Part shown: in pieces, positions 1 through 64,000 of the stretch | Numbering within the stretch: the first letter of the stretch is position 1 | Layout of the letters: each line of letters begins with the position of its first letter | Assembly (NCBI GenBank): GCA_026003395.1 | Contig: BPHE01000005.1 | Location: forward strand, 62,001-126,000 | From: Vicingaceae bacterium | GTDB lineage: Bacteria > Bacteroidota > Bacteroidia > Flavobacteriales_E > Vicingaceae | Length of the DNA: 64,000 nucleotides | Direction of reading: 5' to 3' | The notes under the pieces: model-generated | The model's database searches: none | What the model was told of the DNA's origin: nothing | What the model saw: only the letters and a program-made list of their open reading frames with translations | Translations under genes and position numbers: made by a program

Positions 1-1734
1 AGCCCAAACAGCATCATACCGGTCTAACATATCTGGTGCCAAAGAGGCCTGATTTTTCAATTCCTCAAATGATTTTTCAAATTCATATCTTTTTAAGATG
101 TTGGAATTAGGATCAAAAAGTGAAAATGAAATTGTTTTATTTTTTTCAAAAGGAATTTCCACTAATTGTTGTTTCTTATCGACCATCACAGTATCTTCGA
201 CAAAACTACCGTCTGTAAAATAAATTCTGAATACAATCGGCATTTTAAACACCCCGATATTTTCAACCATAGGATGAATTTGTTCTACAAAAAATTGCCC
301 GAATGCCTTACCATCTTTTTCCACTCTTTGAAAGCTCACTCTGTAATGTGGCTCCCCTCCCCTGTATAACCACTGATCGAAAAACCAATCAAGGTTTCTT
401 CCGGTTGCTTCATAAATTGACACCCAAAGATCACGTGTGTCGACATTTTTGTATGCATGTTTTTCCAAATAATATTTTATGGAAGCCCGGAAATCTTCCT
501 CTCCCATCACATATTTCATCATGTGTAAAACAAATGCTCCTTTGGGATAATTGCGTACACTTCCGGCCCGGCTGTGTACTATAGGATAAAGATTTTTTTC
601 CGACTCGTTCAAAGCTGCATTGGCTGCATTCCTCCTATTCCAATCATAATGATCCTGTCCGTAATACTCTTTTTCGACAAGCCAGTTGTAGTGTGTTGCA
701 AAACTTTCTTGTAACCAAATATGAGCAGATGATCTTGCCGTAATTAAATCTCCAAACCATTGATGAGCCAATTCATGAGCGTTGACCGGCAAATAAGCCC
801 TGTCGTTCTCTGCATATTCATCAACCAGTAAAAAGTCACCAAATACTGTTGCTGTGGTATTTTCCATGGCACCATACATAAATTCTTCCACCGGAATTTG
901 TGAATATGTTTTCCAGGGATAGTTAATGCCAATATATTTCTCGAGAAAATCCATCATTTCTTTACTATAATGATATGTAGGTTCAAAACACTCTTCCCTG
1001 TCGGGATAATAATAAAAATTCATATTCACACCGCCCGAAGAGGTTGTGCTTTTGATATTGTAATCACCTATTCCAAGCATGATTAAGTATGGTGCGTGTG
1101 GATATAACATACGATAATGCCAAAAAGTTTTACCGTTTTTGAGTTGCTTTCGTTGAATTAACTGACCATTTGACAATACTTTATATTTTGAATCGAACTC
1201 CAAGCGAATTTCAGAAATTATTTTATCTGACATATCGTCAAACATGGGAATCCAATGACGGTTATCTATACCTTGCCCCTGCGACCATACTTGCCTCCGG
1301 GAAAAATGCAAAGAATCGTTCCATCCGGTGAAATAAAGACCCCGTTTAGGTTTACAGGAATATTTGATCAAAAGTTGATGATGACTATTGCGTGGAAGTT
1401 TTAAACCTTTTATTATCAGTTTTTGATTATCATAAGAATATTGCGCCACTGTGGATCCGTCCAATTTTATTTCCTCAAATTTCATATCAATGGCATCCAA
1501 TTCAATAAATTCTACCATTTGACGAAGTGCCGTAAATTTCAACAAAACTTCACCCCGAATAGAATAATTTACAGTATCAATATCCAAGGTTAAAGATAAT
1601 TCGGTGAAATCAACAGTATGTTCTCTCGGCGACATGCCGGGATCGACATAATAACACATCATCTCATCGTTCTGACCAAAAAAAGTCAACGAATATCCAA
1701 ACAAAAAATATGTAATCAAGATTTTCTTCAACAT
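1..1734 (-). CDS. M1-family zinc aminopeptidase (3' end beyond window)
   Basis: A secreted metallopeptidase that removes N-terminal residues from peptides. The frame is open from the ATG at 1734 to the window edge, 578 codons, so the C-terminus is missing. The first ~20 residues form a signal peptide (MLKK, hydrophobic core, ending near FFGQ), pointing to the periplasm or cell surface. The exopeptidase motif GAMEN is at residues 288-292. The zinc site HELAH is at 320-324 with the third ligand Glu343 (HExxH-x18-E), and the conserved WFGD follows directly. This is the complete catalytic signature of gluzincin family M1. The gene starts 11 bases after lysA stops on the same strand, so it is probably cotranscribed with lysC-lysA, although no pathway link is evident. 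Family assignment is very secure; substrate preference is unknown. Confidence 0.95.
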   Translation of the reverse strand, partial: MLKKILITYFLFGYSLTFFGQNDEMMCYYVDPGMSPREHTVDFTELSLTLDIDTVNYSIRGEVLLKFTALRQMVEFIELDAIDMKFEEIKLDGSTVAQYSYDNQKLIIKGLKLPRNSHHQLLIKYSCKPKRGLYFTGWNDSLHFSRRQVWSQGQGIDNRHWIPMFDDMSDKIISEIRLEFDSKYKVLSNGQLIQRKQLKNGKTFWHYRMLYPHAPYLIMLGIGDYNIKSTTSSGGVNMNFYYYPDREECFEPTYHYSKEMMDFLEKYIGINYPWKTYSQIPVEEFMYGAMENTTATVFGDFLLVDEYAENDRAYLPVNAHELAHQWFGDLITARSSAHIWLQESFATHYNWLVEKEYYGQDHYDWNRRNAANAALNESEKNLYPIVHSRAGSVRNYPKGAFVLHMMKYVMGEEDFRASIKYYLEKHAYKNVDTRDLWVSIYEATGRNLDWFFDQWLYRGGEPHYRVSFQRVEKDGKAFGQFFVEQIHPMVENIGVFKMPIVFRIYFTDGSFVEDTVMVDKKQQLVEIPFEKNKTISFSLFDPNSNILKRYEFEKSFEELKNQASLAPDMLDRYDAVWA

Positions 1735-1745
1735 AACAAAACATT

Positions 1746-2924
1746 TTAATTTTTAACACTTGTCAATAATTGCTGCAAGTCAACCGATGATGGCTTTTCA
1801 CGCATATTGTAATTGCTCGACATCACTTCACCATATGCGCCGGCCGAAAATATGACCAAATAATCGTTTCTTGAAGTTTCGGGTAATTCATAATTTTTAA
1901 GAAAGGTATCGGACGACTCGCAGATGGGCCCAACAATATCATATGTTTGTTTTTTAGTTGAGGAAGATGAGATGTTTTGAATTTTATGAAAAGCTTGATA
2001 CAAACTCGGACGTAATAAATCTGTCATTCCAGCATCAACAATCACAAAAGTGGTTTTAAAACCTTTTTTAATATACAATACCCTGGTGATCAAATACCCA
2101 AAGTTGGCCGTAATGGATCTGCCTAATTCAAAATGCACCGGAAAATTATCGGGTATCTCAAGAAATTTTTCAAATATTCCGAAATATTTTTGAAAATCAA
2201 CTTTTGTTGATTCAGGATGATGATAATCAATGCCTAATCCTCCTCCCACGTTTAACATCTTTGGTTCAAGATTTCTTTCCCTGAAGTATTGAAGTGATTC
2301 GTTGGCTTTAACACACAACCTTTCGAACGGAAACCAATCGGTTATTTGCGATCCTATGTGAAAGTGCACCCCCATGAATTTCAAATAATTGGAATTACGC
2401 AAAATATCAACCACTTCCGGCAGGTCTCTCCATAAAATTCCAAACTTATTTTCTTCAAGGCCTGTGGTTATGTACTTATGCGTTTTCGCATCGATGTTTG
2501 GATTCAACCTGATGCAAATATGAGCGGGCTTGGATAAACTGCCGGCAATAGAGTCAATCACTTTCAATTCATGTACCGATTCCACGTTAAATGAAAGAAT
2601 TTGATGCTGAATTCCCCAAATAATTTCTTTATCTGTCTTTCCCACACCTGCCAAAACAATCTTTTTCGGATCAATTTGGTGATTGTAAGCAAGTTGCAAC
2701 TCCCCCCAACTCACACAATCGGCACCCAGTCCATTCTCAAAAATCACTTTTGTCACCAATGGATTGTTGTTTGCTTTGAGTGCATAATGCACATGAAAAT
2801 TGTCAGGCAATACTCGCAGCATTTCCTTGACATGATTATCCAGCCCCTTAGTGTCATAAAGATAAAATGGTGTATCTATTTCTCGAATTTTATTTGAGAT
2901 CTCCGGCCAATTCATTTTTTTCAA
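1746..2924 (-). CDS. lysA: Diaminopimelate decarboxylase
   Basis: PLP-dependent fold-III decarboxylase converting meso-diaminopimelate to L-lysine, the last step of lysine synthesis, in the cytoplasm. The protein has 392 residues, slightly shorter than most LysA. The PLP lysine is K50 in HYALKANNNP. The phosphate-binding glycine loop NVGGGLGIDYH and the HFHIGSQI strand lie in the barrel. The catalytic CESSD motif near the C-terminus (GPICESSDTF) corresponds to the CExxD of LysA that binds the distal substrate carboxylate. The reading frame begins inside the end of lysC (35-base overlap from the ATG at 2924; an alternative ATG lies at 2915), which indicates translational coupling. The gene order lysC-lysA matches successive use in the same pathway. 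Confidence 0.95.
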   Translation of the reverse strand: MKKMNWPEISNKIREIDTPFYLYDTKGLDNHVKEMLRVLPDNFHVHYALKANNNPLVTKVIFENGLGADCVSWGELQLAYNHQIDPKKIVLAGVGKTDKEIIWGIQHQILSFNVESVHELKVIDSIAGSLSKPAHICIRLNPNIDAKTHKYITTGLEENKFGILWRDLPEVVDILRNSNYLKFMGVHFHIGSQITDWFPFERLCVKANESLQYFRERNLEPKMLNVGGGLGIDYHHPESTKVDFQKYFGIFEKFLEIPDNFPVHFELGRSITANFGYLITRVLYIKKGFKTTFVIVDAGMTDLLRPSLYQAFHKIQNISSSSTKKQTYDIVGPICESSDTFLKNYELPETSRNDYLVIFSAGAYGEVMSSNYNMREKPSSVDLQQLLTSVKN

Positions 2925-4236
2925 AAAGTTTTTGTTGAAGCAATTTTAATGCACTTTCTTTGTGTGATGATTTAACTACCACTGTGATATTATATTTGCT
3001 GCCCCCATAAGATATCATCCTGATGGGAATCTCTTTTAAGGCATCAAACACTTCGGCGGCATAACCTTTGGATTCTTCACTGTAATTTCCTACAATACAT
3101 ATTATAGACAAATCATGATCCACTTCAACAGTGCCCAATTTTTTGAGATCCGCAACGATCTCGTCCAAATATCTTTGATCATCGATAGTTAACGAAACTG
3201 CTACTTCTGATGTGGTAATGACATCGATGGGCGTTTTATACAGCTCAAAAATTTCAAAAACCTTTCTCAAAAATCCATATGCCAACAGCATCCTGCCCGA
3301 TTTGATTTTAATAGCCGTAATTCCATCCTTTGCGGCAACAGCTTTATGGCCGGAATGATCGCTTTGATTACTGATGATCGTTCCAAATGCCTCCGGGTCA
3401 AGCGTATTCTTTAACCTTACGGGTATGCCGGCATATTTGGCAGGTAACACACTGCTTGGATGTAAAATTTTAGCCCCAAAGTATGCCAACTCAGCGGCTT
3501 CATCGAAGGAAATATAATGTATCGGACGGGTATTTTTGACATACCTTGGATCGTTATTATGTATGCCGTCAATATCTGTCCAGATTTGCACTTCCGATGC
3601 TTGAACCACCGATCCGATGATAGATGCGGTGTAATCACTCCCTCCCCTTTTGAGGTTATCGATGTCCCCGTATGGATTGCGACAGATAAAACCTTGGGTA
3701 ACGTAGGTAGGTATGTCTTTGTGTAAATTTAATTTTTCATTTAATTTCTCACGGATATAAGTATAATCCGGTTCTCCATTTTCGTCAATTTTCATAAAAT
3801 CCAAAGCCGGTAATAATGCTGCCGGATGATTGATTTCATTTAAATAATGATAAAACATGAGAGTAGACATCAACTCTCCACCGGCTACGATAAATTTTTC
3901 TTCCTTTACAGTAATAGAAGGCCAATGAAAATATTGACGAATGGCGTCAAAAATTTCCGATAATGATTGCCATACTTGTTTTTTGGTCAAATCTGATGCA
4001 TAAAGTTGATTAATTTCATTTTGATATTTTTCACGTAATTGATTCCAAACATCAATGGCTCCTTCTGTGTTATTGGCTTTAAGATAATCTGCAATTTTGA
4101 CAAGAGAGTCAGTTGTGCCGGACATTGCCGAAAGCACAACAATTCTTGGTGAGGGATATTTTTGGACTAAATCAGCGACATGTTTCATCCTCGCGGCACT
4201 CCCAACGGAAGTGCCACCAAACTTCATGACTATCAT
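2890..4236 (-). CDS. lysC: Monofunctional aspartate kinase
   Basis: Phosphorylates aspartate, the committed step toward lysine, threonine and methionine. The start is placed at the ATG at 4236 (protein begins MIVMKFGGTSVG) because the N-terminal KFGGTSVG nucleotide-binding motif of aspartokinases normally sits within a few residues of Met1; an in-frame ATG at 4275 would add a 13-residue unrelated tail. From 4236 the product has 448 residues. The kinase domain is followed by FGAKILHPSSV and a C-terminal pair of ACT-like regulatory modules (from about residue 300, ending with the ISYGGSKYNITVVV strand), so feedback control by an amino acid is expected. There is no homoserine dehydrogenase fusion. 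It overlaps lysA downstream. Confidence 0.95.
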   Translation of the reverse strand: MIVMKFGGTSVGSAARMKHVADLVQKYPSPRIVVLSAMSGTTDSLVKIADYLKANNTEGAIDVWNQLREKYQNEINQLYASDLTKKQVWQSLSEIFDAIRQYFHWPSITVKEEKFIVAGGELMSTLMFYHYLNEINHPAALLPALDFMKIDENGEPDYTYIREKLNEKLNLHKDIPTYVTQGFICRNPYGDIDNLKRGGSDYTASIIGSVVQASEVQIWTDIDGIHNNDPRYVKNTRPIHYISFDEAAELAYFGAKILHPSSVLPAKYAGIPVRLKNTLDPEAFGTIISNQSDHSGHKAVAAKDGITAIKIKSGRMLLAYGFLRKVFEIFELYKTPIDVITTSEVAVSLTIDDQRYLDEIVADLKKLGTVEVDHDLSIICIVGNYSEESKGYAAEVFDALKEIPIRMISYGGSKYNITVVVKSSHKESALKLLQQKLFEKNELAGDLK

Positions 4237-4369
4237 AAATTGTTTTTGGCAAAGAAAATAATTATTTCGATGCAAAAGTCATTTTTAATTTGACATTAAA
4301 CTCACTACATCAACTTTTTGAAAAAATTGTTGGATATAAATACCATTTTGATTTAAAAGATTTGTTCAC

Positions 4370-5566
4370 CTATTGAATGTTGAGTTTTTTTCTAATTTCT
4401 TTTGGTATAGCATCTTTATGTAAAAAAATGTTTATGGTTTTATATCTGACATATGCTTCAGAAGCAAAGAAATATCCTTTCAAATCATTTGATTCGCCCC
4501 AAGAGTTTTTCACAAAAAAATATTCTTTACCGTTTTGATCGGTGGCCAATCCAACCACATGCATACCATGGTCATCGGTGGTTGTAAGATTGTCAAATGC
4601 TTTTTGCCTCATTTCTTGTGTTATCGTTTTTTCTTTGACAGGTTGTAAAAATGCATTTGATTTCTTTTCAGCTCCGGCATTATTAAATAAATGACTGTCG
4701 CGGCCTTTTACCTGTATGGTAGATTCATCTTCGGGAACAATGGCCAGTCCATTTTTAAATGAAAATCCTTTCTCCGAGACATCTGCCGCCCACGCAAAAG
4801 TATAACCATTAAGTATGGCATGTTTCATGGTCTGTATTAATTCATCCAGTGGCAAGTTATACGAAGTCCCCATCAACCAGTTATCGGGCACCTCTATAAT
4901 CATTTGTCGGTAAAAAGGATGATGGGTAAACGATGTCAAAGAAACATAATCGTCCATATTCAAACCCAATTCCTTTGCAAAAGATTTTGGTGTATATTGT
5001 TTTCCGTTATATGTAAAATCCACCGGATCTTTGCCAAGATAAGCATCCAAAACGGCTTCAATGGCCGGTCGCCAAGCATCACTAAGATGATGGTTAGGAT
5101 TTGATGCAAGTGCTTTTACCATGGCTTCAAGCACTTGATCGAGTTCTGAATGGATATGTTTCTCTGTTCCATAATTCAATCCGGAATATATTTCTTGAGG
5201 AACAATACCATATTTTTTTATTACATAGGGTATATCATGAAAGGCACCTCCGGGTCCAAAATTGAATTTTCCATACATTCTTAAAAATTGTTGGGCTTTG
5301 TCGGGATAGGCCTTTCGCACTACATACATTTCCGAAAGATTCACCGGCTTTTTTCCCAATCTTTTTACTTCAGATTCAAAAAAAGAAAGGGCAGAAAAGC
5401 TCCAACAGGTGCCTGTTTGACATTGATCTTCAACCGGCAAATGTTCAATCTTCTTTTTAAAAGTAAACAAATATTCGCTCCCTTTGGTGTTTCTTAAAGT
5501 ATCTTGTGATTGAATTGCATTGGCATATAAACTCAATGCTATCAGAATAAATCTGTAAATTTTCAT
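4370..5566 (-). CDS. Secreted C1B papain-like peptidase (bleomycin hydrolase / aminopeptidase C type)
   Basis: Cysteine peptidase of 398 residues. The active-site Cys is C54 in QTGTCWSF, preceded by the oxyanion Gln (DQCQTGT). The catalytic His is in DDHGMHVVGL and the Asn in VKNSWGES, so the Cys-His-Asn triad is complete. The spacing and the PGGAFHDIPYVIKKYGIVP segment match the bleomycin hydrolase/PepC branch rather than classical papain. A hydrophobic N-terminus of ~20 residues ending near IQSQ is a signal peptide, whereas characterised PepC enzymes are cytosolic; secreted versions are common in Bacteroidota. It stands alone between lysC and a divergently transcribed Smr gene. Function is probably peptide degradation outside the inner membrane. 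Confidence 0.9.
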   Translation of the reverse strand: MKIYRFILIALSLYANAIQSQDTLRNTKGSEYLFTFKKKIEHLPVEDQCQTGTCWSFSALSFFESEVKRLGKKPVNLSEMYVVRKAYPDKAQQFLRMYGKFNFGPGGAFHDIPYVIKKYGIVPQEIYSGLNYGTEKHIHSELDQVLEAMVKALASNPNHHLSDAWRPAIEAVLDAYLGKDPVDFTYNGKQYTPKSFAKELGLNMDDYVSLTSFTHHPFYRQMIIEVPDNWLMGTSYNLPLDELIQTMKHAILNGYTFAWAADVSEKGFSFKNGLAIVPEDESTIQVKGRDSHLFNNAGAEKKSNAFLQPVKEKTITQEMRQKAFDNLTTTDDHGMHVVGLATDQNGKEYFFVKNSWGESNDLKGYFFASEAYVRYKTINIFLHKDAIPKEIRKKLNIQ

Positions 5567-5799
5567 AATATTAATTTTTCAAGCCCGGGCAAATTTGAAA
5601 AAATCTATGTCAAAAAACAATTTAATTCATATAAAATTTCATTCAATATTACTTTTAACAAAATAATTTTAAAAATCAAATTGAAATTCAAATAAATACT
5701 TACAACAGAAATATCATTCAATCAAGATGAATAAGAATTGATATAGTTGGCATTTCAGAGAAGTTAAATTTTTAGCATGACTTCAAAATAATTTTAATT

Positions 5800-5807
5800 T
5801 ATTTTTG
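5800..5807 (+). promoter_or_regulatory. Bacteroidota -7 box upstream of Smr gene
   Basis: The octamer TATTTTTG matches TAnnTTTG and lies 13 bases before the ATG at 5821, which would give a leader of only about 7 bases. No TTG was found at the -33 spacing, so this is a half-site prediction. The rest of the 5567-5820 divergent spacer is AT-rich with no other clear signal. Confidence 0.4.
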
Positions 5808-5820
5808 AGATATTTGAACT

Positions 5821-6396
5821 ATGAAAAAAACGCACAATTTTCAAATAGGTCAACATGTTAAAGTTATTGATGAAGATTGCTCCGGCGAAATTGTCGATAT
5901 TCAAAAGGATTGCATATACATCATTTGCGATCGTACAGGTATGACGCTGCATTTCCACCCCGGCAAGTTGATTGCTAAAACAAATGATGAAGAAAAAATG
6001 TATCATCGCTATTATCATCAAAATATAGAAAATAAAGCCTCCAAAGAAAAAGTCCGCAAACCTAAAAAAGAAAAGTCGCCTTACCGGATCATTAATTTAA
6101 ACAAGAAGGGCGACAAAGCTATTGAAATCGACCTGCATTTTGCCAATATGCCTCATAAGTATGTCAGAACAAAGCACGAAATATTGTTGCATCAATTGGA
6201 AAAAGCACGAGAAGCAATTGAGTATGCCGGGTCGCACCACATTCGTTATGTAATATTAATCCATGGCATTGGAAAAGGCATATTAAAACAAGAAATTATC
6301 CACTTACTCAAAGGAATGCAGAATATCGAATACAATGACGCACCTTATGAACGTTATGGAAAAGGCGCTTTAATGGTGAAAATTTATGGAAGTTGA
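5821..6396 (+). CDS. Smr-domain protein (DUF2027-like N-terminus)
   Basis: 191-residue protein. Residues 1-60 form a small beta-rich module (FQIGQHVKVIDEDCSGEIVDI) like the N-terminal part of Bacteroidota DUF2027 proteins. It is followed by a basic linker (KVRKPKKEKSPYR) and a C-terminal Smr domain with the diagnostic EIDLHF and LIHGIGKGIL motifs. Smr domains, first known from MutS2, act as nicking endonucleases or RNA-binding modules. This protein lacks the MutS ATPase part, so a nucleic-acid role is inferred only from the domain. Family members in this phylum are usually longer; this one appears compact but complete. It is followed by a decayed gene on the other strand. Confidence 0.85.
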   Translation: MKKTHNFQIGQHVKVIDEDCSGEIVDIQKDCIYIICDRTGMTLHFHPGKLIAKTNDEEKMYHRYYHQNIENKASKEKVRKPKKEKSPYRIINLNKKGDKAIEIDLHFANMPHKYVRTKHEILLHQLEKAREAIEYAGSHHIRYVILIHGIGKGILKQEIIHLLKGMQNIEYNDAPYERYGKGALMVKIYGS

Positions 6397-6433
6397 GACA
6401 TTTCAAGAAATTTTTTCTAAAATTAAATCAACT

Positions 6434-6778
6434 TCAATAAAAATACAAAGAATAATATGCCTCAATATTATCCAAATACGTTCCGTCAAAACCGGCATCC
6501 AAAATTTTTTTCATATAAGAATCGTCGTTTCCAAAAATGATATTTTGCCATTCTTTTTTCCAGAATTTTACCCAAATCTCGTCATCCTATCCTTCAAATG
6601 TTTTTTTAAGCCAACAAGGATGGTGCAATATCCATTTATTTTTCCTGTAATAACGCCATTTTTCAGCCGCACCGATATTAATGTAGGAAATCACCAATCG
6701 CTTACCTCCATTGGCTTTGGTTTTAAGCGATATTATTTCTTGTTTGGTAAAAGCATCCCTTTGGTTAAAGAAAAAATA
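6434..6778 (-). pseudogene. Remnant of GH114-like (endo-polygalactosaminidase / TM1410 family) glycosidase
   Basis: Reading 6778 to 6434 on the minus strand gives a recognisable C-terminal piece: LVISYINIGAAEKWRYY, then WVKFWKKEWQ, then ILDAGFDGTYLDNIEAY, ending at a TGA at 6434-6436. This strand order and the DGTYLD segment match the GH114/TM1410 barrel. The expected DDEIW tyrosine context reads G-stop-D-D-E-I-W: a TAG at 6587-6589 stands where a Tyr codon (TAT/TAC) would fit. A TAA at 6779-6781 closes the frame upstream and the N-terminal half of the barrel is absent. The gene is therefore truncated and carries a nonsense mutation. Family identification is from remembered motifs, not a search. 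Confidence 0.75.
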
Positions 6779-6805
6779 TTATTCAAACAATAAAAATTAA
6801 AAAAG

Positions 6806-7241
6806 ATGAAAGTTTTAATTCTTTGTACAGGAAATTCTTGCCGGAGCCAAATGGCAGAAGGCATATTAAAAGCATTAAACCCTAATGTTGAGGTTTACTC
6901 GGCAGGAACAAAACCGGCAGATTATGTGCACCCCAAAGCTATTGAAGTAATGAAAGAGTTGGGCGTGGATATCTCGGGAAACAAACCCAAGTCGGTAGAG
7001 CAGTTTTTAGACCAAAAGTTTGACTATGTAATTACCGTTTGCGACGGTGCAAAAGAAAACTGTCCCGTGTTTCTTGGGCGATGTCAAACACCGTGAACAT
7101 ATTGGCTTTGAAGATCCTGCCGAAGCAACAGGAACCGAGGAAGAAATTACAAACAAATTCCGCCAGGTACGTGATGAAATTCTTCGTGAATTTTTCAAAT
7201 TCAACAACCTAAAACAAAAAATGTTTAAGCCTGAAATCTAA
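6806..7241 (+). pseudogene. arsC: Arsenate reductase (thioredoxin-coupled type), single-base frameshift
   Basis: Low-molecular-weight phosphatase-fold arsenate reductase. The frame from ATG 6806 carries the P-loop CTGNSCRSQMAEG (CX5R), SAGTKPADYVHPKA, and the redox cysteines in VCDGAKENCPVF. It then leaves frame in TTTCTTGGG near 7070-7078 and stops at 7096. The +1 frame continues exactly where family members do (FLGDVKHREHIGFEDPAEA) to a stop at 7241. Removing one base from the run near 7075 gives 145 codons (144 residues), the normal family size. It is either a recent pseudogene or a sequencing error. No ars regulator or efflux gene is adjacent; LMW-PTP-type arsenate reductases and phosphatases are hard to separate, but the cysteine pair favours ArsC. 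Confidence 0.85.
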
Positions 7242-7280
7242 TCTATAAAACAATTATTCTAAGTAGCCACAAATATAAAT

Positions 7281-7310
7281 TTGATTTTTCAAGAAAAATA
7301 TTTAATTTTG
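7281..7310 (+). promoter_or_regulatory. Consensus Bacteroidota promoter for rnpB
   Basis: TTG at 7281-7283 and TAATTTTG at 7303-7310 (TAnnTTTG) are separated by 19 bases, the preferred -33/-7 arrangement of the primary sigma factor in this phylum. The predicted start point about 6 bases further on coincides with the first paired base of RNase P RNA (7316). This is the best promoter match in the window. Confidence 0.85.
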
Positions 7311-7315
7311 CGGCA

Positions 7316-7669
7316 AAGCAAGTCAATTCTGTCGCCCCGAAATTCCTATCGGGGAGGAAAGTCCGGGCAGCAGAAAGCAACGGACCCCGGGCAACCGGGG
7401 GCATCACGGACGAAAGTCCGCGATGACAGACAGTGCCACAGAAAATATACCGTCCGCCATCGGCGGATAAGGGTGAAAAGGCGAGGTAAGAGCTCACCGC
7501 TCCGAGGGTAACCGAGGAGGCAAGGCAAACCTTCCGTGCTGAAAGGCCATGTATATCTCACACGGGCTCGCTTGGTCCAATGTGAGAGGGGTAGGCCGAT
7601 GGACATGCAGGCAACTGCATGTGCAGATAAATGACAGAATAATACAGAACCCGGCTTATTGACTTGCTT
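7316..7669 (+). ncRNA. rnpB: RNase P RNA (class A)
   Basis: Catalytic RNA of ribonuclease P, which matures tRNA 5' ends. The outer helix P1 is a perfect 11-bp pairing of AAGCAAGTCAA (7316-7326) with TTGACTTGCTT (7659-7669). Universally conserved segments are present in order: GAGGAAAGTCCGGGC near 7353-7367, the ACAGAAAATATACCG block near 7437, GGTAAGAGCTCACCG near 7485-7499, and AGATAAATGACAGA then ACAGAACCCGGCTTA near 7625-7658, completing P4. Total length about 354 nt, normal for bacterial type A. The closing helix is followed by a T-run (7668-7675), so P1 probably also serves as an intrinsic terminator. The strand follows from the conserved order and from the promoter immediately upstream. 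Confidence 0.97.
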
Positions 7670-7698
7670 TTTTTATTGTTTAACTTAAATAAAACTAT

Positions 7699-9396
7699 AT
7701 GATTAAATTTCAAGAACTTCCTTTAAAAAAGGAAATTATTCAGGCGGTAGAAAAATTGGGATTTACTTCCCCTACCCCAATCCAGGAAAAAGCCATACCT
7801 TATCTATTAACAACAGAAGGAGATTTTGTAGGCTTGGCGCAAACAGGAACAGGAAAAACCGCTGCTTTTGGGTTACCTTTGTTGCATCATATCGATCCAA
7901 ATAATAGAAATATCCAAGGATTGATATTGTGTCCCACAAGGGAATTGTGCATTCAAATCGCAAATGAATTGGAAAAATATGCTTATTTTCTTAAGGATGT
8001 TTCCATTGTACCGGTATATGGTGGCGTAAATATTCAATCGCAAATAAAATCCTTGAGAAGCAAACCCCAAATCGTTGTAGCCACTCCGGGACGTTTCATT
8101 GACCTAATCAATCGAAAAGCAATTTCAATCCAAAACGTCAAATACCTTATCCTTGATGAAGCCGATGAAATGCTCAACATGGGTTTTAAGGAAGATATAG
8201 ATTACATCTTGGACCATACACCTGATAACAAAAAAGTTTGGCTGTTTAGTGCTACTATGCCTCCGGAAGTAGAACGAATTGCCGGGCAATATATGCACGA
8301 TCCGGAAAAGGTGGTAATTGGCAAAAAAAATTCATCGGCCGAAAATCTCGACCATTTTTTCGCACACGTTCATGCCAAGGACATGTATGCAGCCCTCACA
8401 CGATTTTTGGATTATTACCAGCAACCCTACGCCATCGTATTTTGCAGGACGAAAAGAGATACACAGGAAATAGCCGATAAACTCATCAAAGACGGATTCC
8501 CTGCCGATGCATTGCATGGTGACCTTTCCCAGGCACAACGGGATTTTGTTATGAAAAGATTCCGCAATAAAGTGGTGAAAGTTTTGGTTGCCACCGATGT
8601 GGCTGCCAGAGGTATCGATATTAAAGATGTTTCGCATGTATTTCATATGGGATTACCCGAAGATATCGAAAACTATACTCACCGAAGCGGACGTACGGCC
8701 CGGGCAGGACAATCAGGCATGTCCATTGCCATTATTCATTCAAGGGATTATTCCAAATTACGAAGAATTGAAAAAATGACGGGTAAAAAAATCAATCTGA
8801 TAAAGGTTCCCGGTGAACAGGAAATTTTACAAGCAGGTATCGACAGATTTATACAACAAATCATTCAAAACCCCGGGCTTCCCTCAAAATATACCGATAT
8901 CTTACAACAATGCATCGAAAAATTAAAAGATTTTTCAAAAGAAGACATAATTGCCGCTGTGGTTGCTAATCATTTGGAAACGATGATCAAAGACAAAAAA
9001 ATCGATCAGGATTTAAATGTTAACGTCAGTCGTAGCAACAAAAGCAACACCGACCATAGAATTCATTCCGGCAATTTTGGAAGGTCCGGTACAGATTTAT
9101 TTTTAAATATCGGAAGCAAAGACATAGACAATAAATCTAAGTTTTTACATTTTGTTTGTACCGAAAGTGGTTGTAAAGGCACATCCATCGGACGAATAAA
9201 CCTTAAAGACACATATTCGTTTATCACGGTTGACAATAAAGATACAGCCATGCAAATCATTCGTGGATTACAAGGAAAAACTATTAATAACAGAACCATA
9301 AAAGTGGAAATTTCCCAACCAAAGTCATCAGCAAGTAACAACCCTACTTCATCAGGAACTAAAAGAAAAAGATTAAAATCAAAAGAAAGGTTTTAA
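7699..9396 (+). CDS. DEAD-box RNA helicase with DbpA-like RNA-binding C-terminus
   Basis: 565-residue ATP-dependent RNA helicase. Motifs occur in order: Q motif (FTSPTPIQEKAIP), I (AQTGTGKT, about residue 53), Ia (PTRELCIQ), II (DEADEML, about 153), III (SATMP), and in the second RecA domain ARGIDI (V) and HRSGRTARAG (VI). Residues about 370-440 form a linker region. Residues about 465-550 resemble the DbpA/CsdA C-terminal RRM-like domain (LFLNIGSKDIDNKS to INNRTIKVEIS), and the tail is basic (KRKRLKSKERF). Such enzymes act in ribosome assembly or mRNA turnover, often in the cold. It follows rnpB by 30 bases. Confidence 0.93.
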   Translation: MIKFQELPLKKEIIQAVEKLGFTSPTPIQEKAIPYLLTTEGDFVGLAQTGTGKTAAFGLPLLHHIDPNNRNIQGLILCPTRELCIQIANELEKYAYFLKDVSIVPVYGGVNIQSQIKSLRSKPQIVVATPGRFIDLINRKAISIQNVKYLILDEADEMLNMGFKEDIDYILDHTPDNKKVWLFSATMPPEVERIAGQYMHDPEKVVIGKKNSSAENLDHFFAHVHAKDMYAALTRFLDYYQQPYAIVFCRTKRDTQEIADKLIKDGFPADALHGDLSQAQRDFVMKRFRNKVVKVLVATDVAARGIDIKDVSHVFHMGLPEDIENYTHRSGRTARAGQSGMSIAIIHSRDYSKLRRIEKMTGKKINLIKVPGEQEILQAGIDRFIQQIIQNPGLPSKYTDILQQCIEKLKDFSKEDIIAAVVANHLETMIKDKKIDQDLNVNVSRSNKSNTDHRIHSGNFGRSGTDLFLNIGSKDIDNKSKFLHFVCTESGCKGTSIGRINLKDTYSFITVDNKDTAMQIIRGLQGKTINNRTIKVEISQPKSSASNNPTSSGTKRKRLKSKERF

Positions 9397-9407
9397 TCAT
9401 TTTCAAT

Positions 9408-9415
9408 TATTTTTG
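9408..9415 (+). promoter_or_regulatory. Bacteroidota -7 box upstream of phoH-like operon
   Basis: TATTTTTG matches TAnnTTTG, 21 bases before the proposed TTG start at 9436. No TTG at the -33 spacing. It would serve the tightly packed plus-strand run that begins with the PhoH-like gene. Confidence 0.4.
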
Positions 9416-9435
9416 TGCAATAAATTAATAGCAAC

Positions 9436-10380
9436 TTGGTAGAAAAGCAATTTACAATAAGCGAAGTTGATCCGGTTGACTTGTTAGGCATCAACAATCG
9501 GAAACTGGACATCATTCAGTCATATTTTCCCAAAATCAAGATAATTTCTCGTGGCGACATACTAAAAGTCAAAGGCAGCAAATCCGATTTGGAAGAATTT
9601 GAGAAGCGTCTGCAATTGCTAATACATCACATACAAACCTATAAATCGCTTCCCGAAAAAGCCATAGAGGATTTAATGATGCTCGACGAAAATGAAACCC
9701 GACAATATTTCAAAACCGACGAAAGCATATTGTTATACGGCACAGGCGGCAACATTATAAAACCCAAGACACCCAATCAAAAACGATTGGTTGAATCCAT
9801 CAAAACCAATGATATTGTTTTTGCCCTGGGACCTGCCGGTACCGGAAAAACCTATACTGCAGTTGCATTAGCAGTGAAGGCATTTAAAGACAAAATGATC
9901 AAAAGAATAATCTTAACCCGCCCCGCTGTTGAAGCAGGTGAAAATTTGGGTTTTTTGCCAGGCGACTTAAAAGAAAAACTTGATCCTTATTTGCAACCCT
10001 TGTATGATGCTTTACATGATATGCTCCCTGCAGGTAAACTAAATGAGTTGATTTACAATGGTTTTATTCAAATTGCACCATTGGCGTTCATGCGTGGACG
10101 TACATTAGACAATGCTTTTGTGATTCTCGACGAAGCCCAAAATGCCACAGAATCTCAATTTAAAATGTTTTTAACCCGTATGGGACCTTCTGCCAAATTT
10201 ATTATCACAGGTGATATGTCGCAAATTGACTTACCCAAACATCAAAAAAGTGGTTTAATACAATCTGTTAAAATACTCCAAGGAATAGAAGGCATTGACT
10301 TTATTTATTTTGACGAGAAAGATGTTATTCGTCATCCTTTAGTTAAAAAAATCATCAAAGCATATGAAGAACAAACCTGA
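9436..10380 (+). CDS. PhoH-like ATPase
   Basis: Cytoplasmic P-loop ATPase of 314 residues. An N-terminal KH-like segment (residues ~1-75, with [23 protein letters not shown]) precedes the PhoH ATPase domain. Walker A is GPAGTGKT (about residue 134) and the Walker B/DEAQ box is VILDEAQN (about 233), followed by [23 protein letters not shown], characteristic of the PhoH/YbeZ family. YbeZ-type proteins are associated with RNA metabolism, together with the endonuclease YbeY; no ybeY lies next to it here. The start is a TTG codon; no ATG in frame preserves the KH-like region. The end overlaps purC by 17 bases, so translation is probably coupled. Confidence 0.92.
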
Positions 10381-11350
10381 TTTTTCCATAAAATCCCTTC
10401 CTGTAATTTTTCAAACCAATTTTCATTTGCCGCATCAAACCGGTTTTTATAGAGGGAAAGTGAGAGATGTGTATGAAATTCAGCATGAATTTTTGGTGAT
10501 GGTAGCAACCGACAGGATTTCTGCATTTGACGTAATCCTTCCAAAACAAATACCCTTCAAAGGAATGATTCTTAACAGCATAGCGGCAAAATTCTTGCAA
10601 TTGACTTCACATATTGCCCCCAATTGGTTCTTACATTCACCACATCCTTATGTGAGCATCGGTAAAAAATGTGAACCATTCAAAGTAGAAATGGTTATCC
10701 GTGGTTATCTGACGGGTCATGCCCTCAGAGAATATCAAATGGGTAAAAGAACCTTATGTGGTGTTGCACTGCCCGATGGAATGAGCCCGTACCAACCTTT
10801 CCCTGAACCCATTATCACCCCAACCACAAAAGCAGATCAAGGGCACGACATGGATATTTCAAAAGAAGATATTATTCGTCAAGGAATTGTAAGCAAAGAA
10901 GATTACGAAATCATCGAAAAATATACCCGTCAACTTTTTGCATTTGGAAGTGAATATGCCAGCCGGCGTGGTTTGATTCTTTCCGACACCAAATATGAAT
11001 TTGGCAAAGATAAAGATGGGAATATCATGTTAATTGATGAAATTCATACTCCCGACTCATCCAGATATTTTTACGCCGACGACTACAAAGAAAGAGTTGA
11101 GCAAGGCCTTCCTCCAAAACAGCTATCCAAAGAGTTTGTAAGAGAATGGCTTATGGAAAATGGTTTCAACGGACGGGAAGGCCAAAAAATACCTGAAATG
11201 ACCGACGAAGTTGTCATGTCGATCATGCAACGGTATATTGAACTTTATCAAGTCGTTACGGGTGAAGAATTTACGCCTCCACCTTCACAAGATATTTTAA
11301 ATGAAATTGAAAATTCGATTATTCATTCTATCAACTCAATGGTGAAATGA
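10364..11350 (+). CDS. purC: Phosphoribosylaminoimidazole-succinocarboxamide synthase
   Basis: SAICAR synthetase: joins aspartate to CAIR with ATP in purine synthesis. 328 residues, the longer form seen in many Bacteroidota and eukaryotes rather than the ~240-residue E. coli type. Diagnostic segments are [11 protein letters not shown] near residue 26, [64 protein letters not shown] and the [14 protein letters not shown] metal/aspartate region. No other purine gene is adjacent. It overlaps phoH upstream (17 bases) and the marR gene downstream (ATGA), so it lies inside an operon of apparently unrelated functions. Confidence 0.96.
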
Positions 11351-11814
11351 AACTTGAAGACATCATTAAACAAAAGAAATTCAGAAACGAATACCAAAAA
11401 TTTATTATTCAAATCTTGTTTTCATCATCCCAATTAGAAAATTATATTGCAAAAAAATTAAAACCACATGGAATCACATTGCAACAATACAATGTTTTAA
11501 GAATATTGCGAGGTGTTTATCCCGAACCGGTTAGCAATAATTATATCATGGAACGCATGATTGACCGCAATTCAAATTCTACCAGAATTGTGGACAAACT
11601 CGTTGATAAACTTCTTGTAGAAAAAAAATCCAACCCCAAAGACCGCCGTGGCACATTAATATCCATCCTGCCGGCCGGAATGAAATTACTTGAAAAACTA
11701 GACCCGGAAATAGCCGAACTTGAAAATGTAATTCAACAAGTATTGTCCGAAGAAGATTGCAAGATGATCAACAACAAACTCCAAATACTCAATGCCCTTT
11801 TGTTTGCAAAATAA
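11347..11814 (+). CDS. MarR-family transcriptional regulator
   Basis: 155-residue winged-helix regulator. Residues ~30-105 give the MarR fold: [19 protein letters not shown] (helix 2-3), the recognition helix region with [19 protein letters not shown], and the wing with [19 protein letters not shown], where the D-x-R-G wing signature is clear. The C-terminal helices form the dimer interface. It starts with ATGA overlapping the purC stop, so it is translated with purC. Target genes cannot be inferred; MarR proteins generally sense small aromatic or oxidative ligands and often regulate their own operon. Confidence 0.9.
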
Positions 11815-11820
11815 CAAACG

Positions 11821-12381
11821 ATGACAAACGAATTGTTTTTTGTAGCATTAGAGCCCCCTTCACCTCAATTCGAAATGTTATCGCAATTAAAACAAGATGT
11901 TGCCCTGAAGTTTGATGTGAAACACAGTTTAAAGTCACCTCCCCATATCACCATTGTTCCTCCTTTCAGATTTTCGGATAATCAAATGAATGACATTATA
12001 CACCATTTACAATTATGCTTATTTCGCTCATCTCACTGTATCAGAATTTATTTAGAAGGATATGGACATTTTCGGCAAAAGGTGGTATTCGTAAAGGTAA
12101 GGACAACAAAAAAATTAATCGATTTTCAACAAAGATTGGTTCGTTGCTTGTATGCCAATAGCAAATTACCGGTTAAAAACGAATTAACCCGGTCGTTTTA
12201 TCCTCATCTTACATTAGCACACAGGGACGTAACATTTGAAAAATTCAAAAAAATAATGGCCTATTTGAAAAGCAGACCGATCAAGTTGACTTTTGATATT
12301 TGTGAGTTAACTTTATACAAGTACAATTCCACTAAAAGCCAATGGGAATCTGTAGAAAAATTACCATTTAAAAAAAATTAA
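11821..12381 (+). CDS. 2H phosphoesterase / LigT-like (2'-5' RNA ligase superfamily) protein
   Basis: 186 residues. Both catalytic H-x-T/S motifs of the 2H superfamily are present: HITIVPPF near residue 43 and HLTLAHRD near residue 131, spaced as in LigT and bacterial cyclic phosphodiesterases. Members hydrolyse 2',3'-cyclic nucleotides or reversibly join 2'-5' RNA links. The start ATG lies 7 bases after the marR stop. Physiological substrate unknown. Confidence 0.85.
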   Translation: MTNELFFVALEPPSPQFEMLSQLKQDVALKFDVKHSLKSPPHITIVPPFRFSDNQMNDIIHHLQLCLFRSSHCIRIYLEGYGHFRQKVVFVKVRTTKKLIDFQQRLVRCLYANSKLPVKNELTRSFYPHLTLAHRDVTFEKFKKIMAYLKSRPIKLTFDICELTLYKYNSTKSQWESVEKLPFKKN

Positions 12382-12396
12382 TGAATCAAATCAACA

Positions 12397-13471
12397 ATGC
12401 CGGAAACCAAAAACATCATAGTTGACCTTGAAAAAATAGCCAATCCCTATTCCGGCTTAGGACAATTTTCACGTGAATTGGCTAAAGCGCTTTTATACAA
12501 TTGCCCCGAAGATTTTCAAGTGTATTTTTTAATTCCCGATAAAATTGACAAAAATGTAATTCCTACAGATACTCAACAAAGGATTTTATCATTAAAAGAA
12601 TGGAAAAACGCCTCCACCTATTTTAAAAATAGCATTCATTTGTGGCACACAACCCATCAATTTCCAAAATATTTACCGGATAAAACTGATACCGGTTGTT
12701 ACCACCATACATGACTTGAATTTTCTTTATGAAAAACCCAGGTGGAAGCATCCAAAGTATTTATATAAAATCAACAAAATCATTAAGCGTTCATCACACA
12801 TTATTGCCATATCGGATTTTACCAAAAATGATATAATGCAACATTTCCGTGATAACGGATTACCCGAAATAAGTGTTATTCACAACAGTTATGAAATTCC
12901 CATCATCACAGAGCAAAAACCCGTAAATGATTGCATTAATAAACCGTTTCTGTTTTCCATCGGTATTTTTCATCCCAAAAAAAACTTTCATCTATTGGTC
13001 GAGATGATGAGAGATATTGAGCACTATCAATTGGTTTTAGCCGGCGATCATCAAACGTCATACGGAAAGTTTGTAAAAAAACTTATTCGTAAATATCAGA
13101 TAGAAGACAAAATCGTCTTATGTGGCAAAATAACAGAAAACGAAAAATGGTGGTATCTTAAAAATTGCATGGCATTGCTATTTCCTTCCAAAGCAGAAGG
13201 ATTTGGATTGCCGGTATTGGAAGGATTTGCTGCCGGTTGTCCTGTGATTTTAAGTAATCAAGGTGCTTTAAAAGAAACTGGTGGTGATGCTGCTTTTTAT
13301 TGGTCAAATTTTGACCCTGAAACAATGGCAAAAGAATTAAAACATTATATAGAAAAATTTAATACAGAGAAAGATACGTATCAAAAATCAATGAAGCAAA
13401 GATTGAACGTTTTTAACCGTTCGACCGCAGCCCTACAACATTTTTCACTATACCTGAAACTGATTGAATGA
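12397..13471 (+). pseudogene. GT4 (group 1) glycosyltransferase, single-base frameshift
   Basis: GT-B fold retaining glycosyltransferase transferring a sugar from an NDP-sugar, probably to a surface glycan. The first frame (12397-12714) contains the N-terminal Rossmann half (DLEKIANPYSGLGQFSREL). It leaves frame near the AAAA of 12683-12686. The second frame resumes with IPVVTTIHDLNFLYE, the conserved linker of this family, then FSIGIFHPKKNFHLLVEMM and the donor-site motif FPSKAEGFGLPVLEGFAAG, ending at 13471. Deleting one base gives 358 codons, 357 residues, a normal GT4 length. It is 15 bases after the 2H gene in the same operon. As sequenced the enzyme is non-functional; a homopolymer error is equally likely. 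Confidence 0.85.
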
Positions 13472-13479
13472 TCCGATGA

Positions 13480-13905
13480 TCAGAGCCGGATATTGTCTTT
13501 ATCTAAAATTTGTTGAATTTGCAGAATTTTAATTTTCGAAAATTTCTTATGCAGCGATTCCCTCCATTTTTTAAAATCATTATGCAATGGACAAGGATTG
13601 CGGTCTGAACATACATGTAAACCTAATCCACAACTGACAAAAAAATCGTCTCCGTCTATTGCTTCGATAATATGATAGAGTGTTTTGTTTTTGTTTTCGT
13701 TTGTCAAAAAAAATCCACCGCCGGGACCTTTACTGGACGTCACAATGTTTTTCCTTGCCAATTCTTGCAATATTTTTGCAGTGAATGCTTGGGGCAAATT
13801 TAAAGTTCCGGCGACATCTTTAACACCCAATTTATTTTCTTCTGATGCATTTTTCGACAAATATAAGACTGCCCGTATAGCGTATTTACATTTTTGAGAC
13901 AACAT
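13480..13905 (-). CDS. Rrf2-family regulator with cysteine triad (NsrR/IscR-like)
   Basis: 141-residue winged-helix regulator. The N-terminal HTH reads MLSQKCKYAIRAVLYL, then LNLPQAFTAKILQELARKNIV and the wing SSKGPGGGFFL, all characteristic of Rrf2. Three cysteines, C92, C99 and C105 (C-x6-C-x5-C), lie where IscR and NsrR bind an iron-sulfur cluster; the spacing differs by one residue from IscR. It is the last gene of a three-gene unit beginning with ric, which makes an NO- or iron-sulfur-responsive regulator of that unit the most economical reading. Convergent with the glycosyltransferase, 8 bases away. Confidence 0.88.
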   Translation of the reverse strand: MLSQKCKYAIRAVLYLSKNASEENKLGVKDVAGTLNLPQAFTAKILQELARKNIVTSSKGPGGGFFLTNENKNKTLYHIIEAIDGDDFFVSCGLGLHVCSDRNPCPLHNDFKKWRESLHKKFSKIKILQIQQILDKDNIRL

Positions 13906-13911
13906 TTCCGT

Positions 13912-14400
13912 TTAATTCAATAAAAAAATACCTCTTGAAATCATTATTCCTAAAACAGCCATTAACAATGAAATAAATAAATTGACTCTGCCGGACAGGC
14001 GTGCAAAATTTCTGAAATGTTCACGTTCTTGATTATTTTCGTTAGTTGTCAAATACTTCTTTCCTGCATAAAAATCGTGGTATGCCAGGATGATGATCAT
14101 GGTCAAATACAAAATTATTTTCAACAATATTAATTTACCAGGGGCAGTTTGTAAAAAAAATGCGAAAGAAAATGAAAATCCTTTCAGGTATGCATTTAGT
14201 ATTCCTGTAATCAACAACCCCGCAAGCGCTATCCACCCCCAAAATCTAAATTTTAGACCGGTTTTGAGAAGTATTTCTGTTTTATAATCTTTGTTTTTAA
14301 TGGAAGGTAGTAGAATCAAAGGAAGAAACAACATTCCTCCTATCCATAAACATGCAAAAATCACATGTAAAAACAAGGAAATTAAGTATGCCGTCATCAA
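13912..14400 (-). CDS. Four-helix membrane protein (CopD-like)
   Basis: 162 residues with four predicted membrane helices: about 4-30 (ISLFLHVIFACLWIGGMLFL), 52-72, 85-105 and 138-158. The first helix carries H12 in the context LHVIFACLWIGG, resembling haem-binding helices of CopD/DUF2269-like integral proteins. It starts in an ATGA overlap with the end of ric and is followed 6 bases later by the Rrf2 gene, so it belongs to the nitrosative-stress unit. A role in haem or copper handling or NO metabolism is an inference only. Confidence 0.65.
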   Translation of the reverse strand: MMTAYLISLFLHVIFACLWIGGMLFLPLILLPSIKNKDYKTEILLKTGLKFRFWGWIALAGLLITGILNAYLKGFSFSFAFFLQTAPGKLILLKIILYLTMIIILAYHDFYAGKKYLTTNENNQEREHFRNFARLSGRVNLFISLLMAVLGIMISRGIFLLN

Positions 14401-15119
14401 TAAGCAAAATTTTGTTCGAGTTTTATTGCTTTAGGAAATAGTATGTTGTTTTCAAGATGAACATGCTCATGCAATTTATTTTCAAACTCATTGAGTTTTG
14501 CATAAAGCACTCTGTATGTATTGCATGCATGTGCAGGTGGTTGATAACCATTGCTCAGACGGTTGATTTTTTCCATTATTTCTCCGGAATCATCATGATC
14601 TTTTATCATCACCTCAATAGGATTTCTTACGGTGCCGAATATTGCCACCGGTTTTTCAAGACCTTCTACAACGGCCTTTTCCAAATTCTTAATGTATGGA
14701 AAGAGCATCAATTCTTCTTTTCTCATGTGTACTACCAATTCCTCTGCCATTTTTTTAAATAGTTCATTAATTTCTACCACTTCAGGATTAGCATTTCCGT
14801 GCACTTTCGCCACTTTCCCGGCAAATTCCATAACAGGACCGATATTCTCTTCAATATATTTATGATGTTTACGAACTATATAGTCGATTAATGCGGATAA
14901 AGTCCACTCATCAAAATTTTCTGCTTTTTCTTCTGCTTTCTCCACATCTATAAGTTCTTGTAATAATTTATTGCTGTCAATTCCTTTTTTCGCACATGCC
15001 TCCTCAACTGTTCGCTCTCCTCCGCAACAAAAATCAATTCCATACTTTTTAAAGACCGTTGCTTTTCTATAATCTTTAGCAACCAATTCTCCCACTTTGG
15101 ATTTTAATAGTTCATTCAT
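14397..15119 (-). CDS. ric: Iron-sulfur cluster repair di-iron protein (RIC / ScdA / YtfE family)
   Basis: Haemerythrin-like di-iron protein that repairs iron-sulfur clusters damaged by NO or peroxide. From the ATG at 15119 it has 240 residues, the family length. The N-terminal ScdA domain carries FKKYGIDFCCGGERTVEEAC with the adjacent Cys pair. The haemerythrin domain supplies the iron-ligand histidines and glutamates in VRKHHKYIEENI, MRKEELMLFPYI, IKDHDDSGEIM and HEHVHLENNILFPKA. An upstream in-frame ATG at 15155 is rejected because it lies beyond a promoter -7 box (15135-15142). First gene of the unit ric / membrane protein / rrf2, with 4-base and 6-base junctions. Confidence 0.95.
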   Translation of the reverse strand: MNELLKSKVGELVAKDYRKATVFKKYGIDFCCGGERTVEEACAKKGIDSNKLLQELIDVEKAEEKAENFDEWTLSALIDYIVRKHHKYIEENIGPVMEFAGKVAKVHGNANPEVVEINELFKKMAEELVVHMRKEELMLFPYIKNLEKAVVEGLEKPVAIFGTVRNPIEVMIKDHDDSGEIMEKINRLSNGYQPPAHACNTYRVLYAKLNEFENKLHEHVHLENNILFPKAIKLEQNFAY

Positions 15120-15134
15120 AGTTCTATTTTTTTG

Positions 15135-15177
15135 CAAATTTAAAAAATATTTCAAATAAAGGACTTTTTTGTCTTTT
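15135..15177 (-). promoter_or_regulatory. Promoter and candidate Rrf2 operator of the ric unit
   Basis: On the minus strand TAAATTTG (15135-15142) matches the -7 box, placing the start point about 9 bases before the ATG of ric. The imperfect palindrome AAAGGAC-N6-GTCTTTT (15158-15177; 6 of 7 pairs) covers the position of the -33 element, a typical place for a repressor. That the Rrf2 regulator of this unit binds it is inference. Confidence 0.45.
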
Positions 15178-15317
15178 ATTATTTGATTAAAATTTAGAGA
15201 ATATCAACATCAGTCGATAATAAATTTAAAATCAATACTTTAACACACAAAAAAATGTTTTGAAAATTGTAAAATCCTCAACAGATATCGGATAGAATTT
15301 TTATTCTAAAACTGAAA

Positions 15318-16325
15318 TTAATTTGATTGAGATTTAAGGTATTGAACGGTTTCAAAAATTTCATCTTTTATCGGTTTGTAAACCAATTCAAGCATATTTT
15401 TTGATTTACTGTTGTCAAAACGACTTTCTCTATAAGCCGTCAATAAAAGATTTTTAGACAACCAAGGTTTTGAGAAAGTCAAAATAGACCTTATTTTATC
15501 GAACCAAAATAACCTCTTAGCCATATGAAAGGACAGCAATTTATGTGGTGGTTCGATATTCCATGCCTCAGCCAACCATGTCAATATTTCTTTGTAGCTA
15601 TAATTGCCCTCAACCAATACAAACCTCTCTCCTGTAATATTTCTTTCTATAGCACAGATTATAGCTCCGGCAACGTCTTCTGCGCTGACAAAGCCATTCA
15701 CTCCCGAAGGATAATATTTCAAATGCTTACGACCCAAATCAAAAAGTATCATACTGCTTTCTCCGGGATTACCTTTACCCAGAATAATGCCCGGATTGAA
15801 AATAACCACCGGCAATCCTTCTTCGCAGGATCTCCATACTTCCATTTCAGCCATAAATTTGGTTTGAGCATATAATGAATGCGGTTTTCCGGGATCCCAG
15901 GTACTTTCTTCGTCCATCAAACGATTATTTTCATCCATCACCGCAATGGAACTTAAATATAAAAATTGCTTCAATTTTGCATTTTGTGCCTGATACAAAA
16001 GTTGCTTTGTCAAATCTACATTTGTTTTTTTTATCAACTCGGCATGGTTGGCAGAGAAGTCCACCTTTGCGGCCATGTGTATCAATCGTGTATTTGAAGT
16101 CAACAACTCATCGGGCAACTCTTCTTTTAATAAATCGATTTTGAACCATTGAATGTTCGATAAATTGACATTTTCCGATGTTAAAAATCTCAAGGTGTTT
16201 TTTCTTTTGGCCTCATCCCTGTAGCAACATATCAATTGTACATCCTTGTTTGCTGCATGTTTCAGAAAATACCTTCCTGCCAGGCCCGTCGCTCCCGTTA
16301 CTATCCACACTTCTTTAATTGACAT
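15318..16325 (-). CDS. NAD(P)-dependent epimerase/dehydratase (extended SDR)
   Basis: 335 residues. The Rossmann fold begins VTGATGLAGRYFLKH (G-x2-G-x2-G near residue 10). The catalytic pair is YAQTKFMAE (Y-x3-K, about residue 151), preceded by LYLSSIAV with the active-site Ser, and followed by VVIFNPGIILGKGNPG. This is an extended short-chain dehydrogenase acting on a nucleotide sugar, flavonoid-like or other small substrate; the segment FVSAEDVAGAIICAIE is usual in this branch. Third gene of the apparent operon with the caspase-like gene (15-base gap) and the beta-helix lipoprotein. Specific substrate unknown. Confidence 0.85.
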   Translation of the reverse strand: MSIKEVWIVTGATGLAGRYFLKHAANKDVQLICCYRDEAKRKNTLRFLTSENVNLSNIQWFKIDLLKEELPDELLTSNTRLIHMAAKVDFSANHAELIKKTNVDLTKQLLYQAQNAKLKQFLYLSSIAVMDENNRLMDEESTWDPGKPHSLYAQTKFMAEMEVWRSCEEGLPVVIFNPGIILGKGNPGESSMILFDLGRKHLKYYPSGVNGFVSAEDVAGAIICAIERNITGERFVLVEGNYSYKEILTWLAEAWNIEPPHKLLSFHMAKRLFWFDKIRSILTFSKPWLSKNLLLTAYRESRFDNSKSKNMLELVYKPIKDEIFETVQYLKSQSN

Positions 16326-16340
16326 ATATCATTTTGCAAT

Positions 16341-16976
16341 TTAAAAATAATCTATAAATTCTTCCGGATTTTCCGGTCTCAATATTTGAATATCATTTGA
16401 CCCCTTTTTTCTAAAAGCAAATAAAAAACCCATTGATCCGGCAAAATCGACAAATTCTTTCTGAATTATATTGCGAACAATCGTATTGTATTTTTTTCGC
16501 CATGGTTTGTTCAATATTCGTGATAAAAAAAGCACATCGAATACGGTGGAATCGATCCAGGGAATAGAGTTTTCATAACCTGCCACCCATAAAAGATTTT
16601 TATTTGATTTTAAAATCTTTATCAGATTCGAGTCATTGCCAACAAAACAAGAACCTAACATCAAATAATTGATGTATTTTTTTCTTTTCAATAATTTTAT
16701 GAATGTACTTAAATTTATCGACTTGTGCGTACCGTCTATTCTTCCTTTTGCACCATGTGCCGCAATATAGAGTAGTTTGGGTTTTGTGTTAATTTTTTCA
16801 TAAAGGTTTATCCAATGTCTGATGTCTTTTTCGTCACTGAAATATTTAAAGTAAAATTTTAAATTATACAATTCTGCAAATCCTTCAAAAAATTTTTTCA
16901 CGGAAGTTTCATTGGATGTATCTTCCAAAATATCCTTTTCCCAATAGTTTTCTAATACCATGATACTGTCAAACAT
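16341..16976 (-). CDS. Small protein with caspase/CHAT-like His-Gly and Cys arrangement (DUF6642-like)
   Basis: 211 residues, no signal peptide or membrane helix. Residues 66-75 form a hydrophobic strand ending in His74-Gly75 (KLLYIAAHG). A second hydrophobic strand ends in Cys110 (INYLMLGSC), 36 residues later. A strand ending in HG followed by a strand ending in a small residue plus Cys is the catalytic dyad layout of clan CD peptidases (caspase, CHAT, gingipain). Length and the N-terminal pattern (MFDSIMVLENYW) resemble what I recall of DUF6642, but this was not searched. It lies 12 bases after the lipoprotein gene and 15 before the SDR gene. Protease activity is a hypothesis; the gene could equally encode an inactive or non-peptidase Rossmann-like fold. 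Confidence 0.55.
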   Translation of the reverse strand: MFDSIMVLENYWEKDILEDTSNETSVKKFFEGFAELYNLKFYFKYFSDEKDIRHWINLYEKINTKPKLLYIAAHGAKGRIDGTHKSINLSTFIKLLKRKKYINYLMLGSCFVGNDSNLIKILKSNKNLLWVAGYENSIPWIDSTVFDVLFLSRILNKPWRKKYNTIVRNIIQKEFVDFAGSMGFLFAFRKKGSNDIQILRPENPEEFIDYF

Positions 16977-16988
16977 AACGCTATAAAT

Positions 16989-18440
16989 TTAAGGTTGATA
17001 TTCATAACAACCCGCATCGGGTTGTCCGTCCGTAGTGCGGTCGTTATCATCCATATCTTTTTGCCAATCGGGCAAAGTATAAATTATATTTCCAAGATTG
17101 ATTGCGGGTGAATTTGTCTGTAAATGAAAATCATATTTGGTATAATCTTTAAACAAATCCCCGGTAGGATTTTTCAAATTTCCTTGCGAATTATAGGCAT
17201 TTAAATCTATGGTTGTTTTCAACACATTATTATTTATTGTGGCATTGACACTGCCTTGTCCTTTATTTTCCAACAACAATTCGTTGTTGAGATTTCCCCA
17301 AATGATGGAATTGTAAACATTAAAAATCGGATTGAAATTGTTTTTTTTCACACCATAAATATCGGTATATTCATTGGAAACATAACAAGAAACCGTATTC
17401 CGGGTAGAAATATTCCAATAGTTTGCTATCGTCGTATGTGTAAAATTACCTGTCCCGCCACCGGTCCAGACAATAGAATGCTGTCCATTATCGGCAATAA
17501 GCAAATTGCCAGCCGTTACATTGTAATTTCTAACATACAATCCGGCAATAGTCGTATGCAAAATTTTTACATTCTTTAAAATTAGTGTATTTGACGGCAC
17601 AATGTCTGCATCATTGCCAAAAGGCAAAGGTTCTGCCTGAATTCCAATAAACGAATTGACTATCTGTACATTTTCAAATATCTGATCGTTGGACGATTCA
17701 TTGATCCATATACGATCCCATTGTCCGGGAATATCATCATATTGATGTTCGAGGCGGTCATTTCGAAAGACAATCGGATCGTCCTTGGTTCCTACGGCAT
17801 TGATTGTTCCGCCTTTGTAAACCCACAACCCACTGTTGGAATGAAAATAAACCTTGGTGCCCGGTAATATGTTCAATACACAATTCGAATCAACCACCAC
17901 ATAACCATACACAACAATGGGTTTCATGGGCGACCATGTAGTATTGCAAGGTAAAATTCTAAATGGCGGCAAACCCGGTATGTATTGATTGGGTGTGTAG
18001 TAGATGGCATCCTGTCCCCAGGCAACCAACTTAACTTGTTGAACAGAGTTATGATGAAAAAATAAGATGGAATCTTCCACAATCAAAGGATAATTACTTC
18101 CAACAGGATCAATAGTGGCTTCAATAAAAATGTAAATACTGTCTTTGGCATCGATCACAACACCGGTGGCATCGCCGGGCATTCCATCCACATTGATTCG
18201 AAAAGGTGAATTTTTTCCGCCGGCTAGCATGATTTTGTCAATTTTAAAGGGTTGATTGTAAGGGTTAAATACTTTCAAGCGCTTTGTCACGGTGCTAACA
18301 GTAGTAAAAACCGTATCAAAAATAACGGTATCGGCAGAAAAATTTAACTTTGCCGATGGATCATCTACCCATTGATCCTTTCTACATCCTAAAAGTATTA
18401 TCAACAATAAAGTCAAAAAAAATCTAAAATATCCGGTCAT
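16989..18440 (-). CDS. Right-handed beta-helix surface lipoprotein
   Basis: 483 residues from the ATG at 18440. The N-terminus MTGYFRFF plus a hydrophobic stretch ends in LLGCRKDQW, a lipobox with the acylated Cys near residue 19. The first ~180 residues look like an Ig-like or DUF1573-like beta domain (TVTKRLKVFNPYNQPFKI). Residues ~190-460 are parallel-helix-like repeats (GGTINAVGTKDDPIVFRND, NVQIVNSFIGIQAE, NVKILHTTIAGLYVRNYN, the LLIADNG and FTHTTIANYWN rungs). The end DDNDRTTDGQPDAGCYEYQP is the common terminal motif of choice-of-anchor and pectate-lyase-like proteins. A start at 18464 would lie over the -7 box and is rejected. Ligand unknown, probably polysaccharide. Confidence 0.82.
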   Translation of the reverse strand: MTGYFRFFLTLLLIILLGCRKDQWVDDPSAKLNFSADTVIFDTVFTTVSTVTKRLKVFNPYNQPFKIDKIMLAGGKNSPFRINVDGMPGDATGVVIDAKDSIYIFIEATIDPVGSNYPLIVEDSILFFHHNSVQQVKLVAWGQDAIYYTPNQYIPGLPPFRILPCNTTWSPMKPIVVYGYVVVDSNCVLNILPGTKVYFHSNSGLWVYKGGTINAVGTKDDPIVFRNDRLEHQYDDIPGQWDRIWINESSNDQIFENVQIVNSFIGIQAEPLPFGNDADIVPSNTLILKNVKILHTTIAGLYVRNYNVTAGNLLIADNGQHSIVWTGGGTGNFTHTTIANYWNISTRNTVSCYVSNEYTDIYGVKKNNFNPIFNVYNSIIWGNLNNELLLENKGQGSVNATINNNVLKTTIDLNAYNSQGNLKNPTGDLFKDYTKYDFHLQTNSPAINLGNIIYTLPDWQKDMDDNDRTTDGQPDAGCYEYQP

Positions 18441-18461
18441 GATAAATGATAACGCACAAAG

Positions 18462-18469
18462 CAAAGTTA
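18462..18469 (-). promoter_or_regulatory. Bacteroidota -7 box for the beta-helix lipoprotein operon
   Basis: Minus-strand TAACTTTG matches TAnnTTTG, 21 bases before the ATG at 18440. No TTG at the -33 spacing. Its position decides the start of the lipoprotein gene. Confidence 0.5.
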
Positions 18470-18492
18470 ACGTATTTTCCGGTCATATAAAT

Positions 18493-19146
18493 ATGGTATC
18501 GACAAAAGAACCTGAATTTCCCACACTTATGATTTCCAACGGAGAGACCTATCACTCAATTCACGGTTCACAACAAGAAAGTTTACACGTATTTATCCAT
18601 AAAGGACTCTTGGATTTTTACCAACAATTTTCTCCAAAAAAAGTAACAATCATTGAAATGGGATTTGGCACCGGGCTCAATGCCATGAATGCTTTTATAA
18701 ACCGATTGCCGGGGCTTATCATACATTATCTTGCCATTGAAAAATTTCCGCTTCCTTCAGAAATCTCCCATCAACTGCCATATTTCAAGGGAAACAAAAA
18801 ATGGCGGGATACTTTTTTGCAATTGCACGCAATTAAAAACGGTGAAACCATAACACTTGCAGAAAATTTTTACTTTACAATGTTTTATGAAGACATTTTG
18901 ACTTTTGATATCCCCGAACATGCAGATATAGTTTTTTATGATGCATTTTCATTTAGAACCCAACCTGAACTATGGACAAAAGAAATTTTTGAAAAGTTTT
19001 TCCAACTTATGCACACGCCATCTTTTTTGGTAACCTATGCCTGCCGGGGGATAATCAGGAAAAACATGACAGCTGCAGGATTTAAAGTAGAGAAACTTCC
19101 CGGGCCCAAAGGGAAAAGAGAGATGTTAAGAGCTATAAAAACCTGA
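18493..19146 (+). CDS. mnmD: tRNA mnm5s2U34 methyltransferase domain protein (MnmD/MnmC-N type)
   Basis: SAM-dependent methyltransferase predicted to finish the 5-methylaminomethyl-2-thiouridine wobble base of certain tRNAs. It is a stand-alone MnmC N-terminal domain (DUF752). The SAM-binding motif is EMGFGTGLNAMNAF. Further family markers are YLAIEKFPLP, DIVFYDAFSFRTQPELWT and the C-terminal VTYACRGIIRKNMTAAGF...GPKGKREMLRA. Starting at ATG 18493 (MVSTKEPEF) gives 217 residues; the in-frame ATG at 18439 would overlap the divergent lipoprotein gene and adds 18 residues not seen in the family. No MnmC oxidoreductase domain is attached, as usual outside Proteobacteria. Confidence 0.9.
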   Translation: MVSTKEPEFPTLMISNGETYHSIHGSQQESLHVFIHKGLLDFYQQFSPKKVTIIEMGFGTGLNAMNAFINRLPGLIIHYLAIEKFPLPSEISHQLPYFKGNKKWRDTFLQLHAIKNGETITLAENFYFTMFYEDILTFDIPEHADIVFYDAFSFRTQPELWTKEIFEKFFQLMHTPSFLVTYACRGIIRKNMTAAGFKVEKLPGPKGKREMLRAIKT

Positions 19147-19209
19147 TAATAAAATCATGATTTTTGATTTGAGATAGAAAGGGATATTTTTCTGAAACGG
19201 CGTATAAAA

Positions 19210-20520
19210 TTAGCGTTTTTGTCTCGGGTCAAGAGCGTCGGTAAGCCCTTCTCCAACAAGATTATAAATAGTAACCGTTAAGAAAATGGCAAAACCCGGA
19301 ATAATCGCAAGCCACCATGCTCCACTTGACTGACGTGCTGCCGACAACAAAGAACCCCAGGTAACTGTTTCGGCAGGCACTCCAATACCAATAAAAGATA
19401 AAGTTGCTTCAATCAATATGGCAGAGGCAATACCAAAAGCAATTGCTACAAAAACCGGTGACAATGCATTCGGAATAGCATGTTTTAGCAGAATTCTTCT
19501 TTCTTTAAAACCCAATGCATAAGCAGCTTCTATAAACTCAAGGCTCCTGATTCTGAGCAATTCAGCCCTGATAAACCTTGCAATACCTGTCCAGGATGTA
19601 AATCCAATAATAGCCATTACTGTAAAAATTGAGGGTTTTGAAATTGCCGCAATGGAAATGATCAAAAACAATGTAGGGATCGACAACATCAATTCAATCA
19701 AACGGCTGATTATAATATCCACAGGAACGCTAACTTTTTTCCCAAAGAATCCCGCATTTTGCAAACCTTTGGCCATCAAATTAAAAACCAGAAAAATGAC
19801 TGCTATAATAAACAATGATACCATCAACTCTCCAATAAAATGGAACATAGAGTTTCCCAATGCTTCTTTCAAAATATATGAACGTGATCCAAAGCCATAG
19901 AAAATGCCAAAAAACAATGCCAACAAATTAAAAATAATCCCTGCGACGGTCATTTTCAATTTTTGGTCTCCTAAAAATCCGGCCAAAGAACCAATAAGAA
20001 TACCTATTACAGCAGCAATTCCCATAGACACAAAACCAACCAGCAATGCAATCCTTGTGCCGTGTATCATACCGGCCAAAACATCTCTTCCAAGTTCATC
20101 GGTTCCCAACCAATGCCTCCACCTCCAGCTCTTGACAAACTGCTTATCAAACGGCCCGACCGATTGGGCATTGTCAAAATCAATATTTTTAGGCAGATAT
20201 GGCACAGGAGGAAAAACTGCCCAATCATAAGGTAAATCTTTCCATGACGGGATATTCTGAAATTCTTCGTCCCATTGCCCTATATTCAAGTCAACAGCAT
20301 ATTGTTTTAAAACAGGAAAATAAATTTTCCCCTTATAACTACAAACAATAGGTTTCTCATTGGCTAAAAAATCGGCAAATAAAGCCACAAATGCAAGTAC
20401 TATAATTATGTATAGCGAAATTACGGCCAACCTATTTTTCTTAAATTGTTTTATGACATATTCCCTGTAGGACCGGCCGGACAGTTTATTTTCATCCACT
20501 TTATTTTTTTTCATTTTCAT
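19210..20520 (-). CDS. Oligopeptide/dipeptide ABC transporter permease, OppC-like, with extracytoplasmic insert
   Basis: 436 residues, against about 300 for typical OppC/DppC. After the first helix (residues ~29-50) there is a soluble insert of about 85 residues (IVCSYKGKIYFPVLKQ to WRWRHW), before the family motif HWLGTDELGRDVLAGMIHGTRIAL. A second extension contains two extra hydrophobic segments around residues 195-255. The EAA loop contacting the ATPase is EAAYALGFKERRILLKHAIPNAL near residue 340. It overlaps the OppB gene by 4 bases. The ATPase subunits are not in this window next to it and must be encoded elsewhere. Confidence 0.9.
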   Translation of the reverse strand: MKMKKNKVDENKLSGRSYREYVIKQFKKNRLAVISLYIIIVLAFVALFADFLANEKPIVCSYKGKIYFPVLKQYAVDLNIGQWDEEFQNIPSWKDLPYDWAVFPPVPYLPKNIDFDNAQSVGPFDKQFVKSWRWRHWLGTDELGRDVLAGMIHGTRIALLVGFVSMGIAAVIGILIGSLAGFLGDQKLKMTVAGIIFNLLALFFGIFYGFGSRSYILKEALGNSMFHFIGELMVSLFIIAVIFLVFNLMAKGLQNAGFFGKKVSVPVDIIISRLIELMLSIPTLFLIISIAAISKPSIFTVMAIIGFTSWTGIARFIRAELLRIRSLEFIEAAYALGFKERRILLKHAIPNALSPVFVAIAFGIASAILIEATLSFIGIGVPAETVTWGSLLSAARQSSGAWWLAIIPGFAIFLTVTIYNLVGEGLTDALDPRQKR

Positions 20521-21944
20521 TTTTTTGAACTGAAAGATATTCTTGGGTCAACAGTAGCATATAAAATATCGGCGACCAATGTACCTATCAAAGTCAGAAT
20601 GGATGTGAACATCAAAACGGTAAACACAACCGGATAATTTCTGGCAATGATGGCATCGAGCGTCAGTTTGCCCATGCCGGGGATGGAGAATATCACTTCA
20701 ATAACAAACGAACCTGAGATGGCGGCAGGGAAAACGCTGGCAAAAAGAGTGATGATAGGCAGGAGCGAGTTTCTGAATGCATGTTTCCAAATAACGGTTT
20801 TTTCGTCTAAGCCCTTGGCCCTTGCCGTACGAATAAAATCTTGATTTATTACATTCAACATTCCTCCCCGCATCTGACGAGAAATAAAGGCGAACGACGC
20901 ATATGTGACGCAAAACAAAGGTAAGACAAAATGATAGGCCGTATCCCAAAATCTTGCCCAAAATGGTGCATTTTCAGGTAATGATGTAACTCCGAAAGCA
21001 GGAAACCAATCAAAATAATCACCTCCACAGAAAAACACTATTAGCATGGTGGCTATCCAGAAATTTGGTAAGGAATAAAGCATAAACAATGTCGTAGTGA
21101 TAAACCTTTCAATGGGTTTGCCTTTTTTCACTGCCGAAACAACACCAAGTGGAATAGCCACAATGTAAGCAAGAATAATGGATAATGTGCTTAAAATCAA
21201 AGTCCAACGGAGCGAATCCCACAAAACAGACGATACCGGCCGTTTGTCTTGATATGATATCCCGAAATCGCCTTTAAAGAAATTGACAAACCAATGATGG
21301 AACTGATTGTTGGTGCCATACCAAATAAATTTGGGGATATAACGTTTTAACGGAGATTGGTCGTATATTGCCCTAAAAATAGAATTTTTAAGTGCAAGAA
21401 ACGGGGGATATAATCTGGCTTTCAATTCTTTTTTGCTACTAATAGTAAAATCCAGATCGGCAATCAATTTTTGGATTTTTTCTTCTTCGCTTAATCCATA
21501 AAGGGTATTGATTAGTTCTTTGAGTTTTCTTAATTCTTCAGAATAACTGTCATTTATGGGTATAGCATAAATTTCATTTTCCAAATACTTGATATTGTGG
21601 TAATAATTGGCAATTTTATCCCAATTTCCATATTGGAACGAAAGTTTCTCGAGTGTTTCCCTGTGTTGTTTTTGTGGTATTTTGTATAATGTATCACAGT
21701 AAGTTTGGTTTGTAATATAAAAATAAAAAAGAGGTTTATCTAATCCCAATTTTTTTCGCATTTCGATATATGCCTTTTCCGTAGCAAGTTTTTCGGCAGA
21801 TTGGCCTTCGCCCCCGACGTTTTTATTTAACATCAAATCTACAGGATCACCCGGCGCATTGATGGATATGGCAAAGGTTACGATGGCAATGGCTACCAAT
21901 GTGGGCACAAAAATCAAGATTCTTTTAAGAACATATTGCCACAT
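20517..21944 (-). CDS. Oligopeptide/dipeptide ABC transporter permease, OppB-like, with large insert
   Basis: 475 residues, against about 310 for typical OppB. The N-terminus is standard (MWQYVLKRILIFVPTLVAIAIVTF and APGDPVDLML). Residues about 80-220 are a mostly charged soluble insert (from LFYFYITNQTY through helix-rich KELINTLYGLSEEEKIQKLI). The usual family core then resumes with FGISYQDKRPVSSVLWDSLRWTL. The EAA loop is ARAKGLDEKTVIWKHAFRNSLLP. Together with the OppC-like partner, which also has an insert, this may build an extracytoplasmic docking surface for the binding protein. The binding-protein gene ends 16 bases upstream. Confidence 0.9.
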   Translation of the reverse strand: MWQYVLKRILIFVPTLVAIAIVTFAISINAPGDPVDLMLNKNVGGEGQSAEKLATEKAYIEMRKKLGLDKPLFYFYITNQTYCDTLYKIPQKQHRETLEKLSFQYGNWDKIANYYHNIKYLENEIYAIPINDSYSEELRKLKELINTLYGLSEEEKIQKLIADLDFTISSKKELKARLYPPFLALKNSIFRAIYDQSPLKRYIPKFIWYGTNNQFHHWFVNFFKGDFGISYQDKRPVSSVLWDSLRWTLILSTLSIILAYIVAIPLGVVSAVKKGKPIERFITTTLFMLYSLPNFWIATMLIVFFCGGDYFDWFPAFGVTSLPENAPFWARFWDTAYHFVLPLFCVTYASFAFISRQMRGGMLNVINQDFIRTARAKGLDEKTVIWKHAFRNSLLPIITLFASVFPAAISGSFVIEVIFSIPGMGKLTLDAIIARNYPVVFTVLMFTSILTLIGTLVADILYATVDPRISFSSKK

Positions 21945-21960
21945 AACCGGCTTTTTAATT

Positions 21961-23718
21961 TTATTGCAATTGTTTCAATTTAAATGCTGCTTCGCGGTAT
22001 CCGGGCCTCATCACAGACGGTTCGGCATTGTCGAATCGCTTGTGTATGGCCAATCTTTCTTTAGGATAGTAAAGGAAAATGTATGGCACTTGATCATGCA
22101 AAATTTCTTGAAACTTCCATTGTAATTGCTTGCGTTTTTCAACATCCAACGTAACCCTGATTTGATTGATTAAAGAATCGGTATAATCATTTCCGAATCC
22201 GACATAATTAGACCCTCCATTGTATGATTCTGTATGGAAAATTTGTTTATGGTCTGTCGGAATGGGTGTGCTAATCCACGCCCCAACATACATGTCAAAA
22301 TCGTGATTTTTTGTTTTATCCAGGAAAATGCTCCATTCCAAAGTTTGTACATTTACTTTGATTCCAACTTGACGGGCCACTTCTTGGAACATCAAACATA
22401 TGGCCTTACGGGTATCGTTACCCGAGTTATAAATTATAGTTGTTTCAAAAGGCACTTTTTTTCCGTCAATTGTTTTGTCTAATATACCATCATTGTCGGT
22501 ATCGGTCCACCCGGATTCTTGCAATAATTGTTTGGCTTTAGCCACATCAAATGGATAGGGCTTGATATTGGGGTTAAATTCATCTTTTTTTGATGGATGA
22601 ATAGGTCCGACGGCTGGTTCGGCATATCCGTAATTGATCACTTTTATGATACGGTCAATGTCAAACAAGTGTGCCAGGGCCTGACGTGTTTTGACATCTG
22701 AAAATTTTGGATTGCGCATATTGATTCCCACGTATACATAAGCCAATTGTGAAGGAGTGTAAGCATTGAAATTTTCCGTAAATTTCGAGGAATTTGGCAA
22801 TTCCGAAAAATCTTTTGGTTTAATGCCTTGCATTACGTCAATATCTCCTTTTTTCAGTGCTACCAGAGCTGTTGTCTGGTCATTGATGGTTTGATAAATG
22901 AGTTTTGGAGGATTGGCTTCAAAATAAATATTTCTGTTTTCCTTCACTTTATCTCCCCACCAATGTTGTTTTCTTTTCAACACAATTTTCTGTCCGGTAA
23001 TCCACTCTTCAAGTTCATAAGCACCGGAACCCTTGATGAAATCTTTTTCACGCTGATATTTTTCCGAATTAAAATTGGATGCAAAGCGCATTATATCCGG
23101 ATTTGAGGAAAGTTCTTCAAATCTTGTGGCAAAATCTTTTACAGTATATTTAGAAAGTATATTTTCGGGGTCATAAACTTTCGAAGGAAGTACGGGTATA
23201 TCTCCACTCATGGCTTCAGAAAGAATATAGACTTCTTTACAAACAAAAGTAAATTTTTTCGGGTTTTCAGGATAAAAAATCATATCTTCAATAAACTCAA
23301 AATAGGGTTTATTGTTCATGTTGTCAACCTTGGGACATTTGATTACTTTTAAAGAAAACTCAACATCTTTGGCTGTGATGGGTGTTCCGTCATCCCATGT
23401 TGCTTCATCACGCAGTTCATAAGTAATATGCAATTTTCCCTCGGGCGTAGTCACAATGTCGGGTCTGCTTTTTGCCAATACAGGCACCAAATCCAATGTT
23501 TTAAAATCTATCGACAACAATTGTTGAAAAATATTGCTTAGAATATATCCGGCTGTAGCATCCGAATAATTCACCGGATTAAGCATTTGTGCATCACTCA
23601 GTTCGTGCACTCTCACATCCGGCCCGGCAGAAAAATCAATTTTCCCTGAAGTTCCTTCATCGTTACCCCCACATGCCAATAAAATCAAAGCAGAAAATAC
23701 AACAGACAATTTTTTCAT
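21961..23718 (-). CDS. ABC transporter substrate-binding lipoprotein, family 5 (oligopeptide type)
   Basis: 585 residues. The N-terminus MKKLSVVFSALILLACGGND has a lipobox LLAC with the acylated Cys at residue 16, so the protein is tethered to a membrane. The family-5 signature follows: NPVNYSDATAGYILSNIFQQL, LRDEATWDDGTPITAKDVEFSL, YTPSQLAYVYVGINMRNP and TRQALAHLFDIDRII. The C-terminal lobe ends with HDQVPYIFLYYPKERLAIHKRF. First gene of the operon with OppB-like and OppC-like permeases. Likely cargo is oligopeptides, although family 5 also includes nickel and glutathione binders. Confidence 0.93.
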   Translation of the reverse strand: MKKLSVVFSALILLACGGNDEGTSGKIDFSAGPDVRVHELSDAQMLNPVNYSDATAGYILSNIFQQLLSIDFKTLDLVPVLAKSRPDIVTTPEGKLHITYELRDEATWDDGTPITAKDVEFSLKVIKCPKVDNMNNKPYFEFIEDMIFYPENPKKFTFVCKEVYILSEAMSGDIPVLPSKVYDPENILSKYTVKDFATRFEELSSNPDIMRFASNFNSEKYQREKDFIKGSGAYELEEWITGQKIVLKRKQHWWGDKVKENRNIYFEANPPKLIYQTINDQTTALVALKKGDIDVMQGIKPKDFSELPNSSKFTENFNAYTPSQLAYVYVGINMRNPKFSDVKTRQALAHLFDIDRIIKVINYGYAEPAVGPIHPSKKDEFNPNIKPYPFDVAKAKQLLQESGWTDTDNDGILDKTIDGKKVPFETTIIYNSGNDTRKAICLMFQEVARQVGIKVNVQTLEWSIFLDKTKNHDFDMYVGAWISTPIPTDHKQIFHTESYNGGSNYVGFGNDYTDSLINQIRVTLDVEKRKQLQWKFQEILHDQVPYIFLYYPKERLAIHKRFDNAEPSVMRPGYREAAFKLKQLQ

Positions 23719-23739
23719 GTTTTATTTTTTAAAGCGCAG

Positions 23740-23747
23740 CAAAAATA
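23740..23747 (-). promoter_or_regulatory. Bacteroidota -7 box for the peptide-importer operon
   Basis: Minus-strand TATTTTTG matches TAnnTTTG, 21 bases before the ATG at 23718; no -33 TTG at the expected spacing. Confidence 0.45.
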
Positions 23748-23805
23748 TAATAATTGTTAAACGGAAATAAAATCATTAGACAAAACTTGAAAATATTTCT
23801 TTAAA

Positions 23806-24987
23806 TCAATTTATATTTTCAATCACCATTGCCGAAGCTCCTCCCCCGCCATTGCATATGCCGGCAGCTCCAAAACGGCCATTATGTTGTTTTAACACAT
23901 TGATTAAAGTTACCAAAATTCTTGCTCCCGATGCTCCCAATGGATGGCCCAATGAAACCGCACCTCCAAAAACATCAACACGGGAGGGATCCAAACCTAA
24001 TTTACGTATATTGGCCAAACTCACAACAGAAAATGCTTCATTGATTTCCCAATAATCTATTTGAGATTTCTCCAAACCGGCTTTCTTTAATGCTTTGGGT
24101 ATAGCCAATGATGGAGCCGTAGTAAACCATTCGGGTGCTTGCTCTGCATCGGCATAACTGACAATTGTAGCTATTGGTTTCAATCCCAACTCTTTCATCT
24201 TATCTTCGCTAATCAATACCAATGCCGCTGCACCATCATTCAACGTAGAAGCATTGGCAGCAGTCACTGTACCATCTTTTTGAAACACCGGTGATAAGGT
24301 GGGAATTTTTTCAAATTTCACATTTTTATATTCTTCGTCTTCATTCACTATCACAGGGTCACCCTTACGTTGAGGCACACTGACGGGAACAACTTCATTG
24401 GTAAATTTCCCTTCCTGCCATGCTTTGGCCGATCGTTTATATGATTCAATGGCAAAGGCATCTTGTTCTTCACGTGATATTTTTTCTTCTTTGGCACACA
24501 ATTCGGCACAATTTCCCATGTGTACGCCATTGTAAACATCGGTCAATCCGTCGAAAACCATTCCGTCAATCAGACTCATGTCGCCCAATTTTTGTCCTGT
24601 GCGGGAATTTCTCAAATAATGCGGCACATTGCTCATACTCTCCATCCCTCCGGCAACAATAATATCGGCATCTCCCAGCATAATGCTTTGTGCAGCCAAT
24701 GCTACCGCTTTCATTCCTGATGCACATACTTTATTTACCGTAGTACAAACCACCTTATCGGGCAATCCGGCAAATTTTGCAGCCTGGCGTGCAGGCGCTT
24801 GCCCCAATCCGGCAGACAATACATTTCCCATGATCACTTCATCGACCATACTTTTGTCGATTCCTGCTTTTGCTATAGCGCCTTCTATGGCCACAGAACC
24901 AAGTTTTGTAGCGCTTAATGTCGATAATCCTCCCAAAAAACTGCCAATCGGCGTTCTCACTGCAGACAAAATATATACTTTTTTCAT
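23806..24987 (-). CDS. Acetyl-CoA C-acetyltransferase (thiolase II)
   Basis: 393 residues, standard thiolase length. It condenses or cleaves acetyl-CoA units (acetoacetyl-CoA metabolism, beta-oxidation). The nucleophilic Cys is in [15 protein letters not shown] (about residue 88). The second catalytic region is [11 protein letters not shown] (Asn/His equivalents), then [17 protein letters not shown] with the catalytic His, and the C-terminal Cys in [15 protein letters not shown]. The short biosynthetic type is favoured over the trifunctional partner FadA, since no FadB is adjacent. Monocistronic by context: divergent from the TonB receptor gene and 88 bases from the importer operon. Confidence 0.93.
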
Positions 24988-25097
24988 AATCTATTGTTTT
25001 TACGGCGGTGAAATTATTAAAAAAATCTGTTTTATGCCAAGAAGTACTTTAAATTTACCTTTTACAAAATTTTAAAATGTTTTACATCTGATTGTTA

Positions 25098-25105
25098 TAT
25101 TTTTG
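25098..25105 (+). promoter_or_regulatory. Bacteroidota -7 box upstream of the TonB-dependent receptor
   Basis: TATTTTTG matches TAnnTTTG and lies 18 bases before the ATG at 25124. It overlaps the TTG codon at 25103, which rules that codon out as the start if the promoter is used. Confidence 0.45.
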
Positions 25106-25123
25106 TGGCAAATTTTTCAGAAA

Positions 25124-27484
25124 ATGCCAAAGTATTTTTTTATATTTCTGAGTATTTTTTTGCTGGGGTCATCCATGAAAGCTCAAAAGAAATTCAGTAT
25201 CAGCGGAATAGTGACAGATTCTACTTCGGGCGAGACAGCCATTGGTGCCAATGTATATGTAAAAGAACTGATGAAAGGCACTGCAACAGATGTCTATGGA
25301 CGTTATTCACTTACATTGCCTGAAGGTGAGTATACGTTGGTAATTTCATACATCGGTTACAAAACGCAATCAATAAAAATCCGTTTAAATGAAAATAAAC
25401 GTATCGACATCAAATTGATTCCCGATGCAATTGTAACGGAAACATTTGTAGTTACCGACAAAGCTCCTGAGGAAAATATTAAAAGTAGTGAAATGAGCAA
25501 ACTTGATCTGGAAATGAAGCAAGTGAAAAACTTACCTGTGCTCTTTGGTGAAGTCGACATACTCAAAACCATTCAATTATTGCCGGGAGTTCAATCCGGA
25601 GGAGAAGGAAATACAGGTTTTTATGTAAGAGGAGGTGGTCCCGATCAAAATTTAATTTTATTGGATGGTGCCCCCGTGTACAATGCTTCCCACTTATTTG
25701 GTTTTTTCTCTGTTTTTAACGGCGATGCCATTAAAAATGTAGAACTATATAAAGGAGGCATGCCGGCTGAATATGGAGGCAGGTTGGCTTCTGTTCTTGA
25801 TATTCAAATGAAAGAAGGAAACAATCAAAAATTTCACGGTGAAGGTGGAATCGGTCTGATTGCTTCACGTCTGACATTAGAGGGGCCTATTGTCAAAAAC
25901 AAATCGAGTTTTATTTTGTCCGGTCGACGCACTTACGCAGGAGAATTGGCGCAGCCATTCATTAAAAGCACTTCGCGGTTTAAAGGCAGTAATTATTACT
26001 TTTATGATTTCAATGCCAAAATAAATTATACCATTGGAGATAAAGACCGTTTGTATCTGAGCGGTTATTTTGGCAGGGATGTTTTTGTTTTTAATAATAA
26101 AAGCGATGACTTTACGATGCGGTCGCCCTGGGGGAATGCCACTGCCACCCTACGCTGGAATCACATATTCAACGATAAGTTGTTTATGAATGCCATGCTT
26201 TTGTTTACTGATTATCAATTTGAAGTAGGAATCGAACAAAATAATTATGAATTCAAATTATTGAGTGGGATTCGCGATTATTCTGCAAAAGTTGATTTTT
26301 CATATTATCCGTCGATTTCCCATCATATAAAATTTGGCTCACATTATATCTATCATAAATTTATTCCAAGCAGCGCCACGGCAAGAAGTGGCGATTTAGA
26401 ATTTGACACAGGAGGAATCATCGAATTATTTGCCCACGATTTGAGTATTTATGCAAGTGATGATTTTGACTTGAACGAAAAAATACGCATTCATGCAGGT
26501 CTTCGATACAGTTATTTCGAACACATAGGCCCATTCACCCGCTACGTAAAGAATGAATTTGACCGCACGGTCGACACAATATTTTACAAAAAGGGGGACC
26601 ATATTGCCGATTACCACCGCTTAGAACCCAGATTTAACATTCGATACGAAATCAACAAAAAGTCATCTATCAAAGGATCTTTCACCCAAAATTATCAGTA
26701 TATCCACCTGGCTTCCTTATCGGGTGTTTCATTGCCCACAGATGTTTGGATGCCTTCCACTGAAATTGTAAAACCACAATTGTCCACGCAATATGCCATT
26801 GGTTATTTCCGAAATTTTAAAGACAATCAATGGGAAACGTCTGTCGAAGCATTTTATAAGGATATGAAAAATCTTGTGGAATATAAAGAAGGTGCCTTGC
26901 CACAAAGCAATGTAGGCGACAACATCGACAATTTATTGACTTTTGGAACAGGTCGTGCCTATGGTGTGGAATTTTACGTCAAAAAAACTATCGGAAAAAT
27001 AAATGGATGGATCGGATATACACTTTCGAAAACAGACCGGACTTTCCCAAAAATCAACCAAGGCAAAACTTTTCCTGCTAAATATGACCGGCGTCATGAT
27101 GTTTCATTGGCAGCAACATACGAAATCAATAAGCGATTGTCGGCCTCACTGGTATTTGTTTACGGAACGGGCAATGCCATTACCCTTCCCGTAAGCCGCT
27201 ATATTTTGGGAGGTTATTTGGTGAACGAATATTCAGCCCGCAATGCATTCAGAATGGCCGACTATCATCGGTTAGACCTGTCGATTGTATGGCAGGGAAA
27301 AGAAAACAAGAAGTTTCAAAGCAGCTGGGTTTTTGCCATTTATAATGTATATAACCGCTATAACCCCTATTTTATCTATTTTTCCAATGAAGGGAATCTT
27401 TTTGATGGCACTTTGAATATAAGAGCCAAACAAGTTTCCTTGTTTGGAATCATTCCTTCTATTACCTGGAATTTTAAATTTTAA
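25124..27484 (+). CDS. TonB-dependent outer-membrane receptor with CarboxypepD-like N-terminal domain
   Basis: Outer-membrane active transporter, 786 residues from the ATG at 25124 (MPKYFFIFLSIFLLGSS, signal peptide cut near SSMKAQ). Residues ~28-110 are a carboxypeptidase-regulatory-like beta domain (FSISGIVTDSTSGETAIGANVYVK). The plug follows at ~115-240 with NLPVLFGEVDILKTIQLLPGVQSGGEG, GFYVRGGGPDQNLILLDGAPVYN and VELYKGGMPAEYGGRLASVLDI. The remaining ~540 residues form the beta-barrel, ending in the aromatic SITWNFKF. It is not a SusC type, since no SusD follows. The immediate partner is the DUF4249 lipoprotein. Substrate unknown. Confidence 0.93.
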   Translation: MPKYFFIFLSIFLLGSSMKAQKKFSISGIVTDSTSGETAIGANVYVKELMKGTATDVYGRYSLTLPEGEYTLVISYIGYKTQSIKIRLNENKRIDIKLIPDAIVTETFVVTDKAPEENIKSSEMSKLDLEMKQVKNLPVLFGEVDILKTIQLLPGVQSGGEGNTGFYVRGGGPDQNLILLDGAPVYNASHLFGFFSVFNGDAIKNVELYKGGMPAEYGGRLASVLDIQMKEGNNQKFHGEGGIGLIASRLTLEGPIVKNKSSFILSGRRTYAGELAQPFIKSTSRFKGSNYYFYDFNAKINYTIGDKDRLYLSGYFGRDVFVFNNKSDDFTMRSPWGNATATLRWNHIFNDKLFMNAMLLFTDYQFEVGIEQNNYEFKLLSGIRDYSAKVDFSYYPSISHHIKFGSHYIYHKFIPSSATARSGDLEFDTGGIIELFAHDLSIYASDDFDLNEKIRIHAGLRYSYFEHIGPFTRYVKNEFDRTVDTIFYKKGDHIADYHRLEPRFNIRYEINKKSSIKGSFTQNYQYIHLASLSGVSLPTDVWMPSTEIVKPQLSTQYAIGYFRNFKDNQWETSVEAFYKDMKNLVEYKEGALPQSNVGDNIDNLLTFGTGRAYGVEFYVKKTIGKINGWIGYTLSKTDRTFPKINQGKTFPAKYDRRHDVSLAATYEINKRLSASLVFVYGTGNAITLPVSRYILGGYLVNEYSARNAFRMADYHRLDLSIVWQGKENKKFQSSWVFAIYNVYNRYNPYFIYFSNEGNLFDGTLNIRAKQVSLFGIIPSITWNFKF

Positions 27485-27488
27485 GATT

Positions 27489-28415
27489 ATGAAAAGAATA
27501 ATTTTCAGCATCGGTTTATTGACAGTCCTAATCTCATGCGAAAAAGACATTACGGTAGATTTGCCTAAAGGCGAACAAAAACTGGTGGTAGAAGGCACTA
27601 TCGAAAATGGAAAGCCACCGGTTGTGATTCTTACCAAAACTATTGGATATTTTGAGCCCGCCGATGTCAATACGCTTGAAGGTCTTTTTGTGCATAATGC
27701 CGATGTGTATGTCAGTGACGGTAACAGTAAAGTTAAACTTCAGGAATTCTGCACAGACAATTTGCCGGACAGTGTAAAAATAGCCCTTGCTCAAGCTGCC
27801 GGTGTTCCGGTTGAACAAATGTTTGCCATTAATTATTGTGTTTATACAACACCTTCGCTTATCGGACAGGTTGGAAAAACATATACATTGGAAATTAATG
27901 CCGAAGGAAAATTTTATTCCTCCATCACTACGATTCCCCCCATCGTGATTCCTGACAGCTTTTATTTTAAAACTCAACCCGGATATGACAGCTTAGGTTA
28001 TCTTTGGCTGCATTTTACCGATCCGGCCAACCAAACCAATTTCTATAGAATTTTCACACAACGCAAAAATAAAGACAGCAGGTTTATTCCCCTTACGGGC
28101 TCTGTATATGACGACAGATTTATCAATGGCAAAACCATTGATTTTTATTTTGTTAGAGGACAAGAATTCAACTCACAAAAACCTGACGATCAAGGCGAGG
28201 AAGCTTTTTATTTCAAAAAAGGGGATACAATTTATGTAAAATTTTGCACTATTGATAATGATTCTTATGATTTCTGGGCTTCGTATGAAAACGAAATATA
28301 CACTGCCGGCAATCCTTTTGCCTCTCCAACTACCATCAAAACCAACATCAAAGGAGGCGGATTGGGCGTTTGGTGCGGCTATGGCGTTTTCCTCGACACA
28401 GTATATGCCAGATAA
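27489..28415 (+). CDS. DUF4249 lipoprotein, partner of TonB-dependent receptor
   Basis: 308 residues from the ATG at 27489 (MKRIIFSIGLLTVLISCEKD); an in-frame ATG at 27444 lies inside the receptor gene and is rejected. Lipobox LISC with the acylated Cys at residue 17. The following KDITVDLPKGEQKLVVEGTIENGKPPVVILTKT is the typical opening of DUF4249, a Bacteroidota family almost always encoded after a TonB receptor with the architecture seen here. The N-terminal half resembles a beta-sandwich. It begins 4 bases after the receptor stop. Probably an outer-membrane accessory subunit for substrate capture. Confidence 0.9.
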   Translation: MKRIIFSIGLLTVLISCEKDITVDLPKGEQKLVVEGTIENGKPPVVILTKTIGYFEPADVNTLEGLFVHNADVYVSDGNSKVKLQEFCTDNLPDSVKIALAQAAGVPVEQMFAINYCVYTTPSLIGQVGKTYTLEINAEGKFYSSITTIPPIVIPDSFYFKTQPGYDSLGYLWLHFTDPANQTNFYRIFTQRKNKDSRFIPLTGSVYDDRFINGKTIDFYFVRGQEFNSQKPDDQGEEAFYFKKGDTIYVKFCTIDNDSYDFWASYENEIYTAGNPFASPTTIKTNIKGGGLGVWCGYGVFLDTVYAR

Positions 28416-28682
28416 ACTTTAGTGATTTAAATATGAATTCAAGTAAAATTTAAAGAGAATAAATTTTTTTAAATCCATTTAGCTCTCATTTTAAATCCAA
28501 TTTCATTTAAAAATTAAACGATAACAGAAATTTTTACCACGGAGAGCAACGGAGAAAAAACATGATAATTTTCTCTTTCTATTCTCTCTATTACATCTTT
28601 CTCTGTCTTTTTTTCCAAATTTTTATAGTTTCTTGATTCGCTTTTCTAGTCTCTTGTCTGCTACAAATTCACAATTCTAATA

Positions 28683-28736
28683 TGTGTCAATGAAAACGCA
28701 AAACGACGTAAAAACTATGATTTAAAGAATTGAGAA
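28683..28736. repeat. Left copy of ~54-bp degenerate direct repeat
   Basis: Contains GTCAATGAAAACGCAAAACG...CTATGATTTAAAGAATTG. The right copy at 29150-29203 reads GTCGATGAAAACGCAGAACA...CAATGATTTAAGAAATTG. The two copies bracket the 155-bp tandem array. Confidence 0.6.
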
Positions 28737-28745
28737 GTGATAAAA

Positions 28746-29117
28746 GACCTCACCCCAATCCCCTCTCCTTCTCAAGGAGAGGGGCGCCCGCAAGGGCGGG
28801 GTGAGGTTTCAAATATCAGACAAACAGATTTTGGTGCAGTTACAAATTATAGAAACGCAAAATGCCGTAGGCAAGAATTTTATCCATTGAGATATTAAGA
28901 CCTCTCCACATGCCCCTCTCCTTCTCAAGGAGAGGGGCCCCCATAAGGGCGGGGTGAAGTTTTCATATCACAAACAATACAGATTTTGGCTCAATTACAA
29001 ATTATAGAAACGCAAAATGCCGTAGGCAAGAATTTTATCCATTGAGATATTAAGACCTCTCCCCTTGCCCCTCTCCTTCTCAAGGAGAGGGGCATCCACA
29101 AGGGGGGGGTGAGGTTG
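28746..29117. repeat. Tandem array (~2.4 copies, period 153-155 bp) with palindromic cores
   Basis: Each unit starts GACCTCxCCCC. It contains the hairpin CCCTCTCCTT-CTC-AAGGAGAGGG and ends GGGGTGAGGT, complementary to its own start. Cores begin at 28746, 28899 and 29054. Between cores a ~90-base spacer repeats almost exactly (TACAAATTATAGAAACGC at 28841 and 28996, then AATGCCGTAGGCAAG and TTTTATCCATTGAGATATTAA). The palindromic core resembles widespread extragenic palindromes; it could fold on transcripts from either flanking gene and act as a bidirectional terminator. No coding potential. Confidence 0.8.
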
Positions 29118-29149
29118 TCTAATCCCCGGCATTTACATTTTGACGCAAA

Positions 29150-29203
29150 TAAGAGTCGATGAAAACGCAGAACACTCTAAAATCAATGATTTAAGAAATT
29201 GTC
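29150..29203. repeat. Right copy of ~54-bp degenerate direct repeat
   Basis: Counterpart of 28683-28736, see that entry. Followed at 29216-29274 by a CTCCGTG-rich element ending CTCTGTGGTTAAAA, which is roughly the reverse complement of ACCACGGAGAGCAACGGAG at 28538. Confidence 0.55.
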
Positions 29204-29391
29204 AAAGTCAAGAAACTCTCCATGAAACCCTCCGTGTAAAATCTCCGTGCCTCTCCCTGTCCTCTGTGGTTAAAAAAAAGAACTTAAGAAATGAACATAT
29301 TTGTTTGCTCTCAAAACATTATCAACTTTTCATGAGATAATTGAAAACTGTGGTTTTGATGGTGAATTTTGTATGTTGGAAAGAATAAGGT

Positions 29392-30306
29392 TTAGTTGTT
29401 ACGGATAGTCAATTGTTTAAACAATTCTTCCATAGAACCCGAAACGCTTTGCAAGGATATTACGGTCAAGCCGTTTTTCATGGTCCATTCAAATAATTCT
29501 TTACGAAAGTCGGCATCTTTTTTTACGGTTATTCTCCATTTTTGTCCGGGCATCACTTCTACAGAAGCCACCGACGAGAATGCTTCGAGTTCTTGTTTTT
29601 TTACTTTTTTATCCAACTCAATCATCACCACTTCACGGCCTTTTTGAATTTTTCTAAGTTCAGAAACATCGTTATCGGCCACAATTTTACCCCGATTGAT
29701 GATTACTACATGATCACAAAGAGCTTCCACTTCTTGCATGATGTGAGTGGAAAGGATAACCGTTTTTTCTTCGCCAAGTTGTTTAATCAATCGTCTAATT
29801 TCTTGAATCTGCACAGGATCGAGACCACTTGTGGGTTCGTCCAATATCAAAACTTTCGGATCATGTATCAATGCCTGTGCAAGTCCGACACGTTGGCGGT
29901 AGCCTTTTGACAGGGATCCGATTTTTTTATTTTGTTCGATCTCCAACCCTGTCATTTCAATCACTTTTTTCACTTTTTGTTCTATTGCAGATAAACCATG
30001 CAGTCCGGCCGCAAAACGCAAAAACTCTTTTACGTACATGTCAAGATAAAGAGGGTTGTGTTCGGGCAAATAGCCAATCATTTTTTTTATTTGCAATGGA
30101 TCTTCGTAGATGCTTACGCCTTCTACCCAGGCTTCGCCGCCAGTGGGAGGCAAAAAACAAGTAATGATTTTCATCAATGTGCTTTTTCCGGCACCATTTG
30201 GTCCCAAAAAACCGGTAATCTTTCCGGAAGGAACAGAAAAAGATACATTATCCAGCGCTTTTTGCTGATCATACAATTTAGTGATGGATTTTATTTCTAT
30301 GGACAT
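29392..30306 (-). CDS. gldA: GldA-like ABC transporter ATP-binding protein
   Basis: 304-residue ABC ATPase. Walker A GPNGAGKST (about residue 35), Q-loop IGYLPEHNPLYLDMYVKEFL, signature LSKGYRQRVGLAQAL (about 133), Walker B VLILDEPTSGLDP, H-loop ILSTHIMQEVEALCDHV. The Q-loop wording with PEHNPLYLDMYV and the C-terminal ~80-residue extension match GldA of gliding Bacteroidota, which pairs with the permease GldF and with GldG. No gldF or gldG lies in the window, so the assignment rests on sequence resemblance; a generic ABC-2 exporter ATPase cannot be excluded. The gene follows the LytTR regulator by 22 bases on the same strand. Confidence 0.8.
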   Translation of the reverse strand: MSIEIKSITKLYDQQKALDNVSFSVPSGKITGFLGPNGAGKSTLMKIITCFLPPTGGEAWVEGVSIYEDPLQIKKMIGYLPEHNPLYLDMYVKEFLRFAAGLHGLSAIEQKVKKVIEMTGLEIEQNKKIGSLSKGYRQRVGLAQALIHDPKVLILDEPTSGLDPVQIQEIRRLIKQLGEEKTVILSTHIMQEVEALCDHVVIINRGKIVADNDVSELRKIQKGREVVMIELDKKVKKQELEAFSSVASVEVMPGQKWRITVKKDADFRKELFEWTMKNGLTVISLQSVSGSMEELFKQLTIRNN

Positions 30307-30328
30307 TTTTTTTATTTTTTTGCAAAGG

Positions 30329-31084
30329 TCAAAAATTCTTTAATTTTTCAAGAAATTCAATTTTTTTTCTTCTGGAAATTTCCACCTGACTGTCATCTGT
30401 TAAAATCACATATCCTCCGTCACCTTTCACGTAGCGTTTCACATGGTCAAGATTTATTATGTAAGAACGGTGCACTCTCATAAACACATCAGGATTGAGC
30501 AATCCTTCATATTCACCAAGTGGTCTTGATGAAACAATCTTTGAATGATTTGTCAAATAGATATGTGTATAACTTCCGTCGCTCACCAGTTTTATGATTT
30601 CATCGAGGTATACAAATATATACCCTTCTTGGTCGGGTATGGCAATTTTTTTTCTTGCGTCCATTGACATATTGCTGATAAGAGTGTTTATTTTTTCGCG
30701 GGACAGTTTTTCTTTGTTTTTGTTTTGCAAAAAACGATTGACCGATTTAATCAAATCTTCTTTATTGACAGGTTTCAAAAGATAATCATGAGCACTATAG
30801 CGGATGGCTTCAATGGCATAATGATCATAAGCCGTGGTGAAAATGATACCAAAATCGATATTTCCTTGCAATTCTTGCAACAGATCCAGACCGGTTTTGC
30901 CGGGCATTTCTATATCCAAAAAAACCAGATCGGGATGCAGGTTTGTAATCATTTTCAAGGCTTCATCGGCATTATCTGCCTCGCCGGCAATTTCAATATC
31001 GGTCAAATTTTTTTCTATTGTTTTTCTTAATAATTGACGACTGCCTTTTTCATCGTCAACAATCAATGCCAAAATTTTGTTCAT
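30329..31084 (-). CDS. LytTR-family response regulator
   Basis: 251 residues. The receiver domain (1-120) has the acidic pocket D10-D11, phospho-acceptor D57 in VFLDIEMPG, Thr in FTTAYD and Lys in LLKPVNKED. Residues ~145-250 form a LytTR DNA-binding domain (KIAIPDQEGYIFVYLDEIIKLVSDGSYTHIYL, then VHRSYIINLDHV). It starts in an ATGA overlap with the sensor kinase gene, forming a LytS/LytR-type two-component system. Regulated genes are not evident, but the adjacent gldA-like gene is a candidate. Confidence 0.93.
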   Translation of the reverse strand: MNKILALIVDDEKGSRQLLRKTIEKNLTDIEIAGEADNADEALKMITNLHPDLVFLDIEMPGKTGLDLLQELQGNIDFGIIFTTAYDHYAIEAIRYSAHDYLLKPVNKEDLIKSVNRFLQNKNKEKLSREKINTLISNMSMDARKKIAIPDQEGYIFVYLDEIIKLVSDGSYTHIYLTNHSKIVSSRPLGEYEGLLNPDVFMRVHRSYIINLDHVKRYVKGDGGYVILTDDSQVEISRRKKIEFLEKLKNF

Positions 31085-33264
31085 ATATCATCAATTTGCG
31101 GTATAATTAACTTAATTAAAGTTCCGGCCGGTTGATCACCTTCAAATAAATCAACAATATCAAAGCTTATGTCGGCATCAAGAATGATATTCATTCTGTC
31201 GATTCTTTCTTTGATATTGTTCATGGCAACGGATCTGTGGTTTTTGTTTTCCTTTTTCATATTGGCAACCTCACGTCCAACCCCATTGTCTTCCACACAA
31301 ATTTCCACCGAATTTTCCCCTGCTTGCCGTATGGTAATTTTTAAGAGGCCTTTTTTTCCTTGTAATAAACTCAATCCGTGTCTTATGGCATTCTCTACAA
31401 AAGGTTGAAGAATCATGGAAGGTATATAACAGTTTTTTAAAAAATCACGGTTTCCATTCCAAACGATTTCATAATCAAATTTATTGTCCATTCTCATTTT
31501 TTCAAGTTCGATATAATTTTTCAACCATTCCATTTCTTCCCCAACCGTAATCCAGGATTTTTTGCTGTATTCAAGCACTTGTCTCATCAAACGGGCAAAT
31601 TGGTTGAGATATTCGGATGCTTTACCGGTTTGATGGTTCTCAATATAGTTTTGAATAGAGGCCAAAGTATTGAACAAAAAATGAGGATTCATTTGGGAGC
31701 GAAGGGCTGTTATTTCAGATTCCAGCAATTGTTTTTGCCGCATCATGGCAATCATTTTTCTTTTTTTGCGGTTTTGCCAAACAATGTAAAGCCATGCGGT
31801 GGCAATCAACAGAATTGAAAGAACCGATGAAACCCAAAATTCTTTTTTCATCCAAATAGGTTCCGGTATGGTAATTTTCAACTCCAATGGTTTTTCTGTC
31901 CATGTGCCGTTAGGCATCAATCCATAAATTTTGATACGATAGTTGCCGGGCGAAGGTTTAATCAACGACCACCGGTTTTGAGAAGTATAAACCCATTGTG
32001 TGTCTCTGGCCGACACATATATTTTATATTGCCCCAATGCAGGTTGATTGTCAATCAACATGGCCCATTCGAGATCTATTTTTTCTACCGGATATTCCAA
32101 CAAATATTCTCCTGAGACAACCGTGTCTGCATTGTCAATTCTCACAGACGTAAAGAGCATACTGACGACCGGATCGGCTTTTCCCCAGTCCTGATGGTTA
32201 AAAATTCCCGTTTTTTTGACTTGATCCAAAGGTATGGCATTTTTCTCATTAACATTTTGTCCGGCAACCTTGTGATTGTTGTCAGTATTGACAACAGCTT
32301 TAAATGCCGGAAGCACATACATTCCGTTTTCAACTGTTCCAAAATAAATATTTCCACTTTTGTCTTCAAAAATAGTACTTACTGTTTTGTTTCCGAGGTA
32401 TTGAACAGAAGCATTCAAATCGGCAATGGCAAGAGGAAAACAAATTGTGCCGCCATTTTGCAAGCCGATCCAAATTTTATTTTCACTGTCTTCGAAGATG
32501 CACTCTACAGAATAATCCAAAAACAAACGGGCGTTTACAACACTATCTTTAAACACGATCAATTCCCGATTTTTTCCATACCAAACCTGCCCTGAAGAGG
32601 TTATTAAAACACGGCTTTTGGCATAGACAGGATCTTCGTTGAGTTTTAAAAAAAAACCTTTTTTATTTAAAATATAAAGCAAGGATTGTTTTTTGGGCGT
32701 AGTGCGAGAACCTGCCAGAATATTTCCCTTGTCGGAGCGATAAACATAAAATGTGGCTTGATCCTGAATTTCCTGAGGCCAACTTTTATCCAAATAATTG
32801 ACAGAAGCTTGATCGAATTGATAAAGATGCCCGCCTATGACTGTAGAGACATAAATTTTTCCGTTCTCAACAAAAAAATCGTTGATGATTTTGTTGGCAA
32901 ATTCCATTGAGAGGTATTCGGGTAAACTTATTTCACTCCATCGGTTAGATTTGTTTACTTTAAACAATCTCCCGTCTGCACTAATCATCCATAAATTTTC
33001 TTTATCGGCATATAAATGCAAGATATGTTGCATCTCGGGATGTGGATTGTCAAAAGCCCTATATGTTTTTTTGTCTTTAAAAACATACACTCCATTGGCC
33101 GATGCAATCCAAATTTTTCCATTAAACTCGACTAAATCATTGATTTGAAAAGCCGGCAGACCATTCTCCCGATTGTATGTTTCAAATAAAGAATTTTGTC
33201 CTGTAATGCTTACCCACCCTTCTGTCAAAAACAATATCAATATGATTATTCTGATTAAATTCAT
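31081..33264 (-). CDS. Sensor histidine kinase with propeller ectodomain (LytS-like kinase core)
   Basis: 727 residues. A signal peptide (first ~23 residues) is followed by an extracytoplasmic beta-propeller built from two-component-regulator-propeller repeats (GLPAFQINDLVEFNGKIWIASANGVYVF; DSENKIWIGLQNGG; DKSGNIYFGTVENGMYV). A Y_Y_Y-like Ig domain (residues ~385-465) precedes one membrane helix (VSSVLSILLIATAWLYIVW, about 475-495). A short coiled coil leads into the His_kinase core with the phospho-acceptor His in SQMNPHFLFNTLASIQNYIE, the N box NAIRHGL and the G box VEDNGVGR. The kinase is of the LytS/YehU class. The ligand is unknown. Confidence 0.92.
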   Translation of the reverse strand: MNLIRIIILILFLTEGWVSITGQNSLFETYNRENGLPAFQINDLVEFNGKIWIASANGVYVFKDKKTYRAFDNPHPEMQHILHLYADKENLWMISADGRLFKVNKSNRWSEISLPEYLSMEFANKIINDFFVENGKIYVSTVIGGHLYQFDQASVNYLDKSWPQEIQDQATFYVYRSDKGNILAGSRTTPKKQSLLYILNKKGFFLKLNEDPVYAKSRVLITSSGQVWYGKNRELIVFKDSVVNARLFLDYSVECIFEDSENKIWIGLQNGGTICFPLAIADLNASVQYLGNKTVSTIFEDKSGNIYFGTVENGMYVLPAFKAVVNTDNNHKVAGQNVNEKNAIPLDQVKKTGIFNHQDWGKADPVVSMLFTSVRIDNADTVVSGEYLLEYPVEKIDLEWAMLIDNQPALGQYKIYVSARDTQWVYTSQNRWSLIKPSPGNYRIKIYGLMPNGTWTEKPLELKITIPEPIWMKKEFWVSSVLSILLIATAWLYIVWQNRKKRKMIAMMRQKQLLESEITALRSQMNPHFLFNTLASIQNYIENHQTGKASEYLNQFARLMRQVLEYSKKSWITVGEEMEWLKNYIELEKMRMDNKFDYEIVWNGNRDFLKNCYIPSMILQPFVENAIRHGLSLLQGKKGLLKITIRQAGENSVEICVEDNGVGREVANMKKENKNHRSVAMNNIKERIDRMNIILDADISFDIVDLFEGDQPAGTLIKLIIPQIDDI

Positions 33265-33466
33265 ACTCGAAAAGTAGCAATAATTTCATTTATTTGTTTC
33301 TTCTGTAAGAACAAATTTAATAAACGGCACAATTTTGACGATAAAATGTATGAAAGAATTTATAAATTACATCCATTTATCGAATTATATCGGAATGATT
33401 GATTTTTGAGTTTTGTGGCAATTTGTCAAATTGTGTAAAATAGGTGAATTGAATATCAACAATGCT

Positions 33467-33474
33467 TAACTTTG
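33467..33474 (+). promoter_or_regulatory. Bacteroidota -7 box upstream of ribBA
   Basis: TAACTTTG matches TAnnTTTG, 13 bases before the ATG at 33488. The nearest upstream TTG (33449-33451) is at a short 15-base spacing. The predicted leader is only ~7 bases, so there is no room for an FMN riboswitch. Confidence 0.5.
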
Positions 33475-33487
33475 CAAAAAAACAAAT

Positions 33488-34699
33488 ATGTCCAAGATTA
33501 AATTAAACACTATAGAGGAAGCCATTGAGGATATAAAAAACGGAAAATTGGTCATTGTGGTTGATGACGAAAACAGAGAGAACGAAGGTGATTTTGTTAC
33601 AGCAGCCCGCAATGCCACTCCCGAAATTATAAATTTCATGGCCAAACACGGACGAGGTCTTATTTGTGCTCCATTGATTGAAGATCGTTGTGAAGAGCTC
33701 AAATTAGATTTAATGGTTCAAAACAACACTGTAGTGCACCAAACTCCATTCACTGTTTCGGTTGATCTTTTAGGACATGGATGCACAACCGGTATATCTG
33801 CTTCGGACAGGGCTAAAACAATTTTGGCATTAATAGATCCGAAAACCAAACCCGAAGATTTGGGACGTCCCGGGCATATTTTCCCCTTAAAAGCCCGTAA
33901 AGAAGGTGTGTTGAGACGTGCCGGTCATACCGAAGCGGCTATAGATCTTGCTCGTTTGGCTGGATTTGAGCCGGCAGGCATTTTGGTTGAAATAATGAAT
34001 GATGACGGTACCATGGCCCGTTTGCCGGACTTAATCAAAATTGCCAAAAAATTTGACCTTAAAATCATTAGCATTGCCGATTTGATTGCTTACAGATTAC
34101 GTACCGAATCGTTGGTTGAACGTGTTGTTCAGGTTAAATTGCCAACCGAATTCGGACAATTTGATTTGATTGCCTATAAAGTGATTACCGACGGTCAGGA
34201 ACATCTGGCATTGATTAAAGGAAGCTGGAAAGAAGACGAACCCGTTATGGTGCGTGTTCACTCGTCTTGCATGACAGGCGATATATTTCACTCTCACAGG
34301 TGTGATTGTGGGCCCCAGCTGCAAGCAGCCATGCAAATGATCGAAAAGGAAGGCAAGGGGGTCATCGTTTACATGAACCAGGAAGGAAGAGGTATCGGAT
34401 TGATCAACAAATTGAAAGCATACAAACTTCAAGAGGAAGGGCTCGACACAGTAGAAGCCAATCTCAAATTGGGATTTGCCATGGACCAAAGAGATTATGG
34501 CATTGGCGCCCAAATTCTCAGGGATTTAAATGTCAAAAAAATTCGATTGCTCACCAATAACCCCAGAAAAAGAATTGGTTTGGCCGGTTACGGTCTCGAA
34601 ATTGTTGAAAACATTCCCATTCAAATTACTCCCAATCCACACAATTATCATTATTTAAAAACTAAAAAAGAAAAAATGGGACATTCTCTGAAACTCTAA
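33488..34699 (+). CDS. ribBA: Bifunctional DHBP synthase / GTP cyclohydrolase II
   Basis: 403 residues catalysing both entry steps of riboflavin synthesis. The N-terminal RibB domain (1-~205) has [12 protein letters not shown] (acidic metal loop), [26 protein letters not shown] and [16 protein letters not shown]. The C-terminal RibA domain (206-403) has the zinc ligands in [16 protein letters not shown] (C-x10-C-x-C), [19 protein letters not shown] and the guanidine-binding LTNNPRKR. All catalytic elements are present, including the RibA arginine and tyrosine region. No other rib genes nearby; it is followed 13 bases later by an EEP-family gene. Confidence 0.97.
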
Positions 34700-34711
34700 T
34701 TTTTCTTTAAA

Positions 34712-35836
34712 ATGTCAAACTTCCTTTCTAAACTTTTTGTCTTCATCACAATATTGTATTTTCTTAGTTTCACGGTTGCGTTTATCCCACCTGCTCATAT
34801 TCCCTACATTTCTATCCTTCAATTTGCCTATCCTTATCTTTTCATTCTATGGTTAATAGTGGCTTTGATAACATTTCGCATATGGACCACCAATACATTT
34901 ACCATTGTTTTTTTATTAACAGGAATAATTATATCCTACAAAATACCCCGTTTTTATCAATTGCCGTTAAATGAATCCAATTGTCAAACATCTGATATCA
35001 AAATCATGTCATTTAATGTAAGAGATTTTGACTTATATTCATGGACCCGCGACAGAAAAGTAAGGGACAAAATCATGGACTTGATTGCAAAAGAAAATCC
35101 CGATATACTTTGCATGCAAGATTTCTATCATAGCAATTCAATTAGGTACCCTTTCAAAACACTCGACAAAATTTTAGCTTTGGGATATAAATACTCGCAC
35201 ATTCACTATACACACATTGTGAATGACAGCAATTATTGGGGAATAGCCACATTCAGCAAATATCACGTTATTCCTGTCATGCATCATGAAATTGACAGCA
35301 TAAGAGGCAATGCATGGATTTTGACAAAAATCATACGCTCGCCCGGAGACACTATCTTAATTGGAAATTTACATGCTGCATCCGTAAAATTCAGACATCA
35401 TGAAATGTTGTATCTTGAGTCATTCACAGATAAAGATAAAGAAAAGAAACTAAAACAGAAAAAAATCAATATACAAGAAAAAGTTTTCGATATCTTGAAA
35501 AAAGTAAACCGGGCCATGTATTATCGTCAACTTCAAATTGACACATTTATTAAAACTTTGAAGCGTTTTGACTTGCCTATAATAATATGTACCGACTTAA
35601 ACGATATTCCAAACTCATATGCTTATGAAAAGCTCACTCAATATTTTGATGATTCATTTTTGGCCAAAGGCAGCCAAATGGGCGTAACATATCTGGGGCC
35701 ATTACCGGGCTTGAGAATTGATTATATTTTTTATTCCGGTCATTTTGAACCGGTGAGTTTTAACACATTAGATGTCAATCTGTCTGACCACCGCCCGCTA
35801 ATTGCCTGTTTTAAAAAGAATTATCAAAATAAGTGA
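34712..35836 (+). CDS. Membrane-anchored endonuclease/exonuclease/phosphatase (EEP) family protein
   Basis: 374 residues. Three hydrophobic segments in the first ~95 residues (FLSKLFVFITILYFLSFTVAF; FAYPYLFILWLIVALITF; FTIVFLLTGIIISYKI) anchor the protein, as in a common Bacteroidota subfamily. The EEP domain follows: KIMSFNVRDFD, NPDILCMQDFYH (the usual catalytic Glu position is occupied by Gln here: CMQDF in place of LQE), IGNLHAASVKF, TDLNDIPNSYAY and LRIDYIFYSG, ending LSDHRPLIACF. The DxN, DY and SDH catalytic elements are present. Substrate could be DNA, phosphoinositide-like or other phosphoester. Confidence 0.88.
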   Translation: MSNFLSKLFVFITILYFLSFTVAFIPPAHIPYISILQFAYPYLFILWLIVALITFRIWTTNTFTIVFLLTGIIISYKIPRFYQLPLNESNCQTSDIKIMSFNVRDFDLYSWTRDRKVRDKIMDLIAKENPDILCMQDFYHSNSIRYPFKTLDKILALGYKYSHIHYTHIVNDSNYWGIATFSKYHVIPVMHHEIDSIRGNAWILTKIIRSPGDTILIGNLHAASVKFRHHEMLYLESFTDKDKEKKLKQKKINIQEKVFDILKKVNRAMYYRQLQIDTFIKTLKRFDLPIIICTDLNDIPNSYAYEKLTQYFDDSFLAKGSQMGVTYLGPLPGLRIDYIFYSGHFEPVSFNTLDVNLSDHRPLIACFKKNYQNK

Positions 35837-35898
35837 AGATTATTTTTTTATGTTTTAAAATTTTTTTTTCTTTGCATGGTAATTAAAATTAAAAGTAC

Positions 35899-36795
35899 AT
35901 GATTCCAGGCAAAAAATTACTAAACTTATCAATTATTTTCATGACTGCCACGATGATTATATCTTGTGGCGGCGAAGAAGAACAACCGGACCAACTCATG
36001 GAAATAAAATCCGATTCTACCAAATCTAATCTTGTGAACATAGAAGGACAGGTGTTTAGCCTGCCATCGCCCATTCAAACGGCCATGCTCATTCAAAAAT
36101 CCGGAGCACCTTATGATGCATCACTTCTCAATGAGGCAAAAAATGTATCAAAATATACGACAAATTTTCAAAAAGCACTCAATCTTGGTATTTTAGGAGC
36201 CGACCTGGCTTATGTCACCATTTATCAACAAACACAAAATGGGATTACATATCTTACGGCAGTCAATAAATTGGCAGAAGAATTGGGCGTCAGTGGTGCT
36301 TTTTCTCAAGATCTTATCAAAAGATTCGAGAGAAACATGGGCAACCAGGATTCTCTTTTGGTGATGGTTTCAGACGCATACCAGGAAGCAGACAATTTTC
36401 TGAAAAACAATAAAAGAAAAGACGTAAGTGCATTGGTGCTGACCGGAGGATGGATAGAATCTTTGTGGTTTGCCGTGAATGTTGCCGAAAAAACGAAAAA
36501 TAAAGATGTTATCCAAAGAATAGGTGAACAAAAAATTACTATCAAAAACTTAAAAAAATTGCTCGAACCATTTTATAAAGAAAAACCCGAATATGCCGAA
36601 TTAATCGACCAATTGATAGACCTTGAAACAGTATTTGATCAAATTGTATACACATATGAATATGTCGAACCCACACATGATGTTGCCAATCGTGTCACTA
36701 CCATCAACAGTAAAACAACTGTAACAATCAATGACGAACAATTAAGATCAATAACCGAAAAAATTAAACAAATACGTAACAAGATTATTTCTTAA
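35899..36795 (+). CDS. Lipoprotein of unknown function, helix-rich
   Basis: 298 residues. The N-terminus carries a signal sequence ending at ATMIISCGGEEE, with the acylated Cys near residue 22. The rest is predominantly helical (LLNEAKNVSKYTTNFQKALNLGILGADLAYVTIY; LRSITEKIKQIRNKIIS at the C-terminus) with few glycines and no catalytic motif I recognise. The pattern resembles Bacteroidota lipoproteins annotated only as hypothetical. It lies between the EEP gene and a small secreted protein, possibly cotranscribed with the latter (15-base gap). Confidence 0.75.
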   Translation: MIPGKKLLNLSIIFMTATMIISCGGEEEQPDQLMEIKSDSTKSNLVNIEGQVFSLPSPIQTAMLIQKSGAPYDASLLNEAKNVSKYTTNFQKALNLGILGADLAYVTIYQQTQNGITYLTAVNKLAEELGVSGAFSQDLIKRFERNMGNQDSLLVMVSDAYQEADNFLKNNKRKDVSALVLTGGWIESLWFAVNVAEKTKNKDVIQRIGEQKITIKNLKKLLEPFYKEKPEYAELIDQLIDLETVFDQIVYTYEYVEPTHDVANRVTTINSKTTVTINDEQLRSITEKIKQIRNKIIS

Positions 36796-36810
36796 ATAAA
36801 ATTTGACAAT

Positions 36811-37227
36811 ATGAAAAGATTAACGACAATATTAATTTTGTTGGCTGCTCTTACAACAGTCAAATTAAATGCGCAGTGCGACACTATTGCCAAAATTTGT
36901 GACAAACACATGCCTTCAAATTATATTTCAGATGGGCAGGCCTACAGAGCCCTTTTGTTAAATGATGAAGTTGCAGAATTTCACGTTACGCTATATGGAG
37001 GATCAACTTATAGAATAGCCGCATGTTCCGGTCTTACAGACGGGAACCTTATCTTTAATCTTGTTGACGAACAAAACAATGTTTTGTTCTCAAACAAAAA
37101 TTACAAAAATGCACCTTATTGGGATTTCAAGGTAACCAACACTATCAATGCCATCATTCAGGCACAACTTGACCCCACTGTATCGTCTTCAGGATGTGCC
37201 GTACTTCTTCTCAATTTCAAGAAATAA
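36811..37227 (+). CDS. Small secreted protein of unknown function
   Basis: 138 residues. A clear signal peptide (MKRLTTILILLAALTTVKLNAQ) is followed by a compact beta-rich domain with four cysteines in the mature part (QCDTIAKICDKH, YRIAACSGLT, SSSGCAVLL). The segment GQAYRALLLNDEVAEFHVTLYGGSTYRIAACSG is typical of periplasmic beta-sandwich proteins from this phylum. Function unknown. The gene is followed by a strong intrinsic terminator, so it ends the transcript that begins upstream. Confidence 0.75.
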   Translation: MKRLTTILILLAALTTVKLNAQCDTIAKICDKHMPSNYISDGQAYRALLLNDEVAEFHVTLYGGSTYRIAACSGLTDGNLIFNLVDEQNNVLFSNKNYKNAPYWDFKVTNTINAIIQAQLDPTVSSSGCAVLLLNFKK

Positions 37228-37248
37228 AGATTTTTTTTATTTAATTTA

Positions 37249-37282
37249 GGCGTTATGATCAATTCATAACGCCTTTTTTTTT
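37249..37282 (+). terminator. Intrinsic terminator
   Basis: A perfect 10-bp stem GGCGTTATGA / TCATAACGCC (37249-37258 and 37264-37273) with a 5-base loop is followed by nine T residues. It ends the transcript of the small secreted protein gene, 22 bases after its stop. Confidence 0.92.
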
Positions 37283-37310
37283 AAATTCACATCAAAAATT
37301 ACTGTCTAAG

Positions 37311-40300
37311 ATGAGTGAAAGGATATTAAAAGCCCTAATGCAGTTGTTTGCTATCATTTGCGATGTGGAAGATATCAGCTGGCGAAGCCGAGATGTTGTA
37401 GAAAGTTTTTTAAAACAACAATTAAGCCAAGATCTTGTTGATGAGTATTTAAAAATTTTTGATGAATATCTTGAACAACAAAAAGGTACCGATTCGTCAA
37501 AAAAACGCAAACGTACCGCGGTCAATTCAGTAAAAGTACTGAGAATTTGTACACAAATCAATGAAGAACTCACACAAAAACAAAAAATAATCGTTCTGCT
37601 TCGTCTGCTCGAATTTATATATTCCGGAGACATCGTAACCGAGCAGGAAAAAGAATTTCTCATCACAGTGGCAGAAACTTTTAATGTAGATATCGAAGAA
37701 TTTGAATTATTGGAAGAGTTTGTCAAATTACCCGCAGGGCAAAGAATCAAAAATTCCAACGTATTGGTACTTTCATCAAGAAGTGAAAACAACCAACCCT
37801 ATAAACATTTGTTAATAGACGGATTGCAAGATGAAATACATATACTCCGGATAAAAAGCGTTGGACTTTTTGCATTTCGTTATTTTGGCAAAACCGAGTT
37901 GCTTCTCAACGGACAAGCAATAATTCCCGAAAAAATTTACATTTTCACTCAAGGATCTTCTCTGAGAAGTTCTAAAATTCAACCGATCTACTACAGCGAT
38001 ATTGTCAGCATATTTCTATCTGAGACAAATCGGGAGAAAATCATCTTTAAAGCTGTCAATCTTACCTATAAGTTTAAAAAAGGTAATTATGGCCTGCATC
38101 CATTCAACTTCTATAGCGAATCCGGCAAAATGGTGGGAATTATGGGAGCATCCGGCGCCGGCAAATCCACATTGCTCAATTTGCTGAATGGAACTTATCA
38201 TCCAACCACCGGAAGAGTTACCATCAACGGAATTGACATACACAAAGAGCCGGAAAAAATAGAAGGAGTCATAGGTTATGTGTCACAAGACGACCTCCTC
38301 ATTGAAGAATTGACGGTATTTGAAAATCTTTTTTATAATGCCAAACTTTGTTTTGCAGATAAAACTGATGAAGAGATCACCCAACTTGTCAATGATACTT
38401 TGATCAATCTTGGATTGTATGAAGCCAAAGACCTCAAAGTGGGAAGTCCTTTGGAAAAAACCATCAGCGGCGGACAAAGAAAACGGCTCAATATCGCTTT
38501 GGAACTTATCAGGGAGCCCTCCGTGTTGTTTGTAGATGAACCCACATCAGGACTATCATCGCGCGACTCGGAGAATATCATGGACTTGCTGAAAGAACTG
38601 GCTTTAAAGGGCAAACTTGTTTTTGTAGTCATTCACCAACCTTCGTCCGATATTTTCAAAATGTTCGACCAATTGATTATATTAGATACAGGCGGATACC
38701 CTATATATAATGGGAACCCCATTGACGCTGTGATTTATTTTAAAAAACAAATCAACCATGTCAACAGCGATGAAAGTGAATGCCAATTGTGTGGCAATGT
38801 CAATCCTGAACAAATTTTTAATATCATCGAAACAAAAGTGCTGGATGAATACGGGAATCCAACTCTTACGCGTAAAATTCCTCCAAGAGAATGGTATGCC
38901 GAATATTTAAAAAACATCGAAAGAAAAATTTCACTTCCTCCCGACCCGGAAACCGTCCCAAAAAGCAACCTGAAAATCCCCAATTTTTTCAGACAATGGA
39001 AAGTATTTACCATACGGGATATTTTATCGAAACTGGCAAACAAGCAATACATGTATATCAATTTGCTCGAAGCACCCTTATTGGCATTTATACTCAGTTT
39101 CCTCATACGTTATTACAATACCGACAAAACCAACATCATAGGATATATTTACAGAGAAAATGAGAATCTTCCTGCATACCTTTTTATGTGTGTGATTGTT
39201 GCACTCTTTTTAGGTATGACCGTTAGTGCCGAAGAAATTTTCAAGGACAGAAAAATCCGCAAACGCGAAAAGTTTCTCAATCTAAGCAATACTGCCTACC
39301 TTTTCTCCAAAATTTTCATCATGTTTTTGATTTCATTTATCCAAACATGGTCTTTTTTATTGGTGGGCAATTCCATTCTTGAAATTAAAGGCATGTGGTG
39401 GGAATATTTTTTCCTGGTTTTTACCACTTCTTGTTTTGCCAATATGCTTGGACTTAACATTTCGTCGGCCTTCAACTCGGCCGTCACAATTTATATTTTG
39501 ATCCCATTTATGATAATCCCTCAGTTGATATTAAGCGGCGTCATCGTGAAATTTGAAAAACTTAACCCTATGCTCACAGTTACCAATAGTGTGCCATTGG
39601 CCGGTGAAATGATGACATCCCGCTGGGCATTCGAAGCATTGGCTGTTAAACAATTTAAAGACAACAAGTTTGAAAAAATATTTTATAAATACGATTATAT
39701 CCTGAAAAATTCAGATTTTAAGAAAAATTTTTTAATTCCCAAGCTGCGTGAAAAACTTAGCAACATCAAGCTCTATATGATTACTCAAAACAAAGAAATT
39801 GACCCACGATATGAATGGACCGTATTTGCCAATACAGTTCGCGAAGAACTGGAAGAAAACCCAAAAGTTCCCATAGGTTTTGACCTTGATAAAGTAGACC
39901 CGGAAAAACCTGATGAAATTGTTTTGCAAAAAGCCGAAAATTATTTGAATGAACTCAATCGATTTTACATTCGTCAATACAATCTTGCCAATGAAGCCAA
40001 AGACGCCATAATTGTCAAAATGACTTCCACTCCCGAAGATAAAGAAAAATTTATCAGAATGAAAGACCGGTATACCAATGATGCCCTTACAGATTTGGTA
40101 ACAAACAAAAACGAGTTTAATAAAATCATCGAAAAAGATGGGAGAATTTATCGCTTGGCAGATCCTATTTTTATGACTCCAAAAAAATTCAGGGCACATT
40201 TTTTTGCCCCACACAAAAAGATTTTTAATAAATATGCCGACACATTTTATGTCAATATCATGGTCATTTGGTTAATGTCCTTAACTTTGTATGTGACACT

Positions 40301-40346
40301 TTATTTTGATATATTTAGAAAAATCGTCAATTATTTTGGAAAATGA
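37311..40346 (+). CDS. TerB-like/ABC ATPase/ABC-2 permease fusion (ABCG-type half transporter)
   Basis: 1011 residues. Residues 1-~140 are acidic and helical and resemble the TerB/tellurite-resistance fold. Residues ~150-240 are a beta domain with FHA-like spacing (LLIDGLQDEIHILRIKSVGLFAFRY). The ABC ATPase follows: Walker A GASGAGKST (about 280), signature ISGGQRKRLNIALEL, Walker B VLFVDEPTSGLSS, and an H-loop IHQPSS typical of the ABCG/White family. Six membrane segments follow from ~590. Unusually, a soluble stretch of about 200 residues (~780-980) separates the fifth from the last helix. Predicted to export a lipid or other hydrophobic compound. Overlaps the next small gene by ATGA. Confidence 0.88.
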   Translation: MSERILKALMQLFAIICDVEDISWRSRDVVESFLKQQLSQDLVDEYLKIFDEYLEQQKGTDSSKKRKRTAVNSVKVLRICTQINEELTQKQKIIVLLRLLEFIYSGDIVTEQEKEFLITVAETFNVDIEEFELLEEFVKLPAGQRIKNSNVLVLSSRSENNQPYKHLLIDGLQDEIHILRIKSVGLFAFRYFGKTELLLNGQAIIPEKIYIFTQGSSLRSSKIQPIYYSDIVSIFLSETNREKIIFKAVNLTYKFKKGNYGLHPFNFYSESGKMVGIMGASGAGKSTLLNLLNGTYHPTTGRVTINGIDIHKEPEKIEGVIGYVSQDDLLIEELTVFENLFYNAKLCFADKTDEEITQLVNDTLINLGLYEAKDLKVGSPLEKTISGGQRKRLNIALELIREPSVLFVDEPTSGLSSRDSENIMDLLKELALKGKLVFVVIHQPSSDIFKMFDQLIILDTGGYPIYNGNPIDAVIYFKKQINHVNSDESECQLCGNVNPEQIFNIIETKVLDEYGNPTLTRKIPPREWYAEYLKNIERKISLPPDPETVPKSNLKIPNFFRQWKVFTIRDILSKLANKQYMYINLLEAPLLAFILSFLIRYYNTDKTNIIGYIYRENENLPAYLFMCVIVALFLGMTVSAEEIFKDRKIRKREKFLNLSNTAYLFSKIFIMFLISFIQTWSFLLVGNSILEIKGMWWEYFFLVFTTSCFANMLGLNISSAFNSAVTIYILIPFMIIPQLILSGVIVKFEKLNPMLTVTNSVPLAGEMMTSRWAFEALAVKQFKDNKFEKIFYKYDYILKNSDFKKNFLIPKLREKLSNIKLYMITQNKEIDPRYEWTVFANTVREELEENPKVPIGFDLDKVDPEKPDEIVLQKAENYLNELNRFYIRQYNLANEAKDAIIVKMTSTPEDKEKFIRMKDRYTNDALTDLVTNKNEFNKIIEKDGRIYRLADPIFMTPKKFRAHFFAPHKKIFNKYADTFYVNIMVIWLMSLTLYVTLYFDIFRKIVNYFGK

Positions 40347-40462
40347 TTAAGTTTTTTCATTCAAGGCCCAAATACAGGCGTTTAATTAAAGCCGGATTTC
40401 TATTTTTTTTGCTCAAAGGTATCGCTTGGTTGCTATTGGCTTGGGGTCTTTTAAAACTATAA
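40343..40462 (+). CDS. Small single-helix membrane protein, 39 aa
   Basis: The ATG overlaps the TGA of the ABC fusion gene (ATGA). The 39-residue product has a basic N-terminus (MIKFFHSRPKYRRLIKAG) and one hydrophobic helix (FLFFLLKGIAWLLLAWGLL), positive-inside at the N-terminus. Tight coupling supports a real gene. Small KGxxWL-type proteins occur in many Bacteroidota; I know of no assigned function. Confidence 0.65.
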   Translation: MIKFFHSRPKYRRLIKAGFLFFLLKGIAWLLLAWGLLKL

Positions 40463-40474
40463 ATTATTGAGTAT

Positions 40475-40606
40475 ATGAAAATTGATAAAGTTATTGACTT
40501 GATTGGGTGTATTTTGTTTTATTTAGGTGGTATTTTTTTTGGTGTCATCATTGCCTTCCTTGCAGGAGTCAGCATACTTTCCTTGATTAACTTTTTGATT
40601 TTTTAA
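40475..40606 (+). CDS. Small membrane protein, 43 aa
   Basis: ATG 40475, 12 bases after the previous stop. The product MKIDKVIDLIGCILFYLGG continues into a hydrophobic stretch ending LINFLIF, with only the first six residues charged. It is followed 9 bases later by the thioredoxin-like gene. Its size, spacing and hydrophobicity support it as a gene, but no homologue is recognised. Confidence 0.55.
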   Translation: MKIDKVIDLIGCILFYLGGIFFGVIIAFLAGVSILSLINFLIF

Positions 40607-40615
40607 TACATAAAG

Positions 40616-41287
40616 ATGGAAATATTTGATAAATTTTTCATCAAAGGAATTATCACGGGACTGATTGCAGGTATTATCATTTGGATTTGGTTTGCATATA
40701 TAAATTGGCAGGTTTATAAGACCAAACCATACACATATAATATTCAAGAGATGTACAATACACAAGAGTACCGTCTCAACGATTTTCTATTTCCAACTGA
40801 GAATGTAAATCTAATACCTTTCGTGGACACTTTGCCTGATGACTATTTTGAAATTCCGGACGAAGAAAAATATGATATTTTTCAATTTAATATATTGAAT
40901 TTTGATGAATACACTGTTGATTTTTCATTTGAAAATATAATCGTGATTTATTTTTGGAATAGCCATTGCCGACCATGCTTAAAAGATTTAAAAAAATTAA
41001 TCGCATTGACTTCGCAGTATCCTCATACTTCTTTTTATTTTATTAGTGATGAAGAAACAGACACAATAAAAAAATATCTTGAAAAAAATGAACTTAAACA
41101 GGACAATTTCTATCGCCTGTCTTTGAAATTTGTAGATTGTTGGATTGATACCATCCCAATGACTTTGGTATATGACCATGAAAATTGGTTACATAAAGTA
41201 TTTAAAGGAAAATTAAATATTTCTAAATTAAAAAAATGCCTGGATGAATTGAATCAAGAGATAACAAGGAATAATCATTCAGAGTAA
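40616..41287 (+). CDS. Membrane-anchored thioredoxin-like protein (TlpA/ResA-like)
   Basis: 223 residues. An N-terminal helix (GIITGLIAGIIIWIWFAYI, residues ~11-30) anchors the protein and leaves the thioredoxin domain outside the cytoplasm. The domain (about 95-215) has the active site NSHCRPC (C-x2-C) after the strand NIIVIYFW, and the cis-proline region DTIPMTLVYD. An extra linker of ~65 residues lies between the helix and the domain. Such proteins reduce or isomerise disulfides of exported proteins or transporters. It is the fourth gene of the run starting with the TerB-like/ABCG fusion. Confidence 0.87.
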   Translation: MEIFDKFFIKGIITGLIAGIIIWIWFAYINWQVYKTKPYTYNIQEMYNTQEYRLNDFLFPTENVNLIPFVDTLPDDYFEIPDEEKYDIFQFNILNFDEYTVDFSFENIIVIYFWNSHCRPCLKDLKKLIALTSQYPHTSFYFISDEETDTIKKYLEKNELKQDNFYRLSLKFVDCWIDTIPMTLVYDHENWLHKVFKGKLNISKLKKCLDELNQEITRNNHSE

Positions 41288-41392
41288 ATCCGTTTAATCT
41301 ATCTCCTGATTCATTTTGATATTTTAATGCCCAAAAAAGGATTTTAAGAAAAAAGAGTAAAATACTGTCTTTTTACACGAGTTGTTTGATGA

Positions 41393-41869
41393 TTATTGAC
41401 CGAGGTAAGACCTGTACATCCAAAGCAATTTTTCCTGTTCTCTCAAATAATCACTCATTAAAGCATTGGTACTTTCATCGGTGTCTTCGGTCATAATCAA
41501 AATTTTATGCTGCTTTGGCAAAATGGTTTCAAGGGCTTTGACAATTTCTTTGACACATTCCTTACCTTCTGATAGATTTTTGACCGGCTTGACAGTTGCA
41601 TTTTCTAAATAATCTTTGAAAGTATGCAACGGGAAAAAACCAAGTGTGCGGATTCTTTCGGCAATTTCGTCTATCTTCATCGCCAAATCGTTGTATAATT
41701 CCTCAAATTTCATGTGTAATTCAAAAAACTTTTCACCTTTGATATTCCAATGAAAACCTCTGACGTTCATATAAAAAACTTGATAATCAGAAAGTAATTC
41801 ATTCAATTCATCTGCAATCTCTTTGGAATTTTCCAAATAATTTGGAGTTTTATTTTTTTTCTTATTCAT
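41393..41869 (-). CDS. dps: Dps-family ferritin-like protein
   Basis: 158 residues, a DNA-protecting mini-ferritin that oxidises and stores iron with H2O2. The intersubunit ferroxidase site is clear: FHWNIKGEKFFELHMKFEELYNDL contributes the His and Asp/Glu ligands, and KIDEIAERIRTLG completes it. The short basic N-terminus (MNKKKNKTPNY) may contact DNA. The C-terminus ends MYRSYLGQ. It is convergent with the thioredoxin-like gene; no linked regulator. The promoter region upstream (41870-41952) shows no clear -7 box. Confidence 0.95.
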   Translation of the reverse strand: MNKKKNKTPNYLENSKEIADELNELLSDYQVFYMNVRGFHWNIKGEKFFELHMKFEELYNDLAMKIDEIAERIRTLGFFPLHTFKDYLENATVKPVKNLSEGKECVKEIVKALETILPKQHKILIMTEDTDESTNALMSDYLREQEKLLWMYRSYLGQ

Positions 41870-41952
41870 AATTTAAAATTTTATTGTTTGATGATAAAAA
41901 TAGTCATAGTTAAAGTCATTTCAGAAAATCTAACATTTTTTAAACAATCGAT

Positions 41953-42993
41953 TCAAAACGACTTCCATCCCAATGCTTTCATTTCAACCCATTGATCTGC
42001 ATTGGTGATTAAAGCAGGTTTTTGGCCTTCGTCTCCGACATAACCTATAATGTGAATGTTTTTATTTTGTGTGATTTTATTAAAATCTCCCGGTTTTATG
42101 GTAAACAACAGTTCATAATCTTCTCCCCCGTTCAACGCAAGATTTACTGCATGCATGTTTAATTCTTCTGCCACTTTGGCTGTTTGCCAATCAATTGGAA
42201 TTTTATTTTCATAAATAATCAAGCCTTTTCCGGAGGCCTTTGACAAATGTATGGTTTCACTCGAAAGTCCATCGGAAATATCTATCATCGAAGTAGGAAC
42301 CACATTTTGATTTTCAAACCATTCCACGATGTCTTTACGCGCTTCCGGTTTTAACTGTCTTTGCAAAACATAATCATATTCCGATAAATCCGGTTGAACT
42401 TGTGGATTTTCTAAAAAAATTCTTTTCTCCCGTTCCAACAATTGTAAACCGGCATACGCTGCCCCTAAATCTCCCGTTACACAAACCAAATCATTGGTAT
42501 TTGCACCCGATCGGTAGGTTATTTTGTTTTTATTGACCCGTCCGGTTACCGTTATACAAAAAAATTGCCCTCCGGACGAAGAGGTAGTGTCGCCTCCGGC
42601 AAGCATAACCCCATATTTCTCGCAAGCCATGGCTACCCCTTCGTATATCTCTTCCAATACTTCCACCGACATTCGGTTAGATAAAGCCATTCCTATAGTC
42701 ATTACTTCAGGTTTGCCATTCATGGCATAAATATCCGAGAAATTCACCACGGCCATTTTGTATCCCAAATGCTTGGGCGGCGTGTACATAAAATCAAAAT
42801 GTATGTTTTCAGTAAGTATATCGGTGGTAATAAGCAAATACTCATCGCCATTGTCTATCACTGCTGCATCATCACCAACACCTTTTATCAATTTATTACT
42901 GCTTACAGGAAAATCCTTGGTTAAACGCTCTATCAATGGAAATTCTCCCAGTTGGTCCAAAGGAGTGACCATTTTATTTTTATCTTCTAACAT
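41953..42993 (-). CDS. thiL: Thiamine-monophosphate kinase
   Basis: Phosphorylates thiamine monophosphate to thiamine diphosphate. The start is set at ATG 42993 (MLEDKNKMVTPLDQLGEFPLIERL, 346 residues, normal for ThiL). The in-frame ATG at 43074 would run through the promoter of the divergent gene. Features of the PurM-like fold: GVGDDAAVID near residue 42, TTDILTENIHFDF, CVTGDLGAAYAGL, TSMIDISDGLSSE and GGEDYELLFTI. All metal- and ATP-binding acidic residues are present. Stands alone without other thi genes. Confidence 0.95.
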   Translation of the reverse strand: MLEDKNKMVTPLDQLGEFPLIERLTKDFPVSSNKLIKGVGDDAAVIDNGDEYLLITTDILTENIHFDFMYTPPKHLGYKMAVVNFSDIYAMNGKPEVMTIGMALSNRMSVEVLEEIYEGVAMACEKYGVMLAGGDTTSSSGGQFFCITVTGRVNKNKITYRSGANTNDLVCVTGDLGAAYAGLQLLEREKRIFLENPQVQPDLSEYDYVLQRQLKPEARKDIVEWFENQNVVPTSMIDISDGLSSETIHLSKASGKGLIIYENKIPIDWQTAKVAEELNMHAVNLALNGGEDYELLFTIKPGDFNKITQNKNIHIIGYVGDEGQKPALITNADQWVEMKALGWKSF

Positions 42994-43016
42994 TTTCGTA
43001 TTTAAAAAAAATTTTT

Positions 43017-43024
43017 TAAATTTG
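43017..43024 (+). promoter_or_regulatory. Bacteroidota -7 box for the 43050 gene
   Basis: TAAATTTG matches TAnnTTTG. It predicts a start point near 43031 and supports translation from the TTG at 43050 rather than from the ATG at 43137, which would lose the signal peptide. Confidence 0.5.
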
Positions 43025-43049
43025 TATTTGCGCAACGAAATTAGAAAAT

Positions 43050-43694
43050 TTGGCCGGAAACTTTTTACATACATATCTTAAAAAACGTTTAAGCCTAATT
43101 TTTTTATTGATCTCAAGCGTTCTTTTTTCCAATAAAATGAATGCAAACCGCCAAAATATCGGATTGCATCTCAAAAGTTTTGAAGCGGTTTATAATCATG
43201 GTAAGGTATATATTTATTGGACCATCACATTCGAAAAAGCGATTAAAAATTATTATATCGAAAGATCCAACGACGGAAAAAATTTTGAAATTATCAAAAC
43301 CATGCCTGCAGTTGGCGAACTTTCCATAGAATTTGACTATTTTGAAATGGACGAAAACATTTGCAGTGGAAAATACTATTATCGATTGGTGGCAGAAGAT
43401 ATTTACGGTGAAAAATTTATTTCTTATTCTGCAGTGGCGATTTGCAATAAGGAGGACAAATCTTTTAACGTCATAACCCCTGAAGACACGCCTCTTCATT
43501 TATGTGAGAAACCCAACAAAGTTCTATTGGTTTTGAGAAACAAAAATGGAGAAGAGTTTTATGGAATTTTCTGCTATTATCATACTCCTTACGGCATAAA
43601 AATCATCAACGGAGAGAATATTCCACCGGGTGAATATATTGTGACAGGCGCATCAGACCAACAATTATATGCTTCTACATTAAAAATTTTCTGA
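43050..43694 (+). CDS. Secreted beta-sandwich protein of unknown function
   Basis: 214 residues from a TTG start. The first ~32 residues (HTYLKKRLSLIFLLISSVLFSNKMNA) form a signal peptide. The mature part carries one fibronectin-III-like domain of the kind common in T9SS-exported proteins (VYIYWTITFEKAIKNYYIERSNDGKNFEIIKT, then YYYRLVAEDIYGEKFISYSAV). The C-terminal 70 residues (VLLVLRNKNGEEFYGIFCYY to GEYIVTGASDQQLY) resemble a degenerate sorting-domain beta fold but lack a clear type-A or type-B signature. No start codon other than TTG keeps the signal peptide. Confidence 0.65.
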   Translation: MAGNFLHTYLKKRLSLIFLLISSVLFSNKMNANRQNIGLHLKSFEAVYNHGKVYIYWTITFEKAIKNYYIERSNDGKNFEIIKTMPAVGELSIEFDYFEMDENICSGKYYYRLVAEDIYGEKFISYSAVAICNKEDKSFNVITPEDTPLHLCEKPNKVLLVLRNKNGEEFYGIFCYYHTPYGIKIINGENIPPGEYIVTGASDQQLYASTLKIF

Positions 43695-43829
43695 AAGTTG
43701 CAGTTACATTTTACATTTTTCCTTTTAAATAGATCACAAAACTAATAGGATTAAATTTTTATTTAAATAATTATTAATTTACTTTCTCCCAAAATTTCTT
43801 TTAGTATTTTCGCCACAATTCTAAAACTT

Positions 43830-44798
43830 ATGGAACATTCCATTTTATGGATATATACGGTTATCTTATTTTTGATTTTAATCGTTGCTGATTTATTGCT
43901 ATACAATAAATACATCGGAGATAAAAAGCCGACATTCATCACTGCTGCTACCTGGAGTATCATTTGGATCAGCATTGGTTTGTCATTTTCCATTTTCATT
44001 TATTATGCATATGAAAATCATTGGTTTGGACTGTATCTCAACGATAAAAAAGATATATCCGGCACAAATGCGGCATTGACATATATTTCGGCATTTTTAA
44101 TTGAGGAATCATTGAGTGTAGACAATTTGTTTGTGATGGCGATGATCTTCGAAATGTTTAATATACCGGTAAGATATCAACATAATGTACTTTATTTGGG
44201 AATTTTAGGAGCCATTATTTTCAGAGCGATATTTATCATTGCCGGAATTAAACTTTTATCTCTTTTCACCTGGACATTTTATATTTTCGGCGCATTGTTG
44301 TTGTATTCGTCCTACAAAATGCTCACTCAAAAAAACGAAGATTTCAACATTAAAGATTCGCGAATTTATCAATGGATTGTTTCAAAATTTCGCATTACAG
44401 ACAAATTATACAGAAACAAACTATTTGTTAAACTTAAAGATAATAAAGTTTATGCCACTCCTTTATTTTTGGCTTTATTAGCCATCGAAATGTCCGATTT
44501 GATATTTGCCGTGGATTCAATACCTGCAGTATTTGCCATAACCACCGATTCTTATATCGCTTTTACCTCCAACATCTTGGCTGTAATGGGATTACGTTCT
44601 ATCTATTTTGTTTTGGCCTATATGGTCCTAAATTTTGATTATCTTCACTACAGTTTGGCTGCCATTCTGGCATTTATCGGCTTTAAATTAATCGTTCATC
44701 ATTGGTTTATAGTTCCTGTTGAACTTACATTAAGTATCATTGTAGTATTTTTGTTGGCAGGAATTATTTATTCAAAAATCAAAACATCCAAAGAATGA
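43830..44798 (+). CDS. TerC/Alx-family integral membrane protein
   Basis: 322 residues with nine predicted membrane helices. The TerC signature acidic motifs are present: LIEESLSVDNLFVMAMIF (about residue 90) and LLAIEMSDLIFAVDSIPAVFAIT (about 215-237), within the two symmetric halves. Family members export Mn2+ or are linked to tellurite resistance and metal homeostasis at the membrane. It overlaps the biotin carboxylase gene by 4 bases (ATGA). A near-match to the -7 box (TATTTTCG, one mismatch) lies near 43805. Confidence 0.93.
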   Translation: MEHSILWIYTVILFLILIVADLLLYNKYIGDKKPTFITAATWSIIWISIGLSFSIFIYYAYENHWFGLYLNDKKDISGTNAALTYISAFLIEESLSVDNLFVMAMIFEMFNIPVRYQHNVLYLGILGAIIFRAIFIIAGIKLLSLFTWTFYIFGALLLYSSYKMLTQKNEDFNIKDSRIYQWIVSKFRITDKLYRNKLFVKLKDNKVYATPLFLALLAIEMSDLIFAVDSIPAVFAITTDSYIAFTSNILAVMGLRSIYFVLAYMVLNFDYLHYSLAAILAFIGFKLIVHHWFIVPVELTLSIIVVFLLAGIIYSKIKTSKE

Positions 44799-46297
44799 AA
44801 AGAATACTGATTGCCAACCGTGGAGAAATTGCCTTGCGTGTGATGCGTACATGCAAAGAAATGGGCATTGAAACCATTGCTGTTTTCTCTGAAGCCGACC
44901 GTAAAGCTCCCTTTGTTAAGTATGCCGATTTTGCCGAATGCATAGGTCCGGCACCATCAGCCCAATCATATCTCAACATGGATAAAATCATTGAAGTGGC
45001 AAAAAAATATCGGGCCGATGGCATACATCCCGGATATGGATTTTTATCGGAAAATCCCATCTTTGCTGAGAAAGTAACCCAAGCGGGCATAAAATTCATT
45101 GGTCCGTCGGCGGAAGCCATACGCATCATGGGAAGTAAAATAGAAGCAAAAAAAGCTGCAAAAAAATATAATGTGCCACTTGTTCCCGGTACCGAAGAAG
45201 CCATTCAATCATTGGACGAAGCGATTGACATTGCAAAACAAACAGGTTTTCCTTTGTTGATCAAGGCCTCGGCAGGTGGCGGTGGGAAAGGTATGCGCAT
45301 CGTTCATAACGCAGAAGAACTGCCCGAACAACTACAAAGAGCCATTAGTGAAGCTCAGGCCGCATTCGGCGATGGTTCGGTTTTCATCGAAAGGTATATA
45401 ACCAATCCGAAACACATAGAAATCCAAATTTTGGCCGACGAACATGGTAATTATGTGTATTTGTTCGAACGTGAATGTTCTATTCAACGCCGGCATCAAA
45501 AGGTGATTGAAGAAGCCCCCTCCCCTGTGATTGATCAAGAAACAAGAAAGGCCATGGGAGAATGTGCCGTAATGGTTGCCAAATCTTGTAATTATACAGG
45601 AGCCGGCACCGTCGAGTTTATATACGAAGGTCAAGGTAAATTTTATTTTCTTGAAATGAACACGCGCTTGCAAGTGGAACATCCTGTTACCGAAATGATC
45701 ACAGGAATCGACCTGGTGAAAGAACAAATTGAAATTGCAAGAGGCAAAAAGCTGTCGTTCAAACAAGATGATTTGAAAATAAATGGACATGCCATAGAGG
45801 TGAGAGTATATGCAGAGGATCCGTCTAACAAGTTTTTGCCCGATATTGGCAAACTTCATGTCTATAAAGTGCCCGGAGGACCCGGTGTAAGAGTTGACGA
45901 TGGTTTTGAAGAAGGCATGGAAATTCCAATTTACTACGACCCCATGATTGCCAAATTAATCGTCCATGCTCCGGACCGTCAGCAAGCCATCAACAAAATG
46001 ATTAGAGCCATCAACGATTATAAAATAGCCGGAATCTCCACCACCCTCGGTTTCTGTAAATTTGTTTTACAACACCCCGAATTTCAAAACGGAAACTTCA
46101 CTACACATTTTGTAGACAAATACTTTGATCCTGCTTCGCTTCAAAATAACGATGAAGCTATAAATGAATCGGCTGCCATTTTATCTGCATGGATTTATCA
46201 CAATAAGTCGGCATTTTTGAAGAAAGATACTAAAGATACATACCCCTTCTTCAACTTCTGCCTGGAAAAAAAGACGCTATTACTCTTAAAATACTGA
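44795..46297 (+). CDS. Biotin carboxylase subunit (acetyl-CoA or propionyl-CoA carboxylase)
   Basis: 500 residues. ATP-grasp enzyme that carboxylates biotin. N-terminal domain ILIANRGEIALRVMRTCKEMG, ATP loop KASAGGGGKGMRIV (about 160-173), active-site ERECSIQRRHQKVIEEAPSP and MNTRLQVEHPVTEMITG, then the C-terminal EVRVYAEDP. The ~450-residue core equals AccC; the extra ~45 C-terminal residues (NESAAILSAWIYHNKSAF) match the longer alpha-subunit-like form often found with propionyl-CoA carboxylase in Bacteroidota. No biotin carrier or carboxyltransferase gene is adjacent. It is cotranscribed with the TerC gene. Confidence 0.92.
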   Translation: MKRILIANRGEIALRVMRTCKEMGIETIAVFSEADRKAPFVKYADFAECIGPAPSAQSYLNMDKIIEVAKKYRADGIHPGYGFLSENPIFAEKVTQAGIKFIGPSAEAIRIMGSKIEAKKAAKKYNVPLVPGTEEAIQSLDEAIDIAKQTGFPLLIKASAGGGGKGMRIVHNAEELPEQLQRAISEAQAAFGDGSVFIERYITNPKHIEIQILADEHGNYVYLFERECSIQRRHQKVIEEAPSPVIDQETRKAMGECAVMVAKSCNYTGAGTVEFIYEGQGKFYFLEMNTRLQVEHPVTEMITGIDLVKEQIEIARGKKLSFKQDDLKINGHAIEVRVYAEDPSNKFLPDIGKLHVYKVPGGPGVRVDDGFEEGMEIPIYYDPMIAKLIVHAPDRQQAINKMIRAINDYKIAGISTTLGFCKFVLQHPEFQNGNFTTHFVDKYFDPASLQNNDEAINESAAILSAWIYHNKSAFLKKDTKDTYPFFNFCLEKKTLLLLKY

Positions 46298-46301
46298 CAA
46301 T

Positions 46302-46326
46302 TTGGCAATTAATCACTAATTGGCAA
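46302..46326 (+). promoter_or_regulatory. Symmetric element between biotin carboxylase and grpE
   Basis: CAATTA (46306-46311), a 5-base spacer and TAATTG (46317-46322) form an inverted repeat, embedded in two TTGGCAA direct copies (46302-46308 and 46320-46326). It lies 41 bases before grpE. It is not the CIRCE element of HrcA. It may be an operator for the chaperone operon; this is inference. Confidence 0.3.
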
Positions 46327-46366
46327 AATAGTTGAGAATATCTCATCAAAACCAAAATGCAAGCCT

Positions 46367-46972
46367 ATGAATCGTGAGAATGAAAATATAAAAAATCAAC
46401 ATCAATCAAACGGGCAGATGCAAGATGAATCCAATTTTAAAGAAAATGAATCTGCCGGTGAAAACAATGTTGAGAATGAAAATGTAAGTGAAGAAGAGGC
46501 CCTGCCCTCTCATCAGGAAGATGAATTGGTCAATTGGGAAGAAAAAGCTACAGAATGGGAAGATAAGTATATACGTCTCTACGCAGAATTTCAAAACTAT
46601 AAAAACAGAGTTTCGAAAGACCGCCTGGAGCTTATCAAATCAGCCGGAGAAGAAATTATTTCATCTATACTGCCTGTTTTGGATGATTTTGACCGGGCAT
46701 TGAAAAATATCGAAAATACCGATGACATTGAAATGGTAAGAGAAGGATACCGCCTGATTCACAAAAAATTGCATGATACTCTCCAAAAAAAGGGATTAAA
46801 AGAGATCGAAGTAAGCCCCGGAGACGCATTAAATTATGAATTACACAACGCCGTCGCACAGATTCCTGCTCCTTCTGAAGATTTAAAAGGAAAGATTGTT
46901 GACGTGGTAGAAAAAGGATATACTTTGAACGGAAAAATTATCCGTCATGCTAAAGTAGTGATAGGCCAATAA
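46367..46972 (+). CDS. grpE: Nucleotide-exchange factor GrpE
   Basis: 201 residues. Cochaperone that releases ADP from DnaK. A disordered acidic N-terminus of ~55 residues (NENENIKNQHQSNGQMQDE) leads into the long coiled coil (EEKATEWEDKYIRLYAEFQNYKNRVSKDRLEL) and the C-terminal beta-domain with KKGLKEIEVSPGDALNYELHNAVAQIP and VVEKGYTLNGKIIRHAKVVIGQ, the GrpE signature. It precedes dnaJ by 10 bases. dnaK is not in the window. Confidence 0.96.
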   Translation: MNRENENIKNQHQSNGQMQDESNFKENESAGENNVENENVSEEEALPSHQEDELVNWEEKATEWEDKYIRLYAEFQNYKNRVSKDRLELIKSAGEEIISSILPVLDDFDRALKNIENTDDIEMVREGYRLIHKKLHDTLQKKGLKEIEVSPGDALNYELHNAVAQIPAPSEDLKGKIVDVVEKGYTLNGKIIRHAKVVIGQ

Positions 46973-46979
46973 ATCTTAA

Positions 46980-49711
<2,732 letters not shown>

Positions 49712-49715
<4 letters not shown>

Positions 49716-50317
49716 TTTGAGTCAGGATTTGTGAAATATAACGTAACCACAGCCAAAGCATAACCGATTAGTGAACCGGCCCAAATATCATGAAAAAAAT
49801 GTTGCGACAAATATACCCGCGTATAAGCCACAATCAAACCCGTCAAAAATAGCAACGTTTGCTGCCAGGGTTTGTTGTAATAAAATGCAGCGATGGTGAT
49901 CAATGAAAAAATTGAGGCCGAATGGCCGGATGGGAAACTAAACCATTGATGCAACTCAACGCCTTCAGGTAATGACAAACCCGGCATCTGATCCAAAAAA
50001 TTTACGGGTCTTAATGCTTCATGAAAAACTAAACGTTTTAAAACCTGAGTGCATAATAAAACGGCCACTCCGGTAATCGCCAATATTTTCGATAGACGGA
50101 ATTTTTTTTTGATGATAAAAAACAGAACCGTTAAACCAAAAAAAATACCATCACCCAGATGCGTCAAGTATTTCATGACAAAATCCAACCACGGAAAATG
50201 AAATCTGTTTAACGCCAGATGCAAAGAAGCAAAATCAAAAATGAATAACAACAATGCTCCTGCCAATATCCAGAGAAAAATCAATAAATTGAAAAAATAT
50301 AGATTTTTTATTCGCAT
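49712..50317 (-). CDS. PAP2-family membrane phosphatase
   Basis: 201 residues with five or six helices. The three phosphatase motifs are present: K-x6-RP as KRLVFHEALRP (about residue 109-119), PSGH in SFPSGHSASIFSL (about 148) and the C-terminal SQHFFHDIWAGSLIG with the catalytic His. Enzymes of this type dephosphorylate lipid phosphates such as undecaprenyl diphosphate or lipid A phosphates. It begins the operon with the frameshifted ArnT-like gene (ATGA overlap), a pairing that suggests envelope lipid modification. Confidence 0.92.
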
Positions 50318-50688
50318 TGCGTCAAAATTAACAAATATACATTCATATCAATCAATGCAAAGAAAGATTGAGAGGCAAGAAACTACCCTTCAAACGATAT
50401 CACTAAGCTGCATATACATCCTGCAACTTAGAAACAATAAACAATGGATATTCAGTAAAGACCTTATCTATCGCTCAAAAATAGAAATTTGAATAACAGT
50501 GAATATAGTACGTCCTTTAAATTCTTCAAAAGGAAGAGATATCTATTGTGGTAATTCAGGAGAAATATCTAAAATTTATAATTACAATCTTGTATCTCTA
50601 TTTCAACACTATAGACATAAAATTTATTTAGTTAATCCTTAAAAAGCCACTCCAAATTTTTAATGCAAAGAATACCGGAAATTTTTTC

Positions 50689-50986
50689 CTCAAAATACTC
50701 TAATAATTTTGTGAAAAATAAACAAAAAAGAAAAGTTTTTCTTTAACCTTTCCATAAAATTCTTCAAATTCCACGCTGCTGCCGATAAAATGGCATTTAT
50801 CTGTGCTTTCCCTTTTCCGAAAAAATAATTGATTTTCATTTTAAACTGCCGTTTCAGATGGGAAATGACGGCTTCAATGGCTGCTCTCCGCCGGAATTTT
50901 CTTCTTTGCTTTTATTGCCGGCAGACAGTTTTATGCGCCAAACTCCCGCCTAAATTAAAATGCAGTTGTTGTGTGAATCGCACTTT
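50689..50986 (-). pseudogene. IS5-like transposase C-terminal remnant
   Basis: Minus-strand translation gives LGGSLAHKTVCRQ, a stop (TAA near 50911-50913), then RRKFRRRAAIEAVISHLKRQ and INAILSAAAWNLKNFM, ending at TGA 50689-50691. RRR-AIE-VI-HLK followed by IN-xLxAAAWNLK is the C-terminal signature of IS5/IS1182-group DDE transposases. The catalytic N-terminal half and any terminal inverted repeats are gone, and an internal stop is present, so this element is dead. It marks past insertion next to the adhesin array. Confidence 0.75.
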
Positions 50987-51196
50987 TCACTTCAAAATGA
51001 TTTCGCTATGCTCTATAAAAATTCACTTAAAACTTCTTGATACTTGTAGGAGCCAATAGAAAGTAGGGTAATAACGCATAATTTTCATAAGTTTGGTGGA
51101 ATATTCCAATATATCTTGTTTCCCCTTATGTTTCATAATATTAGAAATTTTTGGCGTTTTTTCCGCCATGAAGAAACAAAAAAAGAAAACATTGCG

Positions 51197-51204
51197 TATA
51201 TTTG
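51197..51204 (+). promoter_or_regulatory. Candidate -7 box before the left structured repeat
   Basis: TATATTTG matches TAnnTTTG exactly. It would start a transcript at about 51211, at the first base of the repeat R1, so the repeat would be the 5' part of an RNA reaching the first adhesin gene 250 bases on. No TTG at -33 spacing. Confidence 0.35.
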
Positions 51205-51212
51205 TTTAATAA

Positions 51213-51348
51213 CAAACACGCAAAAAACAAGATTGACGGTGCAAAAAATAAAGTTTGTCGGCTGACAAACCAACCAGCAAAGCAAGAGTTTGGCAAGCCC
51301 TACCGCACGAGCGACCGCTTCGCTTACCAAATACATGCTTTCTTACCG
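51213..51348. repeat. Structured flanking repeat R1 (left)
   Basis: 136 bases from CAAACACGCAAAAAACA to TCTTACC. Contains the perfect hairpin GTTTGTC-GGCT-GACAAAC and a second, larger stem GTTTGGCAAGC ... GCTTACCAAAT (imperfect in this copy). The second copy R2 is at 57598-57732. The two bracket the three adhesin genes. Confidence 0.8.
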
Positions 51349-51424
51349 ACACGCCGACAGATAAGTAACATTCTATTTGATAATATTTTTCTCCCCAACA
51401 TAAATGTTAAATTGTAATAATACT

Positions 51425-53215
51425 TTCAAATAATTTTGTAATTTTTCACTAAAAAATCAAAAAACATAAAAACTAAATTTACATATTTCATAAAACTGTT
51501 CGCAAAAGCTACTCTTGCGGTTATGGGCCTTGTTGCTGCTATTGACTCAACATACGCCCAAACCCTTTTCCATCAGGATATTTTTTATGGGGGAGTTACG
51601 GCTGGTGGATTTTCTACTGGTGGTGGTTTTGGTTCTGGCACACTAAATTTATACATTGAACCGGGCAGCACCATCAGAAAAGCGTATTTATTTTCGTATC
51701 GAATTGGTTATCCTCCTTCTGTTCCTATTACAGTAAACAACGTTCCTTATATTTTCGATACACTGAATTGTATTATGTCTGTTTCGCATAAAACTATCTA
51801 TGCAAGTCCGACCAAACTTTATTACTATGATATAACAAATGATTTAAACAGTTCTATAACATCTACCTTTAATATTACTATTCCCGATCAATTTGATCTG
51901 CCAATAAATTGGGGATGGTGGACGGCATTTATTTACATTGAATACGAAAATCTTGCACTATCCAGAGTGGCTTCTACTCTATGGATTAACGACAAGGATT
52001 ACTTCGGCAATGAATCTTATACCATGACGGGAATGAATCCTGTAAATAATTCTAATCCCATTGGACTATCATTAATGTTAGATAGGGCTATTGATTACAC
52101 GTATGACGGCAGCATTGTAACAATAAACAGCAATATATTAGGTGTTGTCGGAGGCTCTGATTCTGTAAATTATTTATGGGGATGGGGAGGGGCAAAAGGG
52201 CATTTTTATTATCAAAACAATACATTATTTGGACTAGATGATGATACTGCTAACGCTACAATGAACGGATCAGATGCATTGGCAGACATATCATCTTATA
52301 TTACGAACGGAGCTAATGGATATTCATTAAATCTAGTTCATATTAACCCTAACCCGAGTATGCTGCCCCAAATTGGAATTTGCTTTTCATCAACGCCTAC
52401 ACCACCCCCTGCGATACCTTTTCAACAAGTATTTCGGCAGATACGGTAATTTGCAAAGGAGACAGCGTACAACTTTTTGCAAGTGGTGGCACCAATTATT
52501 ACTGGTTGCCTACTACGGGTTTAAGCAATCCAAACATTGCCAATCCAATGGCTTCGCCTGACAGTACAACCCTTTATATCGTTCGCATTGAAAACACTCC
52601 CGGTTGTTCACGCACCGAAAAAGTTTTGGTAAAAGTAAATGAACCTCCAAAAATAAATTCAAATATTACTCCGTCTGTTTGCGGAAATGATGACGGAAAA
52701 ATTACCATTAATGCAACAGGAAGTAATCCTTTCCAATATTCTATTGGCAACGGTTTTCAAACCGTAATACTTTTTTAAATCTTGCATCGGGAAATTATAC
52801 CATTACTGTTTTAGACAGTAATGGTTGTTCTTCTGATACTACCGTTTTTGTTCCTGAGATAAATCCTGTAAATGCTCTTTTTACAGCCAATCCGCAAACC
52901 GGTACCGAACCGCTTTTTGTTGACTTCAATAATCAATCAAGTAATGCAAATAATTTTATCTGGCTTGTTGATAATTCCATTTTTTCAAATGCTTCCAACA
53001 CATCTTATACTTTTGATAGTTCAGGTGTTTATACGGTAACACTCATAGCTTACAACAACCTACCCCAATGTGCCGACACGTTTTCTTTGCAAATTATCGT
53101 TTATGATACTTTAATGGTTCAAATACCCAATGTTTTTACTCCCAACAATGACGGAGTGAATGATGTATTTTCCATAAAAGTAGAAGGAGCAAAAGAAATA
53201 AACGCAGATATTTTT
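51425..53215 (+). repeat. Near-identical direct repeat, copy A (with 55358-57151)
   Basis: From TTCAAATAATTTTGTAA upstream of copy 1 to the codons for EGAKEI, the sequence recurs at 55358-57151 with an offset of 3933-3936 and only about a dozen scattered differences by eye. The repeat includes ~40 bases of upstream DNA and breaks off inside the C-terminal domain, where copy 1 switches to an unrelated tail. Confidence 0.85.
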
Positions 53216-53407
53216 AACCGTTGGGGAGAAATTGTGTACAGGTACACCACCACCATACAGGAAAGCCCCGCAACGATTTACCTGTGGGATGGCCACACCC
53301 CTGCCGGGGTGCAGGTTTCTGACGGAGTGTATTTTTATCTCATACAACTGACAGACATGAAAGACGAAATAAAAACAGTAAACGGAACGATAAATGTTTT
53401 CAGGTGA
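51466..53407 (+). pseudogene. T9SS type-B surface adhesin, array copy 1 (two frameshifts)
   Basis: Extracellular protein: signal peptide, beta-rich N-terminal domain of ~280 residues (QTLFHQDIFYGGVTAGGFS...; GWWTAFIYIEYENL; WINDKDYFGNESYTMTGMNP), an Ig/PKD-like module, a SprB-like repeat (TPSVCGNDDGKITINATG), a PKD domain (FDSSGVYTVTLIAYN), and the gliding-motility C-terminal domain (IPNVFTPNNDGVNDVF ... NRWGEIVY). One-base losses near 52355 and 52760, relative to copy 3, break the frame. Adding two bases gives exactly 648 codons. The coding frame extends upstream of ATG 51523 without any ATG to ATA at 51466, needed for a proper signal peptide. The tail (EINADIFNRWGEIVYRYTTT) differs from copies 2 and 3. 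Confidence 0.85.
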
Positions 53408-55340
53408 AAAGCTTTGTTTTATATATCACCCTGCTTATAAGTTGCCTTTTTTTAAAAAGCAATTTTCTGCATGCACAAAATCTTTTTCATCAGGATATTT
53501 TTTATGGGGGAGTTACCGCGGGGGGCTTCTCCACCGGACAAGGCTCTGGTTCGGGTACGTTAAATCTGTATATCGAGCCGGGCAGCACCATCAGAAATGC
53601 GTATTTGTTTTCGTATAGAATTGGTTATCCGCCAACAGTTCCAATAACAGTTAACAGTGTACCGTATTTATTTGATACACTGAATTGTATTATGACAGTT
53701 TCACATATAAATCTATGCTGTTGCCGACCTAAAACTGTATTATTATGATATAACAAATGATTTAAACAGTTCCATAACATCAACATTTAATATTACTATT
53801 CCCAATCAATTTGGTCTGCCAATAAATTGGGGATGGTGGACAGCTTTATTATACATTGAATACGAAAATCCTACTTTACCCAAAGTGGCTTCTTCTGTGT
53901 GGATTAATGATAAAGATTGATTACTTGGCAATGAATCCTATACCATGACTGGAATGAATCCGATAAATAACGCTAATCCCTGTTGGATTATCTTTAATGA
54001 TAGATAGGGCTAGATAATACAATGAAGTGACAATGTAACTTTAAACAGTAATATTCTTGGAAATATTGCGTATTCCGATGCTGTGAATTTACTTTGGAAT
54101 GTAGTGGAGCAAAAGGGCATTTTTATTATCAAAACAATACCCTATTTGGCTTAGATGATGATACAGCCAATACTACTATGAACGGATTCTGATGCGATTG
54201 GCAGATATTCTCGTATACTTGACTAATGGAGCTACTGGTTATAACTTAATTTTGGAAATAATTTTTACCTCCTAATCCAATCGCTACTTATGACCTAAAT
54301 TTAATTTTCTTTTTCTCAACGCCTACACCACACCCTGCGATACCTTTTCAACAAGCATTATCGCTGATACCGTAATTTGCAAAGGAGACAGCATACAACT
54401 TTTTGCAAGTGGCGGAACAAATTATTACTGGTTGCCTGCTGACGGGCTTAAGCAATCCAAACATTGCCAATCCAATGGCTTCGCCTGATAGTACAACGCT
54501 TTACATTGTACGCATTGAAAATACACCCGGTTGTTCAAGAACAGAAAAAGTACTGGTAAAAGTAAATCCTTTGCCTAAAATAAATTCTATTAATATTACT
54601 CCTTCTGTTTGCGGTAATGATGACGGAAAAATTACAATAAATGCTTCAGGAAATAATCCTTTCCAATATTCTATTGGCAACGGTTTTCAAAGCAGTAATA
54701 CTTTTTTAAATCTTGCATCGGGAAATTACACCATTACCGTTTTAGACAACAATCGGTTGTTCTTCTCGATACCACCGTTTTTGTTCCTGAAATAAATCCT
54801 GTAAATGCTTTTTTTACGGCTAATCCACAAACAGGAACTGAACCGCTTTTTGTTGTTTTGAATAATCAATCAAGTAATGCCAATAACTTTGTTTGGCTTG
54901 TTGACAATACCATTTTTTCAAATGCTTTCAACACAACATATACTTTTGACAGTTCTGGTGTTTATACGGTAACATTAATTGCATATAACAACTTGCCCCA
55001 ATGTGCTGACACGTTTTCTTTGCAAATTATCGTTTATGATTCTTTAATGGTTCAAATACCCAATGTTTTTACTCCCAACAATGACGGAGTGAATGATGTA
55101 TTTTCCATAAAAGTAGAAGGAGCAAAAGAAATTTCTGTTTCTGTTTATAACCGTTGGGGAATTTTATTGACAGAATATAGTAATACAATAACTGTAAGCC
55201 CGGCCATCATTGACTTATGGGATGGTCGTACTACCTCAGGAGAAAAAGTTTCTGACGGTGTTTATTTTTATGTTATCAATGTAACCGACTTGCAAAACAA
55301 GCAATATCAATACAACGGAACTATTCACGTATTTAATTGA
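53404..55340 (+). pseudogene. T9SS type-B surface adhesin, array copy 2 (heavily frameshifted)
   Basis: Begins with a GTG overlapping the stop of copy 1 (AGGTGA). Signal peptide MKSFVLYITLLISCLFLKSN is unlike copies 1 and 3. The N-terminal domain (NLFHQDIFYGGVTAGGFSTGQGSG) is homologous but diverged, and indels near 53720, 53930, 53990, 54230 and 54435 destroy the frame. The SprB-like module is readable at 54403-54750, with another shift near 54757. The PKD and C-terminal domains are intact in a single frame from 54858 to 55340, and the last ~250 bases are identical to copy 3. The damage is densest in the N-terminal half. Confidence 0.8.
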
Positions 55341-55357
55341 CAGGAGAAAAAAACTTA

Positions 55358-57151
55358 TTCAAATAATTTTGTAATTTTTCACTAAAAAATCAAAAAACAT
55401 AAAAACTAAATTTACATATTTCATAAAACTGTTCGCAAAAGCTACTCTTGCGGTTATGGGCCTTGTTGCTGCTATTGGCTCAACATACGCCCAAACCCTT
55501 TTCCATCAGGATATTTTTTATGGGGGAGTTACGGCTGGTGGATTTTCTACTGGTGGTGGTTTTGGTTCTGGCACACTAAATTTATACATTGAACCGGGCA
55601 GCACCATCAGAAAAGCGTATTTATTTTCGTATCGAATTGGTTATCCTCCTTCTGTTCCTATTACAGTAAACAACGTTCCTTATATTTTCGATACACTGAA
55701 TTGTATTATGACTGTTTCGCATAAAACTATCTATGCAAGTCCGACCAAACTTTATTACTATGATATAACAAATGATTTAAACAGTTCTATAACATCTACC
55801 TTTAATATTACTATTCCCGATCAATTTGATCTGCCAATAAATTGGGGATGGTGGACGGCATTTATTTACATTGAATACGAAAATCTTTCACTATCCAGAG
55901 TGGCTTCTACTCTATGGATTAACGACAAGGATTACTTCGGCAATGAATCTTATACCATGACGGGAATGAATCCTGTAAATAATTCTAATCCCATTGGACT
56001 ATCATTAATGTTAGATAGGGCTATTGATTACACGTATGACGGCAGCATTGTAACAATAAACAGCAATATATTAGGTGTTGTCGGAGGCTCTGATTCTGTA
56101 AATTATTTATGGGGATGGGGAGGGGCAAAAGGGCATTTTTATTATCAAAACAATACATTATTTGGACTAGATGATGATACTGCTAACGCTACAATGAACG
56201 GATCAGATGCATTGGCAGACATATCATCTTATATTGCGAACGGAGCTAATGGATATTCATTAAATATAGTTCATAGTAACCCTAACCCGAGTAGTGGTGC
56301 CCCAAATTGGAATTTGCTTTTCATCAACGCCTACACCACCCCTTGCGATACCTTTTCAACAAGTATTTCGGCAGATACGGTAATTTGCAAAGGAGACAGC
56401 GTACAACTTTTTGCAAGTGGTGGCACCAATTATTACTGGTTGCCTACTACGGGTTTAAGCAATCCAAACATTGCCAATCCAATGGCTTCGCCGGACAGTA
56501 CAACCCTTTATATCGTTCGTATTGAAAACACTCCCGGTTGTTCACGCACCGAAAAAGTTTTGGTAAAAGTAAATGAACCTCCAAAAATAAATTCTAAATA
56601 TTACTCCGTCTGTTTGCGGAAATGATGACGGAAAAATTACCATTAATGCAACAGGAAGTAATCCTTTCCAATATTCTATTGGCAACGGTTTTCAAAGCGG
56701 TAATACTTTTTTAAATCTTGCATCGGGAAATTATACCATTACTGTTTTAGACAGTAATGGTTGTTCTTCTGATACTACCGTTTTTGTTCCTGAGATAAAT
56801 CCTGTAAATGCTCTTTTTACAGCCAATCCGCAAACCGGTACCGAACCGCTTTTTGTTGACTTCAATAATCAATCAAGTAATGCAAATAATTTTATCTGGC
56901 TTGTTGATAATTCCATTTTTTCAAATGCTTCCGACACATCTTATACTTTTGATAGTTCAGGTGTTTATACGGTAACACTCATAGCTTATAACAACCTACC
57001 CCAATGTGCCGACACGTTTTCTTTGCAAATTATCGTTTATGATACTTTAATGGTTCAAATACCCAATGTTTTTACTCCCAACAACGACGGAGTGAATGAT
57101 GTATTTTCCATAAAAGTAGAAGGAGCAAAAGAAATTTCTGTTTCTGTTTAT
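55358..57151 (+). repeat. Near-identical direct repeat, copy B (with 51425-53215)
   Basis: Counterpart of copy A. It starts immediately after the 3' flank of copy 2 (GACAGGAGAAAAAAACTTATT), and that flank is itself repeated after copy 3 as GACAGGAGGAAGAAACTTATT. The junction therefore looks like the product of unequal recombination between tandem copies. Confidence 0.85.
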
Positions 57152-57343
57152 AACCGTTGGGGAATTTTATTGACAGAATATAGTAATACAATAACTGTAA
57201 GCCCGGCCATCATTGACTTATGGGATGGTCGTACTACCTCAGGAGAAAAAGTTTCTGACGGTGTTTATTTTTATGTTATCAATGTAACCGACTTGCAAAA
57301 CAAGCAATATCAATACAACGGAACTATTCACGTATTTAATTGA
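55399..57343 (+). pseudogene. T9SS type-B surface adhesin, array copy 3 (one frameshift)
   Basis: Same architecture as copy 1, the least damaged member. A single frame runs from the start to PPKINS; one extra base near 56598 (AAATTCTAAATATT against AAATTCAAATATT in copy 1) shifts to stop at 56625. The frame resumes through the SprB-like, PKD and C-terminal domains to 57343. Removing the base gives 648 codons, 647 residues. N-terminal 1.8 kb near-identical to copy 1, C-terminal ~250 bases identical to copy 2. The same non-ATG start question applies (ATA at 55399, first ATG at 55456). T9SS type-B tails direct export and surface anchoring or attachment to the PorV-type machinery; a cell-surface adhesin is inferred. 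Confidence 0.85.
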
Positions 57344-58330
57344 CAGGAGGAAGAAACTTATTACCAACCCTGGTCATGCACATTTGCAAAGCCACACAAT
57401 CCCCATACTCATTCCAAAGCTTTGCAAAAGAGCATTCCCTCCGACACACAGAGAGAATTGCACGATTTGCTAATAGCGTGTATGTGACAATAGCGGCTGA
57501 AGTGGCAAATCGAAGGCTGTGCTTCTTATCAACATTTGTGTTTGGTTGACAGTGAAGTGCTCCGAAATCCCCACAACGGTAAGCGGCAAAACGTTAGCAA
57601 ACACGCAAAAAACATGACTGACGGTGCAAAAAATAAAGTTTGTCGGCTGACAAACCAACCAGCAAAGCAAGAGTTTGGCAAGCCCCAACACAAGAGCGAC
57701 CACTTCGCTTGCCAAACACATGCTTTCTTACCCGCTCGCTTCGAAGACTAAACAAATTTTAAATTCTTTGATAATCACTATTGTCCAGTAAAAATCAAAA
57801 ATATTAATTTTTAACGAAAGATTTGATTTTATTGAGTTTTTTTAATTTAAAATGTATAGCCCCCATTTATTCTATGTTTTGCCAAATATTAAATGAAATT
57901 GACTGTTAGGTGGTTGGTTTTCTTTTATCCAATCTTTCTCAGGATTCACAAGAAACTTTATTAAATGTATGTAGTTGAACAATTATATTCTGCAGAAACT
58001 TATAAGGTTTAAAGTAGTGGTTAGTATTTGTTTTATATATTTTTATTCCTATCCTAAACATTTCCTCATTTTCAAATTACTTCACATTGTATAACTAATA
58101 AATAATATGCGACAAATTTTTTTTGATATTGCTCAGGTTAAGCCCTTATCTATTCCTATTAAACATCTTGTAGGGCTTTATTAAGCACTTATAAATCTTC
58201 ATTTATTCTACATCTATCATACATTCATTCATTGCCACTCAAAGTATTCCATATTAAAAAACAGAATAAATGATATTTAAAGCTAAAGTAACTCTTGCAG
58301 CTGTCTGCTGAAATGAATTTAACTCTCTTG
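57344..58330. other. Non-coding stretch after the adhesin array
   Basis: Carries the right structured repeat R2 and, before it, GC-richer sequence (57360-57597: TTTGCAAAGCCACACAATCC, GTGAAGTGCTCCGAAATCC, AACGTTAGC). The remaining 57733-58330 is AT-rich with no supported gene, RNA or repeat. Confidence 0.65.
57598..57732. repeat. Structured flanking repeat R2 (right)
   Basis: 135 bases matching R1, same orientation. It has the same hairpin GTTTGTC-GGCT-GACAAAC and here a perfect 11-bp outer stem GTTTGGCAAGC ... GCTTGCCAAAC. Preceded by AACGTTAGC. Confidence 0.8.
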
Positions 58331-59485
58331 TCAATTAAACGACATTATCGGATAGTGACTAAAATACACTTTTATTTTACCATTAAAAAACTCGTATGTA
58401 TTTTGAGGTTTGAGTTTTAAAAATTCGCTTGATTTTTTATCAGCGGTCAGCAACCATGCGTCCCAATCTGAGAACTCTTTTTTCAAATGAAATCCCAAGA
58501 GTTTATACAAATCTTTTGTGCTAACCGATTTTAACCTTACTTCGTAAGGGAGATTAGAAACAATAACTCCGTTGTTTGAAGTTTTTTTGATTTGTTCAAA
58601 AGAAGTATTTTTCAAAGAAATCCAGGAAATCATGCCGGATTTTATGATATTTCTTTTTGCCCCTTCTATTGCTTTTGGGTTTATGTCACATCCGGTAATT
58701 TTTATTTTAGGTTGTATAACTTCTTCTTCCGCTTCACGTATGACTTGCTTCATTATTCTTTCGTCATAATTGTTCCATTGCATAAAAGCAAAATTGCTAC
58801 GTGAAATATTTGGCGATCGTCGTGAAGCAATCATGGCTGCTTCGATCAGAAATGTACCGGATCCGCAAAACAAATCAACAAAATCACATTCCCCTCTCCA
58901 ACCGGTTTTGAGAATTAATGCTGCGGCCAAATCTTCTTTGATAGGGGCTTGACCTCCAAAGACACGATATTTTCTTCTGTGTAATAATTCTCCTGTTGTA
59001 TCTATGCCGATGAATACTTTATTTTTACGTATTCCCAAATATAAAATCAATTTAGGATTATCTTTATCAATATCGGGACGTTTTCCGTTTTTTTCCCTGA
59101 AATAATCACATATCGCATCTTTCATCAATAATGCCGGGTATAAAGTATGTTTGTATAATGAAGAATTGACCACCGAATCGATTTTGAATGTATGGTGCAC
59201 TTTCATCACTTGATCCCAAGAAAAAGATTTGACAAGCTCGTAAAGTTGCTTGGGTTGATCAATGGTTGCTTCTATTAAAGGGTAAATTATTTTTTGTGCT
59301 GTTCGCAGAGAGATATGCAAACGGTAAAGAGTTTTACGGTCACAAGAAAAAAAAACTGCTCTGTTGCCGGTTTTGATATCACGTGCCCCTAATTGATGTA
59401 ATTCTTCTGCCAATATTTCTTCAATGCCCTGTTGGCATTTTGCCATAAAGCGAGCATCCTCAAAATCATCCAGCAATTCTATCAT
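58331..59485 (-). CDS. THUMP-domain class I SAM-dependent rRNA methyltransferase (RlmL/YpsC type)
   Basis: 384 residues. N-terminal ferredoxin-like/THUMP region (EEILAEELHQLGARDIKTGNRAVFFSC; LYRLHISLRTAQKIIY), then the UPF0020 methyltransferase domain: RKYRVFGGQAPIKEDLAAALI, DLFCGSGTFLIEAAMIA (SAM motif I), ITGCDINPKAIEGAKRN, and the catalytic NLPYE in GVIVSNLPYEVRL (N-P-P-Y class variant). E. coli RlmL methylates 23S rRNA G2445; YpsC of Bacillus is the closer architecture. It starts in an ATGA overlap with the PD40 gene, so it is the second gene of that operon. Confidence 0.92.
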   Translation of the reverse strand: MIELLDDFEDARFMAKCQQGIEEILAEELHQLGARDIKTGNRAVFFSCDRKTLYRLHISLRTAQKIIYPLIEATIDQPKQLYELVKSFSWDQVMKVHHTFKIDSVVNSSLYKHTLYPALLMKDAICDYFREKNGKRPDIDKDNPKLILYLGIRKNKVFIGIDTTGELLHRRKYRVFGGQAPIKEDLAAALILKTGWRGECDFVDLFCGSGTFLIEAAMIASRRSPNISRSNFAFMQWNNYDERIMKQVIREAEEEVIQPKIKITGCDINPKAIEGAKRNIIKSGMISWISLKNTSFEQIKKTSNNGVIVSNLPYEVRLKSVSTKDLYKLLGFHLKKEFSDWDAWLLTADKKSSEFLKLKPQNTYEFFNGKIKVYFSHYPIMSFN

Positions 59486-61020
59486 GGCCTAAACACTATA
59501 TCTCTTTGAATTTCGGGCTTGTATGAAACATCGTCAAAAACTTCAATATCGAAACGTACAATTTTCCCATCGGCATTTTCAGCTTCTATGGTATATTTTC
59601 CGGCAGGAACGGCAATTACATATTTGCCGGTATTTGGATTGGGCAAATAATCACCAAAAATATCACCATTGCGGTCAATCACCATTAAACGACCACCTTC
59701 GGCTTTCGTAACAGAATCGCTCTTTAAAAGATAACCTGTGATGACTGTATATTTAGGTTCCACATCTTCAAACACCAATCGGTAAATATCCAGTCCTCCG
59801 AGGTTCTCTTTCCTGTTAATTGACATATATCCATAACGTCCGTTTCCGGTTATTCTAAAATTCATATCATCGTCAGGGGTATTGATTGGAAAACCTATAT
59901 TGACAGGTTTGACCCATGCTCTTTTTTCTTCATCCCATTCGGCTCTGAAAATATCGTATCCCCCCATGGAAGTATGTCCTTTGGAGCTGAAAAATAAATA
60001 CTTTCCATCCGGGGAAATATTCGGAAAATCTTCATCAAATGGAGTATTGATTTCAGGTCCTAGATTTTGAGGAATACCCCAGTTGCCGTTAGGCAGTTTT
60101 CTGACCACCCAAAGATCTACGCCACCGTATCCACCGGGTCTGTCACTTGCAAAATATATTTCGTCACCATCGGGTGAAAAACATGCTGCAATTTCATAAT
60201 ATTTGCTGTTGATTTCTTTTTCCAATCTTTTTAAACGGCTGATTTTTTTATTTTCGAATGAGGCCATGAAAATATCCCCTGCATATTCGTCATTTTCAAT
60301 ATAAAACAACATTCTCCGGCCATCGGCAGTCATTCCGATAATCTCCTCAGCTCCATCAAGATTGCTTAATGGTTTTCCCAACATTTTGGCAGGTCTGTAT
60401 TGTCCTTCGTATTTATAGGATATATAAACTTCCGGCAAAAAACGACCGTCTATATCCTCGGCACTTCCGTCATCCCTGCGTGTAGAGAATACAATAAAAG
60501 ATTCGTCAACAGGCACAAACGGAAAATAATCGTCATATTTGCTGTTGACATTTGGCCCCAAATTTTCAAATTTCACATTGCGGGGAAATTTCATCAACTC
60601 TTTGGCATTATAACAATATTGAATTTGATTGTCTACATCGTTAAGATTGTAATTTGTTCCTTTCGAAATTGATTTGAATTTTTCAAAAGCTTTTATGGCA
60701 TCATCAAATCTGTATGCAAATTGATAGGCTCTACCCAACAAATACCAAGCATTAGGATTGGCCGAAGACATTTTGGTAACTTTTTCCAAATAAGGAATGG
60801 CCCGTGTTTTGTCTCCATTGACATTTAAGTAACAAACAGCCAGGCGGTAATTGATTTTCTCATCATCCGGATTTTCTTTTACAGCTCTTTCATAATATGG
60901 CAATGCTTTAATAAACTTATCCAAATTAAAAAATGTATTTGCCTCCTTCTCTGTCTGACTAATGATGGTTGAATTTACAAAAAAACAAACCGGCAGGAAT
61001 AAAGTTTTGATTTTTTTCAT
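59482..61020 (-). CDS. TPR/PD40 (WD40-like propeller) periplasmic protein
   Basis: 512 residues from the ATG at 61020 (MKKIKTLFLPVCFFVNSTIIS, signal peptide). Residues ~20-130 contain TPR-type repeats (IKALPYYERAVKENPDDEKINYRLAVCYLN; AWYLLGRAYQFAYRFDDAIKAFEKF). Residues ~150-430 are a PD40 propeller (EIAACFSPDGDEIYFASDRPGGYGGVDLW; FPNISPDGKYLFFSSKGHTSMGGYDIF). The end is a CarboxypepD-like beta domain (TVITGYLLKSDSVTKAEGG). This is the TPR-PD40-CarboxypepD layout of PorE-type proteins without the C-terminal OmpA domain, so peptidoglycan binding is not expected. Possible link to T9SS is an inference from the architecture. Confidence 0.85.
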   Translation of the reverse strand: MKKIKTLFLPVCFFVNSTIISQTEKEANTFFNLDKFIKALPYYERAVKENPDDEKINYRLAVCYLNVNGDKTRAIPYLEKVTKMSSANPNAWYLLGRAYQFAYRFDDAIKAFEKFKSISKGTNYNLNDVDNQIQYCYNAKELMKFPRNVKFENLGPNVNSKYDDYFPFVPVDESFIVFSTRRDDGSAEDIDGRFLPEVYISYKYEGQYRPAKMLGKPLSNLDGAEEIIGMTADGRRMLFYIENDEYAGDIFMASFENKKISRLKRLEKEINSKYYEIAACFSPDGDEIYFASDRPGGYGGVDLWVVRKLPNGNWGIPQNLGPEINTPFDEDFPNISPDGKYLFFSSKGHTSMGGYDIFRAEWDEEKRAWVKPVNIGFPINTPDDDMNFRITGNGRYGYMSINRKENLGGLDIYRLVFEDVEPKYTVITGYLLKSDSVTKAEGGRLMVIDRNGDIFGDYLPNPNTGKYVIAVPAGKYTIEAENADGKIVRFDIEVFDDVSYKPEIQRDIVFRP

Positions 61021-61038
61021 AAAATAAAAAATTGACTG

Positions 61039-61046
61039 CAAAAATA
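61039..61046 (-). promoter_or_regulatory. Bacteroidota -7 box for the PD40-methyltransferase operon
   Basis: Minus-strand TATTTTTG matches TAnnTTTG, 18 bases before the ATG at 61020. It supports that start over the upstream in-frame ATG at 61041. Confidence 0.5.
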
Positions 61047-61184
61047 ATAAAGTATTCCTAATTAAATTTTCAGGTTAGGGTCCTATTTAAATATTACATT
61101 CTCAATGAAATACTAATTAGTCCACTTAAAAATAAAGTAATCAATGAAGAACAATATACAGCATAATGGCATAGAAATTTTTAA

Positions 61185-62471
61185 TTAACGAATAAGCATA
61201 AAGCTTCCTATGTAATCAAAAAATTTTTCGTCGTATGTTTCCACATATGCTTTGTAAACATACACTCCCATCGGAGCAGGAATATTGGCTACATTGCCAT
61301 CCCATCCAACCGGTGGCCATTGATTTTCTTCAAATATCTTTTCACCCCAACGGTTATATATGGCCCAAGAAAAATTTTTCACACCCACTCCTTTCGGAAA
61401 AAATAAATGATTGATAGATTTTCCGGGTGTAAAAGCATTTGGAAAATACAAAACTCCATATTCCATTTCATTTTTAGAGTAAAGAGTCATGGCATGCAAA
61501 TTTTCTGTAAGAGACATTTTTCCTTTTACCATAGGCATCCATTCATCAGAAGAAGATTGAAAATTAATATTCCATTCACCGGATGAGGTATAAAATATTT
61601 TCAAACTATCAGGAATAAGTTCGGTATTATAGTTTAAAGCCAAATCAAGAGGATCATAAGAAATCTCAAGGTTACATTGAAGTGGCAATAAAGAAGGAGA
61701 AGAAATTACCCAAAATCTTTCCAGACATCTTTTAGAAGCATCTTGCATGTTTAATTGATCATAAAAATCGTTCACAAAAGCGGGTAAAGGACGGTTGTTT
61801 GGATCTAATGACGGATCGGTGGGATAAGTTGACAGAGCAAAATAATCTATATTGCCGGATGTTTCATCAAATTCAACGCTAAACGGAATATATGCACCAT
61901 TAATCGTACCCATCGGAAAAAGATAATTATAGCCCGGAGATATAGTTATTTTTCTTTTAAAAAATCCCAAACCTGCAACAGGGTCTGTCTCCGAAACTAT
62001 AAAACCACTATTCCTGGTTAATGATCCAGGAGCATTATTTTCAAGTGTAATCGAATGAGTGTTCAACCAAAATCTGGCATTATCCAAATCCAATTGACCA
62101 TTGTTTCTACCCACCACTACATCAATATCCAGCACCTTATCCCCCGGGCCGGTTGCTTTTAAATGATGGAAATAAGAAATGGCATTGCCTTTTATAAATT
62201 GTGTCGATCCTGCCAGATTATATGTTCCTGTATCCGGATTAAAACCTTGTGGTAGTTGAGTATTATTTTCCCAATCACCTGTAAAATGAATCTCACCACG
62301 ATTGACCAAATAATTGTTGTTTGCATGGACCACATGGCCGTCAATAAATATCAGTTCTCCATTATTTACAAAAGTATCGATAACACTAAACCATATGGTC
62401 TGGGCATGCAAATGGGCAACCAATAATGATAAAAAACCAATAAATAGTGTATTTAAAAACTTAAGTTTCAT
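61185..62471 (-). CDS. Secreted protein with T9SS type-B (gliding-motility) C-terminal domain
   Basis: 428 residues. A signal peptide (MKLKFLNTLFIGFLSLLVAHLHAQ) and a long beta-rich passenger (NNNYLVNRGEIHFTGDWENN; GFFKRKITISPGYNYLFPMG; KRCLERFWVIS). The last ~85 residues form the type-B sorting domain: VLYFPNAFTPGKSINHLFFPKGVGVKNFSWAIYNRWGEKIFE, then WDGN and GVYVYKAYVETYDEKFFDYIGSFMLIR. It starts 9 bases after the collagen-like gene on the same strand, so they are probably exported together. Passenger function unknown. Confidence 0.85.
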   Translation of the reverse strand: MKLKFLNTLFIGFLSLLVAHLHAQTIWFSVIDTFVNNGELIFIDGHVVHANNNYLVNRGEIHFTGDWENNTQLPQGFNPDTGTYNLAGSTQFIKGNAISYFHHLKATGPGDKVLDIDVVVGRNNGQLDLDNARFWLNTHSITLENNAPGSLTRNSGFIVSETDPVAGLGFFKRKITISPGYNYLFPMGTINGAYIPFSVEFDETSGNIDYFALSTYPTDPSLDPNNRPLPAFVNDFYDQLNMQDASKRCLERFWVISSPSLLPLQCNLEISYDPLDLALNYNTELIPDSLKIFYTSSGEWNINFQSSSDEWMPMVKGKMSLTENLHAMTLYSKNEMEYGVLYFPNAFTPGKSINHLFFPKGVGVKNFSWAIYNRWGEKIFEENQWPPVGWDGNVANIPAPMGVYVYKAYVETYDEKFFDYIGSFMLIR

Positions 62472-62480
62472 ATATCTATT

Positions 62481-63822
62481 TTAATTGATTCTTCTCCAAA
62501 AAATAACAGCAACATTTGTGGGTCTTGTTTCATTGGCAGCATTTCCATTGTTGTTACCAATCGTCACATTTCCGGTATGATTATGATCCGGGATTGTATG
62601 AGTATGGTTACCATCAGTATTTATGGCATGATTATGATTCAATTCGTTGTTTAATCTGCCTAAAAAATTTCCACCTGTGATATTATCTATTCCATGGACA
62701 AGAGGTAGAAGCCGTTACATAACTACCTACGCTTATGGCATCGCTTGCATTGTTATCGTCATATGGCACCCATTTGGGATTTCCACAACCCGAACCAATG
62801 TCATTGTATCCTCCCGTAAAACCACCGTGATTATGCGCACCTGCCACACCTGTGACTAAACCTGTTGCATTGTTGATTGTCAATGTGGCACTATGTTGAT
62901 GTGTTTCCGTGGCAAAGTTTTGGACTATACCTGTCAAAGGCGCATTTGAAGCAACATTGGACAAACCTCCTCTGGCCCTGATAAACTCACCATTGGCAAT
63001 ATCGGTGGCAATCCATTGTGTACAAGGATACAAAGTATTGGGATCAGCGGCATTATACCATTGAATGTAAGTAGAGCCAATCGGTGGAGTATTGATATTC
63101 ATCCAACAAGTGCCATTGAAAAACTCAACTGTTCCGGTAGTTGTATTATACCTGATTGTACCTGCCGGCGCACCTGCAGGTTGTTGTGCAGTTGTACCTG
63201 ATGGTAAGGCCAGTCCCGAGGTTGAATTAATCTGCAGCGCCACAACCGGATTCGTCGTATTGATCCCGATATTGGTTCCGCTTTGATAAATCACAGAATT
63301 ACAAACCGTGTCCGGAGTTGTAAACATCGTGATGTAACCGGGCTGGGCATTGGCACAATATCCACCCGGCCCTGTTGGTCCCGTTATACCGGTAGGTCCT
63401 GTAACGCCCGTAGGTCCTTGGGCTCCGGTTGGCCCCGTTGGTCCTGTTATGCCCGTGGCGCCCGTAGGACCGGTGGGTCCTTGCAATCCTTGTGGTCCTG
63501 TCGGTCCCTGCGGCCCGGATATCTGACATAATGACAACCAGGAACTGCTGCTTTGCTGATAATAATAGAAACAACCCACTGTAATATCATATACCAGCAA
63601 TCCGTCTGCCGGATTGGCTATAGCCATCCTCTGTGCTGAAGTAAGACGTGGAACCAAAATTCCTTTATCTTTTCCCGACGGATCCAAGTGCAATATAGCC
63701 GAAGGATCGGGATTCGACGTGCCTATTCCTACATTGTTGGTTTGTGAAAATACAAAATTAATCGAACAAGTAAAAAAACTTAAAAACAAAATTTTTTCAT
63801 TAAAACCTTTAATTTTTTTCAT
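62481..63822 (-). pseudogene. Collagen-like, tail-fibre-like secreted protein, single-base frameshift
   Basis: Signal peptide ([17 protein letters not shown]), then [19 protein letters not shown], an opening shared by phage tail-fibre and Bacteroidota surface proteins. Residues ~103-150 are a Gly-x-y collagen-like run of about 17 triplets ([19 protein letters not shown]..., mostly GPT/GIT). A second copy of the NIGINTTNP-type motif follows, and the C-terminal part is His-rich ([22 protein letters not shown]). The first frame stops at 62683. The +1 frame continues [15 protein letters not shown] then HTHTIPDHNHTGNVTIG and RPTNVAVIFWRRIN to TAA 62481-62483, typical of collar-like proteins. One extra base near 62700 explains it; corrected length 447 codons. 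Confidence 0.83.
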
Positions 63823-63837
63823 AATTATAAAATTTTA

Positions 63838-64000
63838 TTATAATTTCATTATAAAAGCCAATTGTATATAAGCCGGTCGATTGTCAAAAGGTACATTCCC
63901 GCCGGTATTGCCTGTTGCTCCTCCATGATTATGCATTCCGGACAAAGAAGTATTAAAAGTAGCAGTAGCAGGGTTGATACAACTCGGCCAGGCATTATCA
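63838..64000 (-). CDS. C-terminal end of a second tail-fibre-like protein (partial)
   Basis: The minus-strand frame entering from the right edge ends at TAA 63838-63840, 15 bases before the start of the collagen-like gene. The 53 visible residues include SGMHNHGGATGNTGGNVPFDNRPAYIQLAFIMKL, a C-terminus of the same class (HNHGG, then NRPAYxxLxFIMKL as in microcystin-dependent/tail collar proteins). Start and main domains lie outside the window. Confidence 0.75.
   Translation of the reverse strand, partial: DNAWPSCINPATATFNTSLSGMHNHGGATGNTGGNVPFDNRPAYIQLAFIMKL

Follow-up and report, generated by a model that had tools for sequence, protein, structure and literature searches.

Mosaic tandem genes with CHU_C sorting tails and their differing module combinations in two assemblies of one bacterial species

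Results and Discussion

Layout of the array

The window, that is the whole 64,000-nt stretch analysed here, corresponds to positions 62001-126000 of contig C5 from a genome of 2.54 Mb in 33 contigs. It carries three tandem gene copies on the plus strand. Copy W1 (51425-53407) has leader a, passenger p1, an Ig_7/SprB/PKD module (m1) and a CHU_C tail of type T1 (53087-53407; PF13585, 2.4e-19), and its start candidates are an ATA at 51466 and an ATG at 51523. Copy W2 (53404-55340) has leader b, a noisy passenger (53598-54308), module m2 and tail T2, and its GTG start overlaps the W1 stop codon. Copy W3 (55358-57343) again has leader a, with start candidates ATA at 55399 and ATG at 55456, then p1 and m1, followed by tail T2. 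The T2 segment common to copies 2 and 3, recognised by alignment and PF13585, lies at 55008-55346 in W2 and 57011-57349 in W3.

The array is flanked by two plus-strand copies of an array-specific direct repeat of about 145 bp, D7 (left, 51210-51354; right, 57595-57739), which occurs only these two times in the whole genome. To the left of it lies a decayed IS-like remnant (50624-51209, no strand assigned), which by alignment is common to positions 1185-1783 of the comparator contig L022, where it is upstream of the gene KA (both described below). Transposase copies related to this remnant were also detected. The RlmL/UPF0020 rRNA methyltransferase gene at 58331-59485 (minus strand) serves as the right-hand synteny anchor and corresponds to L022 11352-12506. 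The neighbours of the array are this RlmL methyltransferase, TPR-PD40, PAP2 and PMT_2 genes, and no PorP/SprF-like partner gene adjoins it; such a neighbour of type-B cargo is common but not obligatory. The PMT_2 glycosyltransferase gene (48115-49715, minus strand) seems to be divided between two frames that overlap near 48500-48530, which may be another assembly frameshift.

Protein architecture

The predicted layout, about 630 aa in length, comprises a Sec leader, an all-beta passenger of about 290 aa, an Ig_7/SprB/PKD stalk and a CHU_C type-B tail. CHU_C (PF13585) scored 64-71 bits against a cut-off of 27 and exceeded it in all tails, and the T9SS type B model TIGR04131 gave 38.5-44.8 against a cut-off of 35 in the intact relatives tested. 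Matches to Ig_7, SprB and PKD fell below cut-off and are consistent with a stalk. The preliminary description had named three tandem type-B genes; the tails bear this out, but none of the three copies is an open reading frame. The T9SS machinery is represented in the genome by PorU (NF033707, 1268.9 bits against a cut-off of 420), and about 49 CHU_C matches in the genome are over the cut-off.

The passenger matched no Pfam family. Its structural model is all-beta (pLDDT 77, pTM 0.83), and fold searches with this model gave no confident structural match, with no PDB hit below E 0.001 and a best VIA Z of 6.4. Among 395 genomes sampled from the class, 20 contain the passenger, which outside this species occurs mostly as scattered copies with open frames. 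Close homologs elsewhere are mostly single in their loci, and one relative (contig C46 of genome G027) has a tandem pair. A phage origin of the passenger was considered and rejected, as neither a viral relative nor a PHROG match was found. Judged by their domain types, the proteins may function in adhesion to surfaces, polymers or other cells.

Mosaic identity among the three copies

Two-state segmentation of pairwise alignments placed sharp segment edges. W1 51425-53199 and W3 55358-57135 are 99.0% identical over 1778 columns, including about 95 bp before the first ATG, and beyond 53199/57135 their tails are only 49% identical. W2 55008-55346 and W3 57011-57349 are 99.4% identical over 339 columns, which reach a few bases beyond the stop, while identity is 75% on the 5' side of this common tail (edges 55008/57011) and at most 75% elsewhere among window pairs. 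These edges uphold what had been read from the sequence by inspection: that copies 1 and 3 are nearly identical over about 1.8 kb including upstream DNA and end in different C-termini, that copies 2 and 3 have divergent N-termini and the same last 250 or so bases plus post-stop flank, and that copy 1 has a distinct tail (T1, against T2 in the other two). Between W1 and W3 the longest concordant run is 85 polymorphic sites long; 10,000 permutations of the sites gave no run above 51. Part of the W1-W3 identity could reflect read mis-assignment. Concordant runs in array pairs are far beyond chance.

Intact copies on a related contig

A search with the passenger among species-representative genomes gave a 97% match on L022 (BPGX01000018.1, contig_812 of bin KatS3mg027). 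Downstream of the array L022 and the window are 99.72% identical, gap-free, whereas the remainder of the KatS3mg027 bin is only about 63-69% identical to the window, and we therefore read L022 as a mis-binned contig of the window's species. We take the KatS3mg genomes to come from the study of Katase hot spring sediment. In that study PacBio HiFi reads with an N50 of 10.5 kb were assembled with metaFlye (PMC9671151). The bacterium is probably from a hot spring.

L022 carries four array genes as intact open frames of 628-641 aa: KA (2101-3990), KB (4554-6440), KC (6437-8362) and KD (8478-10364). A fifth relative, KE, is located at 391-2331 of L023 (BPGX01000019.1), another small contig in that bin, and was not found in a search of the window genome. 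L023 is probably also foreign to the KatS3mg027 bin.

The intact copies are themselves mosaic. KC and KD have 518 identical passenger columns between flanks of about 63% and 84% identity, and their concordant run, measured among the five intact copies, extends over 221 polymorphic sites, where 10,000 permutations reached 36 at most. KB and KD are 98.6% identical in the stalk, 74% in the passenger and 50% in the tail; KA, KC and KD have a tail in common (98-99.7%) on differing bodies. Synonymous divergence shifts abruptly along one and the same gene pair: dS between KC and KD is 1.40 in the N part of the passenger and 0.17 in its middle, and dS between KA and KC goes from 1.35 down to 0.05 in the tail. 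Because these comparisons rest on L022, the conclusion that the genes are mosaic needs no perfect window copies.

Differences between the two arrays

Two arrangements were compared, both from metagenome-type assemblies. W1 is 98.4% identical throughout to KB, its syntenic counterpart. W3, compared with the syntenic KD, is 98.1%, 73.1% and 98.5% identical in three successive parts, with breakpoints at 55539 and 56324; at 55539-56323 it has the passenger of KB and W1 (p1) in place of that of KD. Its stalk agrees with KD at several sites at which W1 does not, so W3 is not a plain copy of W1. W2 and the syntenic KC match at both ends but not in the passenger, a stretch of W2 too noisy for close reading. 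The window lacks the KA unit. By alignment, the left D7 there is a recombinant, with the pre-KA sequence of L022 on its left side and the pre-KB sequence on its right. Such a junction is what unequal crossover between direct repeats would leave behind; read in the opposite direction, it would mean a gain in L022. A fixed arrangement in relatives, named beforehand as evidence against shuffling, is not what we found.

The copies are mosaics of a few leader, passenger, stalk and tail types, and both the combinations and the copy number differ between the two assemblies of one species.

A second array in the same genome

At 5030-18800 of contig C17 the genome has three further tandem CHU_C genes (1037, 1037 and 1082 aa) in open frames, each followed by a gene of about 330 aa that is PorP/SprF where tested. 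Units 1 and 2 are nearly identical. In unit 3 the N-terminal half is unrelated (about 36% identity, the level of alignment noise), and the C-terminal half and the partner gene are 93-100% identical to the others in most blocks. With this swapped passenger, passenger replacement on a conserved sorting module recurs in this genome. On contig C1, two 625-aa CHU_C genes with identical scores (2504-3439 and 7771-8706) lie about 5.3 kb apart and are probably a recent duplication.

Probable recombination and mode of selection

We consider it likely that these are full-length paralogs of a surface adhesin, which gene conversion and unequal crossover have diversified while purifying selection acted on them. 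The shuffling agent would be homologous recombination. Gene conversion between neighbours could draw on the homology of shared stalks, tails and short conserved stretches, and unequal crossover at the D7 repeats could add or remove units. The set of exposed, full-length passengers would thereby keep changing on stalks and export tags that are conserved, with purifying selection preserving function. In diverged pairs, passenger, stalk and tail all have dN/dS values of about 0.02-0.25, which speaks against strong diversifying selection on the paralogs and for maintained function. Segmental conversion or unequal recombination swapping passenger and tail modules, as proposed in the preliminary description, is well supported by the intact L022 mosaics, by the unlike passengers at syntenic positions (W3/KD and W2/KC) and by the gain or loss of a unit at the flanking direct repeat.

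The mechanism would be the same, with only tempo and selection differing, if the array were an old duplication in slow concerted evolution, in which rare neutral conversion homogenises tails and stalks with no selected shuffling. We hold this to be possible, though short of even chances. Purifying selection acts in every module, conversion between tandem repeats is generic and no dedicated machinery was seen, all as such a history would have it; but strains with 99.7% identity in the flank have different passengers, which makes the exchange recent relative to strain divergence.

Broken frames in the window copies

All three window copies are frameshifted. W1 has frameshifts near 52360 and 52763, W3 a single one caused by a surplus T at 56595, and W2 about 15 indel events from 53718 to 54767. 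The middle of W2 has 36 private indel columns, insertions as well as deletions, and KA, KB, KC and KD have none there; by eye, its insertions at 54196 and 54767 resemble two alleles placed side by side. Since L022 holds four intact copies without such indels, errors of assembly have probably blurred the copies in the window. The frameshifts are most likely consensus errors from merged strains or paralogs, and the W2 passenger should not be read at single-base level.

A further step would be to regard the window mosaic itself, especially W2 and the W1-W3 identity, as a chimeric consensus of several strains' arrays. Besides the broken frames and the W2 indels, two circumstances speak for trouble of this kind: contig_812 was placed in the wrong bin, and a collagen-like (GPTGPTG) gene at 62683-63822 (minus strand) is shortened, by a 1-nt change relative to contig_812, where the frame runs on, exactly at a strain-polymorphic spot. 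We nevertheless think it rather unlikely that the mosaic arose in this way, which would leave unexplained the mosaics among the four intact L022 frames, obtained with HiFi reads whose N50 of 10.5 kb exceeds the array length (PMC9671151), and the intact C17 array. The KD-like stalk likewise means that W3 was not simply built from W1 reads.

That the window copies are real, decaying pseudogenes of a once-active array would also account for three frameshifted copies out of three, and we regard it as unlikely. Substitutions in W2 are still third-position-biased (57/105 in the middle, and 33/44 in the 5' part against KA), its indels are dense relative to its private substitutions, unlike ordinary decay, and the close relative L022 has intact copies.

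Start codons and the question of a cassette system

KE begins with ATG AAA ACT AAA TTT. In KA, KB, KD, W1 and W3 an ATA stands at the position of the KE ATG within identical upstream context and an otherwise conserved leader, and the next ATG comes 57 bases on; a start there would give a signal peptide without a charged start. By eye the signal peptide looks complete in leader b (KC and W2) and in KE, while leader a is complete only from the ATA. KC, like W2, has a GTG start overlapping the stop of the preceding gene. Copies with leader a would thus either use AUA as start or be weakly expressed; a search of the literature on AUA starts in bacteria turned up nothing useful.

The ATA/ATG difference, along with passengers that differ between strains at fixed positions, is what could be said for an antigenic-variation cassette system, to which the array had been likened, in a form where one locus is expressed and the donors are silent. 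We think such a system very improbable here. Every copy has full length and a leader, stalk and tail of its own (four of them open frames in L022), KC and W2 combine a GTG start with an intact signal-like leader, KE is absent from the window genome, there is no evident expression site, and selection is purifying. A repeat-tract search of the genes found no phase-variation tract in the leader and only 15-bp TTTCTG runs in the tail region. No immune host is known, and none of the pressures of an immune system would be expected on a bacterium whose related contig comes from hot-spring sediment (PMC9671151). A narrower version, in which leader-a copies with AUA starts are silent or dim donors whose conversion into an AUG copy such as KE switches the displayed passenger, is a long shot. 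If it were true, a free-living thermal bacterium would have a cassette display built on a type-B T9SS scaffold, and the pressure behind it would come from phages, grazers or substrates and not from immunity.

Other switching devices can be set aside: the window array has no inverted repeats of at least 30 nt for an invertase (those of L022 have imperfect arms only, the best being parts of two D7 copies), and D7 with just two genomic occurrences is no genome-wide REP-like hot spot. Whole-segment exchange instead of adenine-directed point variation argues against a diversity-generating retroelement.

Comparison with known systems

In pilE/pilS and vlsE, segmental gene conversion operates between one expressed gene and truncated silent donors. 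The array resembles these in the segmental conversion of parts of a surface protein and differs in that its copies are full length. Like the Opa family of Neisseria, it has several loci of full length, and recombination shuffles their variable regions; Opa loci, however, lie scattered, undergo phase variation through repeats in the coding sequence and are subject to immune selection (PMC13183285), whereas the array is tandem, under purifying selection and without a repeat tract that we could find. The Ig-like stalk domains are related to those of the Aureispira grappling-hook protein GhpA (PDB 9flp and others; E 1.7e-98 over 19 stretches, and also by fold search), but GhpA has about 5900 aa, and the proteins described here are short with a different N-terminal passenger.

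The nearest parallel in T9SS-exported surface adhesins of Bacteroidota is provided by Kgp, RgpA and HagA of Porphyromonas gingivalis, whose cleaved-adhesin domains are diversified by rearrangement and allelic exchange, with gene conversion proposed (PMC5266723). There, repeated domains within very large genes at separate loci are exchanged from strain to strain in a pathogen (PMC5266723); here, full-length CHU_C (type-B) genes stand in tandem and sorting tails are exchanged too. The claim that such shuffling was undescribed is therefore too strong for T9SS adhesins in general (PMC5266723). For the CHU_C type, a literature search mainly of openly accessible papers turned up no account of arrays being shuffled by conversion.

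The array also carries a warning that metagenome assemblies can scramble loci of this kind. The intact long-read copies show that passengers, stalks and sorting tails can be exchanged among tandem T9SS proteins with CHU_C tails, and that such proteins differ between strains of one species. Modular display by the T9SS thereby becomes testable in an environmental, non-pathogen lineage.
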